Positions 1 through 64,000 of a stretch of DNA of 64,000 nucleotides are shown piece by piece. Source of the DNA: Frankia alni ACN14a (GTDB taxonomy: Bacteria; Actinomycetota; Actinomycetes; Frankiales; Frankiaceae); NCBI RefSeq assembly GCF_000058485.1, contig NC_008278.1:310001-374000 (forward strand). The letters are read 5' to 3'. The number at the start of each line of letters is the position of its first letter. The first letter of the stretch is position 1. The translations under genes were made by a program, and so were the position numbers. The notes under the pieces were generated by a model. That model was not told the origin of the DNA, did no database searches, and saw only the letters and a program-made list of their open reading frames with translations.

Positions 1-1
1 G

Positions 2-37
2 CGAGGAACCTTCGCAGGAGTGATCGCGGCACTGTGA
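2..37 (+). CDS. Possible 3' end of an upstream gene (partial)
   Basis: The first 36 bases can be read as the last eleven codons of a gene that starts outside the window (reading RGTFAGVIAAL, then TGA). The reading is protein-like, and a hairpin begins two bases after the stop, which is where a terminator would sit. Eleven codons are too few to identify a family, and the other two frames cannot be excluded. Confidence 0.25.
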   Translation, partial: RGTFAGVIAAL

Positions 38-38
38 G

Positions 39-76
39 CCGGTGACGGGTGAGGAGTCACGCCTGCCTGTCACCGG
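39..76. terminator. Hairpin after the possible upstream stop codon
   Basis: CCGGTGAC at 39-46 pairs with GTCACCGG at 69-76. The stem can be extended inward with G-C and G-U pairs to about 12 bp. It follows the stop at 35-37 directly, so a terminator for the leftward neighbour is the simplest reading. There is no U-tract, as is usual for actinobacterial terminators. Confidence 0.4.
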
Positions 77-817
77 GGAGAGGACCCGCGCGTCTCGTCC
101 ACGCGGCGGGCGTCTCTTCCCTCGTGATCGGCACGCAGGCCGGTCACGGAAGTCGGCCCCGGACTGGTAGGCGCCCCCTCGCCACCGGTCCGGGGCCGCA
201 CTCGTGCCCAGACGAACGCCCGCACCCAGATCACGGCGGGGTGACGGCGGGACGGGCAGGGCGCGCCCCGGGGGTTCTCCGGAGCCCCTCCGGGTCTGGT
301 CCGGGTCTGCTCCGCGTGCACTCCGGGCCGTCCACTCCGCGCGGGCTTCGGGCTGACGCGCGGTGTACTCCGCGTCTGCACCGGCGGAATTCCGTGGAAT
401 AACCGAATCTGCACCGTTCAAAACCGGTATGCGCGGCGGCAGGGTAGGTGGTGCGGGAACCATTCCGGTTTCCGCTTTTCCCCTCCCTGACCCCGGGGGT
501 ATTCCTGTGCGCCACCGCCTTCTAAGCCGATCATGTGAACGGGCCCGGCGGGTACCGGCCATCGATCCCACCCCACCCGACGGGAACATACGTTCGATCC
601 CGGTCGTTGGGGATGAGGCGGGTGGGGCGTTGGTCGTCCTGCCCCGCTTCGCGTGTGCTGTGACGCCGGGTGGACGGGCTACCTCGTGGGACCGCGGTGA
701 CGGTCCGGGTCGGGCTCGGGGCGTGTCTCTGAGTGCCGTCCTGTTCCCGTCGACCCCCGTGCCTGCCGGTCGCGTGCGGCTGACGGGCGGGGTCCGCCTG
801 GAAGCGGTGTTCCCCTG
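77..817. other. Hairpin-rich region without a convincing gene
   Basis: No reading frame here looks like a real protein: the open frames are rich in Arg, Pro and Gly and match no family I know. A second strong hairpin lies at 155-197, with arms 155-168 and 184-197 (14 bp, one G-U pair) and a 15-base loop. Together with the hairpin at 39-76 it suggests non-coding or remnant DNA between the leftward gene and the DUF222 gene. Confidence 0.5.
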
Positions 818-1138
818 ATGCAAGGCCAACGTGACGGTGTGCACGGCTCCGACGGTGAGCCGAGGATCACCGGGGAGAGGTTCCTGCCGTTCGACGATGA
901 ACCGGACGGCGGCCCGGCCGACCCGGATGGCGCCGTGGCGGATGCGGTGTCGACGATGGTGCAGCCGGCAGGATCGCCGGTGCCCGCGGACGGGCGGGCG
1001 GGTGGGCTGCCCCCCGCGGATAGATCATCGATGGCGGATCATGTCGCGCGGCTGCTCGCGCGTGCGCCGCGTCTGACCGACCGACAGAAGATGGATCTTC
1101 GTCGGATGCTGGGTCCTCCGCCCCGGTGGGGAACATGA
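818..1138 (+). CDS. Small hypothetical protein, uncertain
   Basis: A 106-residue frame. Residues 1-75 are acidic and low in complexity. The last 30 residues form a plausible amphipathic helix-turn-helix segment (around MADHVARLLARAPRLTDRQK), resembling the C-terminal tails of small actinobacterial and phage-associated hypothetical proteins that end in an LTxxQ..LRxxL pattern. It lies antisense to the non-conserved tail of the DUF222/HNH gene and stops at 1138, almost exactly where that protein loses family resemblance (about 1140). That supports this frame being the real one for the shared segment. No clear ribosome binding site precedes the ATG. It could still be a chance frame in GC-rich DNA. 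Confidence 0.35.
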   Translation: MQGQRDGVHGSDGEPRITGERFLPFDDEPDGGPADPDGAVADAVSTMVQPAGSPVPADGRAGGLPPADRSSMADHVARLLARAPRLTDRQKMDLRRMLGPPPRWGT

Positions 1139-2369
1139 TCGAATGGTGGTGCCTCAACCGAAGTGTGAGGCGGTCGATGTCGGTGTCACCGCCCCGGGTC
1201 CATTCGGTGAGGTGGTGGATCTGCAGGAAGCGGGTGTGTCCGCAGCCGGGGTACTGGCAGTGGCCGTGGTCGCGGGCGTAGACGGCGTCACGCAGCCGCT
1301 GGCCGGGGTGACGCTGCCGCCGGCCCAGGTGCAGCGGGTTGTTGCCGTCGGGGTCGGTGACCAGGCCGCGCAGGAACCCGTCACAGCCCAGGCGTGCCAC
1401 GACCTGCCGGGACAGCCCGATCCCCCCGTCGACCTGCGCCCACGCCCCGATCCCGATCCGCGCCATCCCCACCGGCCCCGCGGCGCCACCATCTGCTGCC
1501 CTGGCCGGGGTGCTGTCCTCGCCGCCGCTGGCCGTGCCGTCGGGGCTGGCGGTGGTGTCGGGCAGGGTCGTGGTCAGGTGGACGGTCAGGGTGTGCTCGG
1601 GGGCCGTCAGCCCGGGTGCCTGCCGGTCGAGGAACCCGTCGGCCAACGCGACGAGCGCCTCGGCGTCCCGCCTACGATCCCGCGCCCGGACCACACTCTC
1701 CCCGTCCGCGGGCACCTCACCGGCCTCGGCATCACCGGGGGAGTCGAGGGGGGTGGTGGTGTCGAGGCCGGCCCGGGCCGCGTCCAACGCCGCGATCAGC
1801 CGGGCACCGTCGTCCGGGGAAAGCACCGCGCTCACCCGCAGCATCCCGTCGTCGTCGTACTGCCACCCCAGCCGCGGCGCCGACCGGCGGGTCTTCTCCT
1901 GCCCGCGGGCCTGCCGGGCGCAACGCACCAGCCGCTCGATCTGCCCGGCGGTGCAGAACCGGGCATGGGTCAACCACGCCTGCTCGGAATGCTCGTCGGC
2001 AATCCGGGTCACCGCCCGGACCTTCGCATACGACAGGGTGCCCGCGGCGAACGCGGCCCGGATCGCCGGCAGACGCTCCAACGCATGCCCGGTCGCCACC
2101 TGCTCCCGCGCGGTGCGCAGACCGATCCCGCACCGCCACGACAACCAGTGCGCACACGACCCCAGCCCCATCCCCGACCAGCCCTGGCGCCGATCGAACG
2201 CCGCCACCGCCAGCAGCCAGGCACACGTCGCCGCCGCGATCCGCCCCGCCCACCGGCAGATCACCTCCTCCACCTCCCCCAACGACGCCGACTCCACATC
2301 CACCCCCAGCGCCGAGGAGGCGGCAGGATCGGCGGAAACGGGGAACACAGGAACAGCCATCATGATCAC
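867..2369 (-). CDS. DUF222/HNH endonuclease (REP13E12-type), 3' end altered
   Basis: The N-terminal 300 residues show the typical DUF222 pattern (alpha-helical, with RQGWSGMGLGSCAHWLSWRC followed by helices running to RLVRCARQARG). An HNH nuclease domain follows: CQYPGC, then IHHLTEWTRGGDTD, then RHHHS. Family members normally have a Cys just before the last His cluster and 40-60 further residues ending in a GW-containing strand. Here the Cys is replaced (TLRLRHHHS), and the last 92 residues are Arg/Pro/Ala-rich and unrelated. The gene therefore looks truncated and fused to foreign sequence at about position 1140. DUF222 proteins are multicopy, repeat-like genes in actinobacteria (REP13E12 in mycobacteria); a nuclease role is inferred. 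GTG 2369 is used as the start, with ATG 2363 or 2360 possible. Confidence 0.75.
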   Translation of the reverse strand: MIMMAVPVFPVSADPAASSALGVDVESASLGEVEEVICRWAGRIAAATCAWLLAVAAFDRRQGWSGMGLGSCAHWLSWRCGIGLRTAREQVATGHALERLPAIRAAFAAGTLSYAKVRAVTRIADEHSEQAWLTHARFCTAGQIERLVRCARQARGQEKTRRSAPRLGWQYDDDGMLRVSAVLSPDDGARLIAALDAARAGLDTTTPLDSPGDAEAGEVPADGESVVRARDRRRDAEALVALADGFLDRQAPGLTAPEHTLTVHLTTTLPDTTASPDGTASGGEDSTPARAADGGAAGPVGMARIGIGAWAQVDGGIGLSRQVVARLGCDGFLRGLVTDPDGNNPLHLGRRQRHPGQRLRDAVYARDHGHCQYPGCGHTRFLQIHHLTEWTRGGDTDIDRLTLRLRHHHSIMFPTGAEDPASDEDPSSVGRSDAAHARAAARHDPPSMIYPRGAAHPPARPRAPAILPAAPSSTPHPPRRHPGRPGRRPVHRRTAGTSPR

Positions 2370-2839
2370 CGGGCCAGGGGTGTCGTCGAACAGGACTCGA
2401 ACATCGTCCCACCCCCCACCGACAAAAACCCACCAAGATCAACCAGGCGGCAACGCCCACACACCGCCGCGACCGACCCGCACCCCCGGCCGCGACGCCG
2501 AACCTGGGGCCTATAGCCGCCATCGCGCCATCGCGGCATCGCGGCATCGCGCCATCGCGGCATCGGATCATGGAATGCTACGGAAGCCGAACCGGCCGGC
2601 AGCGGACCCGGAAACGGTGCCCGGCAGCCACCCAGGCGACTACGCCGGCACCCCAAAGACGATCTTGGTGTTCCGCGGAACCGGCACCGACCCGAGCTCC
2701 CGGCCGGAATGTGCATCCTGGGCGGGAGCCGTTGGCCGGATCGATGATCACGATTGTTCGTGGAGGGACCGAGGACCAGACGGCGCCAGGTGGCGGTGAT
2801 CGGTCGCGTCGGCTGGGTCAGTTGGTCGCGCCGACTGGG
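2370..2839. other. Intergenic region between the DUF222 gene and thrS
   Basis: 470 bases without a supported gene. It is the upstream side of the DUF222 gene and the downstream side of thrS. It contains an 8-bp tandem repeat (2521-2568) and most of a 22-bp repeat that runs into the end of thrS. I see no clear promoter or strong terminator hairpin. Confidence 0.5.
2521..2568. repeat. 8-bp tandem repeat, about six copies
   Basis: Six consecutive units of CATCGCGG or CATCGCGC; the last unit diverges to CATCGGAT. It lies in non-coding DNA upstream of the DUF222 gene. Confidence 0.85.
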
Positions 2840-2857
2840 TCAGTCGGTCGCGTCGAC
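2801..2857. repeat. 22-bp tandem repeat spanning the thrS stop codon
   Basis: Two complete units (2801-2822 and 2823-2844) and one partial unit (from 2845) share the core GGTCGCG..GACTGGGTCAGT. The thrS stop (TCA on this strand, 2840-2842) lies inside the second unit, so the duplication includes the stop codon. It belongs to a set of similar repeats in this window. Confidence 0.75.
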
Positions 2858-4888
2858 CTCGGTGGGTGTCGCGTCCGAGCCCGCGCGCAGGTGGCCGGCG
2901 CCCTCGAGGCTTCTGGTGTCGATCAGCTCGCGGACCCGGCGGACGAAGTCGGCCAGCGGCATGGACGTCTCCTGACCGGACCGGTCCCGCACGGAGACGC
3001 TGCCCTCCTCGACCTCGCGCCGACCGACGACGACGATCAGCGGGATCTTGCGGGTGACCGCGGTGCGTACCCGGGCCGGGAGCCGGCCGTCGCTGGCGTC
3101 GACGTCGACGCGCACGTCCGCGTCGAGCAGCGCCTGACTCACCGTCTCGGCGTACTCGTCGAGCTCCGGCATGATCGGGATGACCCGGACCTGCTCCGGG
3201 GCCAGCCAGACGGGGAAGGCGCCGCCGAAGTGCTCGGTGAGGAACGCGACGAACCGCTCGTGCGAACCCAGCGGCGCCCGGTGGATGACGACGACCTGCT
3301 TGTCGGTCCCGTCGGCGTCGTGGTACTTCAGGTCGAAGCGCTGCGGGGTGTAGAGGTCGACCTGGTTCGTCGAGGCGGCGAACTCCTTGCCGGTCACCGA
3401 GCGGATGATGAAGTCGACCTTCGGGCCGTAGTGCGCCGCGCCGCCGAGTTCCTCGACGTACGGGATGCCGGACTCGTCCATCGCCTCGCGGGTGATCCGT
3501 TCGGCGTCCTCCCACATCTGCGCGTCGTCGTGGTACTTCGTCGTGTTCGCCGGGTCGCGCAGGGCGAGAACCATGTAGAAGTCGGTGATCCCGAGCGCCC
3601 GGTAGTACTCGTCGTGCATCCGCATGACCTCGAGGAACTGCTCCTTGGCCTGCTCGCGGGTGCAGTAGATGTGGGCGTCGTTCTGGGTGAAGCCGCGGGC
3701 CCGCATCAGGCCGTGCAACTGGCCGCTGCGCTCGAACCGGTACACGGTCCCGTACTCGGCGATCTTGTAGGGGAGCTCGCGATAGCTCTTCGGCCGGGCC
3801 TTGTACACCATGTGGTGGTGCGGGCAGTTCATCGGCTTGAGGTAGTAGTTCTCGCCCTCGATCTGGATCGGGGCGTAGAGGTCCTCGGCGTAGTACGGCA
3901 GATGCCCGGACAGGAAGTAGAGGTCCTCCTGGGTGATGTGGGGCGTGACGACCCGGCGGTAGCCGAGGCGCCGCTCGGTCTGGCGGGCCCAGCCCTCCAG
4001 TTCGTCGCGGATGATCGTCCCGTTGGGCAGCCACAGGGGCAGCCCCTTGCCGATCTCCGGGCTGAACGCGAACAGGTCGAGATCCTCGCCGATGCGGCGG
4101 TGGTCCCGCTTGGCGGCCTCCGCCAGCGCGGTCAGATACTCCTTGAGCGCCGGACGGGTCGGCCACGCGGTCCCGTAGATCCGCTGCAGCTGGGGGTTCT
4201 TCTCGTCGCCGCGCCAGTAGGCGGCCGAGTTGCGCAGCAGCGCGAACGCGGGGATCAGATGGGTGGACGGCAGGTGCGGGCCGCGACACAGGTCGGTCCA
4301 GACGACCTCCCCGCTGCGGGGATCGACGTTGTCGTACATCGTCAGCTCGCCGCTGCCGACCTCGGTGGCGGCCGCGCCCGAGGCCTCCCCCTTGATGTCG
4401 ACGAGCTCCAGCTTGAAGGGCTCGGCGGCGAGCTCCTCGCGGGCCGCCTCCCGCGAGGTCAGCACGCGGCGGCGGAACCGCTGGCCCTGCTTGACGATCT
4501 CCCGCATCCGGGCCTGGATGCGTTCGAGGTCCTCGGCCTGGAACGGTTTGGGCACGTCGAAGTCGTAGTAGAAGCCGTTCTCGATCGGCGGCCCGATGCC
4601 GAGCCGGGCCTCGTCGAAGAGGTCCTGCACCGCCTGGGCCATCACGTGCGCCGTCGAGTGCCGCAGCACCGCGAGGCCGTCCGGACTCGACATCGGCACC
4701 GCCGTCACCTCGGTGTCCACAGCCGGCACGGCGGTGAGGTCGCGCAGCGTGCCGGCGGCGTCGCGGACGACCACGATCGCGTTCGGACCCGACATCGTCA
4801 GGCCGGCGGCCTTCACCGCCTCCGCAAAGCTGCTACCGGCTGGAGCGGACACCCGCTCCTCGGGCACCGCGGGCATACGTGCCGACAT
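2840..4888 (-). CDS. thrS: Threonine--tRNA ligase
   Basis: Charges tRNA(Thr) with threonine in the cytoplasm. The 682-residue protein has the usual layout: an N-terminal TGS-like domain (about 15-70), an editing (SAD) domain beginning with HSTAH at 77-81, the class II catalytic core, and a C-terminal anticodon-binding domain (from about 570). The catalytic zinc ligands expected from the E. coli enzyme are visible: Cys355 in MNCPHHH, His406 in NDAHIYC, and His536 in VIHRAPLG. ATG 4888 is preceded by GAGAGG on the minus strand. Length and motifs are complete. It stands alone, with a long upstream region (about 980 bases) that may hold its promoter. Confidence 0.97.
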   Translation of the reverse strand: MSARMPAVPEERVSAPAGSSFAEAVKAAGLTMSGPNAIVVVRDAAGTLRDLTAVPAVDTEVTAVPMSSPDGLAVLRHSTAHVMAQAVQDLFDEARLGIGPPIENGFYYDFDVPKPFQAEDLERIQARMREIVKQGQRFRRRVLTSREAAREELAAEPFKLELVDIKGEASGAAATEVGSGELTMYDNVDPRSGEVVWTDLCRGPHLPSTHLIPAFALLRNSAAYWRGDEKNPQLQRIYGTAWPTRPALKEYLTALAEAAKRDHRRIGEDLDLFAFSPEIGKGLPLWLPNGTIIRDELEGWARQTERRLGYRRVVTPHITQEDLYFLSGHLPYYAEDLYAPIQIEGENYYLKPMNCPHHHMVYKARPKSYRELPYKIAEYGTVYRFERSGQLHGLMRARGFTQNDAHIYCTREQAKEQFLEVMRMHDEYYRALGITDFYMVLALRDPANTTKYHDDAQMWEDAERITREAMDESGIPYVEELGGAAHYGPKVDFIIRSVTGKEFAASTNQVDLYTPQRFDLKYHDADGTDKQVVVIHRAPLGSHERFVAFLTEHFGGAFPVWLAPEQVRVIPIMPELDEYAETVSQALLDADVRVDVDASDGRLPARVRTAVTRKIPLIVVVGRREVEEGSVSVRDRSGQETSMPLADFVRRVRELIDTRSLEGAGHLRAGSDATPTEVDATD

Positions 4889-5869
4889 GGCCGCCTCTCA
4901 AGATCCTTGATGCTCTGCCTTCCTCCGATTGATCGTAGTCGCCCGCGCCGGGTGCACCGACGCACCCGCCCGGGCGTCCGATGTTCCTTCGGGGGGCCTC
5001 GTTCGGGGCGCTCTTCACCGAATTGCCCGCCCCGCGGCCCGAAGGCAGCGGCCCGAAGCCGGTGGTTCGAAGCCGGTGGTCCGAAACCGGTGGCTCGCCC
5101 CGGGCGGCAGCGTGTCATTCCGATCGGCGCCTGGGCGCCCCCGGCGTCCGGGTGGAGCAATGACCGGGCGGGGCCGACCCCCGCAACGGAGCGATATTCC
5201 CGTTCGGGGGTGGAGCCGCCGGAAATCCTCTCGGGCGAATCCGGATATCGGGCGCCTAATAGACCGTGGACTGAAGATCTAATCCGTCGTAATCCCGGCC
5301 GAGTCGTCCGGCCGGCGGCGGCGCCGGCCGGAAATGTGCCCGTCGGGGCGACTTCGCCGTGCGGGCTGCGCCGGGACCGGGCAGGCCGGACTCCGCGGGC
5401 GCCCGAACGGACAGCCCACCGCCATGGGACGGGTGCGCTGCCCGGCGGACCGCACCCGCCTCGGCGCCGGCGCCTGGGCCGCGCCGCGGATCCGGCGAGG
5501 GGCGCGCGCTGACCATGGCATCCGCATGCCGGCGCCCGCCTGCTCGCGCGCCGGGTGCCGCGGCGGCGAATGTGCTCGCATTGGTCCGCGGTCACGAAGT
5601 GCTACGTATGGCGATCTCAAATCTTTGTCGCGGCGCAGGTCACCGCTTTTCCTATAGGCGTGGGCGGGACCGTGTCGCTGCGCTGCGTAAACATTTGCGG
5701 GACGTCGTGGATGCACCAGGGTTGCCGGCCCGAGGCGGTGGTGATCGGCGTGAAACATCCGGCTGGATGCGAGGACTACCCGTTCAGGTCAGAAGCCCTT
5801 GTCCGGTGCGACTCCGTGATTTACCCTCGTTGGGCGGCTGCTTTTGCACAGCCTATGCTTGGAGGGCTC
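4889..5869. other. Long intergenic region between thrS and the radical SAM cluster
   Basis: 981 bases holding the divergent upstream regions of thrS (minus) and the radical SAM operon (plus). The stretches at about 5245-5300 and 5590-5660 are less GC-rich than their surroundings and are the likeliest promoter locations, but I could not fit a convincing -35/-10 pair. I looked for a short peptide gene (RiPP precursor) before the radical SAM gene and found none with a ribosome binding site. A 14-bp repeat lies at 5054-5095. Confidence 0.5.
5054..5095. repeat. 14-bp tandem repeat, three copies
   Basis: Three adjacent units of CGAAGCCGGTGGTT, with 1-2 changes each, in the region upstream of thrS. 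No function is apparent. Confidence 0.75.
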
Positions 5870-7237
5870 ATGGCTGAACTCCGCCCGCTTCCTCTCTTTG
5901 CCGGCCCATTCACCACGCTCGACGGCCGGTACTCCGCCTTCGCGGACGGAAAGGTCCTACGTGTGGGCCTGAAGATGAACACCCCGCCGACCTGCAACTG
6001 GAAATGCCCCTATTGTTATGCGGGCGATCCGGAACTGCACGGACGCCCCCGTCAACCCACCGTCATGACGGCGAACGAGTCGGGATCGGTGCCCCTGCAC
6101 CGCGACCCGGCCTGGGAACGGCGGATGGAGGGCTGGCTCGAGCAGGCGATCGCGCTCGGGCTGCAGGCGGTGACGGTGAACGGCACGTTCGAACCGCTGG
6201 CCGCGCCGGACTGGCAGGACACGATCTCCTTCCTGCAACGGCGGGGCATCGCGGTCACGCTCGTCACCAACGGGGGGCTGCTCACGCCGGAGTCGATCGA
6301 CTGGATCGTCGCCAGCGGCGTCAACCTGCTGACGAAGCTGAACGTGCCGGTCGTGGGGCCCGACGATCCCCGCCGCGCGCGGCTGGCCGAGGTGCAGAAG
6401 TACCTGTCCGGTCTGCCGCGGGACGCCGAGACCGTCTACGCCCGGCAGATCGCACTGATCGAGCGTCTCGAGGTCGCCGGCCTGACGGTGACGGACGAGC
6501 CCGGCCGCACCAGGCTCGGCGTCGAGTCGGTCATCGCCCGCGACAACCTGGAGTTCCTCCCGGAGCTGGTGGCCCAGCTGCGCGAGCGGAACATCTACTC
6601 GCACATCGAGCTCAGCAAGCTGCAGGGCTTCGCCCGGACCAACCCGCACCTGGTGATCCGCCGGGCCGAAATCGAGGAGCTGTTCGAGACCGTCCGCCGC
6701 CAGGACGCCGCGATGGGCTACGAGCCGTACCAGGCCAAGCCGCCCTGCCTGGCGGGCGCCTGCTACGAGAACCTGTACCGCCTCGACCTGCACGCCGACG
6801 GTGCCGTCAGGCCCTGCCCGGGGATCGAGACGACGATCGGTGACCTCAACCGGCAGCCGCTGGCCGAGGTGCTCGGCAGCCCCGCGCTCGCCGTCATCCG
6901 CAACCTCGACGACCACATCCAGGGCGACTGCCGGGACTGCGACCTGCTCGCCACCCGGCAGTGCTACGGCGGCTGCCGGGGCACCGCCTACCAGGCGATG
7001 GCGAACTCGGGACGCGGCGAGTACGAACGCTGGACCGCGTCCGATCCGTCCTGCTGGCGGGTGCACCGCGTGCTCGACGACGGCACACTCGCGCAGGATG
7101 TCCTCGACCGAGCGCTGACCACCGACGAGATCGCGCGGCTGCGCCTGCCCGACCTGGTCGAGGCCGGTGCGGCCGGTGCGGCCGGCGCGATCGGTGCGAT
7201 CGGTGCGGCCGGCGCCACCGGCGAGGGGGCGCGGTGA
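5870..7237 (+). CDS. Radical SAM/SPASM-domain protein
   Basis: A 455-residue radical SAM enzyme. The [4Fe-4S]/SAM site is CNWKCPYC (Cys42, Cys46, Cys49). The C-terminal third has a Cys-rich SPASM-type region running from CLAGAC (Cys293 onward) through RPCPG to CRDCDLL and CYGGCRG, expected to bind auxiliary clusters. Such enzymes modify peptides or small molecules by radical chemistry; the substrate cannot be told from sequence. The start is ATG 5870 with GGAGG at 5861-5865, although the frame is open further upstream. The last 25 residues are a Gly-Ala-Ile repeat encoded by a short tandem repeat, probably not part of the fold. The stop overlaps the next start (GTGA), making it the first gene of a coupled four-gene operon. 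Confidence 0.9.
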   Translation: MAELRPLPLFAGPFTTLDGRYSAFADGKVLRVGLKMNTPPTCNWKCPYCYAGDPELHGRPRQPTVMTANESGSVPLHRDPAWERRMEGWLEQAIALGLQAVTVNGTFEPLAAPDWQDTISFLQRRGIAVTLVTNGGLLTPESIDWIVASGVNLLTKLNVPVVGPDDPRRARLAEVQKYLSGLPRDAETVYARQIALIERLEVAGLTVTDEPGRTRLGVESVIARDNLEFLPELVAQLRERNIYSHIELSKLQGFARTNPHLVIRRAEIEELFETVRRQDAAMGYEPYQAKPPCLAGACYENLYRLDLHADGAVRPCPGIETTIGDLNRQPLAEVLGSPALAVIRNLDDHIQGDCRDCDLLATRQCYGGCRGTAYQAMANSGRGEYERWTASDPSCWRVHRVLDDGTLAQDVLDRALTTDEIARLRLPDLVEAGAAGAAGAIGAIGAAGATGEGAR

Positions 7238-8409
7238 ACCGGCCGCTGATCTCCGCCGACTCGCACCTCTGCGAGCCGCCCGAGCTGTGGACATCCCGGC
7301 TGCCGCGGCGCTACCAGGAGCGAGCGCCCCGGGTGGTGAACCTCGACGGGCGGCCGGGGGAGTACTTCGTCTGCGAGGACATCCAACCGCGCAGCGTGTA
7401 CGCGGCCAGCGCCGCCGGCGTGCCGTCCGAGGAGCTCCCCCGCCGGGCGGCCCAGGGCTTCGCCGCCGCCCCACCCTCGGTGTGGGATCCGCGGGCGCGG
7501 CTCGCCGAGCAGGACGTCGACGGCGTTGCCGCGGAGGTGCTGTTCCCCACCTTCGCGGACCTGGTCTTCGGCTGCCGCGACGCCGAGTTTCGCCGCGCCT
7601 GCCTGCGCGCCTACAACGACTTCGTCGCCGAGTACTGCGCCGCCGACCCGAACCGGCTCGTCGGCACCGCCCTGGTGGACGACGCCGACCCCGGGCTCGC
7701 GGCGGCGGAGGTCACCCGGGCGGCGGGTCTGGGCCTGCGCGGCGTCGTGTTACGCGCCGACCCGGAGCGGTCCTACGCGGACGCCTCCTTCGACCCGGTG
7801 TGGGAGACCGCCGTCGGCCTCGACCTGCCGGTGGTCATCCACCGGGGCGCCGTCCGCCGCGACATCACGATCGACGTCCACGGCGCGCTGCTCGACTACG
7901 TCATGATCCCGTCCCAGGCCCAGCGCGCGCTCACCGCGCTCGTCTTCGGCGGTGTCTGGGAGCGGTATCCGGCACTGCGGCTGGTCCTCTGCGAGTTCGA
8001 CCTGCTGTGGATGCCGCATTTCCTGCAGCGGCTGGAGCACGCCGACCACCGGTTCGGACGATCCTTCGGCGTCGACCTGTCCCGGCCGGCCCGCGACCAG
8101 GTGACCGACGGCGTCTGGGTCACGTTCCAGCACGAGACCGACGAGGTGACCCGGATCCTGCCGAGCTGGTCGCGTGAGCGGCTGATGTGGGCCTCGGACT
8201 ACCCGCACGCGGACTCCACCTGGCCGCACTCGGTGGGCAAGGTCGCCGAGCTGCGTGCGGCGGTCGGGCCCGACACCACCACGCTGTTCACGCACGACAC
8301 GGTGTCCCGGCTGTTCGGGCTGCGCCTGCCGGCGACCGCCCCGACCGGCCCAACCGCTCCGACCGGCCCGATCGCTCCGGTCGCGTCACTCGAGGCGGCG
8401 CGTCCATGA
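7234..8409 (+). CDS. Amidohydrolase (ACMSD/decarboxylase-like TIM barrel)
   Basis: A 391-residue amidohydrolase-2 family protein. Features are ISADSHLCEP at the N-terminus (normally a metal-binding HxH; here the second ligand position is Glu), VVIHRGA, LCEFDLLWMPHFLQR, and WASDYPHADSTWPHS near the C-terminus, which carries the catalytic Asp. Relatives act as metal-dependent decarboxylases or hydrolases on aromatic or small carboxylic substrates; which of these applies is unknown. The GTG start at 7234 overlaps the previous stop by 4 bp, and its own stop overlaps the dioxygenase start (ATGA), so translation is coupled. The final 25 residues are a Thr/Ala/Pro/Gly repeat encoded by near-perfect tandem copies, a low-complexity tail like that of the preceding gene. 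Confidence 0.88.
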   Translation: MNRPLISADSHLCEPPELWTSRLPRRYQERAPRVVNLDGRPGEYFVCEDIQPRSVYAASAAGVPSEELPRRAAQGFAAAPPSVWDPRARLAEQDVDGVAAEVLFPTFADLVFGCRDAEFRRACLRAYNDFVAEYCAADPNRLVGTALVDDADPGLAAAEVTRAAGLGLRGVVLRADPERSYADASFDPVWETAVGLDLPVVIHRGAVRRDITIDVHGALLDYVMIPSQAQRALTALVFGGVWERYPALRLVLCEFDLLWMPHFLQRLEHADHRFGRSFGVDLSRPARDQVTDGVWVTFQHETDEVTRILPSWSRERLMWASDYPHADSTWPHSVGKVAELRAAVGPDTTTLFTHDTVSRLFGLRLPATAPTGPTAPTGPIAPVASLEAARP

Positions 8410-9251
8410 GCGAGCGGACCGATACCGCCCGGCTCGACGTCGAACGCTACCGCGCCGAGGGTCTCGTCATCGCCCCCGAACCGATACCGGCCGAAGTCCT
8501 CGACGATGTGCGGTCGGACCTCGTCGACTATCTGCGGGACGACCCGAGCGATGTGCCGGACTTCGTGCCCGACCTGATGGCGAGTGGCTTCGGCCTGCGC
8601 TACGGCAGCCACCCGGTGCTGCTGGACGCGGTGTCGGCGGTGCTCGGCGACGATGTCCTGCTGTGGGCCTGCGGGATGTTCGGCAAGCCGGCGCGGGTCG
8701 GCAAACCGACGCCCTGGCACCAGGACGGCCACTACTGGCCCATCCGGCCGCTGGCGACGTGCACGGTGTGGCTGGCGCTGGACCGGTCCGGCCCGCACAA
8801 CGGCGGACTGCGCTACGTCGCCGGTTCGCACCGGGCGCGCACGCTGCTCGGGCACCAGCGCTCCGACGGGCGCGACACCACCCTGAACCAGGGGCTGGAG
8901 CTCGACGAGCCACAGCGCGCCGCCGTGCGCGTCGCCGAGCTGGAACCGGGTCACTTCTCGCTGCACGACGTCCATCTCGTGCACGGATCCTCGGCCAACG
9001 TCTCCGGGGCGCGCCGCGCCGGAATCACCTTCCGGTACATGCCCGCCACCTCCTACTACGACCGTGATCTCGCCCGCCGCCAGCACCGCGAGCTCGGCGT
9101 CCCGGACATCTCCGGGCGGGTGCTCCACCGAGTCCGCGGCGTGGACCGCACCGGCCGCAACGACACGGTGGACGCGACGGCCGGGCCCTGGACCGCTGCG
9201 GCGGCCCCGGCTGGCGGGCCCGCGCCGCCCGTGTCAGGGAGACCCTCGTGA
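8406..9251 (+). CDS. Phytanoyl-CoA dioxygenase family protein
   Basis: A 281-residue Fe(II)/2-oxoglutarate-dependent oxygenase of the PhyH type. The iron facial triad is visible as His105-x-Asp107 in PWHQDGHYW and the distal His193 in DVHLVHGSS. The 2-oxoglutarate-binding Arg is likely in RRAGITFRY. Enzymes of this family hydroxylate, halogenate or otherwise oxidise aliphatic carbons and are common tailoring enzymes in natural-product clusters. Its setting between an amidohydrolase and a B12-radical SAM gene, with 4-bp overlaps on both sides, points to a pathway step rather than lipid breakdown. The last 35 residues are Ala/Pro/Gly-rich and probably disordered. Confidence 0.9.
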   Translation: MSERTDTARLDVERYRAEGLVIAPEPIPAEVLDDVRSDLVDYLRDDPSDVPDFVPDLMASGFGLRYGSHPVLLDAVSAVLGDDVLLWACGMFGKPARVGKPTPWHQDGHYWPIRPLATCTVWLALDRSGPHNGGLRYVAGSHRARTLLGHQRSDGRDTTLNQGLELDEPQRAAVRVAELEPGHFSLHDVHLVHGSSANVSGARRAGITFRYMPATSYYDRDLARRQHRELGVPDISGRVLHRVRGVDRTGRNDTVDATAGPWTAAAAPAGGPAPPVSGRPS

Positions 9252-10816
9252 AAGTCGCCTTTGTGAACGTCAACGCCAAGCAGGACGCCATCGGAGGGCG
9301 GGAGCTGACGTTCTACGAGAACAAGTGCAGCATCGAGCTGGGCACGCTCTACCTGGAGGCCAACGTCGCGTGGCGGCCGGAGGACCGCACGCTGCAGGTG
9401 AACCTGCTGCACCTGCTCAGCCGGGGCGAGGACTGGCGTTCGGCGCTCGGCCGGTTCGCCCCCGACGTCGTGGCGCTCAGCGCGTTGACCTACTACGCGC
9501 CGGAGCTCGCCTTCGTGGCCGGCTGGGTCAAGGCGGAGTTCGGCAGCGTCGTGGTCGTCGGCGGCCCGCACGCGACGGCGCTCGGCCGGAGCGTGCTCGA
9601 CGACGACAACATCGACTACGCCCTGGTGGGGGAGGGCGAGGCTGGTTTCAGCGACCTGCTCGACCTGCTCCGCGAGGGCGGCGGTGACGGCGGTGATGGC
9701 GGTGGCGGCGGCAGTGGTGGCGATGGCGGTTCGCCGCGGGCGGACGTCGTCGGGCTCGTCTACCGTGAGCCCGACGGGACCGTCCGGGCGAATGCGCGCG
9801 GCGTCGTGCCCGACCTCGACACGCTCGCGACACCCACCCTCGCGCACCTCGACCCGACCCTCTTCGCCGGATACACCTCGCTGCTCAACCTCAAGGTGCG
9901 GTACGTGCCGATCGTCACCACGCGGGGCTGCCCGTACCAGTGCGTGTACTGCCACGACATCATGGGGAAGTCCGTGCGGTACCGGTCCGCGGCGGCGGTG
10001 GTGGCGGAGGTCGACTACTGGCGGGAGGCCGCCGGCGTCGACACGTTTCTCGTCTACGACGACATCTTCAACATCCACCGCGGTCGGGTACGGGAGATCT
10101 TCGCCGAGTTCGCCCGGCGGCCCGGGCTGCGCTTCGCGTTCCCCAACGGCCTGCGCGCGGACCTGCTCACCGAGGACATCGTCGACCTGCTGCTCGAGGG
10201 CGGCACGTTCTACGCGATGGTCGCGGTGGAGTCGGGTGACCGACGGGTGCAGGAGGTGATCAAGAAACGGCTGAACCTCGAACGCACCCGCAGGATGATC
10301 GAGTACATGGGTAACGCGGGCGTCATTCTCGGCTCGTTCAACATCTTCGGCTTCCCGTCGGAGAGCGAGGCGGACATCGAGCGGACGATCGAGTTCAACG
10401 CGTCGACGACGGGGCTGAGCAAGGCGAACTTCTTCGTGCTGTCCCCGCACGAGGGCACCGAGGTCTGGGACATGGCGATCGACCAGGGTTATGAGCCGCC
10501 CCGTGGTGGTGCGGGCGAGGGCTATTTCAGCGCCCGGGAGAGCTCGCCGACTGCGGAGGTCTCCTGGCATCGCCTGGAGGAGCTGCGCCGGGAGGCGTAC
10601 AGCCGCTTCTACCTGACCCCGGCACGGGTGCGCAAGGTCCTCACCGACACCGCGCGGAACATGACCCCGCAGGAGAAGCACACCTTCCACAGCGTCGACT
10701 ACTCGTTCGTGCTCCGGCAGTTCCTCGACGTCGACTCGCTCGATGCGCTGCCGCGCGGCGAAACCACCGAACTCCTGCACGACCTCCTGCCGGCCGGAGT
10801 GCTGTCCGGCTACTGA
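9248..10816 (+). CDS. B12-binding domain radical SAM protein
   Basis: A 522-residue protein with an N-terminal cobalamin-binding Rossmann-like domain (about 1-140, with VVVVGGPHATALG) and a central radical SAM domain with CPYQCVYC (Cys228, Cys232, Cys235). A C-terminal region follows (about 420-522). Many family members are methyltransferases acting on unactivated carbons; others catalyse ring rearrangements. Between the two domains, at residues 142-160, sits a Gly/Asp/Ser-only linker encoded by GGCGGTGAT-type repeats. The GTG start overlaps the dioxygenase stop by 4 bp. The gene ends the plus-strand operon and overlaps the convergent ATP-grasp gene by 7 bp. Confidence 0.92.
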   Translation: MKVAFVNVNAKQDAIGGRELTFYENKCSIELGTLYLEANVAWRPEDRTLQVNLLHLLSRGEDWRSALGRFAPDVVALSALTYYAPELAFVAGWVKAEFGSVVVVGGPHATALGRSVLDDDNIDYALVGEGEAGFSDLLDLLREGGGDGGDGGGGGSGGDGGSPRADVVGLVYREPDGTVRANARGVVPDLDTLATPTLAHLDPTLFAGYTSLLNLKVRYVPIVTTRGCPYQCVYCHDIMGKSVRYRSAAAVVAEVDYWREAAGVDTFLVYDDIFNIHRGRVREIFAEFARRPGLRFAFPNGLRADLLTEDIVDLLLEGGTFYAMVAVESGDRRVQEVIKKRLNLERTRRMIEYMGNAGVILGSFNIFGFPSESEADIERTIEFNASTTGLSKANFFVLSPHEGTEVWDMAIDQGYEPPRGGAGEGYFSARESSPTAEVSWHRLEELRREAYSRFYLTPARVRKVLTDTARNMTPQEKHTFHSVDYSFVLRQFLDVDSLDALPRGETTELLHDLLPAGVLSGY

Positions 10817-12231
10817 CGGCCCACATGACGGGCGCCCGTCGGATGGTCGCCCGTGACGAAGCGGATGCGTTGCTGCGCCCAGCGGCCGAGGTCCTCCGCG
10901 GTGGCGAAGTCGGCCGCCGCGATCATGACGTGGACCGTGCAGTGGTCCGAGCGCGGCGCGCGATGGATGTAGGTGCCCGGGTGCTCGTAGACGCAGACCT
11001 CCACGACGTCCGGGTGCGCCCGCACCTCGTCCAGCCCCTCGATCGCCCGCAGCATCCCCTCGTCGGCGAACAGGCCGAACGTCATCACCGCGGGGCTGCG
11101 CCGCTCAGGTTCGGGCCGCTCAGGTTCGGGCCGCTCAGGTTCGGGCCGCTCGGGTTCGGGCCGGTCGGGTTCGGGGGCCGGCGCCGCGCGCCCGTTCGCC
11201 GTCGGCGCGCCGGTGGCGATCCGGACCATCGTCTCGACGAGGTCGACGCCGTGGGCGAGCCGGGCCGACCGGAAGATCGGGCCGCCGCCCATCCGCGCCG
11301 CGACCTCGAGTAGCACCGGCCCGGTGTCCGTCGTGCGCATCTCGGCGTGGAACACGCAGTCCCGCAGGCCGAGCGCGCGCACGGCGCCGGCCGCCACGTC
11401 GTCCACCCGGGCCAGCAGCTCCGCCGGCAGCCGGGAGGGCGACGACCACAGCACCTCCTCGAAGAAGGGGCCGTCGGCCGGCAGCGGCTTGTCGTGGTGG
11501 GCCAGCACCCGCACCTCGCCGCCGACGACGCTGCCCTCGACGCTCACCTCGCCGACGGGCAGGTCCAGCGAGCTGGCGAACCACCGCCGCCCGCCGATGA
11601 GCTGCTCGACGAGCAGGCGAGGTGCCGCGCCGCCGCGGAAGGTGGCGTGCACCAGCGGGTCGCCGGCGACGACCTGGGCGCCGCCGCGCAGCACGTCGTC
11701 GAACGCGGCGGCCAGCTCGGCCGGGTCGTGCACCGTCCAGACGAACAGGCTGCCGCCGGCGAGCAGCGGCTTGAGCACCACCGGGTAGCCGATGTCCGCG
11801 GCGATCGCCAGCGCCTCGTCGAGCCGCCCGGCGGTGCCGAACCGCACCGTCGGCAGGCCGTGCTCGGCGAAGGCCGCCCGCATCCGGGACTTGTCCCGGG
11901 CCCGCTCCAGCACGTCCCCCGGCGTGAACGGCAGGCCCAGCTCCGCCGCCACGGCCGAGCAGAACGCCAGACCTGTCTCCGACAGCGAGACGATGCCGTC
12001 CGCGACGCTCCCGCGGCGGGCGAGCAGGTCCCGCGTGGCGCGGATCGCGGCCGGCGCGTCGAGCCGGTCGATCCGCACCACGTCGGCGAGGAGTTCGTCG
12101 GCCCAGGGCGGGACGTCGGTGTGATCCTCGGCGAGCAGGACGACGCGCGGGTGGATTTCGGCGAGGCGGATGAGCGCCGGCCGGCGTGGTTCGTTGAGGG
12201 GGCTGTAGACGAGGAGCGCGCCCTCAACCAT
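10810..12231 (-). CDS. ATP-grasp domain protein (carboxylate-amine ligase type)
   Basis: A 473-residue ATP-grasp enzyme. After an N-terminal Rossmann-like domain come DKSRMRAAFAEHGLPTVRF (start of the ATP-binding core), YPVVLKPLLAGGS (nucleotide-binding Lys) and LLEVAARMGGG (Mg-binding loop). Family members join a carboxylate to an amine, thiol or similar group through an acyl phosphate. A linker of five PEPER-type repeats, encoded by 15-bp tandem copies, separates the core from a C-terminal domain of about 80 residues. ATG 12231 overlaps the upstream methyltransferase stop by 8 bp, so the two are translationally coupled. In this cluster it could form an amide or peptide bond in the product. 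Confidence 0.88.
   Translation of the reverse strand: MVEGALLVYSPLNEPRRPALIRLAEIHPRVVLLAEDHTDVPPWADELLADVVRIDRLDAPAAIRATRDLLARRGSVADGIVSLSETGLAFCSAVAAELGLPFTPGDVLERARDKSRMRAAFAEHGLPTVRFGTAGRLDEALAIAADIGYPVVLKPLLAGGSLFVWTVHDPAELAAAFDDVLRGGAQVVAGDPLVHATFRGGAAPRLLVEQLIGGRRWFASSLDLPVGEVSVEGSVVGGEVRVLAHHDKPLPADGPFFEEVLWSSPSRLPAELLARVDDVAAGAVRALGLRDCVFHAEMRTTDTGPVLLEVAARMGGGPIFRSARLAHGVDLVETMVRIATGAPTANGRAAPAPEPDRPEPERPEPERPEPERPEPERRSPAVMTFGLFADEGMLRAIEGLDEVRAHPDVVEVCVYEHPGTYIHRAPRSDHCTVHVMIAAADFATAEDLGRWAQQRIRFVTGDHPTGARHVGRQ
11101..11175. repeat. 15-bp in-frame tandem repeat inside the ATP-grasp gene
   Basis: Five contiguous 15-bp units (CCGCTCAGGTTCGGG, with 1-2 changes in the last two) encode repeated Arg-Pro-Glu-Pro-Glu in the interdomain linker of the ATP-grasp protein. 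Copy number is likely to vary between strains. Confidence 0.9.
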
Positions 12232-13027
12232 CCCGGCGCGCGATGCAGGCATAGAAGTTGCGGGTGAAGACGAACTCGTCGCGTTCGGCCCCCGCGGCCA
12301 GCTCGGCGAGCCACCGGTCAGCCTCCGCGGCGGCGAATCCGGCGGTGACGACCCAGTCCCGGATCCGGGTGAAGAATGCCCGGTCGAAGGTCCGATCAAT
12401 ACGGACCGTCGAGTGGAACCCGGTGACGGTGAAACCGGCGTCCCGCAGCAGCGAGGGCAGCTTGCGCCCGATCCAGCCGTCCTGCCAGAAGTCGGTCGCC
12501 GCATCGAGGATCCGGCGGCTGAGGTCCCGGTCGCCCGGGTGGATCACGGCGCTGCCGAAATCCTGGTCGAGGACGGCGGCCGTCCCGCCGCGACGGGTGA
12601 GCCGGTGCATCTCCCGGAGGATGCCGGCGGGGTCGGCGGCATGCACCAGCACGGTCGCGGTCGTCGCGAGATCGAACTGCTCGTCCGGCAGCGGCACCTG
12701 CGTTCCGTCGGCGGCGAAGATCTCGAACCGGCCAAAGCGTTCGGCCGCCCGCCTGGCGAGGTAGGCGCTGCGATCGATGCCGACGGCCCGCTCGACCTGG
12801 TCGGTGCCCAGATGGCCCACCAGCCGGTCGAGAACCTGCCCGGTGCCGCAGCCGACCTCGAGGACCGTCCGCGCCTCCCGCGGCAGCAGATCGAAGAACC
12901 AGTCGAGGACGGCGGGATAGTAGTGCCCGGCCATCCGTTCGAGAAGAATGCTTTCCTCGAAGGTGGGATCGGCTCCCGAATCGATGGTGTCGAACGGGTC
13001 GACGTTGCGTTCGATCGAGATTGTCAC
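12224..13027 (-). CDS. Class I SAM-dependent methyltransferase
   Basis: A 267-residue protein with a Rossmann-type methyltransferase fold. Motif I is VLEVGCGTG (55-63). An acidic residue after the second strand (AVGIDRS) and LPDEQFDLATTATVLVHAADP (post-motif I to motif II) follow. Members methylate small molecules at O, N or C; the substrate is unknown. The start is GTG 13027, with GGGAG seven bases upstream. It is the first gene of the two-gene minus arm and overlaps the ATP-grasp gene. It shares the upstream region with the divergent SARP-type regulator, which suggests control by that regulator. Confidence 0.88.
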   Translation of the reverse strand: MTISIERNVDPFDTIDSGADPTFEESILLERMAGHYYPAVLDWFFDLLPREARTVLEVGCGTGQVLDRLVGHLGTDQVERAVGIDRSAYLARRAAERFGRFEIFAADGTQVPLPDEQFDLATTATVLVHAADPAGILREMHRLTRRGGTAAVLDQDFGSAVIHPGDRDLSRRILDAATDFWQDGWIGRKLPSLLRDAGFTVTGFHSTVRIDRTFDRAFFTRIRDWVVTAGFAAAEADRWLAELAAGAERDEFVFTRNFYACIARRDG

Positions 13028-13274
13028 TACTGCGCTCCCGGGGTCCGAAGGGCACTGAGCGAACGGCCGTCCTTTCGGACCACGATTTCCGGGCCGCTGC
13101 GCCCCGTCAAGCTCGACTGTCGGCGCTGATAGGCGGTATCAACATTTGACCGTATTTGCGGCGGTGTCGGGTGGGTGGGTGGCAGGCGCTGCCGCCCCGG
13201 TCCAGATCGACGCCGCGTGGCACCATCGAGGTGCTTGGCGCGGTTCGTCCGTCGGGCGACCTGAGGGGGGACGA
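13028..13274. promoter_or_regulatory. Divergent control region of the methyltransferase and the SARP regulator
   Basis: A 247-base gap between divergent starts (GTG 13027 minus, GTG 13275 plus). It must hold both promoters and is the natural place for SARP binding. I see no clear heptameric direct repeats of the classic SARP type. The segment around 13125-13160 is the least GC-rich part. Supported by position rather than by motif. Confidence 0.45.
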
Positions 13275-15251
13275 GTGGAGACTCTGCGGATCGAGCTGTT
13301 CGGCCACTTTCAGGTCACGGTGGGAGACCGGGCGGTCCCGGACGCGACCTGGTCGCAGCGCAGGCCGGCGGCGCTCGTCAAGTTGCTCGCCCTGGCACCC
13401 GGGCACCGCCTGCGCCGGGACCAGGTGATGGACGTCCTGTGGCCGGAACTGGACCCGGCCGCGGCCGGCCGTAACCTGCGCAAGGCCCTGCACGCGGCCC
13501 GCCGCGCGCTCGACGGCGAACAGGGCGCGGATCTCATCGCGTCGGTCGGTGACCTGTTGTGCCTACCGGCGGATCGGCTGTCGGTCGACGTGGACGAGTA
13601 CCGGTCGGCCGCCGCGACCGCGCGGCGCACCCGGGCCGTCGACGCACACGTCGGCGCGATCGAGCGCTACCGGGACGGGCTGCTGCCGCAGGACGTCTAC
13701 GAGGACTGGGCGGCCGCGCCGCGCGATGCCCTGCGTGATGACTGGCTGGCGCTGATGGCGGAGTTCGCGGAGCTGCTCGAAACCCGCGGGGACCTCAACC
13801 ATGCCGCCCGGACCGTGCAGCGCCTCGTCGCCGCGGATCCCCTGAGTGAGGACAACCACGCCTGGCTGATGCGGCTGTATTCCGCCGCCGGTCGCCGTGG
13901 CGAGGCCCGGCGGCAGTACCAGCGGCTGTGCGACGTGCTCGACGCGGAGCTGGGGATCGAACCGAGCCCGTCGACGCAACGGTTGTACGAGGAGATCCGC
14001 AGCAACCTCGCGGCCGAGCCGGAGCAGGCGATCGAGGTCTGGGAGCGGGTCGGGGACCTGCGCGCCCAGTCGGGCGACGCCGCGGCGACGATCACGGCCT
14101 ACGAGCGGGCGCTGCGGGCCGGACCCGACGCGTCGACAGCCGTCCGCCTGCATCGCAAGAGCGCCGCCACGCTGGTGACGCAGCAGCAGCTCGACGCGGC
14201 CGAGACGCACCTGGACGCGGCGGACCGACTCGGGCCGGACGCCACCGACCAGGGCCGGCTGGCCGGCGTGCGGGCGAGTGTGATGCGGGAACGCGGCGAC
14301 CTCGCCGCAGCCCGCCAGCTGGCCGACCGGGCGCACCAGGTGGCCGTGGTGCACGGCGACGCCGACGCCGTCGTCGAGGCGCTCGAGGAACAGGCGATCC
14401 TGGCGCACATCCAGGGCACCTGGCGCACGGCGCTGCAGCTCCAGATGCCGCGGCTCGCGGCGGTGGACCTGGGCGGCCGGGTCAGCCGGTTCTTCGAGAT
14501 CAACCACTGCATCGGGCAGTACCAGCTTTACGAGGACGCCCTCGCCGGCGACGTCGAGCAGTACGCGCGCGAGACGCTGGCGCTGGCCGAGCGAGCCGAC
14601 GCGGTGGCGGTGCAGGCCTTCGCCTGGTGTCTGCTCGGCGAGTCGCTGCTGTTGCGCGGCCACTGGGACGCCGCGGCCGCCTGCCTGGACCGAAGCTGCG
14701 AGCTGTACGCGCCGATGGGCAGCCGATCCGTCGCGCTGCCCTGGCTGCGCCGGGCCGAGCTCGCGATCTGCACGGGTGCCTTCGACGAGGTTGCGCCCTA
14801 CCTCGGGCGGGCGTCCGCCATCGCGGCGGTCACCCCGCTTGCCCGGCACGCCTGGGGGCGGTTGCACGCCACGGCCGCGCTGGCGGCGCTGGAGCGGGAC
14901 GATCTCGACGGCGCCGTCGAGTCGGTGCGGGCGGCGTCGCGCACCGCGGCCCACTACGGCGACTGCGCCAGCTGCGGCCTGTTGCTCAACCCGGTCGGCG
15001 CGGAGACGCTGGCGCGGACCGGCGACGTCGCGGGAGCGCGGGCCTTCGCCGAGGCGGCCCGGCGGGCGGCGTCGTTCCACGACAGCATGGCCTGGACGGC
15101 CATGGCCGAGTCGGCGGCCGCAAGTGCCTCGGTGGCCGCAGGCGACCCGGTCGAGGCTCGCGTGGGGTTCGACTCGGCCGCCGCGCTGTACGAGAAGGCC
15201 GGGCAGCCGTTCTGGGCCGCCCGCTCGCGCCGCCAGGCCGCCGCGGTCTGA
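13275..15251 (+). CDS. AfsR/SARP-type transcriptional regulator with BTAD and TPR-like region
   Basis: A 658-residue regulator. Residues 1-95 form an OmpR-like winged helix (ETLRIELFGHFQVTVGDRAV, then LLALAPGHRLRRDQVMDVLWP), and about 100-250 a bacterial transcriptional activation domain (DVDEYRSAAATARR to DVLDAELGIEPSPSTQRLYEEI). The rest is a helical TPR-like repeat region without an NTPase P-loop, so it is not a full AfsR. SARPs typically activate neighbouring secondary-metabolism genes in actinobacteria. The start is GTG 13275 with a GAGGGGGG tract just upstream; the frame is open 43 codons further but without protein-like sequence. Its position divergent from the methyltransferase/ATP-grasp pair makes it the probable cluster regulator. 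Confidence 0.88.
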   Translation: METLRIELFGHFQVTVGDRAVPDATWSQRRPAALVKLLALAPGHRLRRDQVMDVLWPELDPAAAGRNLRKALHAARRALDGEQGADLIASVGDLLCLPADRLSVDVDEYRSAAATARRTRAVDAHVGAIERYRDGLLPQDVYEDWAAAPRDALRDDWLALMAEFAELLETRGDLNHAARTVQRLVAADPLSEDNHAWLMRLYSAAGRRGEARRQYQRLCDVLDAELGIEPSPSTQRLYEEIRSNLAAEPEQAIEVWERVGDLRAQSGDAAATITAYERALRAGPDASTAVRLHRKSAATLVTQQQLDAAETHLDAADRLGPDATDQGRLAGVRASVMRERGDLAAARQLADRAHQVAVVHGDADAVVEALEEQAILAHIQGTWRTALQLQMPRLAAVDLGGRVSRFFEINHCIGQYQLYEDALAGDVEQYARETLALAERADAVAVQAFAWCLLGESLLLRGHWDAAAACLDRSCELYAPMGSRSVALPWLRRAELAICTGAFDEVAPYLGRASAIAAVTPLARHAWGRLHATAALAALERDDLDGAVESVRAASRTAAHYGDCASCGLLLNPVGAETLARTGDVAGARAFAEAARRAASFHDSMAWTAMAESAAASASVAAGDPVEARVGFDSAAALYEKAGQPFWAARSRRQAAAV

Positions 15252-15326
15252 GGACCGCCCCGGTGACGGCCGCCGGACCTGGTCCGCGGTGCCCGGCTCG
15301 GTGGCCCACCCGGGTTGGGCCCGACT

Positions 15327-15376
15327 GCGGTGCGCTCTGCACGGTCTGTGCCCGCGCACCGTGCAGAGCGCACCGC
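15327..15376. terminator. Perfect 19-bp inverted repeat downstream of the SARP gene
   Basis: Arms 15327-15345 and 15358-15376 are perfectly complementary (core GTGCGCTCTGCACGG) around a 12-base loop. It lies 75 bases after the SARP stop and between converging genes, so a bidirectional terminator is likely. Confidence 0.65.
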
Positions 15377-15453
15377 ACGCCGCCGGTGCACCGCGACCGG
15401 CCGGTATGGCCTGCGGTCGGTGGCCCGTCCACTCGCGGCCGAACCAGGAGGCC

Positions 15454-15477
15454 GTCGTCCTGATCGATCAGGACGAC
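15454..15477. other. Perfect 24-bp palindrome
   Basis: GTCGTCCTGATC followed directly by its reverse complement, with no loop. As RNA it would need to open at the centre, so it could equally be a protein-binding site or a cruciform-prone sequence. It lies between converging genes, which argues against an operator for either. Confidence 0.7.
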
Positions 15478-15586
15478 GTCAACGTCGTCGCGAGACTCGG
15501 ACAGTCGGATCGTCCGCTCCGGGCCGCCGAGCACTGCCCCCGGTACACGCCCCTGCCCCCGACCGCTGACTCGACCTGCTGCGTGA

Positions 15587-15661
15587 CTCAGGCTGCTGTG
15601 CGGCTCAGGCTGCTGTGCGGCTCAGGCTGCTGTGTGGCTCAGGCTGCTGTGTGACTCAGGC
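15587..15661. repeat. 17-bp tandem repeat ending in the peroxiredoxin stop codon
   Basis: Four full units of CTCAGGCTGCTGTGCGG (15587-15603, 15604-15620, 15621-15637, 15638-15654) and a partial fifth unit whose CTCA contains the peroxiredoxin stop (TCA, 15656-15658). Each unit carries a copy of the stop triplet, so the array seems to have grown from the end of the gene. Confidence 0.9.
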
Positions 15662-16315
15662 GGTCGGCTGCGGGACGATGCGGATGTAGGGCTTCGGCTC
15701 GTCCCAGGTGCCGAAGATCTCCTTGGCCTGGTCGTTGGAGACCGAGCCGGCGATGACGACGTTCTCGCCCTGCTTCCAGTTCACCGGGGTGGCGACCTTG
15801 TGCTTCGCGGTGAGCTGCAGGGAGTCGATGACCCGCAGGACCTCGTCGAAGTTGCGCCCGGTCGTCATCGGGTAGACCAGCACCAGCTTGATCTTCTTGT
15901 CCGGGCCGATGACGAAGACGTTGCGCACGGTCTGGTTGTCCGCCGCCGTCCGGTCCGACGGGTCACCGCTGACGTCGGCGCCGAGCATGCCGTACGCCTT
16001 GGAGATCGCGAAGTCGGCGTCGCCGATCAGCGGGTAGTTGGGCGCGGTGCCCTGGGTCTCCTCGATGTCCTTGGCCCAGGCGTCGTGCAGCTCGATCGGG
16101 TCGACCGAGAGGCCGATGATCTTGACGTTGCGGCGGTCGAACTCGGGCTTGATCGACGCGACGTAGCCGAGCTCGGTCGTGCAGATCGGGGTGAAGTTCT
16201 TCGGGTGGGAGAACAGCACCGCCCACGAGTCGCCGATCCACTCGTGGAACTTGATCGGGCCCTCCGTGGTCGCGGCCACGAAGTCGGGCGCGGTGTCACC
16301 GATCGTCAGGGACAT
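15656..16315 (-). CDS. 1-Cys peroxiredoxin (Prx6 type)
   Basis: A 219-residue thiol peroxidase that reduces hydrogen peroxide and organic peroxides in the cytoplasm. The active site is HPKNFTPICTTE with peroxidatic Cys45 and Thr42. The long C-terminal dimerisation region (PVNWKQGENVVI, then PKPYIRIVPQP) marks the Prx6 subgroup. No resolving Cys is apparent, consistent with a 1-Cys mechanism. The start is ATG 16315 with GGAG six bases upstream. It is monocistronic. Its 3' end lies in a 17-bp tandem repeat. Confidence 0.95.
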   Translation of the reverse strand: MSLTIGDTAPDFVAATTEGPIKFHEWIGDSWAVLFSHPKNFTPICTTELGYVASIKPEFDRRNVKIIGLSVDPIELHDAWAKDIEETQGTAPNYPLIGDADFAISKAYGMLGADVSGDPSDRTAADNQTVRNVFVIGPDKKIKLVLVYPMTTGRNFDEVLRVIDSLQLTAKHKVATPVNWKQGENVVIAGSVSNDQAKEIFGTWDEPKPYIRIVPQPTA

Positions 16316-16454
16316 TACTCACTCCGTTCACAGAGGAAGCTCGGCGAGGGACGCCGAGGTGGTGCGTCGTGAAGGACTCTACGGACACGGCGTTCCCTGG
16401 ACGTTCCCTTGGCACGCAGGCCTCCGCCGAGGCTCGTCGGGTCGTGCGGCCTTG

Positions 16455-17267
16455 TCAGGACGGTCGCTGGCAGCCGGGGCACCAGAACAGGTTGCGGGCG
16501 GCCAGGCGGTTGGTCAGCACCGTGGTGGCGCAGATCAGGCAGGGCTGGCCGGCGCGGCGGTAGACGTAGACCTCGCCACCGTGGTCGTCGACCCTGGGCG
16601 GACGGCCCATCGCCTCGGGGGTGTGCTCGGGGCGCACGGTGTCGATCCGGCCCGTGCGCACCCCGTCGGCCATCAGCGTGACCAGGTCGGCCCAGATGGC
16701 CGTCCACTGCCGCCGGGTCAGGTCCCGTCCGGGTAGCAGCGGGTCGACACCGGCCCGGAACAGCACCTCGGCCCGGTAGATGTTGCCCGGGCCGGCCACG
16801 ACCATCTGGTCGAGCAGGAGGACGGCGATCGGGGTGCGGCTGCGCTCGATCCGGCGCCAGGCCAGGTCCGGGTCGGCATCGCCGCGCAGCGGATCGGGGC
16901 CGAGCCGGTCGCGCAGCGTCTTCACTCCACCGGGTTCCAGCAGCTCGCAGGCGTTGGGACCGCGCAGGTCGGCGTAGCCGGTGTCCGCGGTGAGCCGCAG
17001 CCGGACGGCGCCGGTCGGCACGGGAGCGGGCCCGGGGCCAAAGGCGTAGGTGCCGTAGATGCCGAGGTGCACATGCAGGACCTGGTCGTGGTCGAACCGC
17101 AGGAGCAGATGCTTGCCGTGCGCCTCGGCGTCGGTGAGCGGCCGCCCGTCCAGCCGGCGCGCGCCCTCGGTGAACCGCCCCTGGGGGCTGGCCACGGACA
17201 CCGTCCGGCCGGCGAACATCCGCTGGTGAACCGCGGCCAACCTGTGCACAGTGTGACCTTCGGGCAT
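16455..17267 (-). CDS. Fpg/Nei family DNA glycosylase (Nei2-like)
   Basis: A 270-residue base-excision-repair enzyme. The mature N-terminus is MPEGHTVHRLA, with catalytic Pro2 (Schiff base) and Glu3. A helix-two-turn-helix follows (GPGNIYRAEVLFRAGVDP), and the protein ends in a zinc finger, CLIC...CPGC. The MPEGHT start (rather than MPELPE) indicates the Nei/endonuclease VIII branch, as in actinobacterial Nei2. It removes oxidised pyrimidines and nicks the strand. ATG 17267 is fixed by the catalytic N-terminus, so the open frame upstream is not part of the gene. It is divergent from the acyl-CoA dehydrogenase-like gene at 17375. Confidence 0.95.
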   Translation of the reverse strand: MPEGHTVHRLAAVHQRMFAGRTVSVASPQGRFTEGARRLDGRPLTDAEAHGKHLLLRFDHDQVLHVHLGIYGTYAFGPGPAPVPTGAVRLRLTADTGYADLRGPNACELLEPGGVKTLRDRLGPDPLRGDADPDLAWRRIERSRTPIAVLLLDQMVVAGPGNIYRAEVLFRAGVDPLLPGRDLTRRQWTAIWADLVTLMADGVRTGRIDTVRPEHTPEAMGRPPRVDDHGGEVYVYRRAGQPCLICATTVLTNRLAARNLFWCPGCQRPS

Positions 17268-17374
17268 AGTCGGGCGATCATACTGCCGCGGACGGGGTAT
17301 CCCCTCCTGCGACGAGCGGCCCGTGGACCTGGGTGGCCGCCCGCGGTGAACCGGATGTGGGCCACGGGGGGACC

Positions 17375-18346
17375 ATGCGAGCACCTGGTCGGGTACGGGC
17401 TGAGGCGTTGGCCGAGGCGTGCGCGGCGGCGGGGGAGCTGCCGCTTCCGGGGCGCGGTCGGACGCTCGAACGCTGGGCGGCGCTGGCCGCGCTCGCGGCG
17501 GACGACCTGGTGCTCGCGCGGCTCGCCGAGGCGCACGCCGACGCGGTGGCCGTCGTCGCCGAGCTCGCGGGCGCACCGCTGCCGCCGGGGTCCCGCTGGG
17601 GGGTCTGGGCCGCGGAGGACCCCACCGGGGTCCTGACCGCCGTCCCGCTCGACGGGCAGGGGGCAGGCTGGCTGCTCGACGGCGCCAAGGCCTGGTGTTC
17701 GGGTGCGACCCTGCTGACCCACGCCCTGGTGACCGCCCGTCGAGGACAGTCTCGTCAGCTCCTCGCGGTCGCGCTGGACGCCGCGGGGATCACCGTCGCC
17801 GCCGACGACTGGGCCGCCGGCGGCATGAAGGCAGCCGATACCCGGCGGGTCCGCTTCGACCGGGTGCCCGCCCGCGCGGTCGGCGGGCCGGACGGCTACC
17901 TGCGCCGTCCCGGGTTCTGGATCGGCGGGATCGGCGTCGCGGCCTGCTGGTACGGGGGTGCCACCGCCGTGGCGGCACCGTTGCGGGAGCGGGTCGGCGC
18001 CCGCGGGGACGACCCGCACGCGGCGGCCCATCTCGGCGCCGTCGACGTCGCGCTCGGTGGCGCCCGCGACGTGCTGCGGGCGGCGGCGGACGCGGTCGAC
18101 GCCCGCCCCGAGGCGGATCACGCTCGCCTCGCCCGCCGGGTGCGGGCGACCGTGGCGGGGGCGGCGGCGGAGGTGATCCGCCGGGTCGACCGGGCGCTCG
18201 GGCCGGGGCCGCGCGCCCGCGACCGCCAGCATTCCGCCCGCATCGCCGATCTGGAGGTCTACCTCCTTCAGGAGCACGCCGAACGGGACCTGGCCGCTCT
18301 CGGCGCCGCCGTCGTCGCCGCGGCCGAGCCCGACTGGTCGCTGTGA
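17375..18346 (+). CDS. Acyl-CoA dehydrogenase family protein (short, divergent)
   Basis: A 323-residue protein with acyl-CoA dehydrogenase features: a middle beta-domain with WGVWAAEDPTGVLTAVP and WLLDGAKAWCSGAT (the typical LxGxKxxxSGA strand) and a helical C-terminal domain. It is shorter than the usual 380 residues, lacks much of the N-terminal helical domain, and I cannot place the catalytic Glu, so its activity is uncertain. The start is ATG 17375 with a GGGGGGA tract upstream. It is followed by a NodS-like methyltransferase and a glycosyltransferase on the same strand. That trio, often with a PIG-L deacetylase that is missing here, recurs in actinobacteria as I recall. Confidence 0.8.
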   Translation: MRAPGRVRAEALAEACAAAGELPLPGRGRTLERWAALAALAADDLVLARLAEAHADAVAVVAELAGAPLPPGSRWGVWAAEDPTGVLTAVPLDGQGAGWLLDGAKAWCSGATLLTHALVTARRGQSRQLLAVALDAAGITVAADDWAAGGMKAADTRRVRFDRVPARAVGGPDGYLRRPGFWIGGIGVAACWYGGATAVAAPLRERVGARGDDPHAAAHLGAVDVALGGARDVLRAAADAVDARPEADHARLARRVRATVAGAAAEVIRRVDRALGPGPRARDRQHSARIADLEVYLLQEHAERDLAALGAAVVAAAEPDWSL

Positions 18347-18434
18347 CCCGCCGGCGGCGTCCCCGCTGTCGTTGCTGACCCGAACCCGGGTACACCGCGG
18401 GAAGCCGGGCCGCGAGGGCTTCACGGAGGGTTCG

Positions 18435-19034
18435 ATGACGCTGCCGCCGCAGTACTTCGACGAGATGTACGCGGGCGACGGAGACCCGTGGGGCTTCGCC
18501 GACCGCTGGTACGAGCGGCGGAAGCGGGCACTCACCGTCGCCCTTCTTCCCGACGACCACTACGCGACCGGCTACGAGCCGGGTTGTTCGATCGGCCTGC
18601 TGACCCGCGATCTCGCCGGCCGCTGCGGGCGGCTGCTGGCGACCGACGTGGCGCCCGCCGCGGTGGCGGCCGCCACCCGCCGGACCGCCGACCTGCCGAA
18701 CGTGCGCGTCGAGGCGGCGCGGCTGCCGGGGGACTGGCCGGCGGGGACCTTCGAGCTCGTGGTGCTCTCCGAGGTGGGGTACTACTTCGACCAGGCCGAC
18801 GCCCGCCTCGTCGCCGCCCGTGCGACCGCCTCGGCGGGCACGCTGGTCGCCGTCCACTGGCGCCATCCCGTCGAGGACTACCCGTGCGGGGGCGACGAGG
18901 TGCACGCGCTGCTCGGGCAGGCCGCCGTCGGCGCCGGTCTGACGCGCCTCGTGCACCACCTCGAGGACGATCTGGTGGCGGACGTCTGGGCGCGTGACGG
19001 CCGCTCGGTCGCCGCGCGAACGGGCCTGCGGTGA
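18435..19034 (+). CDS. NodS-like SAM-dependent methyltransferase
   Basis: A 199-residue protein. The opening YFDEMYAGDGDPWGFADRWYERRKRALT is characteristic of the NodS-type family. It is followed by GYEPGCSIGLLTRDLAGRC (SAM-binding motif I, here with Pro-Gly-Cys-Ser) and FELVVLSEVGYYF (motif II). Rhizobial NodS N-methylates chitooligosaccharides, but non-nodulation members methylate unknown sugars or polyols. The start is ATG 18435 with CGGAGGG upstream. Its neighbours (acyl-CoA dehydrogenase-like protein upstream, glycosyltransferase downstream) suggest a role in a cell-surface or small glycolipid pathway, which is inference. Confidence 0.85.
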   Translation: MTLPPQYFDEMYAGDGDPWGFADRWYERRKRALTVALLPDDHYATGYEPGCSIGLLTRDLAGRCGRLLATDVAPAAVAAATRRTADLPNVRVEAARLPGDWPAGTFELVVLSEVGYYFDQADARLVAARATASAGTLVAVHWRHPVEDYPCGGDEVHALLGQAAVGAGLTRLVHHLEDDLVADVWARDGRSVAARTGLR

Positions 19035-19036
19035 GA

Positions 19037-19098
19037 CGGGATCAGCCTCCCGCGGACCGGGATCAGCCTCCCGGGGACCGGGTCAGCCGCCCATGAAC
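19037..19098. repeat. 21-bp tandem repeat between methyltransferase and glycosyltransferase
   Basis: Two near-perfect 21-bp units, 19037-19057 and 19058-19078, share CGGGATCAGCCTCCCG. A degenerate third unit follows (19079-19098). It fills most of the gap between the two genes, starting three bases after the stop. Confidence 0.75.
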
Positions 19099-19112
19099 CG
19101 GATCGGCCGTTC

Positions 19113-19982
19113 GTGAACCGGATCAGCAGGGTCGCCGTGGTGGTCCCGGCCCATGACGAGCAGGACCTGATCGGGGACTGCCTGGACGCGTTGGGCGAGG
19201 CGGTCCACCACCCCGGTCTGCGCGGCGTCGTCGTCGAGGTGCTGGTCGTGCTCGACGACTGCGGCGACGAGTCGGCCCGGCACTGCCGCAGGCGGGCCGT
19301 GCCGACGCTCGCCGTGCGCGAGCGGAACGTGGGAAGGGCCCGGTCGCGCGGATTCGCGCACCTGATCTCCCGGGCGGCAGCGGACGCGGCTCCGGCCGGT
19401 CCGCGCGCGGTGTGGCTCGCGACCACCGACGCGGACAGCCGGGTCTCCCCCGACTGGCTCACGGCCCAGGTGCAGTTCGCCCTCGACGGCGCGGACGCCG
19501 TGTTCGGCGTGGTCGACATCGACGACTGGGACGGCTTTCCCGCTCCCGCGCAGCGACGTTTCCTGCGGCACTACCGCGGGACGGAGCCGGCGGATTCGGG
19601 CTGGCACCGGCATGCGCACGGCGCCAACCTGGGCATCCGCCTGGATGCCTACAACCGGGTCGGCGGCATCCCCCCGCTCGCCGTCGGCGAGGACAACGCG
19701 CTGGCCGCGAACCTGCACCGCCATCCCGACCTGCGTGTTCTCCACACGACGGCGGTGCGGGTCACCACCAGCGCGCGCCGCGACTCCCGAGTCGACGGCG
19801 GATTCGCCCACGTCCTGAGCGGCTTCGAGCAGCCCGGGGGCCACCACACCGGCGGTCCTGCACCCGCCCACGGTCCTAGTACTGCCACGGCACTTGGGAG
19901 TCCCGGCTCGGGGCAGGACGAGGTTCGAGGCCGAGGCGGCGGACGATCGCACGATCCTCGTCGGCGATCATCTGCCGGGTGA
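19113..19982 (+). CDS. Family 2 glycosyltransferase
   Basis: A 289-residue GT-A type glycosyltransferase. It has VAVVVPAHDEQDLIGDCLDAL (N-terminal nucleotide-sugar strand), VLVVLDDCGDES, and WLATTDADSRVSPDW, whose DAD is the DxD metal/nucleotide motif, then GANLGIRLDAYNRVGGIPPLAVGED (acceptor region with the catalytic Asp). It has no membrane segments, so it is probably cytoplasmic. The start is GTG 19113, with a weak ribosome binding site. The last 35 or so codons run antisense into the 3' end of the convergent hydrolase (107-bp overlap) and are low-complexity (Gly/Arg/Ser), so the functional domain ends earlier. Confidence 0.87.
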   Translation: MNRISRVAVVVPAHDEQDLIGDCLDALGEAVHHPGLRGVVVEVLVVLDDCGDESARHCRRRAVPTLAVRERNVGRARSRGFAHLISRAAADAAPAGPRAVWLATTDADSRVSPDWLTAQVQFALDGADAVFGVVDIDDWDGFPAPAQRRFLRHYRGTEPADSGWHRHAHGANLGIRLDAYNRVGGIPPLAVGEDNALAANLHRHPDLRVLHTTAVRVTTSARRDSRVDGGFAHVLSGFEQPGGHHTGGPAPAHGPSTATALGSPGSGQDEVRGRGGGRSHDPRRRSSAG

Positions 19983-20889
19983 CCTGGGCACTCTGGATGA
20001 GCCGGGAGCCGTGGAAGGTGCCCGGATAGAGATGCAGCTCGGTGGGCACCCCGGCCTGGACGAGTCGTTGCGCGTACGCGAGGCCCTCGTCGCGCAACGG
20101 ATCGAACTCGCAGACCGAGACGAACGCCGGCGGCAGGCCGGACAGGTCCGCCGCGCGCGCCGGCGCCGCGTAGGGCGGCACGTCCGCGGCGGGGCCGCCG
20201 GCGCGGTCGGCGCCGCCCACACGGTGGGCCAGGTAGTAGCGCCAGGTGAGCGCGACCTTTCCGCTGTTCCACATCGGGGTGTCCGTGAACGTGCGCATCG
20301 ACACGGTGTCGAGACGGTCGTCGAGTTTGGGGGCGGTGAGGAACTGGAAGCAGAGGGCGGGGCCCCCGCGGTCGCGGCTGAGCAGGGTCAGGGCGGCGGC
20401 GAGGCACGCGCCCGCGCTGCCACCGGCCACGGCGATGCGCGCCGGATCGACGCCCAGGTTCGGCCGGGCCTCGCGGGCCAGCCAGAGCAGCGCGGCGTAA
20501 CAGTCGTCGACCGCGGCCGGGTAGGGGTGCTCGGGCGCGAGCCGGTAGTCGACGCTGACCACCACACAACCCAGCTCCGCGAATCGCAGTGCCTCGCCGT
20601 GCGCCATGTCGAGATCGCCGAGAATGAAACCGCCGCCGTGCAGGAAGAGCACCGCCGGACAGTCGGCCGGGGCCGTGACGGGACGGTAGACCCGCACCCG
20701 GACGTCCGGCGCGCCCGCCGGTCCCGGGACTGGTTGGTCGGTGATCGAGACCGCTGCGCCGGCATCGGGCCGCGGGACGGCCGCGGCGAGCCGACGCACC
20801 AGCGTGCGGGCCCGCGCGACGTCGGTGATCGGGACGTCGGCCAGGAGCGCGACCCAGGGCGCGATTTCCGGGTCGAGGGCATAACCCAC
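19876..20889 (-). CDS. Alpha/beta hydrolase, HSL family esterase
   Basis: A 337-residue hydrolase of the hormone-sensitive lipase family. HGGGF (84-88) forms the oxyanion hole, Ser158 sits in GGSAG, and the remaining triad residues are likely Asp in CEFDPLRDEG and His in YPGTFHGS. It cleaves short acyl esters; the natural substrate is unknown. I chose GTG 20889 because GGAGG lies eight bases upstream; ATG 20943 would add 18 Arg/Gly-rich residues. The upstream region is shared with a divergent PucR/CdaR-type regulator, a common arrangement for a regulator and its target. Confidence 0.9.
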   Translation of the reverse strand: MGYALDPEIAPWVALLADVPITDVARARTLVRRLAAAVPRPDAGAAVSITDQPVPGPAGAPDVRVRVYRPVTAPADCPAVLFLHGGGFILGDLDMAHGEALRFAELGCVVVSVDYRLAPEHPYPAAVDDCYAALLWLAREARPNLGVDPARIAVAGGSAGACLAAALTLLSRDRGGPALCFQFLTAPKLDDRLDTVSMRTFTDTPMWNSGKVALTWRYYLAHRVGGADRAGGPAADVPPYAAPARAADLSGLPPAFVSVCEFDPLRDEGLAYAQRLVQAGVPTELHLYPGTFHGSRLIQSAQVTRQMIADEDRAIVRRLGLEPRPAPSRDSQVPWQY

Positions 20890-21092
20890 TGGCAGATCCT
20901 CCCGTCCGTGACCTGTCACCCGGGGGCCGGGACGCCTGGCCATCGTCGAGCCCGGGACCGTTTCGTGTCCACGGGCGGCCGCGAATACGGGTGAGGCTGT
21001 CGGCGGGTTTGGCTGTCGGCGGCCGATGCCATCGTCCGCCCTGCTCGCCTCGCCGGTACCCGCGGGCCTGCCCACGGTCGTAGTCTCCTGGC

Positions 21093-22193
21093 ATGGAGGG
21101 GCTGATCCTGCGGCTGGCGGACCTGGATGAGGGTGCGCTGGGCGCGGTGCGGATCATCGCTTTCTTCGACAGCTTCGTCGAGCACCGGGCCAGCCTGGAG
21201 GCCGTGCTGTCGGCCACCGCCCAGTTCGCCGGGTGCGAGGTCGGCCTCGCCGGTGGTTCGGTGCCGCCGTTGGTGGTGCGGGCTGGTGAAGGAGTCCCGT
21301 TCGCCGGCGACCCGCCCGACGGTGCGGCCCGGGCGCCGGTGGGCGATGACCGGTGGGTGTGGCTCGCGCGGGCGGGACAGCCACTCGCGCAGGATCGGAT
21401 GCTCCTGGACCGGCTGGCGCACGCGGTCCGCGCGTTGTCCCCTCGGCCGCGGCTCGACCATCCCGGGACCGGGGATCCGGCGTTGCTGGAACTGGTGCTC
21501 GGCGCGGGCGCCGATGACGCCGGCCGGGCGCGTGCCCTGCGGCTGCTCGGCATCGAGCCGACCTGCTCGGTCACGGTCTACGCCGTCCGCTCGCCCGATC
21601 CCGCGGCCGGCGCCGAGTTCCTGGCCGGGCTGCATCCCTGGGTGCGGGCCGTGCGGATCGGCGACGTGCGCGCGGTGGTCGGGCGGGAGCCGCCCGTCGG
21701 CGAACCGACGATCCCGACCGGCGTGCGGGTGGGTCGGTCCGTGCCGATGCCGGCGTCCGCGGCGCAGCGGGCGTGGCGCGGCGCCCGCACGGCGTTGCGC
21801 TTCACCGGGTCGGGGCTGCCGGCCGGACTGGCCACGCTCGCCGGAGGGTCGGCGCTGGTCACCGAGGAGAGCCTCGGCGTCTGGCGGGACGTCGCCGAGC
21901 AGGTGCCCGGCGAACGGCTCGCCGCCTCGCCCGACGTCGCGGCGCTGCGCAGGCTCGGCGCCGAGCCGCAGGGTCCGCAGACGCTGGCCATGCTCGTCGC
22001 CGTCGGCGCCACCGCCTCGCTGCGGCAGGCCGCGGCCGTGCTGTACGTGCACCACAGCACTCTGATCGCACGCCTGGCCAAGGCCGAGCGCGTCCTGGGT
22101 TTCTCCATCGACACCCCGGCGGGCCGAACCCGGCTGACGGCCGCACTGATCATCCGGGCTCTCTGCGCAGATCTCGACGACCTTCCGACCTGA
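21093..22193 (+). CDS. PucR/CdaR-type helix-turn-helix regulator
   Basis: A 366-residue regulator. The C-terminal 60 residues (LAMLVAVGATASLRQAAAVLYVHHSTLIARLAKAE, continuing to RTRLTAALIIRAL) match the PucR-type helix-turn-helix. The N-terminal 280 residues are a poorly conserved sensor region with a GGDEF-like central fold, as in CdaR proteins. No Shine-Dalgarno sequence precedes ATG 21093. A TAGTCT hexamer lies six bases upstream, so a leaderless transcript is possible. It is divergent from the HSL-type esterase, its most likely target. Confidence 0.82.
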   Translation: MEGLILRLADLDEGALGAVRIIAFFDSFVEHRASLEAVLSATAQFAGCEVGLAGGSVPPLVVRAGEGVPFAGDPPDGAARAPVGDDRWVWLARAGQPLAQDRMLLDRLAHAVRALSPRPRLDHPGTGDPALLELVLGAGADDAGRARALRLLGIEPTCSVTVYAVRSPDPAAGAEFLAGLHPWVRAVRIGDVRAVVGREPPVGEPTIPTGVRVGRSVPMPASAAQRAWRGARTALRFTGSGLPAGLATLAGGSALVTEESLGVWRDVAEQVPGERLAASPDVAALRRLGAEPQGPQTLAMLVAVGATASLRQAAAVLYVHHSTLIARLAKAERVLGFSIDTPAGRTRLTAALIIRALCADLDDLPT

Positions 22194-22255
22194 ATCGACC
22201 GGACCGGACCGTCCAGCTGCGCCACCGCGTCGGTGAAACTCTCGTCGTCGAGCTC

Positions 22256-22327
22256 CTAGACCTCCGGGGCCTGCGCATGACATTGCGCATGACCCTGGCA
22301 GGACTCATTGCTGACCGACACCTTCAT
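22256..22327 (-). pseudogene. Ferredoxin remnant (P450 redox partner), truncated by TAG
   Basis: MKVSVSNESCQGHAQCHAQAPEV is the start of an actinobacterial 3Fe-4S/4Fe-4S P450-type ferredoxin, with the first cluster Cys residues at 10 and 16. A TAG follows at once. Reading through it gives ELDDESFTDAV, which matches the continuing family sequence, but the segment with the last cluster Cys (usually LCPTQAI) is absent. The gene sits 26 bases downstream of the P450 remnant on the same strand, the usual order for such pairs. A 23-residue product could not hold a cluster. Confidence 0.82.
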
Positions 22328-22353
22328 CGGAACCCCTCTCAGCTCGACAGTCA

Positions 22354-23702
22354 TCATGCAGTGCGCGATGCGCAGGCGGGCGGACCAACGCCTTCGCGCG
22401 GCCCGGGAGTGAGGCGAACCGGGAGATGCTTGACCGTGTAGACGTCGCCCGCGTCCGCAAGGCGCTCGACGGGAGGCGCGACATGCCCGTCCGGCAGCCG
22501 ACGCAACAGTGCGGTAATCATTACGCGGAACATGGCCCGCGCGAAGTTCGAACCCAGGCAGCGGTGGACAACCGGCGCGAAGGCCAGGTGTCGATTCGTG
22601 CCGCAATCAAGATCGATGTCGTGCGGGCATGCGAAGGTGCTGGGATCGCGGTTGGCCGCCGCGAACATCAGCATGACCCGGTCGCCCTTCTTGAGCTGGC
22701 GGCCGTGGAACTGCGCGTCCCGGGTGACGACTCGGGTGAGGCCCTGCACCGGAGTGTCGCGGCGCAGGAACTCCTCCGTCGCGATCTCCAGGACGGCCGG
22801 GTCCTCGAGGAGCCGGCGGCGCAGTGCGGGATCGGCGTCGATGCGCAGGAAGGCATTGCCGGTGCGGCCTGCCGTGGTGTCCATGCCACCGAGCAGGAGC
22901 GGCATGACGATGCCGGAAAGCTCCTCGTCGGAGAGCCTCTCCCCGTCGATCTCCGCCTCCGTGAGATCGCTGAGCACGCCCTGGCCCCGGCGCCGCCGGC
23001 GTTGGGCGATCTTCTGGGCGATCTCCTGGGCGATCGTGCCGTAGATGTTGGCCGCGGACTGGGCGGACCGCTCCGGGGCATAGGCACGGCCAGGGATGAG
23101 GGAGTGCAGCCACTCGATCCACTCCGGCCAGCGCCTCTCGTCGAAGTCGAGGAGCTGCAGCGTCCACCGCGGGCCGGCGGCGGGGTGAAGAGCTGCTCGG
23201 CAAGGTCGCCCTCGCCGCCCTCGCCGCCCTCGCCGTCCTCGCCGTCCTCGCCGTCCTCGACGACAGCGTCGATCAACTCGGTGGCCGTGCGCCGCAGGGC
23301 CGGCTCCCGTCCTTCCGCCTCCTTGGGCAAGAGGTACGGAAGCAGTAACTTCCGGTACTTCTGCAGCATGGGCGGGTCGCTGTCGATCGGGATGAAAGAC
23401 GTCTCGATCGGCAGCGCCGGAATGGCCTTGCTCATGTGGTTGCTGAAGAGACTTGGGCCTCGTCAGGCGTCGAACACGGCCTCATACGAGGTGACGAGCC
23501 AGTAGCCGCCCCAGGTCGAGGACCTGGCCACCGGGCAGCGGTTCCGAAGATCCGCCATAACCTCGTAATTGTGTTCCCGGAATCCTGCGCTGTGCTGGTC
23601 CAGGTCAGTGTCGCCAAATCCTCCTCCGTCTACGGCTGTCACAATTCGTCCTCTTATGTGGAGAGCAAGGTATGTCGGCCCGACCGGGCCGATCCACCGC
23701 AT
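22354..23702 (-). pseudogene. Cytochrome P450, broken by a stop and a frameshift
   Basis: P450 sequence is spread over the gene. The N-terminal part has DLDQHSAGFREHNYEVMADL and GGYWLVTSYEAVFDA. The middle has IPIDSDPPMLQKYRKLLLPYL. The C-terminal half has the I-helix GGMDTT, a degenerate ExxR helix (EEFLRRD), and the heme-Cys loop FAPVVHRCLGSNFAR. The first two parts share a frame but are separated by TGA at 23463-23465. A frameshift near 23180-23190 moves the rest (RWTLQLLDFDERRWPEWIE, continuing to the heme loop) into another frame. A 9-bp repeat adds an acidic DGE/GGE stretch just before the frameshift. No intact protein can be made without recoding. It probably once worked with the adjacent ferredoxin. 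Confidence 0.88.
23211..23255. repeat. 9-bp tandem repeat within the P450 remnant
   Basis: Five units of CTCGCCGCC or CTCGCCGTC, encoding repeated Gly-Glu-Gly / Asp-Gly-Glu in the minus-strand P450 frame. Normal P450s have no such insert here. It lies about 25 bases from the frameshift and may be linked to the loss of the gene. Confidence 0.85.
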
Positions 23703-24673
23703 CTTCGGCGCTGTTTCCTCGTGCCAGCGATCGGATTCATCGGGAACGCCTGCCGGCCTGTTCTGTCGGCCTGCTGCGGGGAGTGGTCAAGCGTGATGGG
23801 AGCGGTGGGAATGACGACAGATTCGCCGGCGTTCCGGATGGCTGCCGCCGCAGTCGCCGGGCGCCGTCCGATCCTGCGGTGCGCGGTGCCATCGACTTCT
23901 CCGTAGTATTCCTAGACGAGAACGTTGTGTCCAGCCGCGCCACACTCGACCCGGCTCGGGAAACGGCTGCCGGGTTTTCCGGGGGGATGGAGATCTCGGC
24001 GAAACATCTCTGGTCGCCGCGCCGCGCCGTGCCGCGCGAGATGACGGCGAGGTGCGGCGATCATGTTCACGGAACGGATGCGCAGACGGCCGCCACCAGA
24101 CCACCGTCGGGAGCGGACCGGCTGGCGGACCGGCCCGGGGTCGTCGGGCCTCGGCTGCGGGCGTCTGTCCTCGACGTGACCGGACAGCGCCCCAGGGATC
24201 ATGGTGGACGACGTCAGGGCGGGTGCTCGGTGGGTGTGCTCTGTCGTCATGCGCCTCTGTCGTCATGCGCCTCCGTCGTCATGCGCCTCTGTCGTCATGC
24301 GGCGACAGGTCAGACGCCGGGGGTCTTCAACGTCCTACTGGGCTCGGGCACGCCGGCGACCCCGCGTGCCGCGCCCGCATCCGCGCGGCAGCCCGACGAC
24401 TCGGTGGTGGCTGCGCTCGGCAACGCGTAACTGTGGTCTGCGACACGCCGGTAGGCTAGATTTATTGAGTCGATAAAGTTCATAAAGTTCTATTCGATCA
24501 CCATGGAGGGGATTGAGTATCTGATCGAATGCAATGAGTCAAATGCAATGAGTGATGCAGGAGAGCCTGGTGGGCATCGGTGGCTCCTCGACGGCCCGTG
24601 GGGGCTGGAGCCATGCAGTGAGCTGGAGGCACGACGTCAGACTGAGGTAACGCGGTCAGACTGGAGGCACGCA
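23703..24673. other. Intergenic region between the P450 remnant and TetR
   Basis: 971 bases with no frame that looks like a real protein. It contains a 16-bp repeat (24240-24302) and, at about 24455-24500, an AT-richer stretch (TTTATTGAGTCGATAAAGTT) that is unusual for this DNA. That stretch lies 170-220 bases before the TetR start and is the best promoter/operator candidate for it; ATAAAGTT occurs there twice. The rest may be remnant DNA. Confidence 0.5.
24240..24302. repeat. 16-bp tandem repeat, four copies
   Basis: Four contiguous units of TCTGTCGTCATGCGCC: the third has one change and the last ends differently. It is non-coding, with no spacer structure, so it is not a CRISPR array. Confidence 0.9.
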
Positions 24674-25324
24674 GTGGGGAACAGGTTCGAGACGCCCGCG
24701 AAGATCCTCGACGCGGCGTTGGGGTGCATCGCGGCCCGCGGCCCGGCCAAGATGTCCCTGCGCGACGTTTCCGCGGCTGCGGAGGTCTCTCGTGGCACGC
24801 TCTACCGGTACTTCAAGACCAAGGGTGAGCTACTCACTGCCATCAGCGACCACGTCCGGCGGGGGGTCAGCGCCGCGCTCGACGAAGCGGTCGCCGGGCA
24901 GCCAGCCGACTCCGGGCGCCTGCGCGCGACCGTCGACGCCATCATGCACTACGGAGACGACCATCCCGAGGTTTCCCGGGTCATCGAAGCCGAGCCCGCC
25001 TTCGCTCTGCAGTTCATCCGCGACATCTTCCCGAGCTTCGTGGCCCAGATGACGGAACTCCTCGCGCCCGTGCTCGACGATCTCGGCATCGTCCAGGAAG
25101 GCACGGTGAGACGGGAGGTCCTGGCGGAGCTTCTGCTGCGAGCCACGAGCTCGCTGTACCTGATCCCGTCCCCCAACCCCGACGAGCTGACCGACGCGGT
25201 CGTGACTCTGTGGGCTTCTGTCGCCGCACCCGCGAAGGTCGGCGATCCCGGCCCGGAAGGCGAAGCCCGACCTGACTCGGAGGTTTCCCTCCAGGGAAGG
25301 TCTCGGCGGCTTGGAGAGGGGTGA
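24674..25324 (+). CDS. TetR family transcriptional regulator
   Basis: A 216-residue regulator. The N-terminal DNA-binding domain shows ILDAALGCIAARGPAKMSLRDVSAAAEVSRGTLYRYFKTKGELL, the typical TetR helix-turn-helix ending in YRYF. The C-terminal ligand/dimerisation domain is unassigned. The start is GTG 24674 with GGAGG six bases upstream; the frame is open for 57 more codons but those are not protein-like. It precedes an aldehyde dehydrogenase and a mycofactocin-type SDR on the same strand and may control them. The ligand is unknown. The last 30 residues are low-complexity. Confidence 0.88.
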   Translation: MGNRFETPAKILDAALGCIAARGPAKMSLRDVSAAAEVSRGTLYRYFKTKGELLTAISDHVRRGVSAALDEAVAGQPADSGRLRATVDAIMHYGDDHPEVSRVIEAEPAFALQFIRDIFPSFVAQMTELLAPVLDDLGIVQEGTVRREVLAELLLRATSSLYLIPSPNPDELTDAVVTLWASVAAPAKVGDPGPEGEARPDSEVSLQGRSRRLGEG

Positions 25325-25637
25325 TGTCACCAGACGGATGCCCGGTGGGTCCGTACAGCAGACGACGTCGCCCTGACCGGAGGCGGCACCTGTTCGAATA
25401 GTCATCCCGCCGGCCCCGCAATGACCAAAGCGGGATTGCGGTTCGGCCTGCCCGAAATATCCTCCGGGGGCCGATCGATCGCTCCTGCGCGCGATGGACT
25501 TTCGTACAAAGAGGCCGATCGTCCTCGTGCGCGCATCCGGGCTTAGGCGTAGACATCGTGTCAGATGCGCTGTAACTTTCCTCGACGCACCCGCCCCGTC
25601 AGGACGGGTCTTCGATAGCGAGGGAGTCTGATCGGCG
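25325..25637. promoter_or_regulatory. Upstream region of the aldehyde dehydrogenase gene
   Basis: 313 bases between TetR and the aldehyde dehydrogenase with no supported gene. By position it must hold the promoter of the ALDH-SDR pair if they are not read through from tetR. I see no convincing -35/-10 pair or inverted repeat. Confidence 0.35.
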
Positions 25638-27122
25638 ATGACGACGGCGTCTGAGGCGGTGTCCTTACAGGGCGAGCCGCGGCTTCTGATCGACGGGAAA
25701 CTCGGCGAGTCGGCGACGGGCAGCCGCTACGACAACATCAACCCTGCCACCGAGGAGATCCTCGGTCAGACGACGGACGCCACGGCGGCGGACATGGACC
25801 GGGCCATCGCGGCGGCGCGCCGCGCGTTCGACGAGTCGTCGTGGTCGACGGACCGGGAACTGCGCAAGCGGTGCCTGGCCCAGTTGCAGGCCGCGCTCGA
25901 CGACGAGAAGGAGGCGCTGCGCGCGGAGCTCATCGCCGAGGCGGGCGCCCCGATCGCGGTGACGCACTTCGCGCAGCTTGACTGGCCGCTGGCGGACGGC
26001 CTGCGCGGGCCGCTGGAGCTGATCGACACCTTCCCGTGGGAGCGCACGCTGCCCGACACGAACCTGTTCGGGCCCAGCCACCGCGCGGTCTGGAAGGAGC
26101 CGGTGGGGGTCGTCGCGGCGATCGTGCCGTGGAACTACCCGTTCGAGGTGACGATCAACAAGCTGGGGCCGATCCTGGCGACCGGCAACACCGTCGTCCT
26201 CAAGCCGGCGCCGGACACGCCCTGGAACGCCACCCGGATCGGCCGGATCGTCGCCGAGCGGACGGACATCCCGGCGGGCGTCGTGAACGTGGTCCCGACC
26301 TCGGACAACGCGGTGGCCGAGCTGCTCGTCACCGACCCCCGGGTGGACATGGTGTCGTTCACCGGGTCGACCGGAATCGGCCGGCGCATCGTCGAACTGT
26401 CCGCTGGGACGATGAAGCGGACGCTGCTGGAGCTCGGCGGCAAGTCCGCGATGATCGTGCTCGACGACGCCGACCTCGCCTCGGTCCTGCCCGGAGCCGG
26501 CCTCGGGGCGTGCCTGCACGCCGGGCAGGGCTGCGCGATGACGACGCGGATCCTGCTGCCCCGCTCCGTCTACGACCAGGGCCTCGAGATCCTCACCGAG
26601 GTGTTCCGCCACCTTCCCTACGGCGACCCGAACGACCCGGCGAACCTCTCCGGCCCGCAGATCAACGCCCGCCAGCGCGACCGGGTGCTGGACTACATCG
26701 AGATCGGCAAGGCCGAGGGCGCGCGGGTCGTCGCCGGCGGCGGTCGCCCGGCGCACCTGCCAACCGGCTACTACGTCGAGCCGACGCTGCTCGCGGACGT
26801 GGACAACGGCATGCGGGTGGCCCGCGAGGAGATCTTCGGCCCGGTGGCGGCCGTGATCCCCTTCGACGACGAGGCGGACGCCGTGCGGATCGCCAACGAC
26901 AGCCCGTACGGCCTGTCCGGCGGCGTGTTCTCCGCCTCGCTCGACCGCGGCCTGTCCGTCGCCCGCCGGATCCGCACGGGGAGCATCAACGTCAACGGGG
27001 GCAACTTCTACGGCTCGAACGGCCCCTACGGCGGCTACAAGCTGTCGGGCAACGGCCGCCAGGGCGGCATCGAGGGCTTCGAGCAGCACCTGGAGAGCAA
27101 GTCCGTCGGCTTCGCCGGCTGA
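25638..27122 (+). CDS. NAD(P)-dependent aldehyde dehydrogenase
   Basis: A 494-residue aldehyde dehydrogenase of the classical superfamily, oxidising an aldehyde to a carboxylate. The cofactor site shows IVPWNYPFE and KPAPDTPWNA, with FTGSTGIGRRI for the Rossmann loop. The general base is Glu265 in LELGGKS and the nucleophile is Cys299 in HAGQGCAMT. Length is normal and all key residues are present. The ATG is preceded by GGGAG at a longish spacing. It is followed after 91 bases by a mycofactocin-type SDR, suggesting sequential alcohol-to-aldehyde-to-acid oxidation. Confidence 0.95.
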   Translation: MTTASEAVSLQGEPRLLIDGKLGESATGSRYDNINPATEEILGQTTDATAADMDRAIAAARRAFDESSWSTDRELRKRCLAQLQAALDDEKEALRAELIAEAGAPIAVTHFAQLDWPLADGLRGPLELIDTFPWERTLPDTNLFGPSHRAVWKEPVGVVAAIVPWNYPFEVTINKLGPILATGNTVVLKPAPDTPWNATRIGRIVAERTDIPAGVVNVVPTSDNAVAELLVTDPRVDMVSFTGSTGIGRRIVELSAGTMKRTLLELGGKSAMIVLDDADLASVLPGAGLGACLHAGQGCAMTTRILLPRSVYDQGLEILTEVFRHLPYGDPNDPANLSGPQINARQRDRVLDYIEIGKAEGARVVAGGGRPAHLPTGYYVEPTLLADVDNGMRVAREEIFGPVAAVIPFDDEADAVRIANDSPYGLSGGVFSASLDRGLSVARRIRTGSINVNGGNFYGSNGPYGGYKLSGNGRQGGIEGFEQHLESKSVGFAG

Positions 27123-27133
27123 GCTGCCCACAT

Positions 27134-27176
27134 CCGGGCCGCCGTCTTTCCGGGCCGCCGTCTTTCCGGGCGGCCC
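27134..27176. terminator. 16-bp direct repeat with a hairpin between ALDH and SDR
   Basis: CCGGGCCGCCGTCTTT occurs twice in tandem (27134-27149, 27150-27165). The second copy forms a hairpin with the following CGGGCGGCCC: stem GGGCCGCC at 27152-27159 with GGCGGCCC at 27169-27176, 9-base loop. It could be a partial terminator/attenuator or a messenger-processing site between the two genes. Confidence 0.5.
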
Positions 27177-27213
27177 ACCACCTGGTCGCACGCACGAGCA
27201 GAGGAGCAGGACA

Positions 27214-28080
27214 ATGTCAGGTCGCCTCGAGGGCAAGGTCGCCTTCATCACGGGCGCGGCGCGCGGGCAGGGCCGCAGCCACGCGGTTCGCCTGGCGCAG
27301 GAGGGCGCCGACATCATCGCCATCGACATCGTCGAGCAGATCGAGTCGAACCCCTACCCGCTGTCCACCCCGGAGGACCTCGCCGAGACCGTCACCCTGG
27401 TCGAGAAGCTCGGCCGGCGCATCATCGCCACCAAGGCCGACGTCCGCGAGCGCGACCAGCTCCGCGAGGCCGTCAACAAGGGCGTCGCCGAGCTCGGCCG
27501 CCTCGACATCGTCGTCGCGAACGCCGGCATCCTGCCGATGGCGATGGGCGACCCTCAGGCGACCGACTTCATCGACGCCGTCGACGTCGACCTCATCGGC
27601 GTGATGAACGCCGTCGCGGTCAGCGTCCCGCACCTGCCGGATCGCAGCTCCATCATCGTCACCGGCTCGACCGCGGCCATGATGCCCAACACCACCGACA
27701 ACCCCGCGATGGGACCGGGCAGCGCCGGCTACGGCTGGGCGAAGAAGATCCTCATCGGCTATGTCGAGGAGATGGCGCTCCACCTGGCCCCGAAGTTCAT
27801 CCGGGTCAACGCCATCCACCCGACCAACGTCAACACCCACCTGCTCCACAACGACGGGCTGTACGCGCAGTTCCGGCCGGACCTGGAGAACCCGACCCGG
27901 GAAGACGTCGAGCCCGCGTTCGTCACGTTCCAGGCGATGCCGATCCCCTACGTCGAGCCGGTCGACATCTCCAACCTGGTGCTGTTCCTCGCCTCCGACG
28001 AGTCCCGGTACATCACCGGCCAGCAGATCCGGGTCGACGCCGGCTCCCTGCTCAAGTTCCCGAACGGCCCCACGGGCTGA
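27214..28080 (+). CDS. Mycofactocin-coupled SDR family oxidoreductase
   Basis: A 288-residue short-chain dehydrogenase. The cofactor motif is TGAARGQGRSHAVRLAQEGA, with the GQGRSH pattern and the following IIAIDI typical of the mycofactocin-coupled SDR subfamily, whose NAD is thought to be non-exchangeable and reoxidised by mycofactocin. Catalytic residues are Ser152, Tyr173 and Lys177 (YGWAK). It probably oxidises an alcohol or ketosteroid/terpenoid-like substrate. The ATG is preceded by GAGGAG. It sits after an aldehyde dehydrogenase. No mycofactocin biosynthesis genes lie in this window. Confidence 0.9.
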   Translation: MSGRLEGKVAFITGAARGQGRSHAVRLAQEGADIIAIDIVEQIESNPYPLSTPEDLAETVTLVEKLGRRIIATKADVRERDQLREAVNKGVAELGRLDIVVANAGILPMAMGDPQATDFIDAVDVDLIGVMNAVAVSVPHLPDRSSIIVTGSTAAMMPNTTDNPAMGPGSAGYGWAKKILIGYVEEMALHLAPKFIRVNAIHPTNVNTHLLHNDGLYAQFRPDLENPTREDVEPAFVTFQAMPIPYVEPVDISNLVLFLASDESRYITGQQIRVDAGSLLKFPNGPTG

Positions 28081-28101
28081 TCTCCGCCGAACCCTGTGGA
28101 C

Positions 28102-28143
28102 GGCAGTGCTCGGGGCGCGTCGGGGCGCTCGCCGAGCACCGCC
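28102..28143. terminator. Hairpin between converging SDR and DUF222 genes
   Basis: GTGCTCGG at 28106-28113 pairs with CCGAGCAC at 28132-28139, extended outward by GGC/GCC after one mismatch. It lies 22 bases past the SDR stop and just before the convergent DUF222 stop, fitting a bidirectional terminator. Confidence 0.5.
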
Positions 28144-28178
28144 TCCCACGAGGTTCCGACAGCCGGATCCGGGGCCGC

Positions 28179-29720
28179 TCACCGGTCTGCCGGGCGGCTG
28201 AGGAGGGCTTCGAGGGGCCGGGTGTAGGGGTTTCGGCGGGGTGTCTGGGTGGGGTCGACCCAGACGGGCGGGAGGAACTCCGGTCGGCGGTCCGCGCCAA
28301 GCCGGACGGTCCAGCCGTGGTGGTGGAGGAAACGGTGGTGCCAACCGCAGACGAGCACGAGGTTGTCCAGGCAGGTGGTTCCGTCGTCGGTCCAGTGCCG
28401 GATGTGGTGCGCCTGGCACCAGCTCGGCGGCCTGCTGCAACCGGGAAACGCGCAGCAACGGTCGCGAGCGACCAGGGCGCGGCGCAGGTCGGCCGGGACG
28501 GTGCGCTGCGTCCGGCCGACGTCGAGGGGAACGCTGTCCGCATTGAGCACGATGCGGCTGACTTCGGCATCGCAGGACAGCCGGCGTAGCACGGAGCGTG
28601 GTAGCGGCTGGCCCCAGCTCGTGGCCGCGGCAGGCCCGCCCCGGCCGACCAGCGTCGCCCAGGGGACGGTGACGGTCAGGTGGGGGCGCACACCGCCGGA
28701 GACGGGTACCGATGAGGCGTCGAGGGCGCGGTGCAGAAGCTCGACGAGAGCGTCGCCTCGGCGGCGGGCGGGGCTGCGGGGATCGGGGGTGCCGTCGACG
28801 GCGGGGCTGGGGGCGGCGAGGCTGTCGAGGGCGGTGCGCAGAAGAGCGGCGCCCTCGGCGTCAAGTTCGCCGGTGATCCGGGTCATCCCGTCGGCCAGGT
28901 CGGTGATCGACAGGTGGCGGCGCGACGTCGGATCGTCGCCGTCAGCACCACCGCCCGCGTTGCCCCCGCCGGCGTCGCCACCGCCGGGATTGTGATCACC
29001 TCCGTCGTCGTCGTCGCTGCTGCCGCCCTCGTCGCTGTTGCTGTCGTCGGCGGGGTCGGGGCTGTCGCCACCGGGGCTGGTGTCGACGTCGGTGAGCCGC
29101 TCGCGGATGTGGCGGCCGAGGAGGGCGAGATCGGCGGGATCGAAGGTGTCCGCGCAGCGGAGCAGGAGTGCTTCGGCTTCACGCCGCCTGGTGAGGTCCG
29201 CCCCGCGGGGGAGGGCGCGCAGCGCCGCGTGGATCGCGAAGGCCTGGTCGATGCTGATGGTGCCGGCGGTCAGGGCGGTGCCGGTGGCGGTGAGATCGCC
29301 GTCGACTGCCAGGGCGAGACCGAGCAGCCGCTGGGCCTCGCCGGGGCGGATCCGCAGCCGGGCGCGGAGTAACGCGGCCGTGCTGGTGGCACCCTCGCGT
29401 TGGGCGCTGCCGCGGCCGTGCAGCTCATTGATCAACCCCAGACGCAGCGCGGCGAGCCGGGCCAGCAACGCCGAGCAGTCCAGCACCGCGCTGTCCAGGT
29501 CGCCATCGGACAGGGACCAGCCGGGCATGTCCACCGCCTGTCCGACCAGCTCGTCGAGCTCGGACAGCGCTGTAAGCAGCCGTGGACAACCCCTCGGGTC
29601 GAGGCCGAAGGTGGGAGCCGGGCCGGCGTCGGATTCAGGATCGGAAGTGGCAGTGAGTCCGGGGGCGGGGACTGGGGTGGGAGCGGTGTCGCGGCCGGGG
29701 CTGGGGCCGTGCGTGTTCAT
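28179..29720 (-). CDS. DUF222/HNH endonuclease domain protein (REP13E12-type)
   Basis: A 513-residue protein with an N-terminal DUF222 region (from LLTALSELDELVGQAVDMPGW) and a C-terminal HNH nuclease domain: CAFPGC, then CQAHHIRHWTDDGTT, then LVCGWHHRFLHHHGW. All Cys/His positions are present, and the tail after the last His cluster is of normal length, unlike the copy at 867-2369. An Asp/Ser/Gly-rich linker of about 50 residues (SNSDEGGSSDDDDGGD and onward) separates the two parts. The function of this family is not established. It is repeat-like in actinobacterial genomes. ATG 29720 is likely, although no ribosome binding site is visible and the frame is open upstream. Confidence 0.88.
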   Translation of the reverse strand: MNTHGPSPGRDTAPTPVPAPGLTATSDPESDAGPAPTFGLDPRGCPRLLTALSELDELVGQAVDMPGWSLSDGDLDSAVLDCSALLARLAALRLGLINELHGRGSAQREGATSTAALLRARLRIRPGEAQRLLGLALAVDGDLTATGTALTAGTISIDQAFAIHAALRALPRGADLTRRREAEALLLRCADTFDPADLALLGRHIRERLTDVDTSPGGDSPDPADDSNSDEGGSSDDDDGGDHNPGGGDAGGGNAGGGADGDDPTSRRHLSITDLADGMTRITGELDAEGAALLRTALDSLAAPSPAVDGTPDPRSPARRRGDALVELLHRALDASSVPVSGGVRPHLTVTVPWATLVGRGGPAAATSWGQPLPRSVLRRLSCDAEVSRIVLNADSVPLDVGRTQRTVPADLRRALVARDRCCAFPGCSRPPSWCQAHHIRHWTDDGTTCLDNLVLVCGWHHRFLHHHGWTVRLGADRRPEFLPPVWVDPTQTPRRNPYTRPLEALLSRPADR

Positions 29721-30469
29721 GAGTCGACGGTAGATCCGCAGCCGCCAGATGTCGAACGTATGTTCGTCTCCGTGAGCGATGTGGGGCAGCGGCCTGCCGC
29801 AGGCCGCCAGCTCGGCCACATCCTCAAGGCTGCGACTGCCGGCGAGGAGGAAGGTGGAGGGTGAGGCCGTGCCCAGCACATTCGTCGCGCCGGGTACGGC
29901 CGCTGCGACTGTCGGCGAAGAACGAGGCCGGACGTCAGGAGCCGGGCCGGGCGGCGAGGGGCGGCCGGATGTCGCGGGGCCGAGGTGACGGTTGAGGGCG
30001 GGGCTCGGCTGGTGGTGGGGTGACGGTTGAGGGCGGGGGCGCATCCGGTGGCGAAGCGATCGGTCCGTGGTCGGTGGGGTCCGCGCAATCGTCGGTAATG
30101 TGGGCATGAATTTCCGACACTCGGCGGATAACCGTCGGAGTGGCGAGGGTGAAGGTGCACGGCCTACAGGGCCCGACCAAAAGGAACGTCCTTGTCAAGA
30201 CGAGTGTTACCCCATGGTGGGGTGACGTCCACGGTCGATCTCCCGTAGCGTCGGGTTCACAGCATCGTGAATGAGTGATTCCAGGAAAGCCCCGAAAGGT
30301 GTTCCGGTGGAATGCCTGACCTTTACGGTGGCGTTCCGGCGGCGGCCCCGGTCGTGTGCACGGTCGGGGCCACGTGAGGCGATCGCTCGCGAAGCCACCG
30401 ATGCTGACATGTGCCGCGGCTCGGTGAGGCAGGTCGGGTCGGGGCGTACCTCCCACAAAGGACGTGACC
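29721..30469. other. Divergent intergenic region between the DUF222 gene and a secreted hydrolase
   Basis: 749 bases. The minus frame of the DUF222 gene stays open to 30107, but the extra residues are Pro/Arg/Ser-rich and not family-like, so I treat it as non-coding. It should hold the promoters of both divergent genes. I found no clear promoter hexamers or strong inverted repeats. Confidence 0.45.
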
Positions 30470-31978
30470 ATGACAGTGATGGCCAGGTGGCGGACCCGCC
30501 GCCGACGGATCGCGACGACAACGGTGGCCGCGCTGCTGACCGTGACCGCCGCCGGGGTGGCCCAGCTCGCGACCGACTCGGCCGCCCAGGCCGCCACCCC
30601 CTCGGCAGCCAGCCCCACCGTGACCGGGCCCGTCACCGGCGGTAAGGGCGTCCCCGTGGTGGGAGCCACCGCCTTCGACTTAGGCAAGGTCGGGTACCGG
30701 CAGTCCGAGTACTTCCTCGCCGGCTCCGCGACCGCCTACCAGGCGTCGGGCACGCTGGGGTCGGACGGCAAGTGGACCGTGACCCCGGCCGCCACGGCGC
30801 CTTACACGACCCGGATCGTGGTCAACCGCCCGGCCGACGCGAAGAAGTTCAACGGCACCGTCGTCGTGGAATGGCTCAACGTCTCCGCCGGCTACGACGG
30901 AGCCCCGGACTGGACCGCCGCGCACAACCAGCTCATCCGGGACGGCTACGCCTGGGTCGGGGTGTCCGCGCAGGCGGTCGGGCTCAACGCCACCAAGAAC
31001 GCCGACCCGGACCGCTACCAGGCGCTGTCCCACCCCGGTGACAGCTACTCGTACGACATCTTCTCCCAGACCGGTCAGGCAGTGCGGAAGTCGGCCGCAA
31101 CGGTCCTCGGAGGGCTGAAGCCGAAGAAGGTGCTCGGCGACGGTGAGTCGCAGTCGGCCTTCCGGCTGACGACCTACGTCAACGCCATCCACCCGCTCGT
31201 CAACGTCTACGACGGGTACCTGCTGCACAGCCGCGCCGGCACCGCGAGCGCGCTGTCCCAGGCCCCGGAGCGTCCCGACATCGCCGCGCCGGCCGTCGTC
31301 CGGATCCGACCCGATCTCGCCGTCCCGGTCCTGACCTTCCAGACGGAGACGGACCTGCCGACCGGCCTGCTCGGCTACGTCGACGCCCGCCAGGACGACA
31401 CCAACCGGTTCCGCCTGTGGGAGGTTGCGGGGACCGCCCACGCCGACGCCTACACCATCGGCATCGGGGCTACGGACGTCGGCGACGGGCAGGGCAGCGT
31501 CGCGGCGTTCAACGCGCTGCGTAACCCGCCGACCGGGGCCGCTGGCTTCTCCTGCGCCAAGCCGATCAACGCTGGCGAGCAGCAGTACGTCCTGCAGACC
31601 GCGTTCTCGCAGCTCAACCGGTGGGTTACTACCGGGCAGGCGCCGTCGAAGGCACCGCGGCTGCAGATCGCGAACAACGCCTACGTCCTCGACGCCAACG
31701 GTAATGTGAAGGGCGGCATCCGCACCCCCGCGGTCGACGCCCCGGTGGCGAAGCTGTCCGGGCTCGGCCAGGACACCGGTTCCTCTCCCTTCTGCGCCCT
31801 GTTCGGCACCACCGTCCCGTTCACCCCGGCGCAGCTCCACGCCCTCTACCCGTCCCACGACGCCTTCGTCGCCGCCTGGATGAAGGCCGCGACCAGCGCC
31901 GTGAACGCCGGCTTCATCCTGCCGGCCGACGCGAAGCCGCTCGTGGCGGCGGCGGCGTCATCCACCGTGCCGGAATGA
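30470..31978 (+). CDS. Secreted alpha/beta hydrolase domain-containing protein
   Basis: A 502-residue exported protein. The N-terminus is a signal peptide: RWRTRRRRIA, a hydrophobic stretch (about 18-33), and an Ala-x-Ala cleavage site near residue 42 (AAQAAT). The twin-Arg-rich start could also suit Tat export. The mature part resembles the alpha/beta hydrolase domain family of actinobacteria: WLNVSAGYDGAPDW, YAWVGVSAQAVGL, LGDGESQSAFRL (nucleophile motif, Ser in GESQS), a likely Asp in FQTETDL, and the His in GTAHADAY. The substrate is unknown; an extracellular esterase is the usual guess. ATG 30470 has AAAGGA upstream. A terminator-like hairpin follows at 32061-32095. Confidence 0.85.
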   Translation: MTVMARWRTRRRRIATTTVAALLTVTAAGVAQLATDSAAQAATPSAASPTVTGPVTGGKGVPVVGATAFDLGKVGYRQSEYFLAGSATAYQASGTLGSDGKWTVTPAATAPYTTRIVVNRPADAKKFNGTVVVEWLNVSAGYDGAPDWTAAHNQLIRDGYAWVGVSAQAVGLNATKNADPDRYQALSHPGDSYSYDIFSQTGQAVRKSAATVLGGLKPKKVLGDGESQSAFRLTTYVNAIHPLVNVYDGYLLHSRAGTASALSQAPERPDIAAPAVVRIRPDLAVPVLTFQTETDLPTGLLGYVDARQDDTNRFRLWEVAGTAHADAYTIGIGATDVGDGQGSVAAFNALRNPPTGAAGFSCAKPINAGEQQYVLQTAFSQLNRWVTTGQAPSKAPRLQIANNAYVLDANGNVKGGIRTPAVDAPVAKLSGLGQDTGSSPFCALFGTTVPFTPAQLHALYPSHDAFVAAWMKAATSAVNAGFILPADAKPLVAAAASSTVPE

Positions 31979-32060
31979 CAGATGGTCCCAGTGCCAGGTG
32001 TTCCCGGTGACGTCGTCGCGCTGACGGGCGCCGGCCGCACCTGAGCGCCGCCGACAGCCG

Positions 32061-32095
32061 ACCGCCCATCCCCAGCGCCAGCGGGGATGGGCGGT
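32061..32095. terminator. 13-bp inverted repeat between converging hydrolase genes
   Basis: ACCGCCCATCCCC (32061-32073) pairs perfectly with GGGGATGGGCGGT (32083-32095) around a 9-base loop. It lies 82 bases after the secreted hydrolase stop and before the convergent carboxylesterase, so a bidirectional terminator is likely. Confidence 0.7.
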
Positions 32096-32160
32096 TCGGC
32101 CATCCGTGCCCGGCAGCCGAACGGGGCTCTCGTGTCATCCGCCTCGACCACGTCGTCCAC

Positions 32161-32214
32161 GTCCGGCCGTAGCGGGCAGGTCCGGCCGTAGCGGGCAGGT
32201 CCGGCCGTAGCGGG
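32161..32214. repeat. 19-bp tandem repeat, nearly three copies
   Basis: GTCCGGCCGTAGCGGGCAG at 32161-32179 and 32180-32198, with a shortened third copy from 32199. It lies just downstream of the carboxylesterase gene (which ends at 32240 on the minus strand), again near a gene 3' end. Confidence 0.88.
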
Positions 32215-32239
32215 GCGCCTGCGCCGGCGCCCGGCAGAT

Positions 32240-33838
32240 CTATCCCGCGGACACCCGGGCGTGGAGCTCGCGAATCGCCCGGCGGGGATCGTCGTCCACC
32301 CGGGACTCGGCATCGAAGATCATGGTGGCGCGCCGGTCGAGGGTGTACGCGGGCCAGGTGGGGAGCCCGGGGTGGTCCGGAACGCCCTCCTGGGCGAATC
32401 GCACGAACGCCTCGCTGATCGCCCGGGCCACCTGGGCGTTCTCGGGCCGCTCACCGGCCATCGGGGTGAGCGGGTAGTTGTCGAACGCGAACGGGATCTC
32501 GCCGCCGTGGGTGGCCCCGAGAATTCCACCGAGGGCGGGTGTGGCGAAATCAAAACGGTAGACGTACACGGGGGCGGCGTCGGCGGCTATTTTCCGCTGG
32601 GCCCAGTCGATTCCGCCCCACCACATCACCCGGTCGGTCACGAAGGCGCACGCCAGTTCGCTCGGCGTCGCGTCCGGCCGCTCCGCGCGATAGGCGCGCA
32701 CGAACTCCGGCCCGGCGGCGCCGAACATGCCGCCGGCCAGCGCCGCCAGGCCGGCGTCGTCGAGGGAGCCGAACCACGGCATTCCCAGCATGATCATCCT
32801 CATGTCGTCCCGGGTCGACCCGACGAGGACGGGGACGTCGGCGCCCAGCGGCGAGGCCTGCGGATCCATCGGGTGGGCGGGCAGGACCCGGCCGTCGACG
32901 ACCGCCTGGAAGGGCATGAACTGCTCGCCGCCGGCCGCCCCGGCGAGCCCGGAGGCGATCGGCACCCCGATCGCCTCCGCCTCCTCGATCAGCAGCTCGG
33001 CCGGCACGTCGTGCAGCTTCGCGACGTCGGCCGGGGCGATCCCGAGTCGGCCGAGCAGCTCCTCGGCGTTCGCGGTCGCCACGTCCGCCGGGCAGGAGCG
33101 GATCAGCGGGCCGCTCATGACCGCCGCCCGGTGGAACAGGCCCTTCGCCGCCGGCATGCCCAGCAGGATGGAGGTCTTCGACGCGCCGCCCGAGTCGCCG
33201 AACACCAGCACCCGGTTGGGGTCGCCGCCGAATCCGGCGATGTTGTCGCGCACCCACCGCAGGGCGAGCACGATGTCGAGCATGCCGGCGTTGCCCGCGT
33301 CGCGGTAGCGGTCCCCGGCCAGTTCGCCGAGGTGCAGGAAGCCGAGCGGCCCCAGCCGGTGGTTGATCGTGACGACCACGGCGTCGCCCCGGGCGGCCAG
33401 GGCGGTGCCGTCGTAGAGCGGCCAGGAGCCCGAGCCCGTGCTGAAGGCGCCGCCGTGCAGCCAGACCAGCACGGCGCGGGCGCGTTGCTGGTCGACGCCG
33501 CCGGTCCAGACGTTGAGCACCAGGCAGTCCTCGTCCTGGGCCGGCTCGTCCCCGGCCAGGCCGTGCAGGAACGCCAGGAACGGCGCCATCCGCGCGGCCG
33601 CGGCGGGATCGTCCGCGCCGCCGCCGCCCGCCTCTGCCGGGTGTGCCTGCGGCGCGGTCGGACCGTAGGCTAAGGCGTCGCGAACTCCCGTCCACGGCTC
33701 GGGCGGCCGGGCCGGCTGGAATCGGTTCGCGCCGGCGACGGATCCGCCGTACGGAATTCCCTTGAAAACGTGCACGCCCGATGGTTTCGTCGTACCGCGA
33801 ATCCGGCCGCTCGACGTTTCGATGACGATATCCGGCAT
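32240..33838 (-). CDS. Type B carboxylesterase
   Basis: A 532-residue carboxylesterase/lipase family enzyme. HVFKGIPYGGS and EDCLVLNVW are the N-terminal family signatures. The oxyanion loop is WLHGGAF, the nucleophile is Ser216 in FGDSGGAS, and the catalytic His is likely in ATHGGEIPF. No signal peptide is visible, so it is probably intracellular, hydrolysing esters or carbamates of unknown nature. ATG 33838 is preceded by GAAAGGA. It is divergent from an SDR gene pair across a 331-base gap, which hints at a shared catabolic role. Confidence 0.93.
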   Translation of the reverse strand: MPDIVIETSSGRIRGTTKPSGVHVFKGIPYGGSVAGANRFQPARPPEPWTGVRDALAYGPTAPQAHPAEAGGGGADDPAAAARMAPFLAFLHGLAGDEPAQDEDCLVLNVWTGGVDQQRARAVLVWLHGGAFSTGSGSWPLYDGTALAARGDAVVVTINHRLGPLGFLHLGELAGDRYRDAGNAGMLDIVLALRWVRDNIAGFGGDPNRVLVFGDSGGASKTSILLGMPAAKGLFHRAAVMSGPLIRSCPADVATANAEELLGRLGIAPADVAKLHDVPAELLIEEAEAIGVPIASGLAGAAGGEQFMPFQAVVDGRVLPAHPMDPQASPLGADVPVLVGSTRDDMRMIMLGMPWFGSLDDAGLAALAGGMFGAAGPEFVRAYRAERPDATPSELACAFVTDRVMWWGGIDWAQRKIAADAAPVYVYRFDFATPALGGILGATHGGEIPFAFDNYPLTPMAGERPENAQVARAISEAFVRFAQEGVPDHPGLPTWPAYTLDRRATMIFDAESRVDDDPRRAIRELHARVSAG

Positions 33839-34169
33839 GATCGGTCCTTTCTCGCGTTGGCCCGTTCCCGGGCGCGAGTGAGGTGGCTCGATGCATCGGA
33901 AATTAGGCGCCGACCGAAGGCGTGTCAACACTGTTCACCGGGTCCGGTTGCGACCGGTTGACGTGGCTGAGCCCACTCTGAAACGCTGCCCGGTACCCGC
34001 ACACGGGCCCGGGTGCCGGGCCGAGCTGCCGTGGGCGTCGGGCAGGGCCGGGCCGGCTGGCCGGGCCCGGGGGCAACAGAGGACGGAGCTGTCTGATGGG
34101 CGCGAGCGAGCTGTCCGGGAACGTCGATTCCGCACCGTTAGCCCGCTGCGCGGCGACGGCGGCCCGACG
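33839..34169. promoter_or_regulatory. Divergent region between carboxylesterase and SDR genes
   Basis: 331 bases between divergent starts. It has no supported gene. The AT-richer part at about 33880-33965 contains GTCAACACTGTTCACCGG, which has a partial inverted repeat (GTCAACACTGTTCAC) and might be an operator. No regulator gene is adjacent. Promoter assignment is by position only. Confidence 0.35.
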
Positions 34170-34997
34170 GTGACGGCCGAGCCGGCCGCAGCATCCGGGC
34201 CGTCCACGGTGGCCTCTGGGCTGGGTCAGGCCGGGCGGCTCGCCGGGCGGGTCGCCGTCGTCACCGGTGCGGGTCAGGGCCTGGGCCGGGCGATCGCCGC
34301 GGCGCTGGCCGACGAGGGCGCCGCGGTGGCCCTGCTCGGCCGCACCGAGTCGAAGGTGGTCGACGCCGCCGAGGAGCTGGCGGGCAAGGGCGCCCGGGTG
34401 CTGGCGCTGCGCTGCGACGTGGCCGAGCGGGCCGACGCGCAGGCCGCGGTCGCGGCGACGCTGGCCGCGTTCGGCGGGGTCGACATCCTCGTCAACAACG
34501 CCCAGGGCGGGAACAACACCGTGCGCATCCCCACGGTCGACGCCACCGACGCGGAGCTTCTCGAGTCCTTCGAGACCGGCCCGCTGGGCAGCGTCCACAT
34601 GATGCAGGCCTGCTTCGAGGCGTTGCGGGACTCCGGCCACGGAGCGGTCGTCAACTTCGGGTCCGGGATCGGGGTGCGCGGCGCGCCCGGCCTGCTCGGG
34701 TACGCGATGGCGAAGGAGGCCATCGGCGGCCTGACGAAGGTCACCGCCATCGAGTGGGGCCGCTACGGGATCCGGGTGAACCAGGTCTGTCCGGCCGCGT
34801 GGTCGCCGGCGGCCGAGGAGTACATGAAGCAGAGCCCCGAGCGCTGGGAGCTGCAGCGCCGCCAGACTCCGCTGCGCCGGCTCGGCGACCCCTACGCCGA
34901 CATCGGCCGGGCGATCGTCTCCCTGGTCAGCGACGACATGCAGTACCTGACCGGGGCGACGCTCATGCTCGACGGCGGCCAGATCCTGCTGCGCTGA
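34170..34997 (+). CDS. SDR family NAD(P)-dependent oxidoreductase
   Basis: A 275-residue short-chain dehydrogenase/reductase. The cofactor motif is VTGAGQGLGRAIAAALADEGA. NNAQGG is the NNAG-type motif. The catalytic residues are a Ser in NFGSGIG, Tyr178 and Lys182 (YAMAK). ETGPLGSVHMMQ and WGRYGIRVNQVCPAAWSP are typical of the family. The start is uncertain: GTG 34170 gives a short leader, GTG 34209 removes 13 residues, and neither has a strong ribosome binding site. It is followed by a second SDR after 62 bases, probably as one transcript. Confidence 0.88.
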   Translation: MTAEPAAASGPSTVASGLGQAGRLAGRVAVVTGAGQGLGRAIAAALADEGAAVALLGRTESKVVDAAEELAGKGARVLALRCDVAERADAQAAVAATLAAFGGVDILVNNAQGGNNTVRIPTVDATDAELLESFETGPLGSVHMMQACFEALRDSGHGAVVNFGSGIGVRGAPGLLGYAMAKEAIGGLTKVTAIEWGRYGIRVNQVCPAAWSPAAEEYMKQSPERWELQRRQTPLRRLGDPYADIGRAIVSLVSDDMQYLTGATLMLDGGQILLR

Positions 34998-35059
34998 ACC
35001 CGCCGCGTTTCTCCAGCTTCCAGCCAACGGCGGATCGGGCGGATCGGAAGGAGACGGCG

Positions 35060-35890
35060 ATGCCGGACAACCTGGTGGGCAAGACGGCGATCGTCACCGG
35101 CGGCAGCAGCGGCATCGGGCTGGCCAGCGCCGAGGCGTTCGTCGCCGAGGGCGCGCACGTGGTCATCGGCGACATCCAGGACGAGCGCGGCCGGGCCGCC
35201 GCTGAGCGGCTCGGCGACGCCGCGCTCTACGTCCACACGGACGTCTCCGACGACGACCAGGTCGCCAATCTGGTGGATACCGCGGTGCGGCACTTCGGCG
35301 GGCTGGACATCATGTTCAACAACGCCAGCGGTGCCGGCGACCAGGCCGGGCTCGTCGATCTCGGGCCGGACGGGCTCGACCGGTCGCTGCGCCTCATCGT
35401 CGGCTCGGCCGTCTCCGGGCACCGCCACGCCGCCCGGGTGTTCATCGAGCAGGGCCGCGGCGGCTCGATCATCACCACGAGCAGCGGTTCGGGGCTGCGC
35501 GGAGGCCTGGGCCAGCCGAGCTACACGATCGGCAAGCACGCCGTCATCGGCGTGGTGCGCCATGCCGCGGCCGAGCTCGGCCGGCACGGCATCCGCTCCA
35601 ACGCGATCTGCCCCGGCATCACCATGACGCCGGTGCTGGGCATGGGCATCGCCCGGGACCGCCGGCCGGCCTTCATGGAGCACCTCGCCGAGGCGCTGCG
35701 CGACGAGCAGCCGGCCGGCCGGGTCGGGCAGCCCGAGGACATCGCCGCGGCCGTGGTGTTCCTGGCCAGCGACCTGTCCCGGTTCGTCAACGGGGTGATC
35801 CTGCCGGTCGACGGCGGTGCCGACGCGGTGAGCCTGGGCCGCTACTCCGAGATCACCGCCGCCGTCCGGGCGGACTTCGGCGGCCGCTGA
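35060..35890 (+). CDS. SDR family oxidoreductase
   Basis: A 276-residue classical SDR. The cofactor site is VTGGSSGIGLASAEAFVAEGAHV, with a following Asp (GDIQDE) that favours NAD(H). NNASGAG, TTSSGSGLRGG (catalytic Ser) and Tyr155/Lys159 in SYTIGKHAV complete the active site. Substrate binding is likely through the mobile GITMTPVLGMG loop. The start is ATG 35060 with GAAGGAG nine bases upstream. It forms a probable operon with the preceding SDR. Confidence 0.92.
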   Translation: MPDNLVGKTAIVTGGSSGIGLASAEAFVAEGAHVVIGDIQDERGRAAAERLGDAALYVHTDVSDDDQVANLVDTAVRHFGGLDIMFNNASGAGDQAGLVDLGPDGLDRSLRLIVGSAVSGHRHAARVFIEQGRGGSIITTSSGSGLRGGLGQPSYTIGKHAVIGVVRHAAAELGRHGIRSNAICPGITMTPVLGMGIARDRRPAFMEHLAEALRDEQPAGRVGQPEDIAAAVVFLASDLSRFVNGVILPVDGGADAVSLGRYSEITAAVRADFGGR

Positions 35891-35895
35891 CCGCC

Positions 35896-36165
35896 CTACT
35901 CGACCTCCTTGAGGATGCCCTCGACGGACCGCAGCCGGCTCTGCATCTCGGCGAGGCGACCTCCCAGCTCGGCGAGCTGGCGTTCGGTGCCCTCCTGGAA
36001 CAGGACGGCCCGGTCCGCGATCGTCCGGTACTCCTTCTCCCGGGCGAGCGAGGCCTTCGCCCGCCAGGTCGCGGCGAACTGCCAGATCGACACGAGGACC
36101 ACGGAGGTGACCAGGGTGAAGACCCCGATGACGCCGATGATCTCCTGCCAGTCGTACGGACTCAT
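35896..36165 (-). CDS. Small membrane protein with coiled coil
   Basis: An 89-residue protein with one N-terminal transmembrane helix (about 8-31, IIGVIGVFTLVTSVVLVSIW) followed by a positively charged, then strongly helical coiled-coil segment (ERQLAELGGRLAEMQSRLRSVEGIL). It has no enzymatic motif. Its ATG overlaps the stop of the upstream ArsR-like gene (ATGA), so the two are translationally coupled and probably function together. A membrane-anchored partner or sensor for the regulator is possible but is only inference. Confidence 0.8.
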   Translation of the reverse strand: MSPYDWQEIIGVIGVFTLVTSVVLVSIWQFAATWRAKASLAREKEYRTIADRAVLFQEGTERQLAELGGRLAEMQSRLRSVEGILKEVE

Positions 36166-36506
36166 GCCGTTGCTCCCTTCTCCTGTGGGCTGAGGGTGCG
36201 GGCCGCCTGCGCGATGGTCCGCGGGGTCAGCTGGATCACGAACGCGGTGATCTCGTAGAACTTCATCGCCTTGCCGTCCTCCGAGAGTTCAAGGCGGGCG
36301 GTCACGAGGCCGGCGGCCTCGAGCTTGCGCAGATGGACCTGCAGCAGGGCCCGGCTGATGTCCAGGTCCCGGGCCAGCCGGCTCACGTAGTTGCGCTCGT
36401 CGGCCAGCGCCGCGAGGACCCGCAGCCGGTGCGGGTTGGCGAGCGTGGCCATGATCTGCACCAGCTCGTCCCCGGAGGGATCGGATCTCGTCACTTGCGG
36501 ACCCAT
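36162..36506 (-). CDS. ArsR-like winged-helix regulator
   Basis: About 114 residues with a winged-helix fold of the ArsR type: LVQIMATLANPHRLRVLAALADERNYVSRLARDLDISRALLQVHLRKLEAAGLV is the helix-turn-helix, followed by a beta-wing (ARLELSEDGKAMKFYEIT). No metal-binding Cys pair is present, so it is not a classical arsenic or metal sensor. The start is uncertain: ATG 36506 has GGAG directly against it, and GTG 36494, 36515 or 36548 are alternatives. The last of these lies inside the upstream 16-bp repeat array. It is translationally coupled to the small membrane protein. Confidence 0.8.
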   Translation of the reverse strand: MGPQVTRSDPSGDELVQIMATLANPHRLRVLAALADERNYVSRLARDLDISRALLQVHLRKLEAAGLVTARLELSEDGKAMKFYEITAFVIQLTPRTIAQAARTLSPQEKGATA

Positions 36507-36520
36507 CTCCGTCACGTGCA

Positions 36521-36628
36521 GATCACTCTCACTGCCGATCACTGTCACTGCCGATCACTGTCACTGCCGATCACTGTCACTGCCGATCACTGTCACTGCC
36601 GATCACTGTCACTGCCGATCACTGTCGC
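36521..36628. repeat. 16-bp iteron-like array upstream of the ArsR-like gene
   Basis: Six full units of GATCACTGTCACTGCC (the first with one change) and a partial seventh, with no spacers. The array lies immediately before the regulator start and is flanked by two copies of CACGTGCA (36513-36520 and 36642-36649). Repeated sites at fixed 16-bp spacing next to a DNA-binding protein gene suggest an autoregulatory operator array, although a neutral minisatellite is equally possible. Confidence 0.9.
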
Positions 36629-36790
36629 ACGCGTATCTCTGGCACGTGCAAAGAAACGTTAGCAGGTGATGGATCACGTTAGCACATGGAGAACGGAAGG
36701 CAAGACCGGCGGCGTGATCAGTCCGCCGGGGATGGTGCCAGCGGTGCCGCCGGGGTGGTGCCAAGGGTGCCGCCGGAGGGGCGCAAACGC
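36629..36790. other. Intergenic DNA between the repeat array and the terminator hairpin
   Basis: No gene is supported. It contains two copies of ACGTTAGCA about 20 bases apart (around 36656 and 36678) next to the array; these could be part of the ArsR promoter region. A short direct repeat of GGTGCCAGCGGTGCCGCC type lies at about 36733-36775. Confidence 0.4.
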
Positions 36791-36834
36791 GTCGCGGGGC
36801 CGGCTGCGCGACGATGCGCAGCCGGCCCCGCGAC
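36791..36834. terminator. Perfect 19-bp hairpin downstream of the PKD hydrolase gene
   Basis: GTCGCGGGGCCGGCTGCGC (36791-36809) pairs perfectly with 36816-36834 around a 6-base loop. It lies 18 bases past the stop of the minus-strand hydrolase gene, the expected place for its terminator. Confidence 0.85.
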
Positions 36835-36852
36835 GGGCTGGGGTGATGCGGG

Positions 36853-38931
36853 TCAGGTCACGACGATCCGCACGGAGGCGACGTTCGGGATGCGGCGGTG
36901 CACGGCGTCGCGGTCGCCGTCGCGGTGCGACCACACCCGGGCGGTCGCGAACCGGGTGCCCGGCGTGGGGTAGGAGACCGTCCTGGTCAGGCTCACGGCG
37001 GTCGGGGTGCCGACGACGTCGGCCGGGTCGGCGAACGCACCCGAGCCGTCGAGGTCCCACTCGACCGCGACGATCGTGCCGGCCCCCGGCGGCACCTCGG
37101 CGTCCACCCGCAGGGTGACCGCAGTGCCCGCCGCCACGTCGGCCCGCTCGCCGCCGTCCACCGTCGCCACCACCACCGGCTGGATGCCGCCGCGCTCGGC
37201 CGCGGACGCCGGCAGCACGACCCGCCCGTCGCGGAACTCGTAGCGCGAACCGGCCGGCTCGACCCCCTGCTCCACCCAGGCGACCAGGTCGAGCAGGCTC
37301 TGCTCGATGACGGGCAGGTAGTCGATGAGCCACGTCGAGGTGGCCCGGTCCGGCGCCGAGGGCAGGTACGCCGGCGGAATGTGCTCGGCGTTCTCGGTCC
37401 AGCGCAGGCGGAACCGCTCGGCGGCGGCCTCGGGCCCCCGCACGGCGCGCACCGCCGCCTCGTAGACGAGGCCCTGCGGCGGCCACAGCGAGGCGTCGTG
37501 GGTGTGGTGGACCCACAGCAGCTTCCCCTCGTACTGGCCCGAGTAGGCCACGCCCATCAGCGGCGACATCGTGGGGACCCGGTTCTGCGGGTAGATCGGG
37601 CGCCCGTCGGGGCGCAGGAAGTCGAACGCCGGCTCGGCCATCAGGTGGTGGCGGTAGTAGTAGCAGAACGCCAGGAACCGGCGGTTGTCGACGTGGATCT
37701 CGTCGCCGACCTCGACGTCGCGGAAGCGCAGCAGGTTGGCCTCGGCGACGCCGTCGGCGCTGAGCAGCTCGCCGGCGTGGCCCATGCAGTAGAGCTGACG
37801 CCCCTTGGCCTTCCCGCTGAGCAGCTTCAGGCCCGCGCCGAGGCGGTAGCCGTCGCCGAGTCCCTCGACCTCGATCGCCATGGGCAGATCGGGCCCCGCG
37901 CTCATCAGCGACGCCATGACCCGCAGGCCGGCGAACTCCGGGCCGGCGTAGGCGGGGTCGCTCAGCAGCTCGCCGCCGGTGACGACCCGGCTCACGGTCG
38001 TGGTGACGTCGAGGAGGTCCTCGGCGACGGCGTCCGGCGCGTCGTGGCCGACGTAGCCGGGCTTCGTCCAGAAGGCCTCGAAGTACTCGGCGTCCTCGGT
38101 GGCGAGCCGGTCGGCGATGGACGACCACAGCCAGATCTGGCCCATCGGCGAAAAGATCATGAACTCGTCGCCGCGGGGGTAGCCGAGCTGGTAGAGGTTG
38201 GCGAGCTCCTCGCGCTGGTGCGTGGTCAGCCCGGCGTAGGGGTCGCCGCTGCCGCCCGGCCGCGTCGCGTCGATGACACCGGCGGCCTGGCGGCGCAGCA
38301 GGCGCTGCACGTTGAACATGGACGCGAAGGCCATCACCTGGGCGCCCTTCATGAGCGTGCTGACACCGTGCTCGGCGATCTCGCCGCCGCCCATGAACGG
38401 CAGCGCGCCGTCGTAGACGCCGGTGCCGTACTCCAGGCACAGCGGGGAGCGCCGCCCGCCGCCGCTGCCGCCCCAGACGTAGGCGTGGTGGGGCGGGGCG
38501 CCGTACACCTGGGCGGCGACGTGCTTCGAGAACCGGGCGGTCTCGACGCTGGCGCGGTGGCCGTAGAGCGTCGGGTCGTCGCCGCCGCGGGGATCGATGT
38601 CGTCGCCGATGTGGCCGGAGTTCGACTCGACCATGTAGCCGCCGAGCCGGGAGATGAGCACCAACCCGCCGATCACGTCGCCCATCGGGCCGCCGAAGGC
38701 GTCCTCGTGGCCGGCGTGCGCGCCCTCCAGCGGGTGGAACAGGCGGCCGTCGTAGGAGTCCTCGGTGGGGAAGTAGAACGTGAAGCGGGTGTCGGTGTCC
38801 TGAAAACCACCGTGTACGTGACGGTGGGGTAAGGGGCTCTCGCGCCAGACGTCCGAGTCGATGTAGGGCGAGCCGAAGAATGAGTCTGCGGGAATGTAGG
38901 AGGCTACCTCGATCTTTCCGTCCACGTCCAT
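36853..38931 (-). CDS. Putative alpha/beta-hydrolase with C-terminal PKD-like domain
   Basis: A 692-residue protein that I do not recognise with certainty. AYVWGGSGGGRRSPLCLEYG contains a serine-hydrolase-like nucleophile (Ser156 in GGSGG), preceded by MVESNSGHIGDD, a context reminiscent of tannase/feruloyl-esterase-type enzymes. A catalytic His may lie in WVHHTHDASL. The last 85 or so residues (AVTLRVDAEVPPGAGTIVAV through YPTPGTRFATARVWSH) form a PKD-like beta-sandwich. No signal peptide is visible with the chosen start, ATG 38931; ATG 38943 is an alternative. It is divergent from the LivF-led uptake locus, which suggests a role in processing the same substrate. Confidence 0.72.
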   Translation of the reverse strand: MDVDGKIEVASYIPADSFFGSPYIDSDVWRESPLPHRHVHGGFQDTDTRFTFYFPTEDSYDGRLFHPLEGAHAGHEDAFGGPMGDVIGGLVLISRLGGYMVESNSGHIGDDIDPRGGDDPTLYGHRASVETARFSKHVAAQVYGAPPHHAYVWGGSGGGRRSPLCLEYGTGVYDGALPFMGGGEIAEHGVSTLMKGAQVMAFASMFNVQRLLRRQAAGVIDATRPGGSGDPYAGLTTHQREELANLYQLGYPRGDEFMIFSPMGQIWLWSSIADRLATEDAEYFEAFWTKPGYVGHDAPDAVAEDLLDVTTTVSRVVTGGELLSDPAYAGPEFAGLRVMASLMSAGPDLPMAIEVEGLGDGYRLGAGLKLLSGKAKGRQLYCMGHAGELLSADGVAEANLLRFRDVEVGDEIHVDNRRFLAFCYYYRHHLMAEPAFDFLRPDGRPIYPQNRVPTMSPLMGVAYSGQYEGKLLWVHHTHDASLWPPQGLVYEAAVRAVRGPEAAAERFRLRWTENAEHIPPAYLPSAPDRATSTWLIDYLPVIEQSLLDLVAWVEQGVEPAGSRYEFRDGRVVLPASAAERGGIQPVVVATVDGGERADVAAGTAVTLRVDAEVPPGAGTIVAVEWDLDGSGAFADPADVVGTPTAVSLTRTVSYPTPGTRFATARVWSHRDGDRDAVHRRIPNVASVRIVVT

Positions 38932-39160
38932 GACAGCGGTCATCCTCCACGCGTGCGGTGGGGTACTGGGAATGCCGGTCGCAGTCGCCGCCAGGCGACC
39001 GGCGCGGGCGCAGCCTACGTCCGCGACGACCGTCGAGTCAACGATGTTCACCTGCTCGGGGTGGGCGGATCGGACGGGCACCGACGAGTCCCCCGGGAAA
39101 GCGCGCCGCGACCTCCGGAAGGGCCATGGACATCGGCGTTGCGGGCGGTACCGTCCTCGC

Positions 39161-39931
39161 ATGACGACCACTTCGGGTATCCCGGCGCCCCAGCCCGTCG
39201 GCAACGTCGGCTTATCGTCCGAACGCCCCTCGCCGCCGCGGCTGGAAACCCGCGACCTGTCGGTCGGCTACGGGTCCACTCCGGTGGTGCACGACCTGAA
39301 TCTGGTGCTGCGGCCCGGGGAGGTCGTGGCGCTGCTCGGGGTCAACGGCGCGGGCAAGACGACCACGGTCCGGGCGTTGGCGGGGGAGCTGCGCCCGCTG
39401 CGCGGCGAGGTGCTGTTCGACGGGCGCCGCACGACCGCGCCGCTGCACCGGCGCGCCCGCGGCGGGTTGCGCTACATCACCGAGGAACGGTCGGTGTTCA
39501 TGGACCTGTCGGCGGCCGACAACCTGCGCCTGGGCGGGGGTGAGCGCGAGCGGTGCCTGGAGCTGTTCCCGGAGCTGGCGCCGCTGCTGCCGCGCCGGGC
39601 GGGCCTGCTCTCCGGCGGCGAGCAGCAGATGCTCACCCTGGCACGCGCGCTCGCGGCCGACCCTCGGGTGCTGCTCGCCGACGAGCTCTCGCTCGGGCTC
39701 GCGCCGCTGGTTCTCGAGCGCCTTCTGCTGGCCGTGCGCGCGGCGGCGGACCGGGGCGGCGCGGTGCTCCTGGTCGAACAGCACGTCCGGGACGCCCTCG
39801 AGGTCGCCGACCGCGCGTACGTGCTCAGCCATGGGCGGGTGGTGCTGGAGGGCGAGGCCCGTGAGCTGCGCGGTCGCATCGGCGAGATCGAGCGGACCTA
39901 CCTGTCGAGCGCCGAGCTGGCGACCGACTGA
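39161..39931 (+). CDS. livF: Branched-chain amino acid-type ABC transporter ATP-binding protein (LivF-like)
   Basis: A 256-residue ABC ATPase of the LivF class. It has Walker A GVNGAGKTT (60-68), signature LSGGEQQ, Walker B VLLADEL followed by SLGLAP, and the switch His in LVEQHV. ITEERSVFMDLSAADNLRLG is the LivF-type Q-loop region. It would energise uptake together with the LivHMG fusion encoded 3 kb downstream, which carries its own LivG-type ATPase. The start is ATG 39161. An amidohydrolase gene separates it from the rest of the transporter, which is an unusual order. Confidence 0.92.
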   Translation: MTTTSGIPAPQPVGNVGLSSERPSPPRLETRDLSVGYGSTPVVHDLNLVLRPGEVVALLGVNGAGKTTTVRALAGELRPLRGEVLFDGRRTTAPLHRRARGGLRYITEERSVFMDLSAADNLRLGGGERERCLELFPELAPLLPRRAGLLSGGEQQMLTLARALAADPRVLLADELSLGLAPLVLERLLLAVRAAADRGGAVLLVEQHVRDALEVADRAYVLSHGRVVLEGEARELRGRIGEIERTYLSSAELATD

Positions 39932-40035
39932 GCCCCCGTCCGGCGGTGGGCCTGGCACTTTGGTGAGGTGAACGCTGTTGACAGGGCGGCGGGCTACAGG
40001 CAGGGTGAGCGGACTCGAACTATGAGGTGAGTCAC

Positions 40036-41406
40036 ATGGGACAGCGATTGGTCCTCGTCTCCGCCGACGGTCACACCGGAGCTCCCCCGCAGGCCTACCG
40101 CGACTACATCGAGCCGGAGTTCCTCGGCGACCTCGACCGCCTGACGGCGGAGAACGACGAGTGGCTGAACGTGGTGATCACCGCCGCCGGCTCGTCCGAC
40201 GAGACGCTCGAGGTGATCGACGGCCGCCGCGCCATCCGCACCGGCGGCGAGCTCGGCGCGTTCGACCTGGCCCGGCGGGTGCGGGAGCTCGACGCCGAGG
40301 GCGTCGCCGGCGAGCTGCTGCTGTCCGGCCACCAGATGTGCACGCTGCCGTTCTTCGGCGTCGTGAACAACCCCTATCCGCCGCGGCTGCGCGCGGCCGG
40401 CACCCGCGCATACCACCGCTGGCTGGCGGACGCGATGGCCACCGCGCCCGGCCGGTTCTACGGCATCGCGGAGGCGGGGCCGTGCCTGGACCTGGCGGCG
40501 ACCGTCGCCGAGCTGGCGTGGGTCGCCGAGCACGGCTTCGTCGGCGTCCTGCTGCCCGGCATGGTCGCCGACCCCGCGCTGCCGCCGCTGCACGACGCGT
40601 ACTACGACCCGTTCTGGGCGGCCTGCGCCCGCCTCGGGCTGGTCGTGACCGTGCACGCCGGCTGGGGCGGGGTGCAGGGCCAGTTCCAGGCGTTCCTGCG
40701 GCAGGTGCACGAGGCGATGGGCGGTGCCGGCGAGATCGACCTGAACCTGCAGCAGCGGCTGCGCGAGCAACTCGACGCGCGCGCCGACTCGCCCCTGCAG
40801 CTCGACCTGGGGCCGCGCCGGGCCATGTGGCAGCTCATGCTGGGCGGGGTGTTCGACCGCTACCCGGACCTGCGCCTGGCCCTGACCGAGGTGCGGGCCG
40901 ACTGGCTGCCGCCGACGCTCGCGCGCCTCGACGAGCGCGCCGCCCGCGCGGGTGGTGCCCTGAAGCGGACGCCGAGCGAGTACTTCCGCCGCAACTGCGT
41001 GGTGATCCCCTCCTCGCCCCACCGCGCCGAGATCGAGATGCGCCATGAGATCGGCGTGGGGCGGCTGCTGTTCGGCGTCGACTTCCCGCACCCGGAGGGG
41101 ACCTGGCCGAACACCCACGACTGGATCCGCGCCGCCTTCGCCGGCGTGCCCGAGGGGGAGGCCCGGGCGATCCTCGGCGAGAACGCCGTCGACGTCTTCG
41201 GCCTCGACCGGGCGGCGCTGGCCCGCGCGGCCGCCCGCGTCGGCCCGCGGCCCGAGGAGGTGCTCGGCGAGCACGACGTCGACCCGCGCCTGCTCGCCCA
41301 CTTCCACAAGCGCTCCGGGTACGCCCGCCCGGCCGAGGACGTCGACCTGGCCGCCGTGGACCACGCCTGGGACGACGACCTCGTCGCCCTCGCCCCCGAC
41401 AGCTGA
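40036..41406 (+). CDS. Amidohydrolase family protein
   Basis: A 456-residue amidohydrolase-2 TIM-barrel protein. It has LVSADGHTGAPPQAYRDYIEP (first metal-site strand with DGH), VTVHAGWGG, LALTEVRADWLPPTLARLDE, and LLFGVDFPHPEGTWPN, which holds the catalytic Asp. Family members decarboxylate or hydrolyse aromatic, lactone or amide substrates. It starts at ATG 40036 with GAGGTGA upstream. Its place inside a Liv-type transporter locus and close to an amidase suggests that it degrades the imported compound. The 60 residues after the barrel are charged and may form a helical extension. Confidence 0.88.
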   Translation: MGQRLVLVSADGHTGAPPQAYRDYIEPEFLGDLDRLTAENDEWLNVVITAAGSSDETLEVIDGRRAIRTGGELGAFDLARRVRELDAEGVAGELLLSGHQMCTLPFFGVVNNPYPPRLRAAGTRAYHRWLADAMATAPGRFYGIAEAGPCLDLAATVAELAWVAEHGFVGVLLPGMVADPALPPLHDAYYDPFWAACARLGLVVTVHAGWGGVQGQFQAFLRQVHEAMGGAGEIDLNLQQRLREQLDARADSPLQLDLGPRRAMWQLMLGGVFDRYPDLRLALTEVRADWLPPTLARLDERAARAGGALKRTPSEYFRRNCVVIPSSPHRAEIEMRHEIGVGRLLFGVDFPHPEGTWPNTHDWIRAAFAGVPEGEARAILGENAVDVFGLDRAALARAAARVGPRPEEVLGEHDVDPRLLAHFHKRSGYARPAEDVDLAAVDHAWDDDLVALAPDS

Positions 41407-41655
41407 CCGACCCCTGCCCCCGCCGGCCTTCACCGACGGCGCCGAAAGGCCGCCGAGAAATCGATCCGCCGAATAGCAGGAGCGGATCGAAACGCCGACC
41501 CTGTGACGCCCTCTGCTGCCTTCTTTCAGGAATGCCTGGGGGGCGATCCGCCAATACTTGCGGACCGGGATACGAGCTGGTAAAAAGCAATCGGTAGCCC
41601 CGGTATGAAACAGCTCACACCTCTTCTGGTAAGGTTCGGGACCCGTGGGGAGCAC

Positions 41656-42843
41656 ATGGTCGGGAGCAGGAATCTACGCACATCCGCGATTATCGTCGGA
41701 TTATGTCTCGCGTTAGTACTGGCAGCATGCGGAGGATCTTCTTCGGATAAGGGCGGAGGTGGCGCGGCGAGCGCGCCGCCGGCCATCACGTCGAACGTCA
41801 GCGCCAAGCTCATGGTGATCGGCGACCTGACCAGCACCATTCCCTTCAAGGTGCCGGAGGTCGTGCCGGTCGCGCGCGGGGTGCTCCGCGGTTTTCCCAA
41901 CGTGCGGATCGAGACCTGCGACGCGAAGGGAACCTCCGGCGGCTATCAGATCTGCGCCCGGCAGGCGATCAACGAGAAGGTCGCCGGGGTGATCCAGGGC
42001 TTCGTCACCGCCCAGGACCAGACGGCGCTGACCAAGGCCGGGATCCCGGTGGTCGGGGTCAGCGACGACACGAGCCCCAACTCCTTCCCGGTCAGCTCGT
42101 CGTTCGCGCTCTACGTCTCCCTCGGGGTGGGCCTGGCCAAGACGGGCTGCACCAAGCTCGGCATCGTCTACCTCGACGGCTCGGACTTCCTCATCGACTA
42201 CATCAAGCGGGGCTTCGAGTCCCGGGGCGGCAAGGAGGTCGCGCGGGCCCCGGTGGCGGCCAACGCCGCGGACCTGGCGCCCGCGGTCGCCAAGCTGACC
42301 GGCGCCGGCGCCACGTGCGTCGCCGTCAGCCTGGTCCCGAGCGGGGCGGCGCAGGCGCTCACCGCCCTGCGCCAGAGCGGCCGCACGCTCACGATCGGCG
42401 GCATCTCGGCCATCTTCAACGAGGACCTCCTCAGCTCGCTGGGCAGCCTCGCCGACGGCCTCATCGTCGTCGACAGCCAGCTCAACACCCACGACACCGC
42501 CGCCGCCGGGATCGCCAAGGTGCAGGCGGACGCCCGGGCCGTCGACTCCAGGACCAAGCTCACCGAGCAGGCCGTCGTCGCCTGGATCGCCGCGCGGCTC
42601 GTCGGGTCGGCGCTGCGCAGCACCACCGGCGAGGTCACGCCCGCCTCCCTCACCGCCGCACTCAACGGCCTGCACGACGTGGATCTCGCGGGCGTCGTCC
42701 CGCCCTGGACCTCGCAGCCGCTGGACAACCCGTCGTTCCGCCGGGTGTTCAACCACTACGGGATCAACTACGAGATCTCCGGCGGCAAGGCGGTTCGCAA
42801 GGGCGACTTCTACGACATCGCCCCGATCCTGCGAACCAAGTGA
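41656..42843 (+). CDS. ABC transporter substrate-binding lipoprotein (LivK-like)
   Basis: A 395-residue extracellular binding protein. The N-terminus has a lipoprotein signal, IIVGLCLALVLAACGG, with lipobox Cys followed by a Ser/Gly/Lys-rich linker. The mature part is a type I periplasmic-binding fold (KLMVIGDLTS, GYQICARQAINEKVAGVIQGF, LGIVYLDGSDFLIDYIKRGF). It should capture an amino-acid-like or small amide compound at the cell surface. The start is ATG 41656; the frame is open for 17 more codons. It lies 16 bases before the permease fusion, with no intervening terminator. Confidence 0.9.
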   Translation: MVGSRNLRTSAIIVGLCLALVLAACGGSSSDKGGGGAASAPPAITSNVSAKLMVIGDLTSTIPFKVPEVVPVARGVLRGFPNVRIETCDAKGTSGGYQICARQAINEKVAGVIQGFVTAQDQTALTKAGIPVVGVSDDTSPNSFPVSSSFALYVSLGVGLAKTGCTKLGIVYLDGSDFLIDYIKRGFESRGGKEVARAPVAANAADLAPAVAKLTGAGATCVAVSLVPSGAAQALTALRQSGRTLTIGGISAIFNEDLLSSLGSLADGLIVVDSQLNTHDTAAAGIAKVQADARAVDSRTKLTEQAVVAWIAARLVGSALRSTTGEVTPASLTAALNGLHDVDLAGVVPPWTSQPLDNPSFRRVFNHYGINYEISGGKAVRKGDFYDIAPILRTK

Positions 42844-42859
42844 TCCGCGGGAGAAGCAG

Positions 42860-45682
42860 ATGACCGAGGTATTCAGATTCGCCGCGCTCGGTGTGGGCGC
42901 CGGCGCGCTGTACGCACTGGCCGCCGTCGGACTCGTCCTGGTGCACCGCGGGTCCGGCGTGGTCAACTTCGCCCAGGGCGCGATGGGCATGGTCGGCGCC
43001 TACGTCTACTTCGAGGGCCGCGGGGCCGACCTGCCCGACGCCGTCTCGGTGGTGCTCGGGCTGCTCGCCGCCGCCGTGCTCGGCGCGGCGTTCCACCTGC
43101 TGATCCTGCGCCGGATGCGGGGGGCGTCCGGCCTCGCCCGGATCGTCGCGACCCTCGCCCTGCTGGTGGTGCTGCAGTCGGTGGCGGTGCTGCGTTACGG
43201 GGACCTGCCGAAGGTGATCCCGTCGATGCTGCCGATCAGGCCGGTCAGTGTGTTCGGGGCGCAGATCGGCCGGGACCGCCTCTACATCCTCGCCATCGTC
43301 GTGGTGCTCACCGCCGCGCTGTGGGCCGTCTACCGGTTCACCCGGTTCGGCGTGGCGACGAGCGCGGTGGCGGAGAACTCCCGGTCGGCCGCGGCCCTGG
43401 GCGTCTCGCCGGATCTCATCGGGGCGGCGAACTGGGCGATCGGCGCTGCCCTCGGCGCGCTCGCGGCGATCCTGCTCGCGCCGATCACCGGACTCGGGCC
43501 CGCAAACCTCACCTACCTCGTCATCCCGGTGCTGGCCGCGGCGGTGGTGGGACGGTTCGCGTCGTTCCCGATCACTCTCGCCGCGGGCCTGGTGATCGGG
43601 ATCGGGCAGTCCGAGGTGACGCGGTACGTCACCGCCCCCGGTCTGGCCACCGCCATCCCGTTCGTCCTGGTCGCGGTGGTGCTGCTCGCCCGCGGGCGGA
43701 CGACCGCCGGGAAGGGTGACAGCTTCGGCCGGATGCCCCGGCTGGGCGCCGGCCGTCCGCACCGGCTCGCGACGGCAGTCGCGGTGCTCGCGGCGGTGGC
43801 GTGCATCTGGTGGCTGCTGCCCGCCGCGTGGGTCAACGCGCTCGGCCTGCAGATGATCGTCGGCGTCATCCTGCTGTCCTTCGTGGTGGTCACCGGGTAC
43901 GCCGGTCAGGTCTCCCTCGTCCAGATCGGCTTCGCCGGGGTCGGGGCGCTGATGACGGCCTGGCTGGTGGCCGACCACGGCTGGCCGTTCTGGCTCGCCG
44001 CCGTCGCCGGCGTGCTCGCCGTCGTGCCGGTCGGGATCGTGGTGGGCCTCGGCGGGCTGCGCACCCGCGGGGTCCACCTCGCGATTCTCACCCTGGGACT
44101 GGCGATCTCGCTGGAGGCCGTCGTGTTCGGCAACCCCCGCTACACCGGCGGGACGGAGGGCTACCAGGTCGGCGCCATCCGCGTGGCCGGGCTGGCGGTC
44201 GACGCGCTGAGCTTCCCGAAGCGGTACGCGAGCCTCGTGCTCGCCGTCCTCGTCGTCGTCGCCCTGGCGATCGTCAACCTGCGCCGGTCCCGCGCCGGGC
44301 GGCGGCTGATCGCGGTGCGGACCAACGAGCGCGCCGCCGCGGCGCTCGGCATCTCGGTGGTCGGCGCGAAGCTCTACGCCTTCGTCCTGGGCGGGATGAT
44401 CGCCTCGCTCGGCGGCATCCTGCTGGCGTTCCACGATCCGGTGCCGAGTTTCGGCGCCTTCGCGGGCCTGCAGTCGGTGACGGCCCTGCAGAACGCCGTC
44501 CTCGGCGGCGTCGGGGCCACCACGGGGCCGCTGGTGGGCAGCTCGTTCGCCCCGGAGACCCTCGGCCAGCAGATCTTCAGCTTCCTCGGCGCGAAGGTGG
44601 CGCTCTACCTGGCGCTGGCCAGCGGGGTCGGGCTGCTGTTCATGCTGACCTCCGCGCCCGACGGCCTGGTGTTCCTGCGCCACCGCGCCGACGACCGGCT
44701 GCGCGCGCTGCTGTCCGAGCGCGTTCCCCGGCGGCTGGCCGGGTTCGCGGCACGCAGGCGGCGGGCGACCACCCCCGCACCCGAGCCCGCCACGTCCGAG
44801 GTCGGGGGGGCGGCGGGACGGGAGCAGCATCGCGTCCCGCCGCTCGCGCTGGAGCTGCGCGGGGTGTCGGTGCGCTTCGGCGGCGTCGCCGCGCTGCGCG
44901 AGCTGAGCCTGCGGGTGCGTCCCGGCGAGATCGTGGGCCTGATCGGGCCGAACGGCGCCGGCAAGAGCACGACGATCGACGCGATCACGGGTTTCACCAC
45001 CCTGGCCGGCGGCGAGGTGCGGCTCGGCGAGACGCGCATCGACGGCTGGAGCCGCGAACGGCGGGCGCGGGCGGGGCTCGGCCGGTCGTTCCAGTCCCTG
45101 GAGCTGTTCGAGGACCTCACCGTCCTGGAGAACCTGCAGAGCGCCTGCGACCGCCGGGACAGCCTCGCCTACGTCACCAACCTGGTCGTCCCGGACCGCG
45201 GCCGGCTCACCCCGGCCGCCTGGGCCGCGGTCGCCGACTTCGGGCTCGCGCCGTTCCTCGACACACCGGTCCAGGACCTCGGCTACGCCCACCGGCGGAT
45301 GCTCGCGGTGGCCCGCGCCGTGGCGGGCGGCCACAGCGTCCTGCTGCTCGACGAGCCGGCGGCCGGGCTCGGTGACGCCCAGACCCGCGAGCTCGGAGCG
45401 GTGCTGCGCCGGCTCGCCGACGAGCGCGGGATGGCCGTCTTCCTCGTCGAGCACAACGTCGACATGGTGCTGCGCACCTGTGACCGCGTCTACGCGCTCG
45501 ACTTCGGGTCGCTGATCGGCGCGGGCACGCCGGCCGAGATCAGCGGCCTGCCGGCCGTCGTCGACGCCTACCTCGGCACCGCCCGGTTCCGTGCCGACGG
45601 CGCGCCCACCGACGGCGCGCCCACCGACGGCGCACCCAGCGATCTGACACCCGACGTGGCTCTGAGGAGGCAAACGGCATGA
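42860..45682 (+). CDS. Single-chain LivH-LivM-LivG fusion (permease-permease-ATPase)
   Basis: A 940-residue protein combining three normally separate subunits. Residues 1-285 are a LivH-like permease (ALYALAAVGLVLVHRGSGVVNFAQGAMGM). About 295-620 are a LivM-like permease (VVTGYAGQVSLVQIGFAGVGA, LAFHDPVPSFGAF). About 660-925 are a LivG-like ATPase. The ATPase has Walker A GPNGAGKST (about 695-703) and Walker B VLLLDEP, but its signature is unusual (LGYAHRR instead of LSGGQ or LPYGQQR). A His-switch is present (LVEHNVD). The tail has three TDGAP repeats encoded by 15-bp copies. Its stop overlaps the amidase start by 4 bp. With LivF supplying the second ATPase, the importer would have two unequal ATP sites. 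Confidence 0.93.
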   Translation: MTEVFRFAALGVGAGALYALAAVGLVLVHRGSGVVNFAQGAMGMVGAYVYFEGRGADLPDAVSVVLGLLAAAVLGAAFHLLILRRMRGASGLARIVATLALLVVLQSVAVLRYGDLPKVIPSMLPIRPVSVFGAQIGRDRLYILAIVVVLTAALWAVYRFTRFGVATSAVAENSRSAAALGVSPDLIGAANWAIGAALGALAAILLAPITGLGPANLTYLVIPVLAAAVVGRFASFPITLAAGLVIGIGQSEVTRYVTAPGLATAIPFVLVAVVLLARGRTTAGKGDSFGRMPRLGAGRPHRLATAVAVLAAVACIWWLLPAAWVNALGLQMIVGVILLSFVVVTGYAGQVSLVQIGFAGVGALMTAWLVADHGWPFWLAAVAGVLAVVPVGIVVGLGGLRTRGVHLAILTLGLAISLEAVVFGNPRYTGGTEGYQVGAIRVAGLAVDALSFPKRYASLVLAVLVVVALAIVNLRRSRAGRRLIAVRTNERAAAALGISVVGAKLYAFVLGGMIASLGGILLAFHDPVPSFGAFAGLQSVTALQNAVLGGVGATTGPLVGSSFAPETLGQQIFSFLGAKVALYLALASGVGLLFMLTSAPDGLVFLRHRADDRLRALLSERVPRRLAGFAARRRRATTPAPEPATSEVGGAAGREQHRVPPLALELRGVSVRFGGVAALRELSLRVRPGEIVGLIGPNGAGKSTTIDAITGFTTLAGGEVRLGETRIDGWSRERRARAGLGRSFQSLELFEDLTVLENLQSACDRRDSLAYVTNLVVPDRGRLTPAAWAAVADFGLAPFLDTPVQDLGYAHRRMLAVARAVAGGHSVLLLDEPAAGLGDAQTRELGAVLRRLADERGMAVFLVEHNVDMVLRTCDRVYALDFGSLIGAGTPAEISGLPAVVDAYLGTARFRADGAPTDGAPTDGAPSDLTPDVALRRQTA
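45596..45640. repeat. 15-bp in-frame repeat at the 3' end of the LivHMG gene
   Basis: Three consecutive units of GACGGCGCGCCCACC (the last with changes) encode Asp-Gly-Ala-Pro-Thr repeats just before the C-terminus. Another instance of repeat growth at a gene end. Confidence 0.88.
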
Positions 45683-47097
45683 GCGAGGAACTCACCTGGC
45701 TTCCGGCGTGGCGCATCCGGGAACTGATCGGCAAGCGCGAGGTGTCCTGCGCGGAGGTCACCGAGCACTTCCTGGGCCGCATCGAGGAGTTCAACCCCAC
45801 CCTGCGCGCCTTCGAACAGGTCGACCGTGCCGGCGCCCGCGAGCAGGCCCGGCGCGCCGACCGGGCGGTGGCCGCCGGCGAGGTCCTCGGGCCGCTGCAC
45901 GGGATCCCGACGTCGGTGAAGTCGCACATCCGCGTCGAGGGGCTGCGCTACGTCCAGCCGGGCACGGACGTGGTGTCGAGCTTCGACGACATCTGCGTCG
46001 AGCGCCTGCGCCGGGCCGGGGCGATCATCGTCGGCACGAACACGATGATGGGCGCCGGCGCCGACCTGACGCTCGCCCGGGACCGGCCCGGCGTGTTCAG
46101 CCCGTTCAACTGGGACGCCGAGGCGCTCAGCCCGTGGGACACCACCCGGGTCCCCGGGTGGTCCAGCTCCGGCGGCGCCGCCGCGGCGGCGGCCCGGCTG
46201 CTGCCGGTGACCATCGGGTCGGACGGCGGGGGCTCGACCCGGCTGCCGGCCGCCTACTCCGGGGTGGTGGGCCTGCACACCTCCCGCGGGCTCATCCCGC
46301 ACGTCAACTACGACAAGCCGACGATGCTGCTTACCGCCAGCTACGGGCCGCTGGCCCGGTACGTCCGCGACGCGGCGCTGGTCACCCGCGCGATGAGCGG
46401 CGGCGACGGGCGGGACTACGTGTGCCTGCAGGTCGACACCCCCGACCCGGTCGACGCCCTCGACCGGGGCGTCGCGGGAATGTCGATGGCGTGGACCGAG
46501 GACTTCGGCTTCGCCGGGACCTACGCCACCGACGACAGCGCGCGGATCATCGACGTCGCCCGGGCGGCCGCGCACAGCCTCGCCGCCCTCGGCGCCACGG
46601 TCGACCCGACCGACGAGGTCTGGGAGGACCGCGCCGAGCGGGGCACCGTGCGCTGGACGGTGGAGCCGTCGGTCTACGAGGTCATGGTCGGCACCAACGC
46701 GGCTCCGCTGCCGGCGCTGGACCCGCTGCTCTACCGCGAGCAGGCGGAGTCTCGCGCGCGCAACTGGGAACGGTTCCAGAGGCTGTTCCGGCGCTACGAC
46801 GTCATCCTGTCGGTCACCGCGCAGCGGATCGCCGCACCCGTCGAGCAGTGGGAGCGTGCCTGGACCGTGGATGGGCCGACCTTCCCGGGTGGCAGCTTCG
46901 CCCCGGTGTACTGCAGCCACACGATGATCTTCAACTGGCTGGGGTTCCCCGCCGTGACGGTGCCGTGCGGCTTCGTCGACGGCCTGCCGGTCGGGTTGCA
47001 GATCGCGGCCTGGCACGGCCGCGAGGACCTGGTCCTGCGCGTCGCCCAGGCCTTCCAACAGGCGTTCCCCCGCGACGAACACCCGGCCGTGAGCTGA
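45679..47097 (+). CDS. Amidase signature family protein
   Basis: A 472-residue amidase. The Ser-cisSer-Lys triad is visible: Lys81 in IPTSVKSHI, the cis-Ser in GWSSSGGAAA (163/164), and nucleophile Ser186 in GSDGGGSTRLPA. It hydrolyses carboxamides to acids and ammonia; relatives include GatA, indoleacetamide and nitrile-pathway amidases. Isolated position and divergence suggest a catabolic amidase rather than a GatCAB subunit. ATG 45679 overlaps the LivHMG stop by 4 bp, and GAGGAGG at 45664-45670 is a strong ribosome binding site. Coupling to the importer suggests that it acts on the imported compound. Confidence 0.93.
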   Translation: MSEELTWLPAWRIRELIGKREVSCAEVTEHFLGRIEEFNPTLRAFEQVDRAGAREQARRADRAVAAGEVLGPLHGIPTSVKSHIRVEGLRYVQPGTDVVSSFDDICVERLRRAGAIIVGTNTMMGAGADLTLARDRPGVFSPFNWDAEALSPWDTTRVPGWSSSGGAAAAAARLLPVTIGSDGGGSTRLPAAYSGVVGLHTSRGLIPHVNYDKPTMLLTASYGPLARYVRDAALVTRAMSGGDGRDYVCLQVDTPDPVDALDRGVAGMSMAWTEDFGFAGTYATDDSARIIDVARAAAHSLAALGATVDPTDEVWEDRAERGTVRWTVEPSVYEVMVGTNAAPLPALDPLLYREQAESRARNWERFQRLFRRYDVILSVTAQRIAAPVEQWERAWTVDGPTFPGGSFAPVYCSHTMIFNWLGFPAVTVPCGFVDGLPVGLQIAAWHGREDLVLRVAQAFQQAFPRDEHPAVS

Positions 47098-47113
47098 CGC
47101 CGGCGGCGCGGCT

Positions 47114-47158
47114 GGTTCCGGATCAGGCGGTTCCGGATCAGGCGGTGGCGGATCAGGC
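47114..47158. repeat. 15-bp tandem repeat spanning the TetR stop codon
   Basis: Three units (GGTTCCGGATCAGGC twice, then GGTGGCGGATCAGGC). The stop of the minus-strand TetR gene (TCA, 47153-47155) is in the third unit, and the same triplet recurs at 47123-47125 and 47138-47140. Confidence 0.9.
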
Positions 47159-47743
47159 GGTGGCGGCGCGGTCGCGTTCGAGGGAGCGGTGGACGCCGTC
47201 GAGCACCAGGTCGAGCCCGGCGGCGAACTCCGCGTCCGCGTCCGCGTGCTCGTCCGGAGCCAGCGGCGCCAGCATGGCCCCGGAGGTGTAGAAGAACAGG
47301 ACCCGCACCACCCGGTCCGCGCCGGCCGGGGAGAAGCCGACGGCCCGCAGCGTCCCGTTCAGGGACGTGTAGAGCCGGTGCGGCATCGGGTCGGTGCCGT
47401 GCGCGGAGATGTGGCCCACCATGCCCGGGTAGGCGCCGACGACCTGCCGAAAGCGCAGCAGGAACGACCGGATGCCGGCGCACCAGTCCGCGCCGGTCGG
47501 CTCGCACGGGCCGACCCGGGCGTAGAGCTCGAGCGTGACCAGGCGCAGGAGGTGGTCCTTCGTCGGCACGTGCTTGTACGTCGCGCCGACCGCCACGCCG
47601 AGGCGGTCGGAGAGGCGGCGCATGGTGAGGCCCTCCACCCCGTCCGCACGGATGATCTTCAGGGCCTCGCCCACGATCTCGGCCTCGTGCAGCGCGCCGC
47701 GCCGCGGCCCGCCACGGCCACCCCCCGTCGCGGCAGCATCCAT
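47153..47743 (-). CDS. TetR family transcriptional regulator
   Basis: A 196-residue regulator. The N-terminal helix-turn-helix is IVGEALKIIRADGVEGLTMRRLSDRLGVAVGATYKHVPTKDHLL, with the usual tyrosine replaced in context by YKHV. The C-terminal domain (from about 80) has the TetR_C-like helices seen in regulators of catabolic or efflux genes. No ribosome binding site precedes ATG 47743. It converges on the amidase gene and is divergent from a membrane-protein gene, so either could be a target. The closest functional link is the Liv-amidase locus. Confidence 0.88.
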   Translation of the reverse strand: MDAAATGGGRGGPRRGALHEAEIVGEALKIIRADGVEGLTMRRLSDRLGVAVGATYKHVPTKDHLLRLVTLELYARVGPCEPTGADWCAGIRSFLLRFRQVVGAYPGMVGHISAHGTDPMPHRLYTSLNGTLRAVGFSPAGADRVVRVLFFYTSGAMLAPLAPDEHADADAEFAAGLDLVLDGVHRSLERDRAATA

Positions 47744-47953
47744 GGGGACAGCCTAGATCTGTGCGCAGGGTGAGATCGGACGGTGTTCCGTCGTAGCGCG
47801 GAACACCACGCCGGGCGGCGGCGGCGGGCTGCGTAAGGTGACGGGGCATTCCGAGATGGTCACGCCGTCGGTGGCGTGATGGTCACCGGCTGGGCTGCGC
47901 TGGGCGGGTAACGGGGGACGGACCGGCGTGGCGTTCGAGGGGAGGTGGCCGCC

Positions 47954-49039
47954 GTGTCGGCGGGCAGGCCCGAGGCGGACGAACCGATCCCGCCGGATCC
48001 GGACGACCCGCACCCGCCTGCCGGCAGCGAGCTGTCCGCCGGCGACGTCGTGCCGGGCGGCTTCGGCTGGGCCCGGGTGGCCGGCCGGGTCGTCCCGCTC
48101 GCCGCGACCGGTGTGGCGCTGTACCTGCTCATGCCGCAGCTGCTCGCGGTGTTCTCCGCGTTTCCCCGGCTGCGGGCGTTCCAGCCGCTGTGGTACCCGG
48201 CGATGGTGCTGTTGGAGGCGGCCAGCTTCGCCTGCGTCTGGCAGCTCCAGCGGATTGCGATCAGCGGGTTGAGCTGGTTCCTCTCGGTCACCTCGCAGCT
48301 CGTCTCGAACAGCATCAGCCGGATCGTGCCGGGTGGGATCGCGGTCGGCGGCGCCGTGCAGTTCCGCATGCTGAACCGGGGCGGCTGCGATCCCGCCGCC
48401 GCCGGGTTCGCGCTGACCGCGACCTCCATGGTGACCACGGGCATCGTGTTCGGCCTGCCCCTGGTCGTCCTGCCGGTGATCACCTTCGGTCAGCCGGCCC
48501 CGTCCGGGCTTACCGCGATCGCCACCACCGGCGGGCTGGCGTTCGCGCTGCTCGTGATCGTCGGCGTGGTCCTCGCGCGGTCGGACACGACAGTCCGACT
48601 GCTCGCTCGGGCGGTCACCTGGCTGGCCCGGCTGGCCCGGCGGTCGGTGCCCGCGGACCTTCCCGACGTGCTCGTCGCCCGGCGCACGGACGTGATCCGC
48701 TCGCTGGGGCGCCGCTGGCCCGGGGCCGTGCTGACCGCGGCCGGCAAGTGGGGGCTGGACTACCTCGCGCTGCTCGCGGCGCTGGCCGGGGCCGGCCAAC
48801 ATCCGCGGGTTTCCCTGGTGCTGCTCGCTTACGTCGCCGCCAATGTCCTCGCTATGATTCCCATCACGCCCGGTGGTCTCGGCTTCGTCGAGGCGGGCCT
48901 GACCGGAACCCTCGCGCTCGCCGGGGTTCCGGCGGCGGCCGCCGCGGTGTCGACGCTGGCCTACCGGCTGGTGTCGTTCTGGCTGCCGCTGGCCGCCGGG
49001 GCTCCTGCCTGGGTCGCCTACCGTGTCCGGTACCGGTGA
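47954..49039 (+). CDS. LPG synthase-like/flippase-type integral membrane protein
   Basis: A 361-residue membrane protein of the lysylphosphatidylglycerol synthase transmembrane region family (UPF0104/AglD2-like). Several hydrophobic helices run through the protein (e.g. VVPLAATGVALYLLMPQLL, IVFGLPLVVLPVITF, GLAFALLVIVGVVLA). The family-typical motifs are NSISRIVPGGIAVGGAVQFRML and, near the C-terminus, IPITPGGLGFVEAGL. It has no soluble aminoacyl-transfer domain, so it is probably a lipid flippase or unknown transporter. The start is GTG 47954 with GGGGAGG eight bases upstream; GTG 47945 is an alternative. The N-terminal 35 residues are Pro/Asp-rich and cytoplasmic. Confidence 0.88.
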   Translation: MSAGRPEADEPIPPDPDDPHPPAGSELSAGDVVPGGFGWARVAGRVVPLAATGVALYLLMPQLLAVFSAFPRLRAFQPLWYPAMVLLEAASFACVWQLQRIAISGLSWFLSVTSQLVSNSISRIVPGGIAVGGAVQFRMLNRGGCDPAAAGFALTATSMVTTGIVFGLPLVVLPVITFGQPAPSGLTAIATTGGLAFALLVIVGVVLARSDTTVRLLARAVTWLARLARRSVPADLPDVLVARRTDVIRSLGRRWPGAVLTAAGKWGLDYLALLAALAGAGQHPRVSLVLLAYVAANVLAMIPITPGGLGFVEAGLTGTLALAGVPAAAAAVSTLAYRLVSFWLPLAAGAPAWVAYRVRYR

Positions 49040-49285
49040 CCTGGCCCTTTTCGAGCCGTTACCTGAGTGTGTCTCGGGCGAGCCGGAAGTCGTAGTACTA
49101 CGCGATTCCTCCAATATGCAGGCCGCGGCAGGCGTGAAACGGTGGGTGACGTGCCCGCCGCCCGCCCTGGAAGTCCGGGCGAGGCGCGGCGGCGTTCGGC
49201 CGTCGGATGCGGCCGAGGCGCAGGTCGCCCAGCCCGTCGGGTTCGGCGTGCGTCACCGACCTCCAACTCCTCCGTGGGGCAGGCC

Positions 49286-50056
49286 GTGCGATACGAGATT
49301 CTGGGACCTCTGCGCGTGCTGGACGGCGACCGGCAGGTGCACGTGAGCGCCCCGAAGCTGACGGTGCTGCTGGCGGTCCTGCTCGCCCGGGCCCGGCAGG
49401 TGGTCGCCGCCGACCTGTTGGTCGCCGAGATCTGGCCGGAGGATCCGCCGCGGCGGGCGACCGCCGCGCTGCACGTCTACGTCTCCCAGCTGCGCAAGCT
49501 GCTCACCTGCCCGCGGCGCCCGCAGTGCCCGATCATCACCCGCTCACCGGGGTACCTGCTGGCCGTCGAGCCGGAGGCCGTCGACCTGCACCAGTTCGAG
49601 CAGCGGGTGGCGGCCGGCCGGCGCCACGCCCGCTCGGGCCGGCACCCGCAGGCGGTCGAGCAGTTCACGGCCGCGCTCGCGCTGTGGCGCAGTCCCGCGC
49701 TCAGCGACCTGCGCGACGGGCCGATCGTGGACGCCTTCGCCACCCGGCTGGAGGAGTCCCGGCTGGAATGCCTGGAGATGATGATGGAATCCGGCCTCAG
49801 TGCCGGTCGCCACCGCGAACTCGTCGGCCAGTTGTTCGAGCTGACCCTGGAACACCCGATGCGGGAGGCCTTCTACCGCCAGCTCATGATCGCGCTCTAC
49901 CGGTCGGAGCGGCAGGCCGACGCGTTGCGGGTGTACCAGCGCGCGCGGGGGCTGCTCGCCGAGGAGCTCGGCGTCGAGCCGGGCCGCCCCCTGCGGCAGA
50001 TCCAGCGCGCCATCCTGCGCGACGACGACCGCTTCGAGCTGCCCTCCACGGGCTGA
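49286..50056 (+). CDS. SARP family regulator (BTAD domain)
   Basis: A 256-residue small SARP. Residues 1-95 are an OmpR-like winged helix (RYEILGPLRVLDGDRQV to AALHVYVSQLRKLL). Residues 100-250 are a BTAD (DLHQFEQRVAAGRRHARSG, ending in RVYQRARGLLAEELGVEPG). That is the full length of the classic ActII-ORF4/DnrI type. Such proteins activate secondary-metabolism genes. The start is GTG 49286. It converges on a LAL-type regulator of the Dpp operon. No biosynthetic genes lie directly beside it, so its target is unclear. Confidence 0.9.
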   Translation: MRYEILGPLRVLDGDRQVHVSAPKLTVLLAVLLARARQVVAADLLVAEIWPEDPPRRATAALHVYVSQLRKLLTCPRRPQCPIITRSPGYLLAVEPEAVDLHQFEQRVAAGRRHARSGRHPQAVEQFTAALALWRSPALSDLRDGPIVDAFATRLEESRLECLEMMMESGLSAGRHRELVGQLFELTLEHPMREAFYRQLMIALYRSERQADALRVYQRARGLLAEELGVEPGRPLRQIQRAILRDDDRFELPSTG

Positions 50057-50127
50057 GCGGGTCAGCGGGCCGGGTCAGCGGGCCGGGTCAACGGGTCGCC
50101 GGTCAACGGGTCGCGGGTCAGCGGGGG
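50057..50127. repeat. 13-15-bp degenerate tandem repeat spanning the LAL regulator stop codon
   Basis: Repeated CGGGTCAGCGGGC / CGGGTCAACGGGTCGC units fill the 61-base gap between the converging SARP and LAL genes and run through the LAL stop (TCA at 50118-50120), whose triplet is repeated in each unit. Confidence 0.85.
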
Positions 50128-53100
50128 CCGTTGCCGTCGACGAGGCGGACCAGCGCCACCCGGGAGGACACGCCGAGCTTGCGATAGATGCGGGTCAGGT
50201 GCGCGTCCACGGTCCGTGGGCTCAGCCGCAGGTCGTAGGCGATCTGCCGGCTCGTCTTGCCGCCGACCGCGACCAGGGCGATTTCCCGTTCCCGCGGGGT
50301 CAGGCCGGCCAGCGCGTCGACGCCGGCCGAGCGCCGTTCGTCCAGCGCGCGCAGGGCGGCTCGGGCCTGTGCGCCCAGCCGGTGCGCCCCGCACCGGCCG
50401 GCGAGCTCGATGGCGACGGCGAGCTGGCGGGCGGCCGGGTTGGTGCGTCCCGCCGCGGCCAGGCAGAGCCCGCCCTGCACCAGCAGGTAGGTGCGCAGCG
50501 AGAGCATGCCGGCGGCGGCGAACAGGTCGGCCGCCTGCTGGTAGAGCGCGCCGGCCGCGGCCGGCTCGGCGTGGCGCACCGCGTGCGCCCGGGCGGCGAG
50601 GGCGTGCCCGCGCTGGTAGCCCAGATTCAGGCCCTCGGCGGCCTGTTCGGCACCGTCCGCCCAGCGGCGTGCGGCGGAGGCGTCCCCGAGGCGTTCGGAG
50701 GCGGCGGTGAGTGCCTCGAACGCCATCGGGCGCAGGACGGGCGACAGCTCCGCCAGCGTCTCGCCGCCGCCGGTGTCGAGGATCAGCGCCATCGTCCGGT
50801 GGGGGTCGCCGCTGTCGGTCTCGGCCGCGTACGCCGTCCAGATCGCCGCCACGTCGCCCCACCAGGACCGTCGCGGCGTCGGCCGGGCGGTGAACCGCTC
50901 GATGGCGGCCTCCTCGGCGAGCGTGGCCGCCCGCCGGCTGCCGTGGCCGTCGATCCACACCCCGGCCAGCGCCTCGATGGCTCCGGCGAGGTTCGTGTGG
51001 TGGCCGCGCCGGGTGTTGCGGATGAGGTGCTGCACCTCGGCGGCGGTCTGGCGGGCGTCGGCGAGCCGGCCGACCCGGTGGTAGACCGCGCCGAGCCCGC
51101 CGAGCAGCAGCGGCAGGGTGTCGTCGCGACCGGTGCGGCGGGCGAGGGCGGCCCCACGGCTGAAGTGCCGTTCGGCGTCGAGCTGGCGGCCCAGCACCGA
51201 GTCCGCCCAGCCGAGCAGGGCCAGGTGCTCGGGATGATCGGCGAGCTCGGCGTCGGGCAACCGGTCGGCGATCGCGATGCAGGCGGTCACGGTCGTCGCC
51301 GCCGCCGGGATGTCCCCACCGAACGCCTCGACGACCCCGCGCAGGGCCAGCGCGCCGACCTCGGCGGTGTGGTCCTGCTGTTCGCGGGCGAGCCGCAGCA
51401 GCAGGCCCAGGTCGTCGGGGCTGGGCGGCGTGCCGTCGAGCAGCCCCACCGCCGCCCGGGTCAGCAGCAGGGTGATGATGGCCGGTCGGGCCTGCGGGCG
51501 GACCGGGCGGCCGGCGGCCCCCGGCGGATGGGCGGCCCCCGGCGGATGGGCGGCGCCCGGCCGGTGGGCGGCGCCCGGCGTGTGGGCGAGCTGCCCCGGC
51601 GGCTCGCCGATGGCCGCGTCGATCTCGTCGGTGAGGATCGCCTGCGAGTCCGCGTGCTGTCCGAGGGAGTAGGCCAGCATGGCGCACAGGGAGGCGAGGT
51701 CGGCACGGGCCGTCGCCGAGAGCGTGGCGGCCAGCCGCAGGGTCTGGCGGATCTGCGCCAGGCTCTCCGCGAGCTGTCCGGCTGCGCCCAACGCCCGGGC
51801 CAGGCCGAGGGACACCTCGCCGCGCAGGCCCTGGACCCGAGCCGGATCCTCCCCGTCGACGTCGGCGAGGATGCGCAGCGCCAGCCACAGCCAGCGCACG
51901 GCGTCGGGCGGCGCGGTGGCCAGCCGCTCCTCGGCCGCCCAGGCCAGCACCTCCACCTCGTCGAGACCCGAGCCCTGCGGGCAGTGCTCGATGTGCGCCG
52001 CGAGGACGGCCGGCGGTGCGCCGGACAGGCCGAGGATCCGCGCCGCCCGGCGGTGCGCCGCGCGCCGCCAGCCCGGGTCGACGGTCGGGTAGAGCATGCG
52101 GGCCAGCAGCGGATGGCGCAGCCGGTAGGCCGCCCCGTCGGTCGCCACCAGCAGGTCCCGGGCGGTGAGGGTGGCCACGGCGGCACAGGCCGGGTCGATC
52201 GCCAGCGCAGCGACGGCGGCGGCGGTGTCGACGTCGAACGCCTCGTCGAGAACCACCGCCGCCCAGACCAGGTGCAGGCAGGCCGGGTCGAGTTCGGCGA
52301 GCTCGGCCAGTACCGGGCTGACCAGGTCGCTCGGCGGCCGGTCGAGATCGCTGGCCTCGGGCCCCTGGCCTTCGTCGGCGGCCAGCTCGGCCCGGCCGGG
52401 GGCCAGGCCGTGGGCAAGGGCGGTCAGACCGAGCAGGTAGTGCGGATTGCCCTCACTTGCCTGGTGCAGCTCCCACAGCCGGGGGTCGTCGGTGGCCAGG
52501 CCGGTGAGCTGCGCCGCCTGCTCCAGGGTGAGCGGCGGGAGGTCGATGCGGTCGACGGTGCCGAGTTCCTCGCCCTCGGCGAGTGAGCGCAGCAGCCGGG
52601 GCGGGCTCTGGCGCGGTCGGTGGGCCAGGACGAGCAGCAGGTGGGCGTCGACCGGCCAGCGGACGAGATGGTCGATGAGTGCGCTGGACGCCTCGTCCGC
52701 CCAGTGGACGTCGTCGACGATCAGGACGAGCCCGTCGCCGGCCGCCCGGCCCAGCAGCAGCCGAGCGGCGTCGAACAGCGAGCCCTCGGCATCCCGCCGC
52801 GCCGACCCGGCGTCCGGCCAGGACGCCCCGCTGCCCGGCGTGGACAGCATGGTGGCAAGCAGCGGTCCGGGCGAGGACCGGTCGGCCTCTGCCGAGGGGG
52901 GCGGTTGGATGGACAGCAGCCGGCTGAACACGCCGAAGCGGACCGCCCGGTCGGACTCGGTGCAGCGGCCGCTGACGACCGGCAGGCCGCGCCTGGCCGC
53001 CTGCCGGGTCAGCTCGCCGAGCAGCCGGGTCTTGCCGATGCCGGGGTCCCCGCGGACCTCGACGATGCGCCCCTGACCGGTTGCCAACGCCTCGAGTGCC

Positions 53101-53174
53101 GCCAGCAGGCGGCGACGTTCCTTCGGCCGGACCGCGCGCGGCCGCCGGCCGGCGCCGGAACGTGAGCCGGTCAA
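50118..53174 (-). CDS. LuxR family regulator of LAL type (large ATP-binding)
   Basis: A 1018-residue regulator. The N-terminus has an AAA/NTPase module with Walker A GDPGIGKT (42-49) and Walker B LVLIVDDVHW (around 155). A long helical TPR-like middle follows, then a C-terminal LuxR helix-turn-helix (LTPREREIALVAVGGKTSRQIAYDLRLSPRTVDAHLTRIYRKLG). LAL proteins often activate transport or secondary-metabolism genes in response to a small ligand. The start is TTG 53174, overlapping the stop of the upstream Dpp ATPase (TTGA). The regulator is therefore translationally coupled to the transporter it likely controls. An Ala/His/Pro repeat occurs near residue 535. Confidence 0.92.
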   Translation of the reverse strand: MTGSRSGAGRRPRAVRPKERRRLLAALEALATGQGRIVEVRGDPGIGKTRLLGELTRQAARRGLPVVSGRCTESDRAVRFGVFSRLLSIQPPPSAEADRSSPGPLLATMLSTPGSGASWPDAGSARRDAEGSLFDAARLLLGRAAGDGLVLIVDDVHWADEASSALIDHLVRWPVDAHLLLVLAHRPRQSPPRLLRSLAEGEELGTVDRIDLPPLTLEQAAQLTGLATDDPRLWELHQASEGNPHYLLGLTALAHGLAPGRAELAADEGQGPEASDLDRPPSDLVSPVLAELAELDPACLHLVWAAVVLDEAFDVDTAAAVAALAIDPACAAVATLTARDLLVATDGAAYRLRHPLLARMLYPTVDPGWRRAAHRRAARILGLSGAPPAVLAAHIEHCPQGSGLDEVEVLAWAAEERLATAPPDAVRWLWLALRILADVDGEDPARVQGLRGEVSLGLARALGAAGQLAESLAQIRQTLRLAATLSATARADLASLCAMLAYSLGQHADSQAILTDEIDAAIGEPPGQLAHTPGAAHRPGAAHPPGAAHPPGAAGRPVRPQARPAIITLLLTRAAVGLLDGTPPSPDDLGLLLRLAREQQDHTAEVGALALRGVVEAFGGDIPAAATTVTACIAIADRLPDAELADHPEHLALLGWADSVLGRQLDAERHFSRGAALARRTGRDDTLPLLLGGLGAVYHRVGRLADARQTAAEVQHLIRNTRRGHHTNLAGAIEALAGVWIDGHGSRRAATLAEEAAIERFTARPTPRRSWWGDVAAIWTAYAAETDSGDPHRTMALILDTGGGETLAELSPVLRPMAFEALTAASERLGDASAARRWADGAEQAAEGLNLGYQRGHALAARAHAVRHAEPAAAGALYQQAADLFAAAGMLSLRTYLLVQGGLCLAAAGRTNPAARQLAVAIELAGRCGAHRLGAQARAALRALDERRSAGVDALAGLTPREREIALVAVGGKTSRQIAYDLRLSPRTVDAHLTRIYRKLGVSSRVALVRLVDGNGPR

Positions 53175-55261
53175 GTGAGGTCGGGCCGGGGCACGGCGGC
53201 GAGCAGGGTCCGGGTGTACTCCTGCGCCGGTTGGGCGAAGACCTGCCCGACCGGTCCGGTCTCGACGACCAGGCCGTCCTTCATCACCACCAGCCGATCG
53301 CTGATGTGGTGGATGACGCCGAGGTCGTGGGAGATGAAGAGCATGGCGACGCCGAGATCCTGCTGGAGCCCGGCGAGCAGGTCGAGGATCTGGGCCTGGA
53401 CCGAGACGTCGAGCGCGGAGACCGGCTCGTCGCAGACGAGCAGCTCCGGCTCCGTGGCCAGGGCCCGCGCGATGGCCACCCGCTGCCGCTGACCACCGGA
53501 GAGCTCCGGTGGTCGCCGCCGCAGCAGGCCGGCGGCCAGCCCCACCCGTTCGAGCAGGTCGACGACCCGGTCACGGCGTTGCTGCCCGCGGCCCACCCCG
53601 GCCGCGCCCAGCGCCTCACCGATGATCCTCTCGGTGGTGAACCGCGGGTCGAACGATCCGAGCGGATCCTGGTAGACGGCCTGGATGCGTGGCCGCAGGG
53701 CGCGCCGCCGGCGTTCCGGCAGCCCGCTCCAGGGCGCGCCGGCGAACCGCACCGTCCCGGAGTCCGGGGCCTGCATCCCCAGCACGATCCGGGCCACGGT
53801 CGTCTTGCCGGAGCCGGACTCGCCGACCACGCCGAGGGTCTCCCCGGCGAACAGCTCGAACGACACGTCCCGCACGGCGTGCCGCCAGGATCCGTCGGGG
53901 GAGCGGAACCGCTGGTTGATCGCGGTCACCTCGACGAGCGGACCGGCGTCGGCCCCCCGTCCCGGCCGGTCCGCCCCTGCCACCGGCGCGGCCGTCGTGG
54001 CGACGAGGGCCCGGTCGGCCGCCGAAGCCGTGGAGGTGACGGTGGCCGCCGGGGTGCTGGGCGCGGCGGCTGGCGCCGTGGTGGGCGGGGGCGGACCGGG
54101 ATGCCAGCACAGCGTCCGGTGGGTGTGCTCGTCGTCCGCCGGCGACGGCAGTTCGGCGCGGCAGCGCTCGTCGCTGCGCGGGCAGCGGGCCGCGTACGGG
54201 CAGCCGGCGGTGGCCGGCGGGCGGTCGACCGGCGTGATCGACAGCCGGGTGCCCTTGGCGTGCATCGCGGGCACGGCGGCGAGCAGCGCCTGCGTGTACG
54301 GGTGACGCGGGTCGGCCAGCACGGTCGCGGTCGGCCCCTGCTCGACGACCAGCCCGCCGTACATGACCGCCACCTGGTCGGCGAGCCCGGCGACGACGGC
54401 GAGGTCGTGGCTGATCAGCAGGACCGACATGCCCTCCGCGGTCAGGCCGCGCAGCAGGTCGAGCACCTGCGCCTGCACGGTGACGTCGAGGGCCGTGGTG
54501 GGCTCGTCGGCCACCAGCAGCTCCGGGCCGGCGGCGAGCGCCGAGGCGATCAGCGCGCGCTGGCGCAGGCCGCCGGAGAGCTGGTGCGGGTACTGCGCCG
54601 CCCGCTGGGCCGGTTCGGGCACGCCGACGTCGGTGAGCAGGCTCAGCACGCGGGAGTGGACGCCGGCGCGGTCGACGACCCGGTGGGTGCGCAACGCCTC
54701 GGCGATCTCCGCGCCGGCGGTGCGCAGCGGGTCGAGGGAGACCAGGGCGTCCTGGAGCACCAGGCCGATGTGCCGTCCCCGGATGCGCCGCCACGACGCC
54801 TCGCGCACCCTGGTCAGGTCCTCGCCGGCGAAGCCCAGCCGTCGCGCGCTGACCGTCGCGCGGGCACCCGTCAGCCCGACGAGTGTCCGGGCGGTGACGC
54901 TCTTGCCGGACCCGGACTCCCCCACGATGGCGAGGCACTCGCCCCGGCGCAGGGTGAACGACACGTCCCGCACCGCCCGGACGGGGTGGGCGGACCGCGC
55001 GTCGAAGGTCACGCTGAGCCCCTCGACGACCAGCAGGGGGTCATCCGCCGGCACGGGAGGCCGCCCCGCTGCGCCCGGCCCGTCCGTCGGCAGGGACGCC
55101 GAGCCCGGCCCGTCCGTCGCGAGGGCCGCGCTCGGCGCGGCCGACGAGTGGACCGGCGGCTGGACGGACACCGGCGGCGGGACGGACACCGGCGGCTGGA
55201 CGGACACCGGCGGCGCCGGGGCGAGGGCCGCCGGAGCGGGCGCCCCGGAGGGGTCGCTCAT
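53171..55261 (-). CDS. Dipeptide/oligopeptide ABC transporter ATPase, fused DppD-DppF
   Basis: A 696-residue protein holding both ATPases of a peptide/nickel-type importer. The first NBD (about 75-330) has GESGSGKS, LSGGLRQRA and VADEPTTALD. The second (about 440-690) has GESGSGKTT, LSGGQRQRV and VCDEPVSALD. Each is followed by the oligopeptide-type C-terminal motif, with a Cys cluster in the first (CPYAARCPRSDERC), which may bind an Fe-S cluster. The N-terminal 70 residues are Pro/Val/Ser-rich, with repeated PPVSVQ. The start is ATG 55261, overlapping the permease stop by 4 bp. It belongs to the operon of substrate-binding protein, two permeases and regulator. Confidence 0.94.
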   Translation of the reverse strand: MSDPSGAPAPAALAPAPPVSVQPPVSVPPPVSVQPPVHSSAAPSAALATDGPGSASLPTDGPGAAGRPPVPADDPLLVVEGLSVTFDARSAHPVRAVRDVSFTLRRGECLAIVGESGSGKSVTARTLVGLTGARATVSARRLGFAGEDLTRVREASWRRIRGRHIGLVLQDALVSLDPLRTAGAEIAEALRTHRVVDRAGVHSRVLSLLTDVGVPEPAQRAAQYPHQLSGGLRQRALIASALAAGPELLVADEPTTALDVTVQAQVLDLLRGLTAEGMSVLLISHDLAVVAGLADQVAVMYGGLVVEQGPTATVLADPRHPYTQALLAAVPAMHAKGTRLSITPVDRPPATAGCPYAARCPRSDERCRAELPSPADDEHTHRTLCWHPGPPPPTTAPAAAPSTPAATVTSTASAADRALVATTAAPVAGADRPGRGADAGPLVEVTAINQRFRSPDGSWRHAVRDVSFELFAGETLGVVGESGSGKTTVARIVLGMQAPDSGTVRFAGAPWSGLPERRRRALRPRIQAVYQDPLGSFDPRFTTERIIGEALGAAGVGRGQQRRDRVVDLLERVGLAAGLLRRRPPELSGGQRQRVAIARALATEPELLVCDEPVSALDVSVQAQILDLLAGLQQDLGVAMLFISHDLGVIHHISDRLVVMKDGLVVETGPVGQVFAQPAQEYTRTLLAAVPRPDLT

Positions 55262-56133
55262 CGGCTCGTCCTCCTTGTGTAACGCGCCTGGGCGTGGCGT
55301 CCCACGACGTTCACGGCGATCACCGTGACGGTGATGGCGGCACCCGGGAACACCCCGATCCACCAGGCGGTGGACAGGTAGTTGCGGCCCTCCGAGAGCA
55401 TCAGCCCCCACTCCGGGGTCGGCGGCCCGACGCCGAATCCGAGGAAGCTCAGGCTGGAGGCGGCGATGAGCGTGGTGCCGAAGCCGACGGTCGCCAGCAC
55501 CAGCAGCGGGCCCAGGGTGTTCGGCAGGATGTGCCGCGCGACCAGCAGCCAGCGGCGAAGGCCCAGCCCGACGGCCGCCTCGACGTAGCCGGAGCGGCGC
55601 ACCACCAGCGCCTCCGCCCGCACCATCCGGGCGTAGCCGGGCACGGTGGAGATCGCCACGGCGAGGGTCAGGTTCCACGCGCCGCTGCCCAGCACCGCCA
55701 TCGCCAGCAGGGCCAGCAGCAGCGGCGGCAACGCGAGCAGGACGTCGGCCAGCCGCATCAGCACCGCGTCCACCGTCCGACCGCCGAGCGCGGCGGCCAG
55801 GCCCAGCACCGCGCCGGCCAGCACGCCGAGCAGGGTCGCGCCCACGCCGAGCCGCAGCGACCGGCCGGCCCCGTCGACCACCCGGGTGAACACGTCCCGG
55901 CCGAGCTGGTCGGTGCCGAACCAGTGCGCCCCGCTCGGGCCGTGCAGCGCGTCGACCGACGCGGTGTCCGTCGGCGACCGGTCGGTGAACAGCCCCGGTG
56001 CCACCGCGATGAGGATGATCAGTAGCAGGATGCCGGCCGCGAGCACCAGCCCGACCCGAGGCGGCCGGCGCCCGCGGGTCAGGCCGCGCCGGCCGAGCCG
56101 GCCGAGCCCGACGGCGACGTCGATCGCCGTCAT
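55258..56133 (-). CDS. dppC: Dipeptide/nickel-type ABC transporter permease (DppC-like)
   Basis: A 291-residue inner-membrane permease. It has an N-terminal hydrophobic helix (GLVLAAGILLLIILIAVAPGLF) and an extracellular segment (HWFGTDQLGRDVFTRVV) that is a hallmark of DppC/OppC. The EAA loop that contacts the ATPase is YVEAAVGLGLRRWLLVARHILPN. Four further helices follow. Its ATG overlaps the DppB stop (ATGA) and its own stop overlaps the ATPase start. With DppB it forms the translocation pore. Confidence 0.94.
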   Translation of the reverse strand: MTAIDVAVGLGRLGRRGLTRGRRPPRVGLVLAAGILLLIILIAVAPGLFTDRSPTDTASVDALHGPSGAHWFGTDQLGRDVFTRVVDGAGRSLRLGVGATLLGVLAGAVLGLAAALGGRTVDAVLMRLADVLLALPPLLLALLAMAVLGSGAWNLTLAVAISTVPGYARMVRAEALVVRRSGYVEAAVGLGLRRWLLVARHILPNTLGPLLVLATVGFGTTLIAASSLSFLGFGVGPPTPEWGLMLSEGRNYLSTAWWIGVFPGAAITVTVIAVNVVGRHAQARYTRRTSR

Positions 56134-57107
56134 GCCTGCGCGCCCTTCGCGTCCCTCGCGCCCGCCGCGGTGCCCTCGGTCCGCAGCCGCGGGTCGATGG
56201 TGAGGTAGAGCAGGTCGACGGCGGTGGAGATCACGACGAACACCAGCGCGGACAGCAGCACGACGCCCATCACGACGGGCATGTCCCGGCTGCTGACGGC
56301 CTGCAGGGTCAGCGCGCCGATGCCGGGTCGGGCGAAGACCTTCTCGACGAGCACCGCACCGCCCAGCAGGGTGCCGGTCAGCCAGCCCGAGAGCGTGACC
56401 AGCGGCACCGCCGCGTGCCGCAGCGCGTGCCGCAGCCGGACCGCGGTCTGGCTCAGGCCGCGGGCCCGGGCGGTGGCGACGAAGGGCTGTTCGAGCGCGG
56501 TCTCCAACCCCTCCCGCAGCACCTGGCCGAGGATCCCGGCCACCGGCAGGCCGAGGGTCAGCGCGGGAAGCACCAGCGCGGAGAACCCTTCTGCCCCGGC
56601 GACCGGGAACAGCTCGAGGCGGAACGAGAACGCGGTGAGCAGCAGGATGCCCAGCCAGAACGACGGCGTGGACACCGCGACGAGCTCCCAGAGGTTGGCC
56701 AGCGCGCGCAGGCCGGGGCGGCGGCCCGCGGTGGCCACCGCGGAGACCACCGCGAGGACCACCGCGAGGACGATCGCGGCCAGGGCGAGCTCCACCGTCG
56801 GGCGCAGCTGGTCACCGATCAGCTTCGACACCGGCTGCTGGAGCTGGAAGGACTCGCCGAGATCGCCGTGCAGCAGCCGGCCCAGGTAGTGCAGGTACTG
56901 CATGATCAGTGGTTGGTCGAGGCCCAGATCGAGCCGGATCTGGGCCCGGACCTCGGGGGAGGCCATGTTCGACGGCCCGAGGATGATGGCCACCGGATCG
57001 CCGGGCAGCAGGTGCAGAGCGATGAACGCGGTCGTCGCCGCGCCCAGCATGACCGCCGCCGCGGCGGCCACCCGGCGGCCGACGGCGGCGGCAACCCCCC
57101 CCGTCAT
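56130..57107 (-). CDS. dppB: Dipeptide/nickel-type ABC transporter permease (DppB-like)
   Basis: A 325-residue permease of the DppB/OppB type. The first helix (VMLGAATTAFIALHLLPGDPVAIILG) ends in the family GDP motif. QYLHYLGRLLHGDLGESF follows, and the EAA loop lies in FVATARARGLSQTAVRLRHALRHA. The last helices have KVFARPGIGALTLQAV. It is translated two bases after the substrate-binding protein gene and coupled to DppC. Confidence 0.94.
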   Translation of the reverse strand: MTGGVAAAVGRRVAAAAAVMLGAATTAFIALHLLPGDPVAIILGPSNMASPEVRAQIRLDLGLDQPLIMQYLHYLGRLLHGDLGESFQLQQPVSKLIGDQLRPTVELALAAIVLAVVLAVVSAVATAGRRPGLRALANLWELVAVSTPSFWLGILLLTAFSFRLELFPVAGAEGFSALVLPALTLGLPVAGILGQVLREGLETALEQPFVATARARGLSQTAVRLRHALRHAAVPLVTLSGWLTGTLLGGAVLVEKVFARPGIGALTLQAVSSRDMPVVMGVVLLSALVFVVISTAVDLLYLTIDPRLRTEGTAAGARDAKGAQA

Positions 57108-57109
57108 GG

Positions 57110-58774
57110 TCAGCTGCGCCAGGTGTCGAAGAGCAGCGGCTTGCCGTTGGGGTCGACGGTCAGCCCCGACACGTCGGTCGCGATGGCGACGAGCTTCGTC
57201 GGGATGTAGATCGGCAGCACGACCGCGTCGTCGACGACCACCCGGTGCTGCACCTTGCCGTACAGGTCGTCCCGCTTGGCCCGGTCGAGGGTGGCCGCGC
57301 CGGCGTCGGTCCAGGTGTCCACCTGCGGGTCCTTCAGGTTAGCGGCGTTCTGACCGCCGGTGGCCGGCAGGCTGGCCGAGTTGAAGAACCCGCGCAGGAT
57401 GTCCGGCTCGAACCGCGTCCACGAGAAGTCGTACAGGTCGTAGTTGCCGTTCAGGGCCAGGGAGACGTAGGCGCCGATGTCGAGGGCGGGTCGGGTGACC
57501 TCCACGCCGATCTTCTTCAGGTCCGCCTGGATCGCCTGGGCGACGACCTCCCGCTGCTCGCGGGTGTGCGGCGGGTTCCACGGCCAGTTCACGGTCAGCC
57601 GCTTGCCGTCCTTGGTCCGGTAACCCTGGCCGTCACGCCCCGTCCACCCGGCCTCGTCGAGCAGCTTCCCGGCGGCCGTCGGATCGAACGCGATGGCGTT
57701 GGTCAGCGTCTTGTCGTAGGACGGGGTGGCCGGGGTCAGCGGGCTCCACGCCCGGGCGTACTGGCCGAAGTACACCGTCTTCACGGCCTGGTCGACGTTG
57801 GCGCCGAGCTGGATCGCCCGGCGGACCCGCACGTCGTCCAGGGGTCCGTGCGCGGTGTTGAGGTAGACGTTGTAGGCGCCGCCGGCGTCCTCCACCTTGC
57901 GGATCTGCAGGCCCTTGTCCGCCTCGACCGTCCTGGTGTCCGACGGCGGGATGCTCGTGGCCACGTCGACCTGGCCGCTGGTCACGGCGCCGACCCGGAC
58001 CGTGTCCTCGGTCAGGAAGCGGAAGGTCACCTTGTCCAAGTAGGCCGCGCCGGTGTGCGCGGCCTGCTGCGGCGCCCAGTTGTACTTCGGGTTCTTCGTC
58101 AGGACGACGCTCTGGCCCTTGGTGTAGCTGGTGAAGACGAACGGTCCGGTGCCGACGATCGCGCTGCCGCCGGCGCACAGTGCGTCGGGCCCGTGGCTGA
58201 GCGAACGGGTGGAGTAGAAGCCCAGGTTGGGGGTGCTCGCGCCCTGCAGGAACGGGGCGAAGGGCTTGGAGAAGTTGACCTTCACCGTGTGCGCGTCGAC
58301 GACGTCGGTGCCGGTGTAGGGGCCGAGCAGGGTGGCCGCGTACTGCGACTTCGTCTTCTTGTCGACGATGCGGTCGAAGTTCGCCTTCACCGCGGCCGCG
58401 TCGAACGGCGTGCCGTCGGTGAACGTCACCCCCTCGCGCAGCTTGAAGGTGTAGGTCTTCAGGTCCGAGGCGACCTCCCACGACGTCGCCAGCCACGGAT
58501 GGAATACGCCCTTGGCGTCGACGGTCACCAGGGAGTCGACCACCCCGCGTTCGATGTCACCGGTGATTCCCTGCTGATTGACCTGAAGATCGAAGCAGGT
58601 GGGTTCGACGTCGAGGGCGTAGGTCAGCGACCCGCCGGCCTTGGGCTTGCCCGATCCAGCCCCGGACCCTCCCGCGTCGGAGCCGGAACCCGAGTCCGAG
58701 CCGCAGGAGGTGAGAACCAGGGTCGCCGCTGTCGCCGCGGCGAAAAGAAGGTGGACGGGTCTGGCGAGACGCAT
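57110..58774 (-). CDS. dppA: Dipeptide/oligopeptide ABC transporter substrate-binding lipoprotein
   Basis: A 554-residue SBP_bac_5 family protein. It has a lipoprotein signal (LLFAAATAATLVLTSCGS, lipid-anchored at Cys), a Gly/Ser linker, then DVEPTCFDLQVNQQGITGDIERGVVDSLV and WLATSWEVASDLKTYTFKLREGVTFTDGTPFDAAAVKANFDRI, the family hallmark. It binds peptides, nickel or other small ligands outside the cell; specificity cannot be told. The start is ATG 58774 with GGAG seven bases upstream. It heads the operon that continues with DppB, DppC, the fused ATPase and a LAL regulator. Confidence 0.95.
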   Translation of the reverse strand: MRLARPVHLLFAAATAATLVLTSCGSDSGSGSDAGGSGAGSGKPKAGGSLTYALDVEPTCFDLQVNQQGITGDIERGVVDSLVTVDAKGVFHPWLATSWEVASDLKTYTFKLREGVTFTDGTPFDAAAVKANFDRIVDKKTKSQYAATLLGPYTGTDVVDAHTVKVNFSKPFAPFLQGASTPNLGFYSTRSLSHGPDALCAGGSAIVGTGPFVFTSYTKGQSVVLTKNPKYNWAPQQAAHTGAAYLDKVTFRFLTEDTVRVGAVTSGQVDVATSIPPSDTRTVEADKGLQIRKVEDAGGAYNVYLNTAHGPLDDVRVRRAIQLGANVDQAVKTVYFGQYARAWSPLTPATPSYDKTLTNAIAFDPTAAGKLLDEAGWTGRDGQGYRTKDGKRLTVNWPWNPPHTREQREVVAQAIQADLKKIGVEVTRPALDIGAYVSLALNGNYDLYDFSWTRFEPDILRGFFNSASLPATGGQNAANLKDPQVDTWTDAGAATLDRAKRDDLYGKVQHRVVVDDAVVLPIYIPTKLVAIATDVSGLTVDPNGKPLLFDTWRS

Positions 58775-59601
58775 GCGTGTGCTCCGGGAGTATGGAGGAT
58801 GGCGTGGTGCGGAATTGCCGGGACTGGCCCGATGGCGGCAGCCGACGTGTGCACGAAAAGGGCTGGGAAGAGACCGGAAATGGCCGATCGAAGGTGTCTC
58901 GGCGCGGCGGAGACGGCGTTACCGGAGAACGTTCGGCAAGCCGCCGCGCCGGGGTCCGGGGCGCGGCGGTCCATGATCATATAATCGATTCCCCGTGCGG
59001 GGTCGGGCCATCAGGGCCGCGCGGACCGCCAGGACCGTGAACCTGCCCCGACATCCTCCGGGCCCGGTCGGGCGGTCGACCGCACCTCAAGGTGAGGGCG
59101 GGCGGTGGTGGTCTTTCGGCTGTCCTGCTCTAGCGGGAATGCCGGTCGCCGCCGGGACAGGAAGCGCTCGAAACCCGCAGCAGATCGATGTGCCGGCGCG
59201 CGGTGAGGACGGTGCGCGCTGCTGTTCCGGCGATCTGCCGGGGCGGTCGGACGAGGGCGTGGCCGAACGGCGCACGCGGAATGGAAGTCAATGTCCGGCG
59301 GCGCGTCCGCGAGGTCGGAAGGTGCTGCCGGTCGTCCACGGAATTCATCTTAGAGAAACCTGGCACTTTTGTGGTGGAAACTGTGATGCATGCCACTTCC
59401 GAAGTTATCGACTGCGATTTTGTCGTGGTCGTGGTTACGTCCAACCCGACGCACAGTCCGTGCTATGTGGGGGTTCGATCCCGGGCGCAAGGACCGGTTC
59501 GATGACCGTCGGCGTTCGGCCGACGGTCCGAATAGTTACGGATGACTGTCCGCTCAGCCGACCGCCGGTCGGTGCCGGCGAATCCGCCTTCCTCGAACGG
59601 T
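58775..59601. other. Intergenic region upstream of the Dpp operon
   Basis: 827 bases without a supported gene, between the start of dppA (minus) and the end of the MFS gene (minus). It must hold the dppA promoter. An AT-rich island around 58976-58990 contains a perfect TATAAT on the plus strand (58980-58985) and a TATGAT on the minus strand. Another AT-rich stretch lies at about 59340-59430. No -35 could be paired confidently. Confidence 0.5.
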
Positions 59602-61098
59602 TCAGGAATAGGCTCGGACGTCCTCGTCGCCGGTGGCCTCCGGCACACCCGCCCCGGGCGCGGACGGCGTCGCCGGGCTGGACGCTGCCGACGGGCGGTC
59701 GCGCAGGAGCAGGGCGACGACCACACTGATCACCACGGCGGTGACGGCGGAGACCAGGCCGCCGACCCGTAGCCCGTCCACCACGCTGTCCGGCGTGGGG
59801 GCGCCGCCGACGCCGAGGTCGAGCCCGGAGTTGGCCACCGCCACGATCGCCGCCAGCCCCACCGCGCTGCCGACCTGCTGCGAGGTGGAGGCGACCGCGT
59901 TGGCCACGCCCTGCTCCTCGACGGCGATCCCGTGCCCGGCCGCCGAGAAGCACACCGTGAAGGCGATGCCGCCGCCGATGCCCCACACCGCGATGCCGGG
60001 CAGGAGCGCCGGATAGGAACCGCCCACCGACATGCCGGGGACGAGCAGCCCGATGCCGATCCCGCACAGCAGCAGCGCGAGGGCCATCGTCGCGCCGTAC
60101 CCCAGCCTGGCGACGCTGGTGGTGGCCAGCGGGCCGGCGCCGGCCATGGAGATCAGCGTCAGCGGGAGGAAGGCCAGTCCCGCCTTCAACGGGCTGTAGC
60201 CGAGGACGTTCTGCAGATAGGTGGTGAACAGGAAGTACTCGCCGGCGAGCGTGCCGGCGAAGACGAACACGGCGAGCACGGCCGTGGTGAGGTTGCGGTA
60301 TCCCAGCAGCCGCGGCGGCAGCAGCGGGTTGCGCAGCCGCCCCTCGAGGACGGCGAAGCCGGCGAGGATCACCACGCCGAGCGCGATCGCGCCGGCCGCG
60401 CGCACCGACCACCAGCCCGCGTCCGGCCCGCTGACCAACCCGAACACGACCAGGGCGACCCCGGCGGTGGCCAGCAGGCCACCGGGAAGGTCGAATCCGG
60501 TGCGCGACGGCCGGGTGCCGTCCGCCGCCAGCAGCCGCGGCGCCGCCACGGCGATGACCGCCGCGACCGGAACGTTGACGAAGAAGACCCACTCCCAACC
60601 GAGGTAGTTGGTCAGGACGCCGCCGAGCAGCGCGCCGGCGGCGAGCCCGCCACCACCCGCGGCACCCCACGCGGCCAGCGCGCGGGTGCGCTCGGCGCCC
60701 GGCCGGAAGGTCGTGTTGATCAGGGTGAGGATCGCCGGGAACAGCAGCGCCCCGCCGACCCCCTGCACGGCCCGCGCCGCGATCAGCAGCCCCGGGTCGT
60801 TCGCGAGGCCGCCGGCGAGCGAGGACAGGCCGTAGAGCAGCACCGCGGTGAGGAACACCCGCCGCGACCCGAGCCGGTCGGCCGCCCGGCCGCCCAGCAG
60901 CAGCAGCCCCCCGAACGTCACCGCGTAGGCACTGACGACCCACTGCAGGGACTGGGAACTGAAGTCGAGCTCCCGGCCGATGTCCGGCAGCGCGACGTAC
61001 ACGATGTTGTAGTCAATAGCGATCATGAACTGGGCGAACGCCAGGAGTGCGAGCGTCAGCCCGAGCCCCGGCCGTGGTCGGGGCGCGGATGCATCCAC
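59602..61098 (-). CDS. MFS transporter, DHA2-type drug exporter (14 TM)
   Basis: A 498-residue major facilitator protein with about 14 membrane helices. The first helix has FAQFMIAIDYNIVYVALPDIG, the DHA2 signature. GGRAADRLGSRRVF is motif A between helices 2 and 3, and GWEWVFFVNVP is the motif C-to-loop region. It should export drugs or a small metabolite by proton antiport. The start is GTG 61098. A TetR gene is divergent, with a repeat-rich operator-like region between them, the usual regulator-exporter pair. Confidence 0.93.
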   Translation of the reverse strand: MDASAPRPRPGLGLTLALLAFAQFMIAIDYNIVYVALPDIGRELDFSSQSLQWVVSAYAVTFGGLLLLGGRAADRLGSRRVFLTAVLLYGLSSLAGGLANDPGLLIAARAVQGVGGALLFPAILTLINTTFRPGAERTRALAAWGAAGGGGLAAGALLGGVLTNYLGWEWVFFVNVPVAAVIAVAAPRLLAADGTRPSRTGFDLPGGLLATAGVALVVFGLVSGPDAGWWSVRAAGAIALGVVILAGFAVLEGRLRNPLLPPRLLGYRNLTTAVLAVFVFAGTLAGEYFLFTTYLQNVLGYSPLKAGLAFLPLTLISMAGAGPLATTSVARLGYGATMALALLLCGIGIGLLVPGMSVGGSYPALLPGIAVWGIGGGIAFTVCFSAAGHGIAVEEQGVANAVASTSQQVGSAVGLAAIVAVANSGLDLGVGGAPTPDSVVDGLRVGGLVSAVTAVVISVVVALLLRDRPSAASSPATPSAPGAGVPEATGDEDVRAYS

Positions 61099-61251
61099 TG
61101 GGGTGGCTCTTTCTGTCGCTGGGCGTCGGTTCCGTCGCTGGGCGGCGGATCAGGCCCCGGGTGGTCGCGCCCGGCTCTCGACGGTGAGCGCGCTCGGGGT
61201 GCAGTGCCCAGATTCTACACACCGTTCTGTTTCTGCTCCATGAGTGGTTGC

Positions 61252-61302
61252 TGAACGAGACGCTGTCTCTGAACGGGATGCTGTCTCTAAGCGCCGTATA
61301 GT
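61252..61302. promoter_or_regulatory. Putative TetR operator and promoter between the exporter and TetR
   Basis: An 18-bp direct repeat, TGAACGAGACGCTGTCTC (61252-61269) and TGAACGGGATGCTGTCTC (61270-61287). The first copy contains the inverted repeat GAGAC-GCT-GTCTC (61257-61269). TATAGT at 61297-61302 could be the -10 of the TetR gene. The position between divergent genes fits an operator shared by both. Confidence 0.6.
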
Positions 61303-61327
61303 AGTTGGGCATTGTAAGGTGTCAAGA

Positions 61328-62068
61328 GTGGACGGAGTGAAACTGAGTCGGCGGGAGCGCCTGCGGGTCGAGACCGTGCGGGACATCAAGGAGATCGCGC
61401 TTCGTCACATGGCCGAGCAGGGCGCCGCGGGCCTGTCGCTGCGGGCGATAGCGCGGGAGATGGGGATGACCGCCGGCGCGTTGTACAGCTATTACGACAC
61501 CCGGGACGATCTGATCACCGCCCTGATCGTCGACGTGTACGACTCCCTCGCCCAGGCGCTGGAGGCCGCGCGCCGCTCCCGGCCCGACGACCCGGCCGGC
61601 CAGCTCGAGGCCGTCGGGGTGACCTACCGGGAGTGGGCGATCGGCCGGCCCCCGGAGTTCCAGCTCGTGTACGGCGATCCCATCCCCGGCTACAAGGTGC
61701 GCGACGACGGCGCCGAACTCGCCGCCGAGCACCGGGCCTGCGGCGTCCTGATCAGGATCGTCGCCGCCGCGTGGCCCGCGAACGGGGCCACCCCGCCCGC
61801 CGGCCTGTACACGTGGTCGGACTTCCGGCCCGACTTCGCCGCGATGGCGCGGACCTCGTTTCCCGACTTCCCGCCCGACGGCGCCGCGCTGTCCCTGCGG
61901 ATCTGGGGCCGTCTGCACGGCCTCGTCGCGCTGGAGGTGTACGGCCACCTGCGGCCGCAGGTGAACGACCCGGCCCGGCTGTACCGCGACGAGCTGCGCG
62001 ACCTGTGCGAGCTGCTCAACCTCACCCCGAACACCCCGAACACCCCGAGCGCCGCCCCGACGGCCTGA
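61328..62068 (+). CDS. TetR family transcriptional regulator
   Basis: A 246-residue regulator. The DNA-binding domain is ETVRDIKEIALRHMAEQGAAGLSLRAIAREMGMTAGALYSYYDTRDDLI, a typical TetR helix-turn-helix. The C-terminal domain contains WAIGRPPEFQLVYGDPIPGY and FPDFPPDGAALSLRIWGRLHGLVALEVYGHL, as in TetR_C-type actinobacterial regulators. The start is GTG 61328 with AAGGTG six bases upstream; GTG 61319 would add three residues. It probably represses the divergent MFS exporter. The C-terminal TPNTPNTPS repeat is encoded by a short tandem repeat. Confidence 0.9.
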   Translation: MDGVKLSRRERLRVETVRDIKEIALRHMAEQGAAGLSLRAIAREMGMTAGALYSYYDTRDDLITALIVDVYDSLAQALEAARRSRPDDPAGQLEAVGVTYREWAIGRPPEFQLVYGDPIPGYKVRDDGAELAAEHRACGVLIRIVAAAWPANGATPPAGLYTWSDFRPDFAAMARTSFPDFPPDGAALSLRIWGRLHGLVALEVYGHLRPQVNDPARLYRDELRDLCELLNLTPNTPNTPSAAPTA

Positions 62069-62110
62069 GGGTCTGACGGCCCGGCCGGTGGCCGGCCGGG
62101 CCGGGCCGGG

Positions 62111-62599
62111 TCACGGCGCGAGGTGCGGCAGCCGGTCGGCCGATGCCCGCCACGGTCCGGGCAGCGGCTGCTGGACGACCGCCCGCCCGGCGTCCGGCGC
62201 GTCGGCGGCCAGGGGGTAGCGGGGCACGATCTGCCGGGCGGCGATCCGCCACCCGTCGCCGGTCCGGACCAGGACGTCCCGGTACTCGCCGTTGGTCACC
62301 GAACCGTCGGCGAGCACGGCGAGGTAACGGCTCACCGCCCGCACCGTGCCGTCCGGGTCGGCCAGGACCACGGTGCTCACGGTCTGATGGTCGGCGGCGT
62401 CGGGTGGCAGCCCGCGCTGGAACTGCGCCACCTCGGCGAGCCCGCGCAGGGACCTGCCGCTGCGTTGGAACTCGACCGCGACGTCCGCGGTGAACACCAG
62501 CCCGAGGTCGTCGGCCTGCCGGTTGTCGAACACGTGCGAGAACAGGGCCAGGGTCTGTCCGATCTCGGCGAGATCGGCGGCCGACAGCTTCGCGCTCAT
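62111..62599 (-). CDS. SnoaL-like nuclear transport factor 2 family protein
   Basis: A 162-residue SnoaL/NTF2-fold protein (IGQTLALFSHVFDNRQADDLGLVFTADVAVEF, later RYLAVLADGSVTNGEYRDVLVRTGDGWRIAAR). Members are small isomerases, cyclases or ligand-binding proteins; this branch is widely annotated without a known function. ATG 62599 is preceded by GGAGGGG. It lies 32 bases after a second SnoaL-fold gene on the same strand, after an SDR, so the three may form an operon. Confidence 0.85.
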   Translation of the reverse strand: MSAKLSAADLAEIGQTLALFSHVFDNRQADDLGLVFTADVAVEFQRSGRSLRGLAEVAQFQRGLPPDAADHQTVSTVVLADPDGTVRAVSRYLAVLADGSVTNGEYRDVLVRTGDGWRIAARQIVPRYPLAADAPDAGRAVVQQPLPGPWRASADRLPHLAP

Positions 62600-62631
62600 C
62601 GCGGTCGTCCCCTCCGTCGCGGCCGGCGTGC

Positions 62632-63054
62632 TCAGGCGGCGGCGACGGCGCCGACCTGACGCAGGATGGTGAGCCGGTCGGGCAGCACGGTGTAGTTGAC
62701 GATCTGGCCGTCCCGGAAGGTGATGAGGCTGATGCTGGTCGCGTCGATGGGCTTGCCGGTCGCGGCCGCACCGAACAGCTCACCCTGATGGGTGCCCTCG
62801 ATCCGCCAGTACACGACCACCCGGTCGTCCTCCGCGACGAGATCGGTCACCGTGGTGTGCACGTCCGGGACCGCCGAGCGCAGCCACTCGAGGTGCTCCC
62901 GGAATCCCGCGCGGCCGATGGACCAGCCGGCGTGCTGGCGGGTGGTGTCGTCGGAGTCGTCGGCGACGAACGTCTCCAGCAGCTCCGCCTTCCCGTAGTT
63001 CACCACCTCCTCGTAAAGCCGCCGCGCGATCTCCTTGTTGCCCTCGATGCTCAT
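62632..63054 (-). CDS. Ester cyclase/SnoaL-like polyketide cyclase family protein
   Basis: A 140-residue SnoaL-fold protein: NKEIARRLYEEVVNYGKAELLETFVADD, then FREHLEWLRSAVPDVHTTVTDLVAEDDRVVVYWRIEGTHQGELFG. That matches the ester cyclase/SnoaL-like branch with its conserved GTHQGEL stretch. The true reaction is unknown. ATG 63054 is chosen; the 15 extra residues before it are not conserved-looking. It sits between an SDR and a second SnoaL-fold gene. Confidence 0.87.
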   Translation of the reverse strand: MSIEGNKEIARRLYEEVVNYGKAELLETFVADDSDDTTRQHAGWSIGRAGFREHLEWLRSAVPDVHTTVTDLVAEDDRVVVYWRIEGTHQGELFGAAATGKPIDATSISLITFRDGQIVNYTVLPDRLTILRQVGAVAAA

Positions 63055-63115
63055 GCCGGCCCCTTTCCGTGGTTGACTTTGAAGATGATCTGAAATCAAA
63101 TCGTCCGTAGACGGA

Positions 63116-63892
63116 TTACTGCGGCGGTTCGCCCGGGTAGGTGGGCGGCAGCAGAATCCCGTTCGAGGCGGACAGGCCGCCGTCGACCGGTATGACGGCG
63201 CCGGTGATGTACGACGCCGCCGGGGACGCGAGGAAGTAGATGACCTCGGCCTGCTCCGCCGGCTGCGCCCAGCGCCCCAGCGGGACCCGCCGGGTCACCG
63301 CCGCGGCGAAGGCCGGGTCGGCGCGCTGGCCGGCGGTGCGGGGGGTCTCGGTGAGGCCGGGGGCGACGGCGTTGATCCGGATGCCCTCGAAGGCGTAGTC
63401 CAGCGCGGCGGAGCGCACCAGGTTGTTCGCCGCGGCCTTCGTCGTGTTGTAGGCCCAGGTGTAGGGGTCGCCCCGCAGCCCGGCGCCGGACGACGTCACG
63501 ACGATCGACCCGCCGCCGGCGGCCCGTAGCGCCGGCGCGGCCGCGCGGATCCCCAGCACCAGCCCGCGGACGTTCACGGCGTAGATCGTGTCGAGGCTCT
63601 CGGTCGCGCCGGCCGCCTCGATCGGCGGCGCGCCCCCGAGACCGGCGTTGAGCACCGCCGCGTCGAGCCGGCCGAAGCGCTCGACCGCCAGGGCGACCAT
63701 GGCGTCGTTCGTCGCCGGGTCGGCCACGTCACCGACGAGGGTCACCACGTCCGCGCGGGTGCCGAGCTTGGCCAGGCCCTCCTCGGACACGTCGACGGCG
63801 ACGACACCGAACCCGCGTTCGGCGAACAGTTCGACGGTTGCCTCGCCGATCCCGGCCGCGGCGCCGGTGACGACGACTGCTCCCCTGGCCAT
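63116..63892 (-). CDS. SDR family oxidoreductase
   Basis: A 258-residue classical short-chain dehydrogenase. The cofactor motif is VTGAAAGIGEATVELFAERGFGVVAVDVS, with Asp after the second strand favouring NAD(H). NAGLGG replaces NNAG. VVTSSGAGLRG carries the catalytic Ser, and Tyr148/Lys152 lie in WAYNTTKAA. The C-terminal PVDGGLSA is typical. ATG 63892 is preceded by a purine-rich GAGAGAAGAG. It is the first gene of a probable three-gene transcript with the two SnoaL-fold genes, suggesting oxidation plus cyclisation/isomerisation of a small ketone-like substrate (inference). Confidence 0.92.
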   Translation of the reverse strand: MARGAVVVTGAAAGIGEATVELFAERGFGVVAVDVSEEGLAKLGTRADVVTLVGDVADPATNDAMVALAVERFGRLDAAVLNAGLGGAPPIEAAGATESLDTIYAVNVRGLVLGIRAAAPALRAAGGGSIVVTSSGAGLRGDPYTWAYNTTKAAANNLVRSAALDYAFEGIRINAVAPGLTETPRTAGQRADPAFAAAVTRRVPLGRWAQPAEQAEVIYFLASPAASYITGAVIPVDGGLSASNGILLPPTYPGEPPQ

Positions 63893-64000
63893 GTCGACTC
63901 TTCTCTCCCGCACCGCGGTCGTTCGTCGAACGGCACCGCAACATGCGTGTAGTAATCGGGCAGCATCCGGCCCGGATTGATCGGCTGTGTTATTCCGGTG

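Follow-up and report, generated by a model that had tools for sequence, protein, structure and literature searches.

A second threonyl-tRNA synthetase with a BorO-type active site adjoins a candidate biosynthetic gene set in Frankia alni ACN14a

Borrelidin, a polyketide, and obafluorin, an NRPS product, are natural inhibitors of threonyl-tRNA synthetase (ThrRS). The borrelidin cluster of Streptomyces combines a type I PKS with a self-resistance ThrRS, BorO. The obafluorin cluster of Pseudomonas fluorescens carries a second ThrRS, ObaO, beside the antibiotic pathway, as described in two reports (PMC11252418; PMC9854587). We analysed 64,000 nucleotides of F. alni ACN14a (NC_008278.1, 310,001 to 374,000; the window, in whose coordinates all positions are given), where a sequence-only reading had placed a candidate biosynthetic cluster at 5870-15251. 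Here a second ThrRS gene, thrS2, lies beside six enzyme genes, A-F. With a probability of about 0.57, we propose that thrS2 and A-F form a small biosynthetic cluster, the product of which inhibits ThrRS and of which ThrS2 is the self-resistant target.

The second threonyl-tRNA synthetase

Gene thrS2 (2840-4888, minus strand), the proposed self-resistance gene, encodes a ThrRS scoring 610.7 bits against TIGR00418 (cut-off 383.65) and is divergent from A, with 981 bp between them. The sequence-only reading missed this adjacent gene, the most telling one about the product. A housekeeping ThrRS copy was found in 13 of 13 Frankia genomes in a genus search, and both copies were present in each of the four genomes carrying the gene set (carriers hereafter). 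ThrS2 is 76-77% identical to the ThrRSs of two PKS clusters, which we take to be borrelidin-type from their gene order, and has nine of nine unusual active-site pocket residues in common with both, compared to none or one of the nine in 37 other ThrRSs (46 ThrRSs compared). ThrS2, the two cluster ThrRSs and the copies of genomes G025, G023 and G026 formed a clade with a support of 1.0 in FastTree and 100 in IQ-TREE; inside this clade, the grouping of ThrS2 with the two cluster copies without G025 was weak (0.416 and 76, respectively). The G025 enzyme also has all nine pocket residues, and no PKS, NRPS or relative of A-F was recognised among the eight neighbour proteins scanned on its 21.6-kb contig, while the G023 and G026 enzymes have eight of nine and adjoin NDP-sugar genes. 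Hence, BorO-type ThrRSs also occur outside antibiotic clusters.

ThrS2 retains the counterparts, by alignment, of Cys334, His385 and His511 in E. coli ThrRS and is under purifying selection (dN/dS 0.09-0.13), as would also be expected if its part were to provide a pathway substrate, either Thr-tRNA or an aminoacyl adenylate, or to meet a regulatory need, rather than to confer resistance. However, Pfam identified no tRNA-dependent enzyme among A-F, and the pocket changes are common to the ThrRSs of PKS clusters, so that we give such a role very little credence.

The adjoining gene set

Four plus-strand genes are followed by two on the minus strand. Gene A (5870-7237) encodes a SPASM-type radical SAM enzyme of 455 aa (PF04055 and PF13186 above cut-off), B (7234-8409) a PF04909 (Amidohydro_2) protein of 391 aa, C (8406-9251) a PhyH-type Fe(II)/2-oxoglutarate oxygenase of 281 aa (PF05721, HxD at 105-107) and D (9248-10816) a B12-binding radical SAM enzyme of 522 aa (PF02310 and PF04055 above cut-off, CxxxCxxC at 228). 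On the opposed strand, E (10810-12231) encodes a 473-aa ATP-grasp ligase with an L-amino-acid-ligase C-terminal domain and F (12224-13027) a 267-aa SAM-dependent methyltransferase (PF08241, motif VLEVGCGTG). Pfam thus bore out all enzyme families named in the sequence-only reading, as well as the absence of PKS, NRPS and terpene-synthase domains from A-F; its successive 4-bp overlaps of A/B, B/C and C/D (GTGA, ATGA and GTGA) and its coupled minus arm, in which E and F overlap by 8 bp, were likewise found as described. No transporter gene was present within the set. The order of A-F is identical in CpI1 and QA3 and also in AiPs1, where the genes are spread over two contigs, and the frames are open in the four carriers with dN/dS of 0.11-0.32 (in AiPs1 a contig end truncates the PhyH gene). 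These genes form a real set, beyond chance.

A holds CxxxCxxC at 42 and the SPASM cysteines, with eight further Cys in all, every one invariant in four strains; no PDB relative was detected at E 0.01. The Pfam label "amidohydrolase" is correct for B, but among solved structures the monooxygenase PtmU3 comes closest (E 1.8e-43), with weaker PDB matches including mononuclear decarboxylases. The residues H11, E14, H203, E254, H300 and D322, invariant in four strains, comprise three His and three carboxylates, residue types that coordinate dinuclear metal centres; by this alignment, B is a probable PtmU3-like dinuclear non-heme oxygenase. E, scanned as a longer ORF reaching 12504, matched PF13535 with 46.2 bits (cut-off 27) and PF18603 (LAL_C2) with 64.4 bits (cut-off 29.4). 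Its nearest PDB sequences are the remote BacD and BL00235 (E 4.6e-17 and 6.4e-17), and its NCBIfam scores for BacD and DdaF lie under the respective cut-offs. E resembles ligases acting on free amino acids, which suits the amino-acid-derived product suggested earlier. With four-row alignments, AlphaFold2 gave poor models of A and B (mean pLDDT 36.0 and 40.0). As a separate observation, PADLOC matched A to viperin models (6.6e-8), D to PDC-M51A (1.8e-7) and F to mad2 (3.7e-16), in each case below family level only.

SPASM enzymes act mostly on peptides, A shows weak matches to RiPP maturases and D to ApyD (93.8 bits, cut-off 750; for D, every named NCBIfam family listed scored under its cut-off), raising the idea that A-F modify a ribosomal peptide encoded nearby or elsewhere, with ThrS2 as immunity gene or bystander. 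Precursor ORFs of at least 15 codons were sought in the three intergenic stretches 4889-5877, 13028-13290 and 15252-15655. Of 18 ORFs, only two, of 16 and 21 codons and both antisense, matched at full length and without stops in the other three strains; both sit within near-invariant upstream DNA. The last 100 bp before A, within the divergent intergenic region (4889-5869), are strongly conserved, and no Rfam match was obtained there or elsewhere across 4800-16500 at E 0.1. No convincing conserved precursor ORF was thus found in the three stretches, in line with the sequence-only reading, which saw no precursor peptide and advised looking for a short ORF near 5400-5870. Together with the likeness of E to ligases that use free amino acids, this makes a ribosomal peptide origin highly improbable.

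Distribution in Frankia and extent of the locus

Four of 35 genomes of the family contain homologues of A, and the same four contain those of E (90-95% identity). D occurs at an identity of at least 92% in these same four out of 393 genomes of a class sample, in which only three to four candidates were scored per genome, so that fainter or additional copies may have escaped detection. One homologue search used six peptide patterns and detects close relatives only. Within the genus, A is present in four of 13 genomes and a thrS2 copy of 96-98% identity in the same four, adjoining A-F in every one. Since A occurs in only four of 13 Frankia and is lacking in G001 and G006, two probable cluster 1 genomes, a role as a general alder host determinant was rejected. 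The contiguous block common to the window and QA3 runs from thrS2 to F (2839-13064). In a tree built from a single gene (housekeeping thrS, FastTree), genomes G003 and G010, without A, E and thrS2, branched among the carriers, which is the pattern expected from joint loss. A clean empty site was sought via Prx and none was found; the Fpg-side genes of G003 are inverted relative to Prx, and the other side of Prx in G003 gave no match to the window. The co-distribution of thrS2 and A-F probably stems from a single acquisition.

These data bear on the main rival explanation, that ThrS2 is a defence against the borrelidin of competing actinomycetes and lies on the same island as A-F with no tie to their product. 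Such a defence would account for the nine pocket residues being those of borrelidin-type cluster ThrRSs and for the G025 copy without a recognised cluster, and one acquisition could explain the co-distribution. It fits less well with the adjacency of the genes, with a QA3 block consisting of just thrS2 and A-F, and with the absence of both from G003 and G010, and we regard it as unlikely.

The shared block also alters the limits of the locus. The span 5870-15251 was too short on the left, where it omitted thrS2, and too long on the right, because the SARP-type regulator gene (13275-15251, plus strand, possible longer start 13146) lies outside the block common to all four carriers. Its family was correctly recognised (PF03704, BTAD). 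The gene is absent in QA3, and three further Frankia (G001, G005 and G006) have it but lack A, so that it is weakly linked to A-F and its candidacy as their dedicated regulator is weakened. FRAAL0301, reported to be 12-fold raised in alder nodules, is probably this SARP gene; thrS2 and A-F would then correspond to FRAAL0294-0300. The proposal that the set makes a single product stays inference, although by co-distribution and constant order the genes behave as one unit. The same gene set is indeed co-located elsewhere, but it was seen only in close relatives and is thus not strong independent support.

Proposed function and comparison with known systems

As the ThrS2 active site matches those of the borrelidin-type cluster copies, A-F may make a compound aimed at ThrRS. 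A, B, C, D and F would assemble and tailor a small unit, a non-proteinogenic amino acid or something similar, which E would couple to an amino acid; the outcome would be a dipeptide-like compound, as with BacD in bacilysin synthesis. The product or a freed warhead could then block the housekeeping ThrRS, while ThrS2, with its remodelled active site, would go on charging tRNA-Thr in the producer. We see about even chances that this represents a third biosynthetic class of ThrRS inhibitor, neither polyketide nor NRPS-made, protected by a BorO-type ThrRS and possibly made in the alder nodule. If so, natural ThrRS inhibitors would gain a new scaffold and a nitrogen-fixing root-nodule symbiont a candidate antibiotic, and one resistance-gene lineage would prove reusable by unrelated pathways. 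An orphan gene set gains a testable target, since a resistance-type gene predicts what the product hits. According to PMC8951365, no genetic tools exist for this symbiont.

Several known systems resemble parts of the locus. On a plasmid of Roseibium aggregatum, a relative of D (32% identity) overlaps an annotated PhyH gene by 4 bp, with a SPASM gene 6 kb on, whereas A, B, C, E and F had no match in that stretch at E 0.01. PtmU3-type oxygenases of the amidohydrolase fold (AROs) have three His and three carboxylate ligands around a dinuclear metal (PMC10811679); B aligns over its length and has three His and three carboxylates at aligned places, but Pfam found no small Rieske gene among A-F. BacD of bacilysin synthesis and BL00235 combine ATP-grasp and LAL_C2 domains as E does, at remote similarity. 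The obafluorin cluster has its second ThrRS beside an antibiotic pathway, much as thrS2 adjoins the candidate pathway A-F; ObaO resists via Ser at Gly463, whereas ThrS2 keeps Gly463 in all four carriers and has other changes instead. In the borrelidin cluster the ThrRS stands beside a type I PKS, whereas A-F include neither a PKS nor any gene recognised as related to borrelidin tailoring; in sequence and in its pocket, ThrS2 is nevertheless akin to the copies of borrelidin-type clusters, where BorO serves self-resistance.

The enzyme set and its distribution

The genome of Frankia alni ACN14a is a single contig of 7,497,934 bp, of which the window represents bases 310001-374000. The begins listed in PMC10252897 for FRAAL0337 (365258) and FRAAL0338 (366130) coincide with the low ends of ORFs predicted at window positions 55258 and 56130. 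The set comprises a SPASM radical SAM enzyme (A, 5870-7237), a PF04909 protein (B, 7234-8409), a PhyH oxygenase (C, 8406-9251) and a B12-radical SAM enzyme (D, 9248-10816) on the plus strand, and an ATP-grasp ligase (E, 10810-12231) and a methyltransferase (F, 12224-13027) on the minus strand. The enzyme families and gene overlaps proposed in the sequence-only reading were borne out by domain search and by checking the junctions in the sequence. That reading had missed a threonyl-tRNA synthetase (ThrRS) gene, thrS2 (2840-4888, minus strand), 981 bp to the left of A. At somewhat better than even odds (about 57%), we favour the reading that the cluster makes a metabolite directed at ThrRS and that thrS2 is its immunity gene, of BorO type.

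A was present in 4 of 13 genus genomes and matched 5 of 35 in the family (four at 93-100% identity, the fifth at 26%) and 9 of 393 in the class sample, namely the same four and five others at 28.1 bits or less. D matched 8 of the 393 at E 1e-20 (the same four at 92-100%, four at 34% or less), and E the same 4 of 35 family genomes at E 1e-25; these genome-set searches were made with A, D and E rather than B, C and F. A peptide-pattern search placed relatives of A at six loci, three in Frankia at 95% and three at 30% or less, the named ones being Frankia torreyi CpI1, Frankia sp. QA3 and Frankia sp. AiPs1. None of the plasmid matches listed for A, B, C, D or E exceeded 36% identity, and a search of phages with A gave no match. 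The order of A-F is identical in CpI1 and QA3 and the same in AiPs1, where it is split over two contigs. Frames are open in all three strains, with dN/dS against ACN14a of 0.11-0.32 (in AiPs1 a contig end truncates the PhyH gene); 11 of 11 cysteines of A are invariant across the four strains, and the length of E ranges between 439 and 473 aa. The enzyme set is real, and rare within what was searched.

Predicted chemistry

B matched 38 PDB sequences at E 0.001, led by PtmU3 (1.8e-43) and then DitZ, with both dinuclear oxygenases and mononuclear decarboxylases among the weaker matches. PMC10811679 describes dinuclear oxygenases with three His and three carboxylates, and B has six such residues at the aligned places, invariant in the four strains. 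C retains HxD, D scores under the cut-off of every NCBIfam family listed, and a PDB search with A at E 0.01 found no relative. The nearest PDB sequences to E are BacD and BL00235, and E also carries LAL_C2. Together, these families would bound the chemistry to two steps that are likely O2-dependent, two of the radical SAM kind, the transfer of a methyl group and the formation of an amide bond driven by ATP. If the PhyH step yielded a beta-hydroxy amino acid, this would, speculatively, make a natural threonine mimic.

In one stretch of a Roseibium plasmid (L103:7000-16336), a B12-radical SAM gene (32% to D) is accompanied by three PhyH genes and one SPASM gene, perhaps representing a distant pathway of similar chemistry. 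The gene run at 40048-47094 of the window, which is probably catabolic, includes a second PF04909 gene alongside genes for a periplasmic binding protein, an ABC transporter of the branched-chain type and an amidase. The segment 5764-5869, the roughly 100 bp leading up to A, is almost invariant in the four strains, above the rest of the intergenic region, and is likely a promoter or operator.

The shared block and the SARP regulator

ACN14a and QA3 share a block at 2839-13064, which comprises thrS2 and A-F and consists of three near-contiguous pieces, and a separate piece at 15454-16429 with the peroxiredoxin gene. Beyond thrS2, 6.8 kb of QA3 sequence gave no match over 200 bp to the first 24 kb of the window; beyond the peroxiredoxin gene, 5.9 kb gave none over 150 bp to the full 64 kb. 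The CpI1 match extends further than that of QA3, leftwards into part of a DUF222 gene and rightwards into the SARP regulator gene (13275-15251, plus strand). DUF222 genes at 867-2297 and 28179-29534 flank the wider region; the left one adjoins thrS2, and the part common to CpI1 is unmatched in QA3. In a tree of housekeeping thrS, a single gene with a midpoint root, two other Frankia genomes (G003 and G010) group with ACN14a, AiPs1 and CpI1, leaving QA3 outside (0.949), and the group of all six has a support of 0.51. This is compatible with a single gain of thrS2 and A-F followed by a single joint loss, and co-distribution is therefore not repeated independent evidence.

At E 1e-30, SARP was found in 6 of 13 Frankia genomes: ACN14a, CpI1 (95%), AiPs1 (94%, truncated where the contig stops) and three genomes without A (G001, G005 and G006, 64-65%). 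Since SARP occurs in such genomes, adjoining the same peroxiredoxin gene in G001 and G006, and is missing from QA3, which keeps A-F and has an M42-peptidase-like fragment in its place (L024:7373-8104), the SARP-peroxiredoxin pair looks older than the enzyme set. According to PMC8951365, the SARP FRAAL0301 is 12.38-fold over-abundant in Alnus glutinosa nodules, and we equated it with the SARP of the window by tag counting. That paper lists FRAAL0303 and FRAAL5802, the latter near rnc (FRAAL5804), as members of a single family. This would agree with the Fpg gene at 16455-17219, though the family is named otherwise there; the peroxiredoxin gene would then be FRAAL0302 and SARP FRAAL0301. The ALDH gene at 25659 and the SDR gene at 27214 are fitting counterparts of FRAAL0315 and FRAAL0316, and none of the table rows examined listed FRAAL0294-0300, the tags that the same counting would give to thrS2 and A-F. 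As far as the cluster is concerned, the association with nodules offers a lead rather than a result.

The second threonyl-tRNA synthetase

All 13 Frankia genomes carry a housekeeping ThrRS about half identical to ThrS2, and near-identical copies of ThrS2 (96-98%) occur among them only in the four carriers of A. CpI1 has a third ThrRS (L062, G011:C92:36000-38700), 46% identical to ThrS2 and with 0/9 BorO-type residues. The nearest relatives outside Frankia in the class sample (E 1e-205) were in genomes G356 (77%) and G025 (75%), followed by G026 and G023 (61%). The G356 copy neighbours PKS module, P450, aminotransferase, zinc dehydrogenase, GH3 and luciferase-like genes, in a stretch where the domain scan left out two further genes (1737 and 2133 aa). 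On a plasmid of Streptomyces sp. SGAir0924, a 75.5% copy closes a series of genes annotated as type I PKS, P450, aminotransferase, zinc dehydrogenase, GH3, F420-dependent oxidoreductase and fumarylacetoacetate hydrolase. We take this gene order to be that of the borrelidin cluster, reportedly set out by Olano in 2004; borO is the resistance gene of that cluster. In the open literature, subscription papers being outside the scope, no paper was found that mentions borO and borrelidin along with threonyl-tRNA synthetase by exact word match, and searches on Frankia with threonyl-tRNA synthetase and with borrelidin gave no prior account of the link proposed here.

ThrS2, both borrelidin-type copies (G356 and SGAir0924) and the copies of G025, G023 and G026 formed a clade (FastTree 1.0, IQ-TREE 100), as did the same sequences minus G023 and G026 (0.968/96). 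Without G025, ThrS2 and the borrelidin-type copies were joined at only 0.416/76, and therefore the tree does not show ThrS2 to lie nearer to borO than to the G025 copy. The latter (L095, G025:C84:1-20000) has 9/9 pocket residues, and no biosynthetic cluster was recognised on its 21.6-kb contig. G025 shows that stand-alone protection against borrelidin is possible, and such a role for thrS2 is the main rival explanation, which we regard as considerably less likely than an immunity gene belonging to a cluster. In G026 (L097) and G023 (L098), the BorO-type ThrRS adjoins NDP-sugar genes, with an epimerase in both and a DegT aminotransferase and nucleotidyltransferase also nearby in G023; this is a second, unexplained context for such a ThrRS, in a sister genus.

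In E. coli numbering, ThrS2 carries H336, H338, N382, H461, A479, A480, L487, Y488 and T489 in 4/4 strains. All nine are also found in both borrelidin-type copies and G025, and eight in G023 and G026, which differ by M489; the remaining 37 of 46 alignment rows have none, save G362, another non-Frankia genome, with one. The rows were E. coli, four ThrS2, 13 housekeeping Frankia copies, the third copy of CpI1, SGAir0924 and 26 non-Frankia loci, the last being part of the class-sample ThrRS listing, whose further matches were left out. Because the positions were picked by eye after the first alignment had been seen, this contrast characterises a group and should not be taken for a blind test. Gly463 and Leu489 are strictly conserved in ThrRS according to PMC11252418. 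Several actinobacterial ThrRSs in the 46-row alignment carry Gln489, and residue 489 alone is thus not diagnostic. ThrS2 retains Tyr462 and Gly463 and hence does not use the change of ObaO, which is altered at Gly463, whereas this residue is unaltered in ThrS2.
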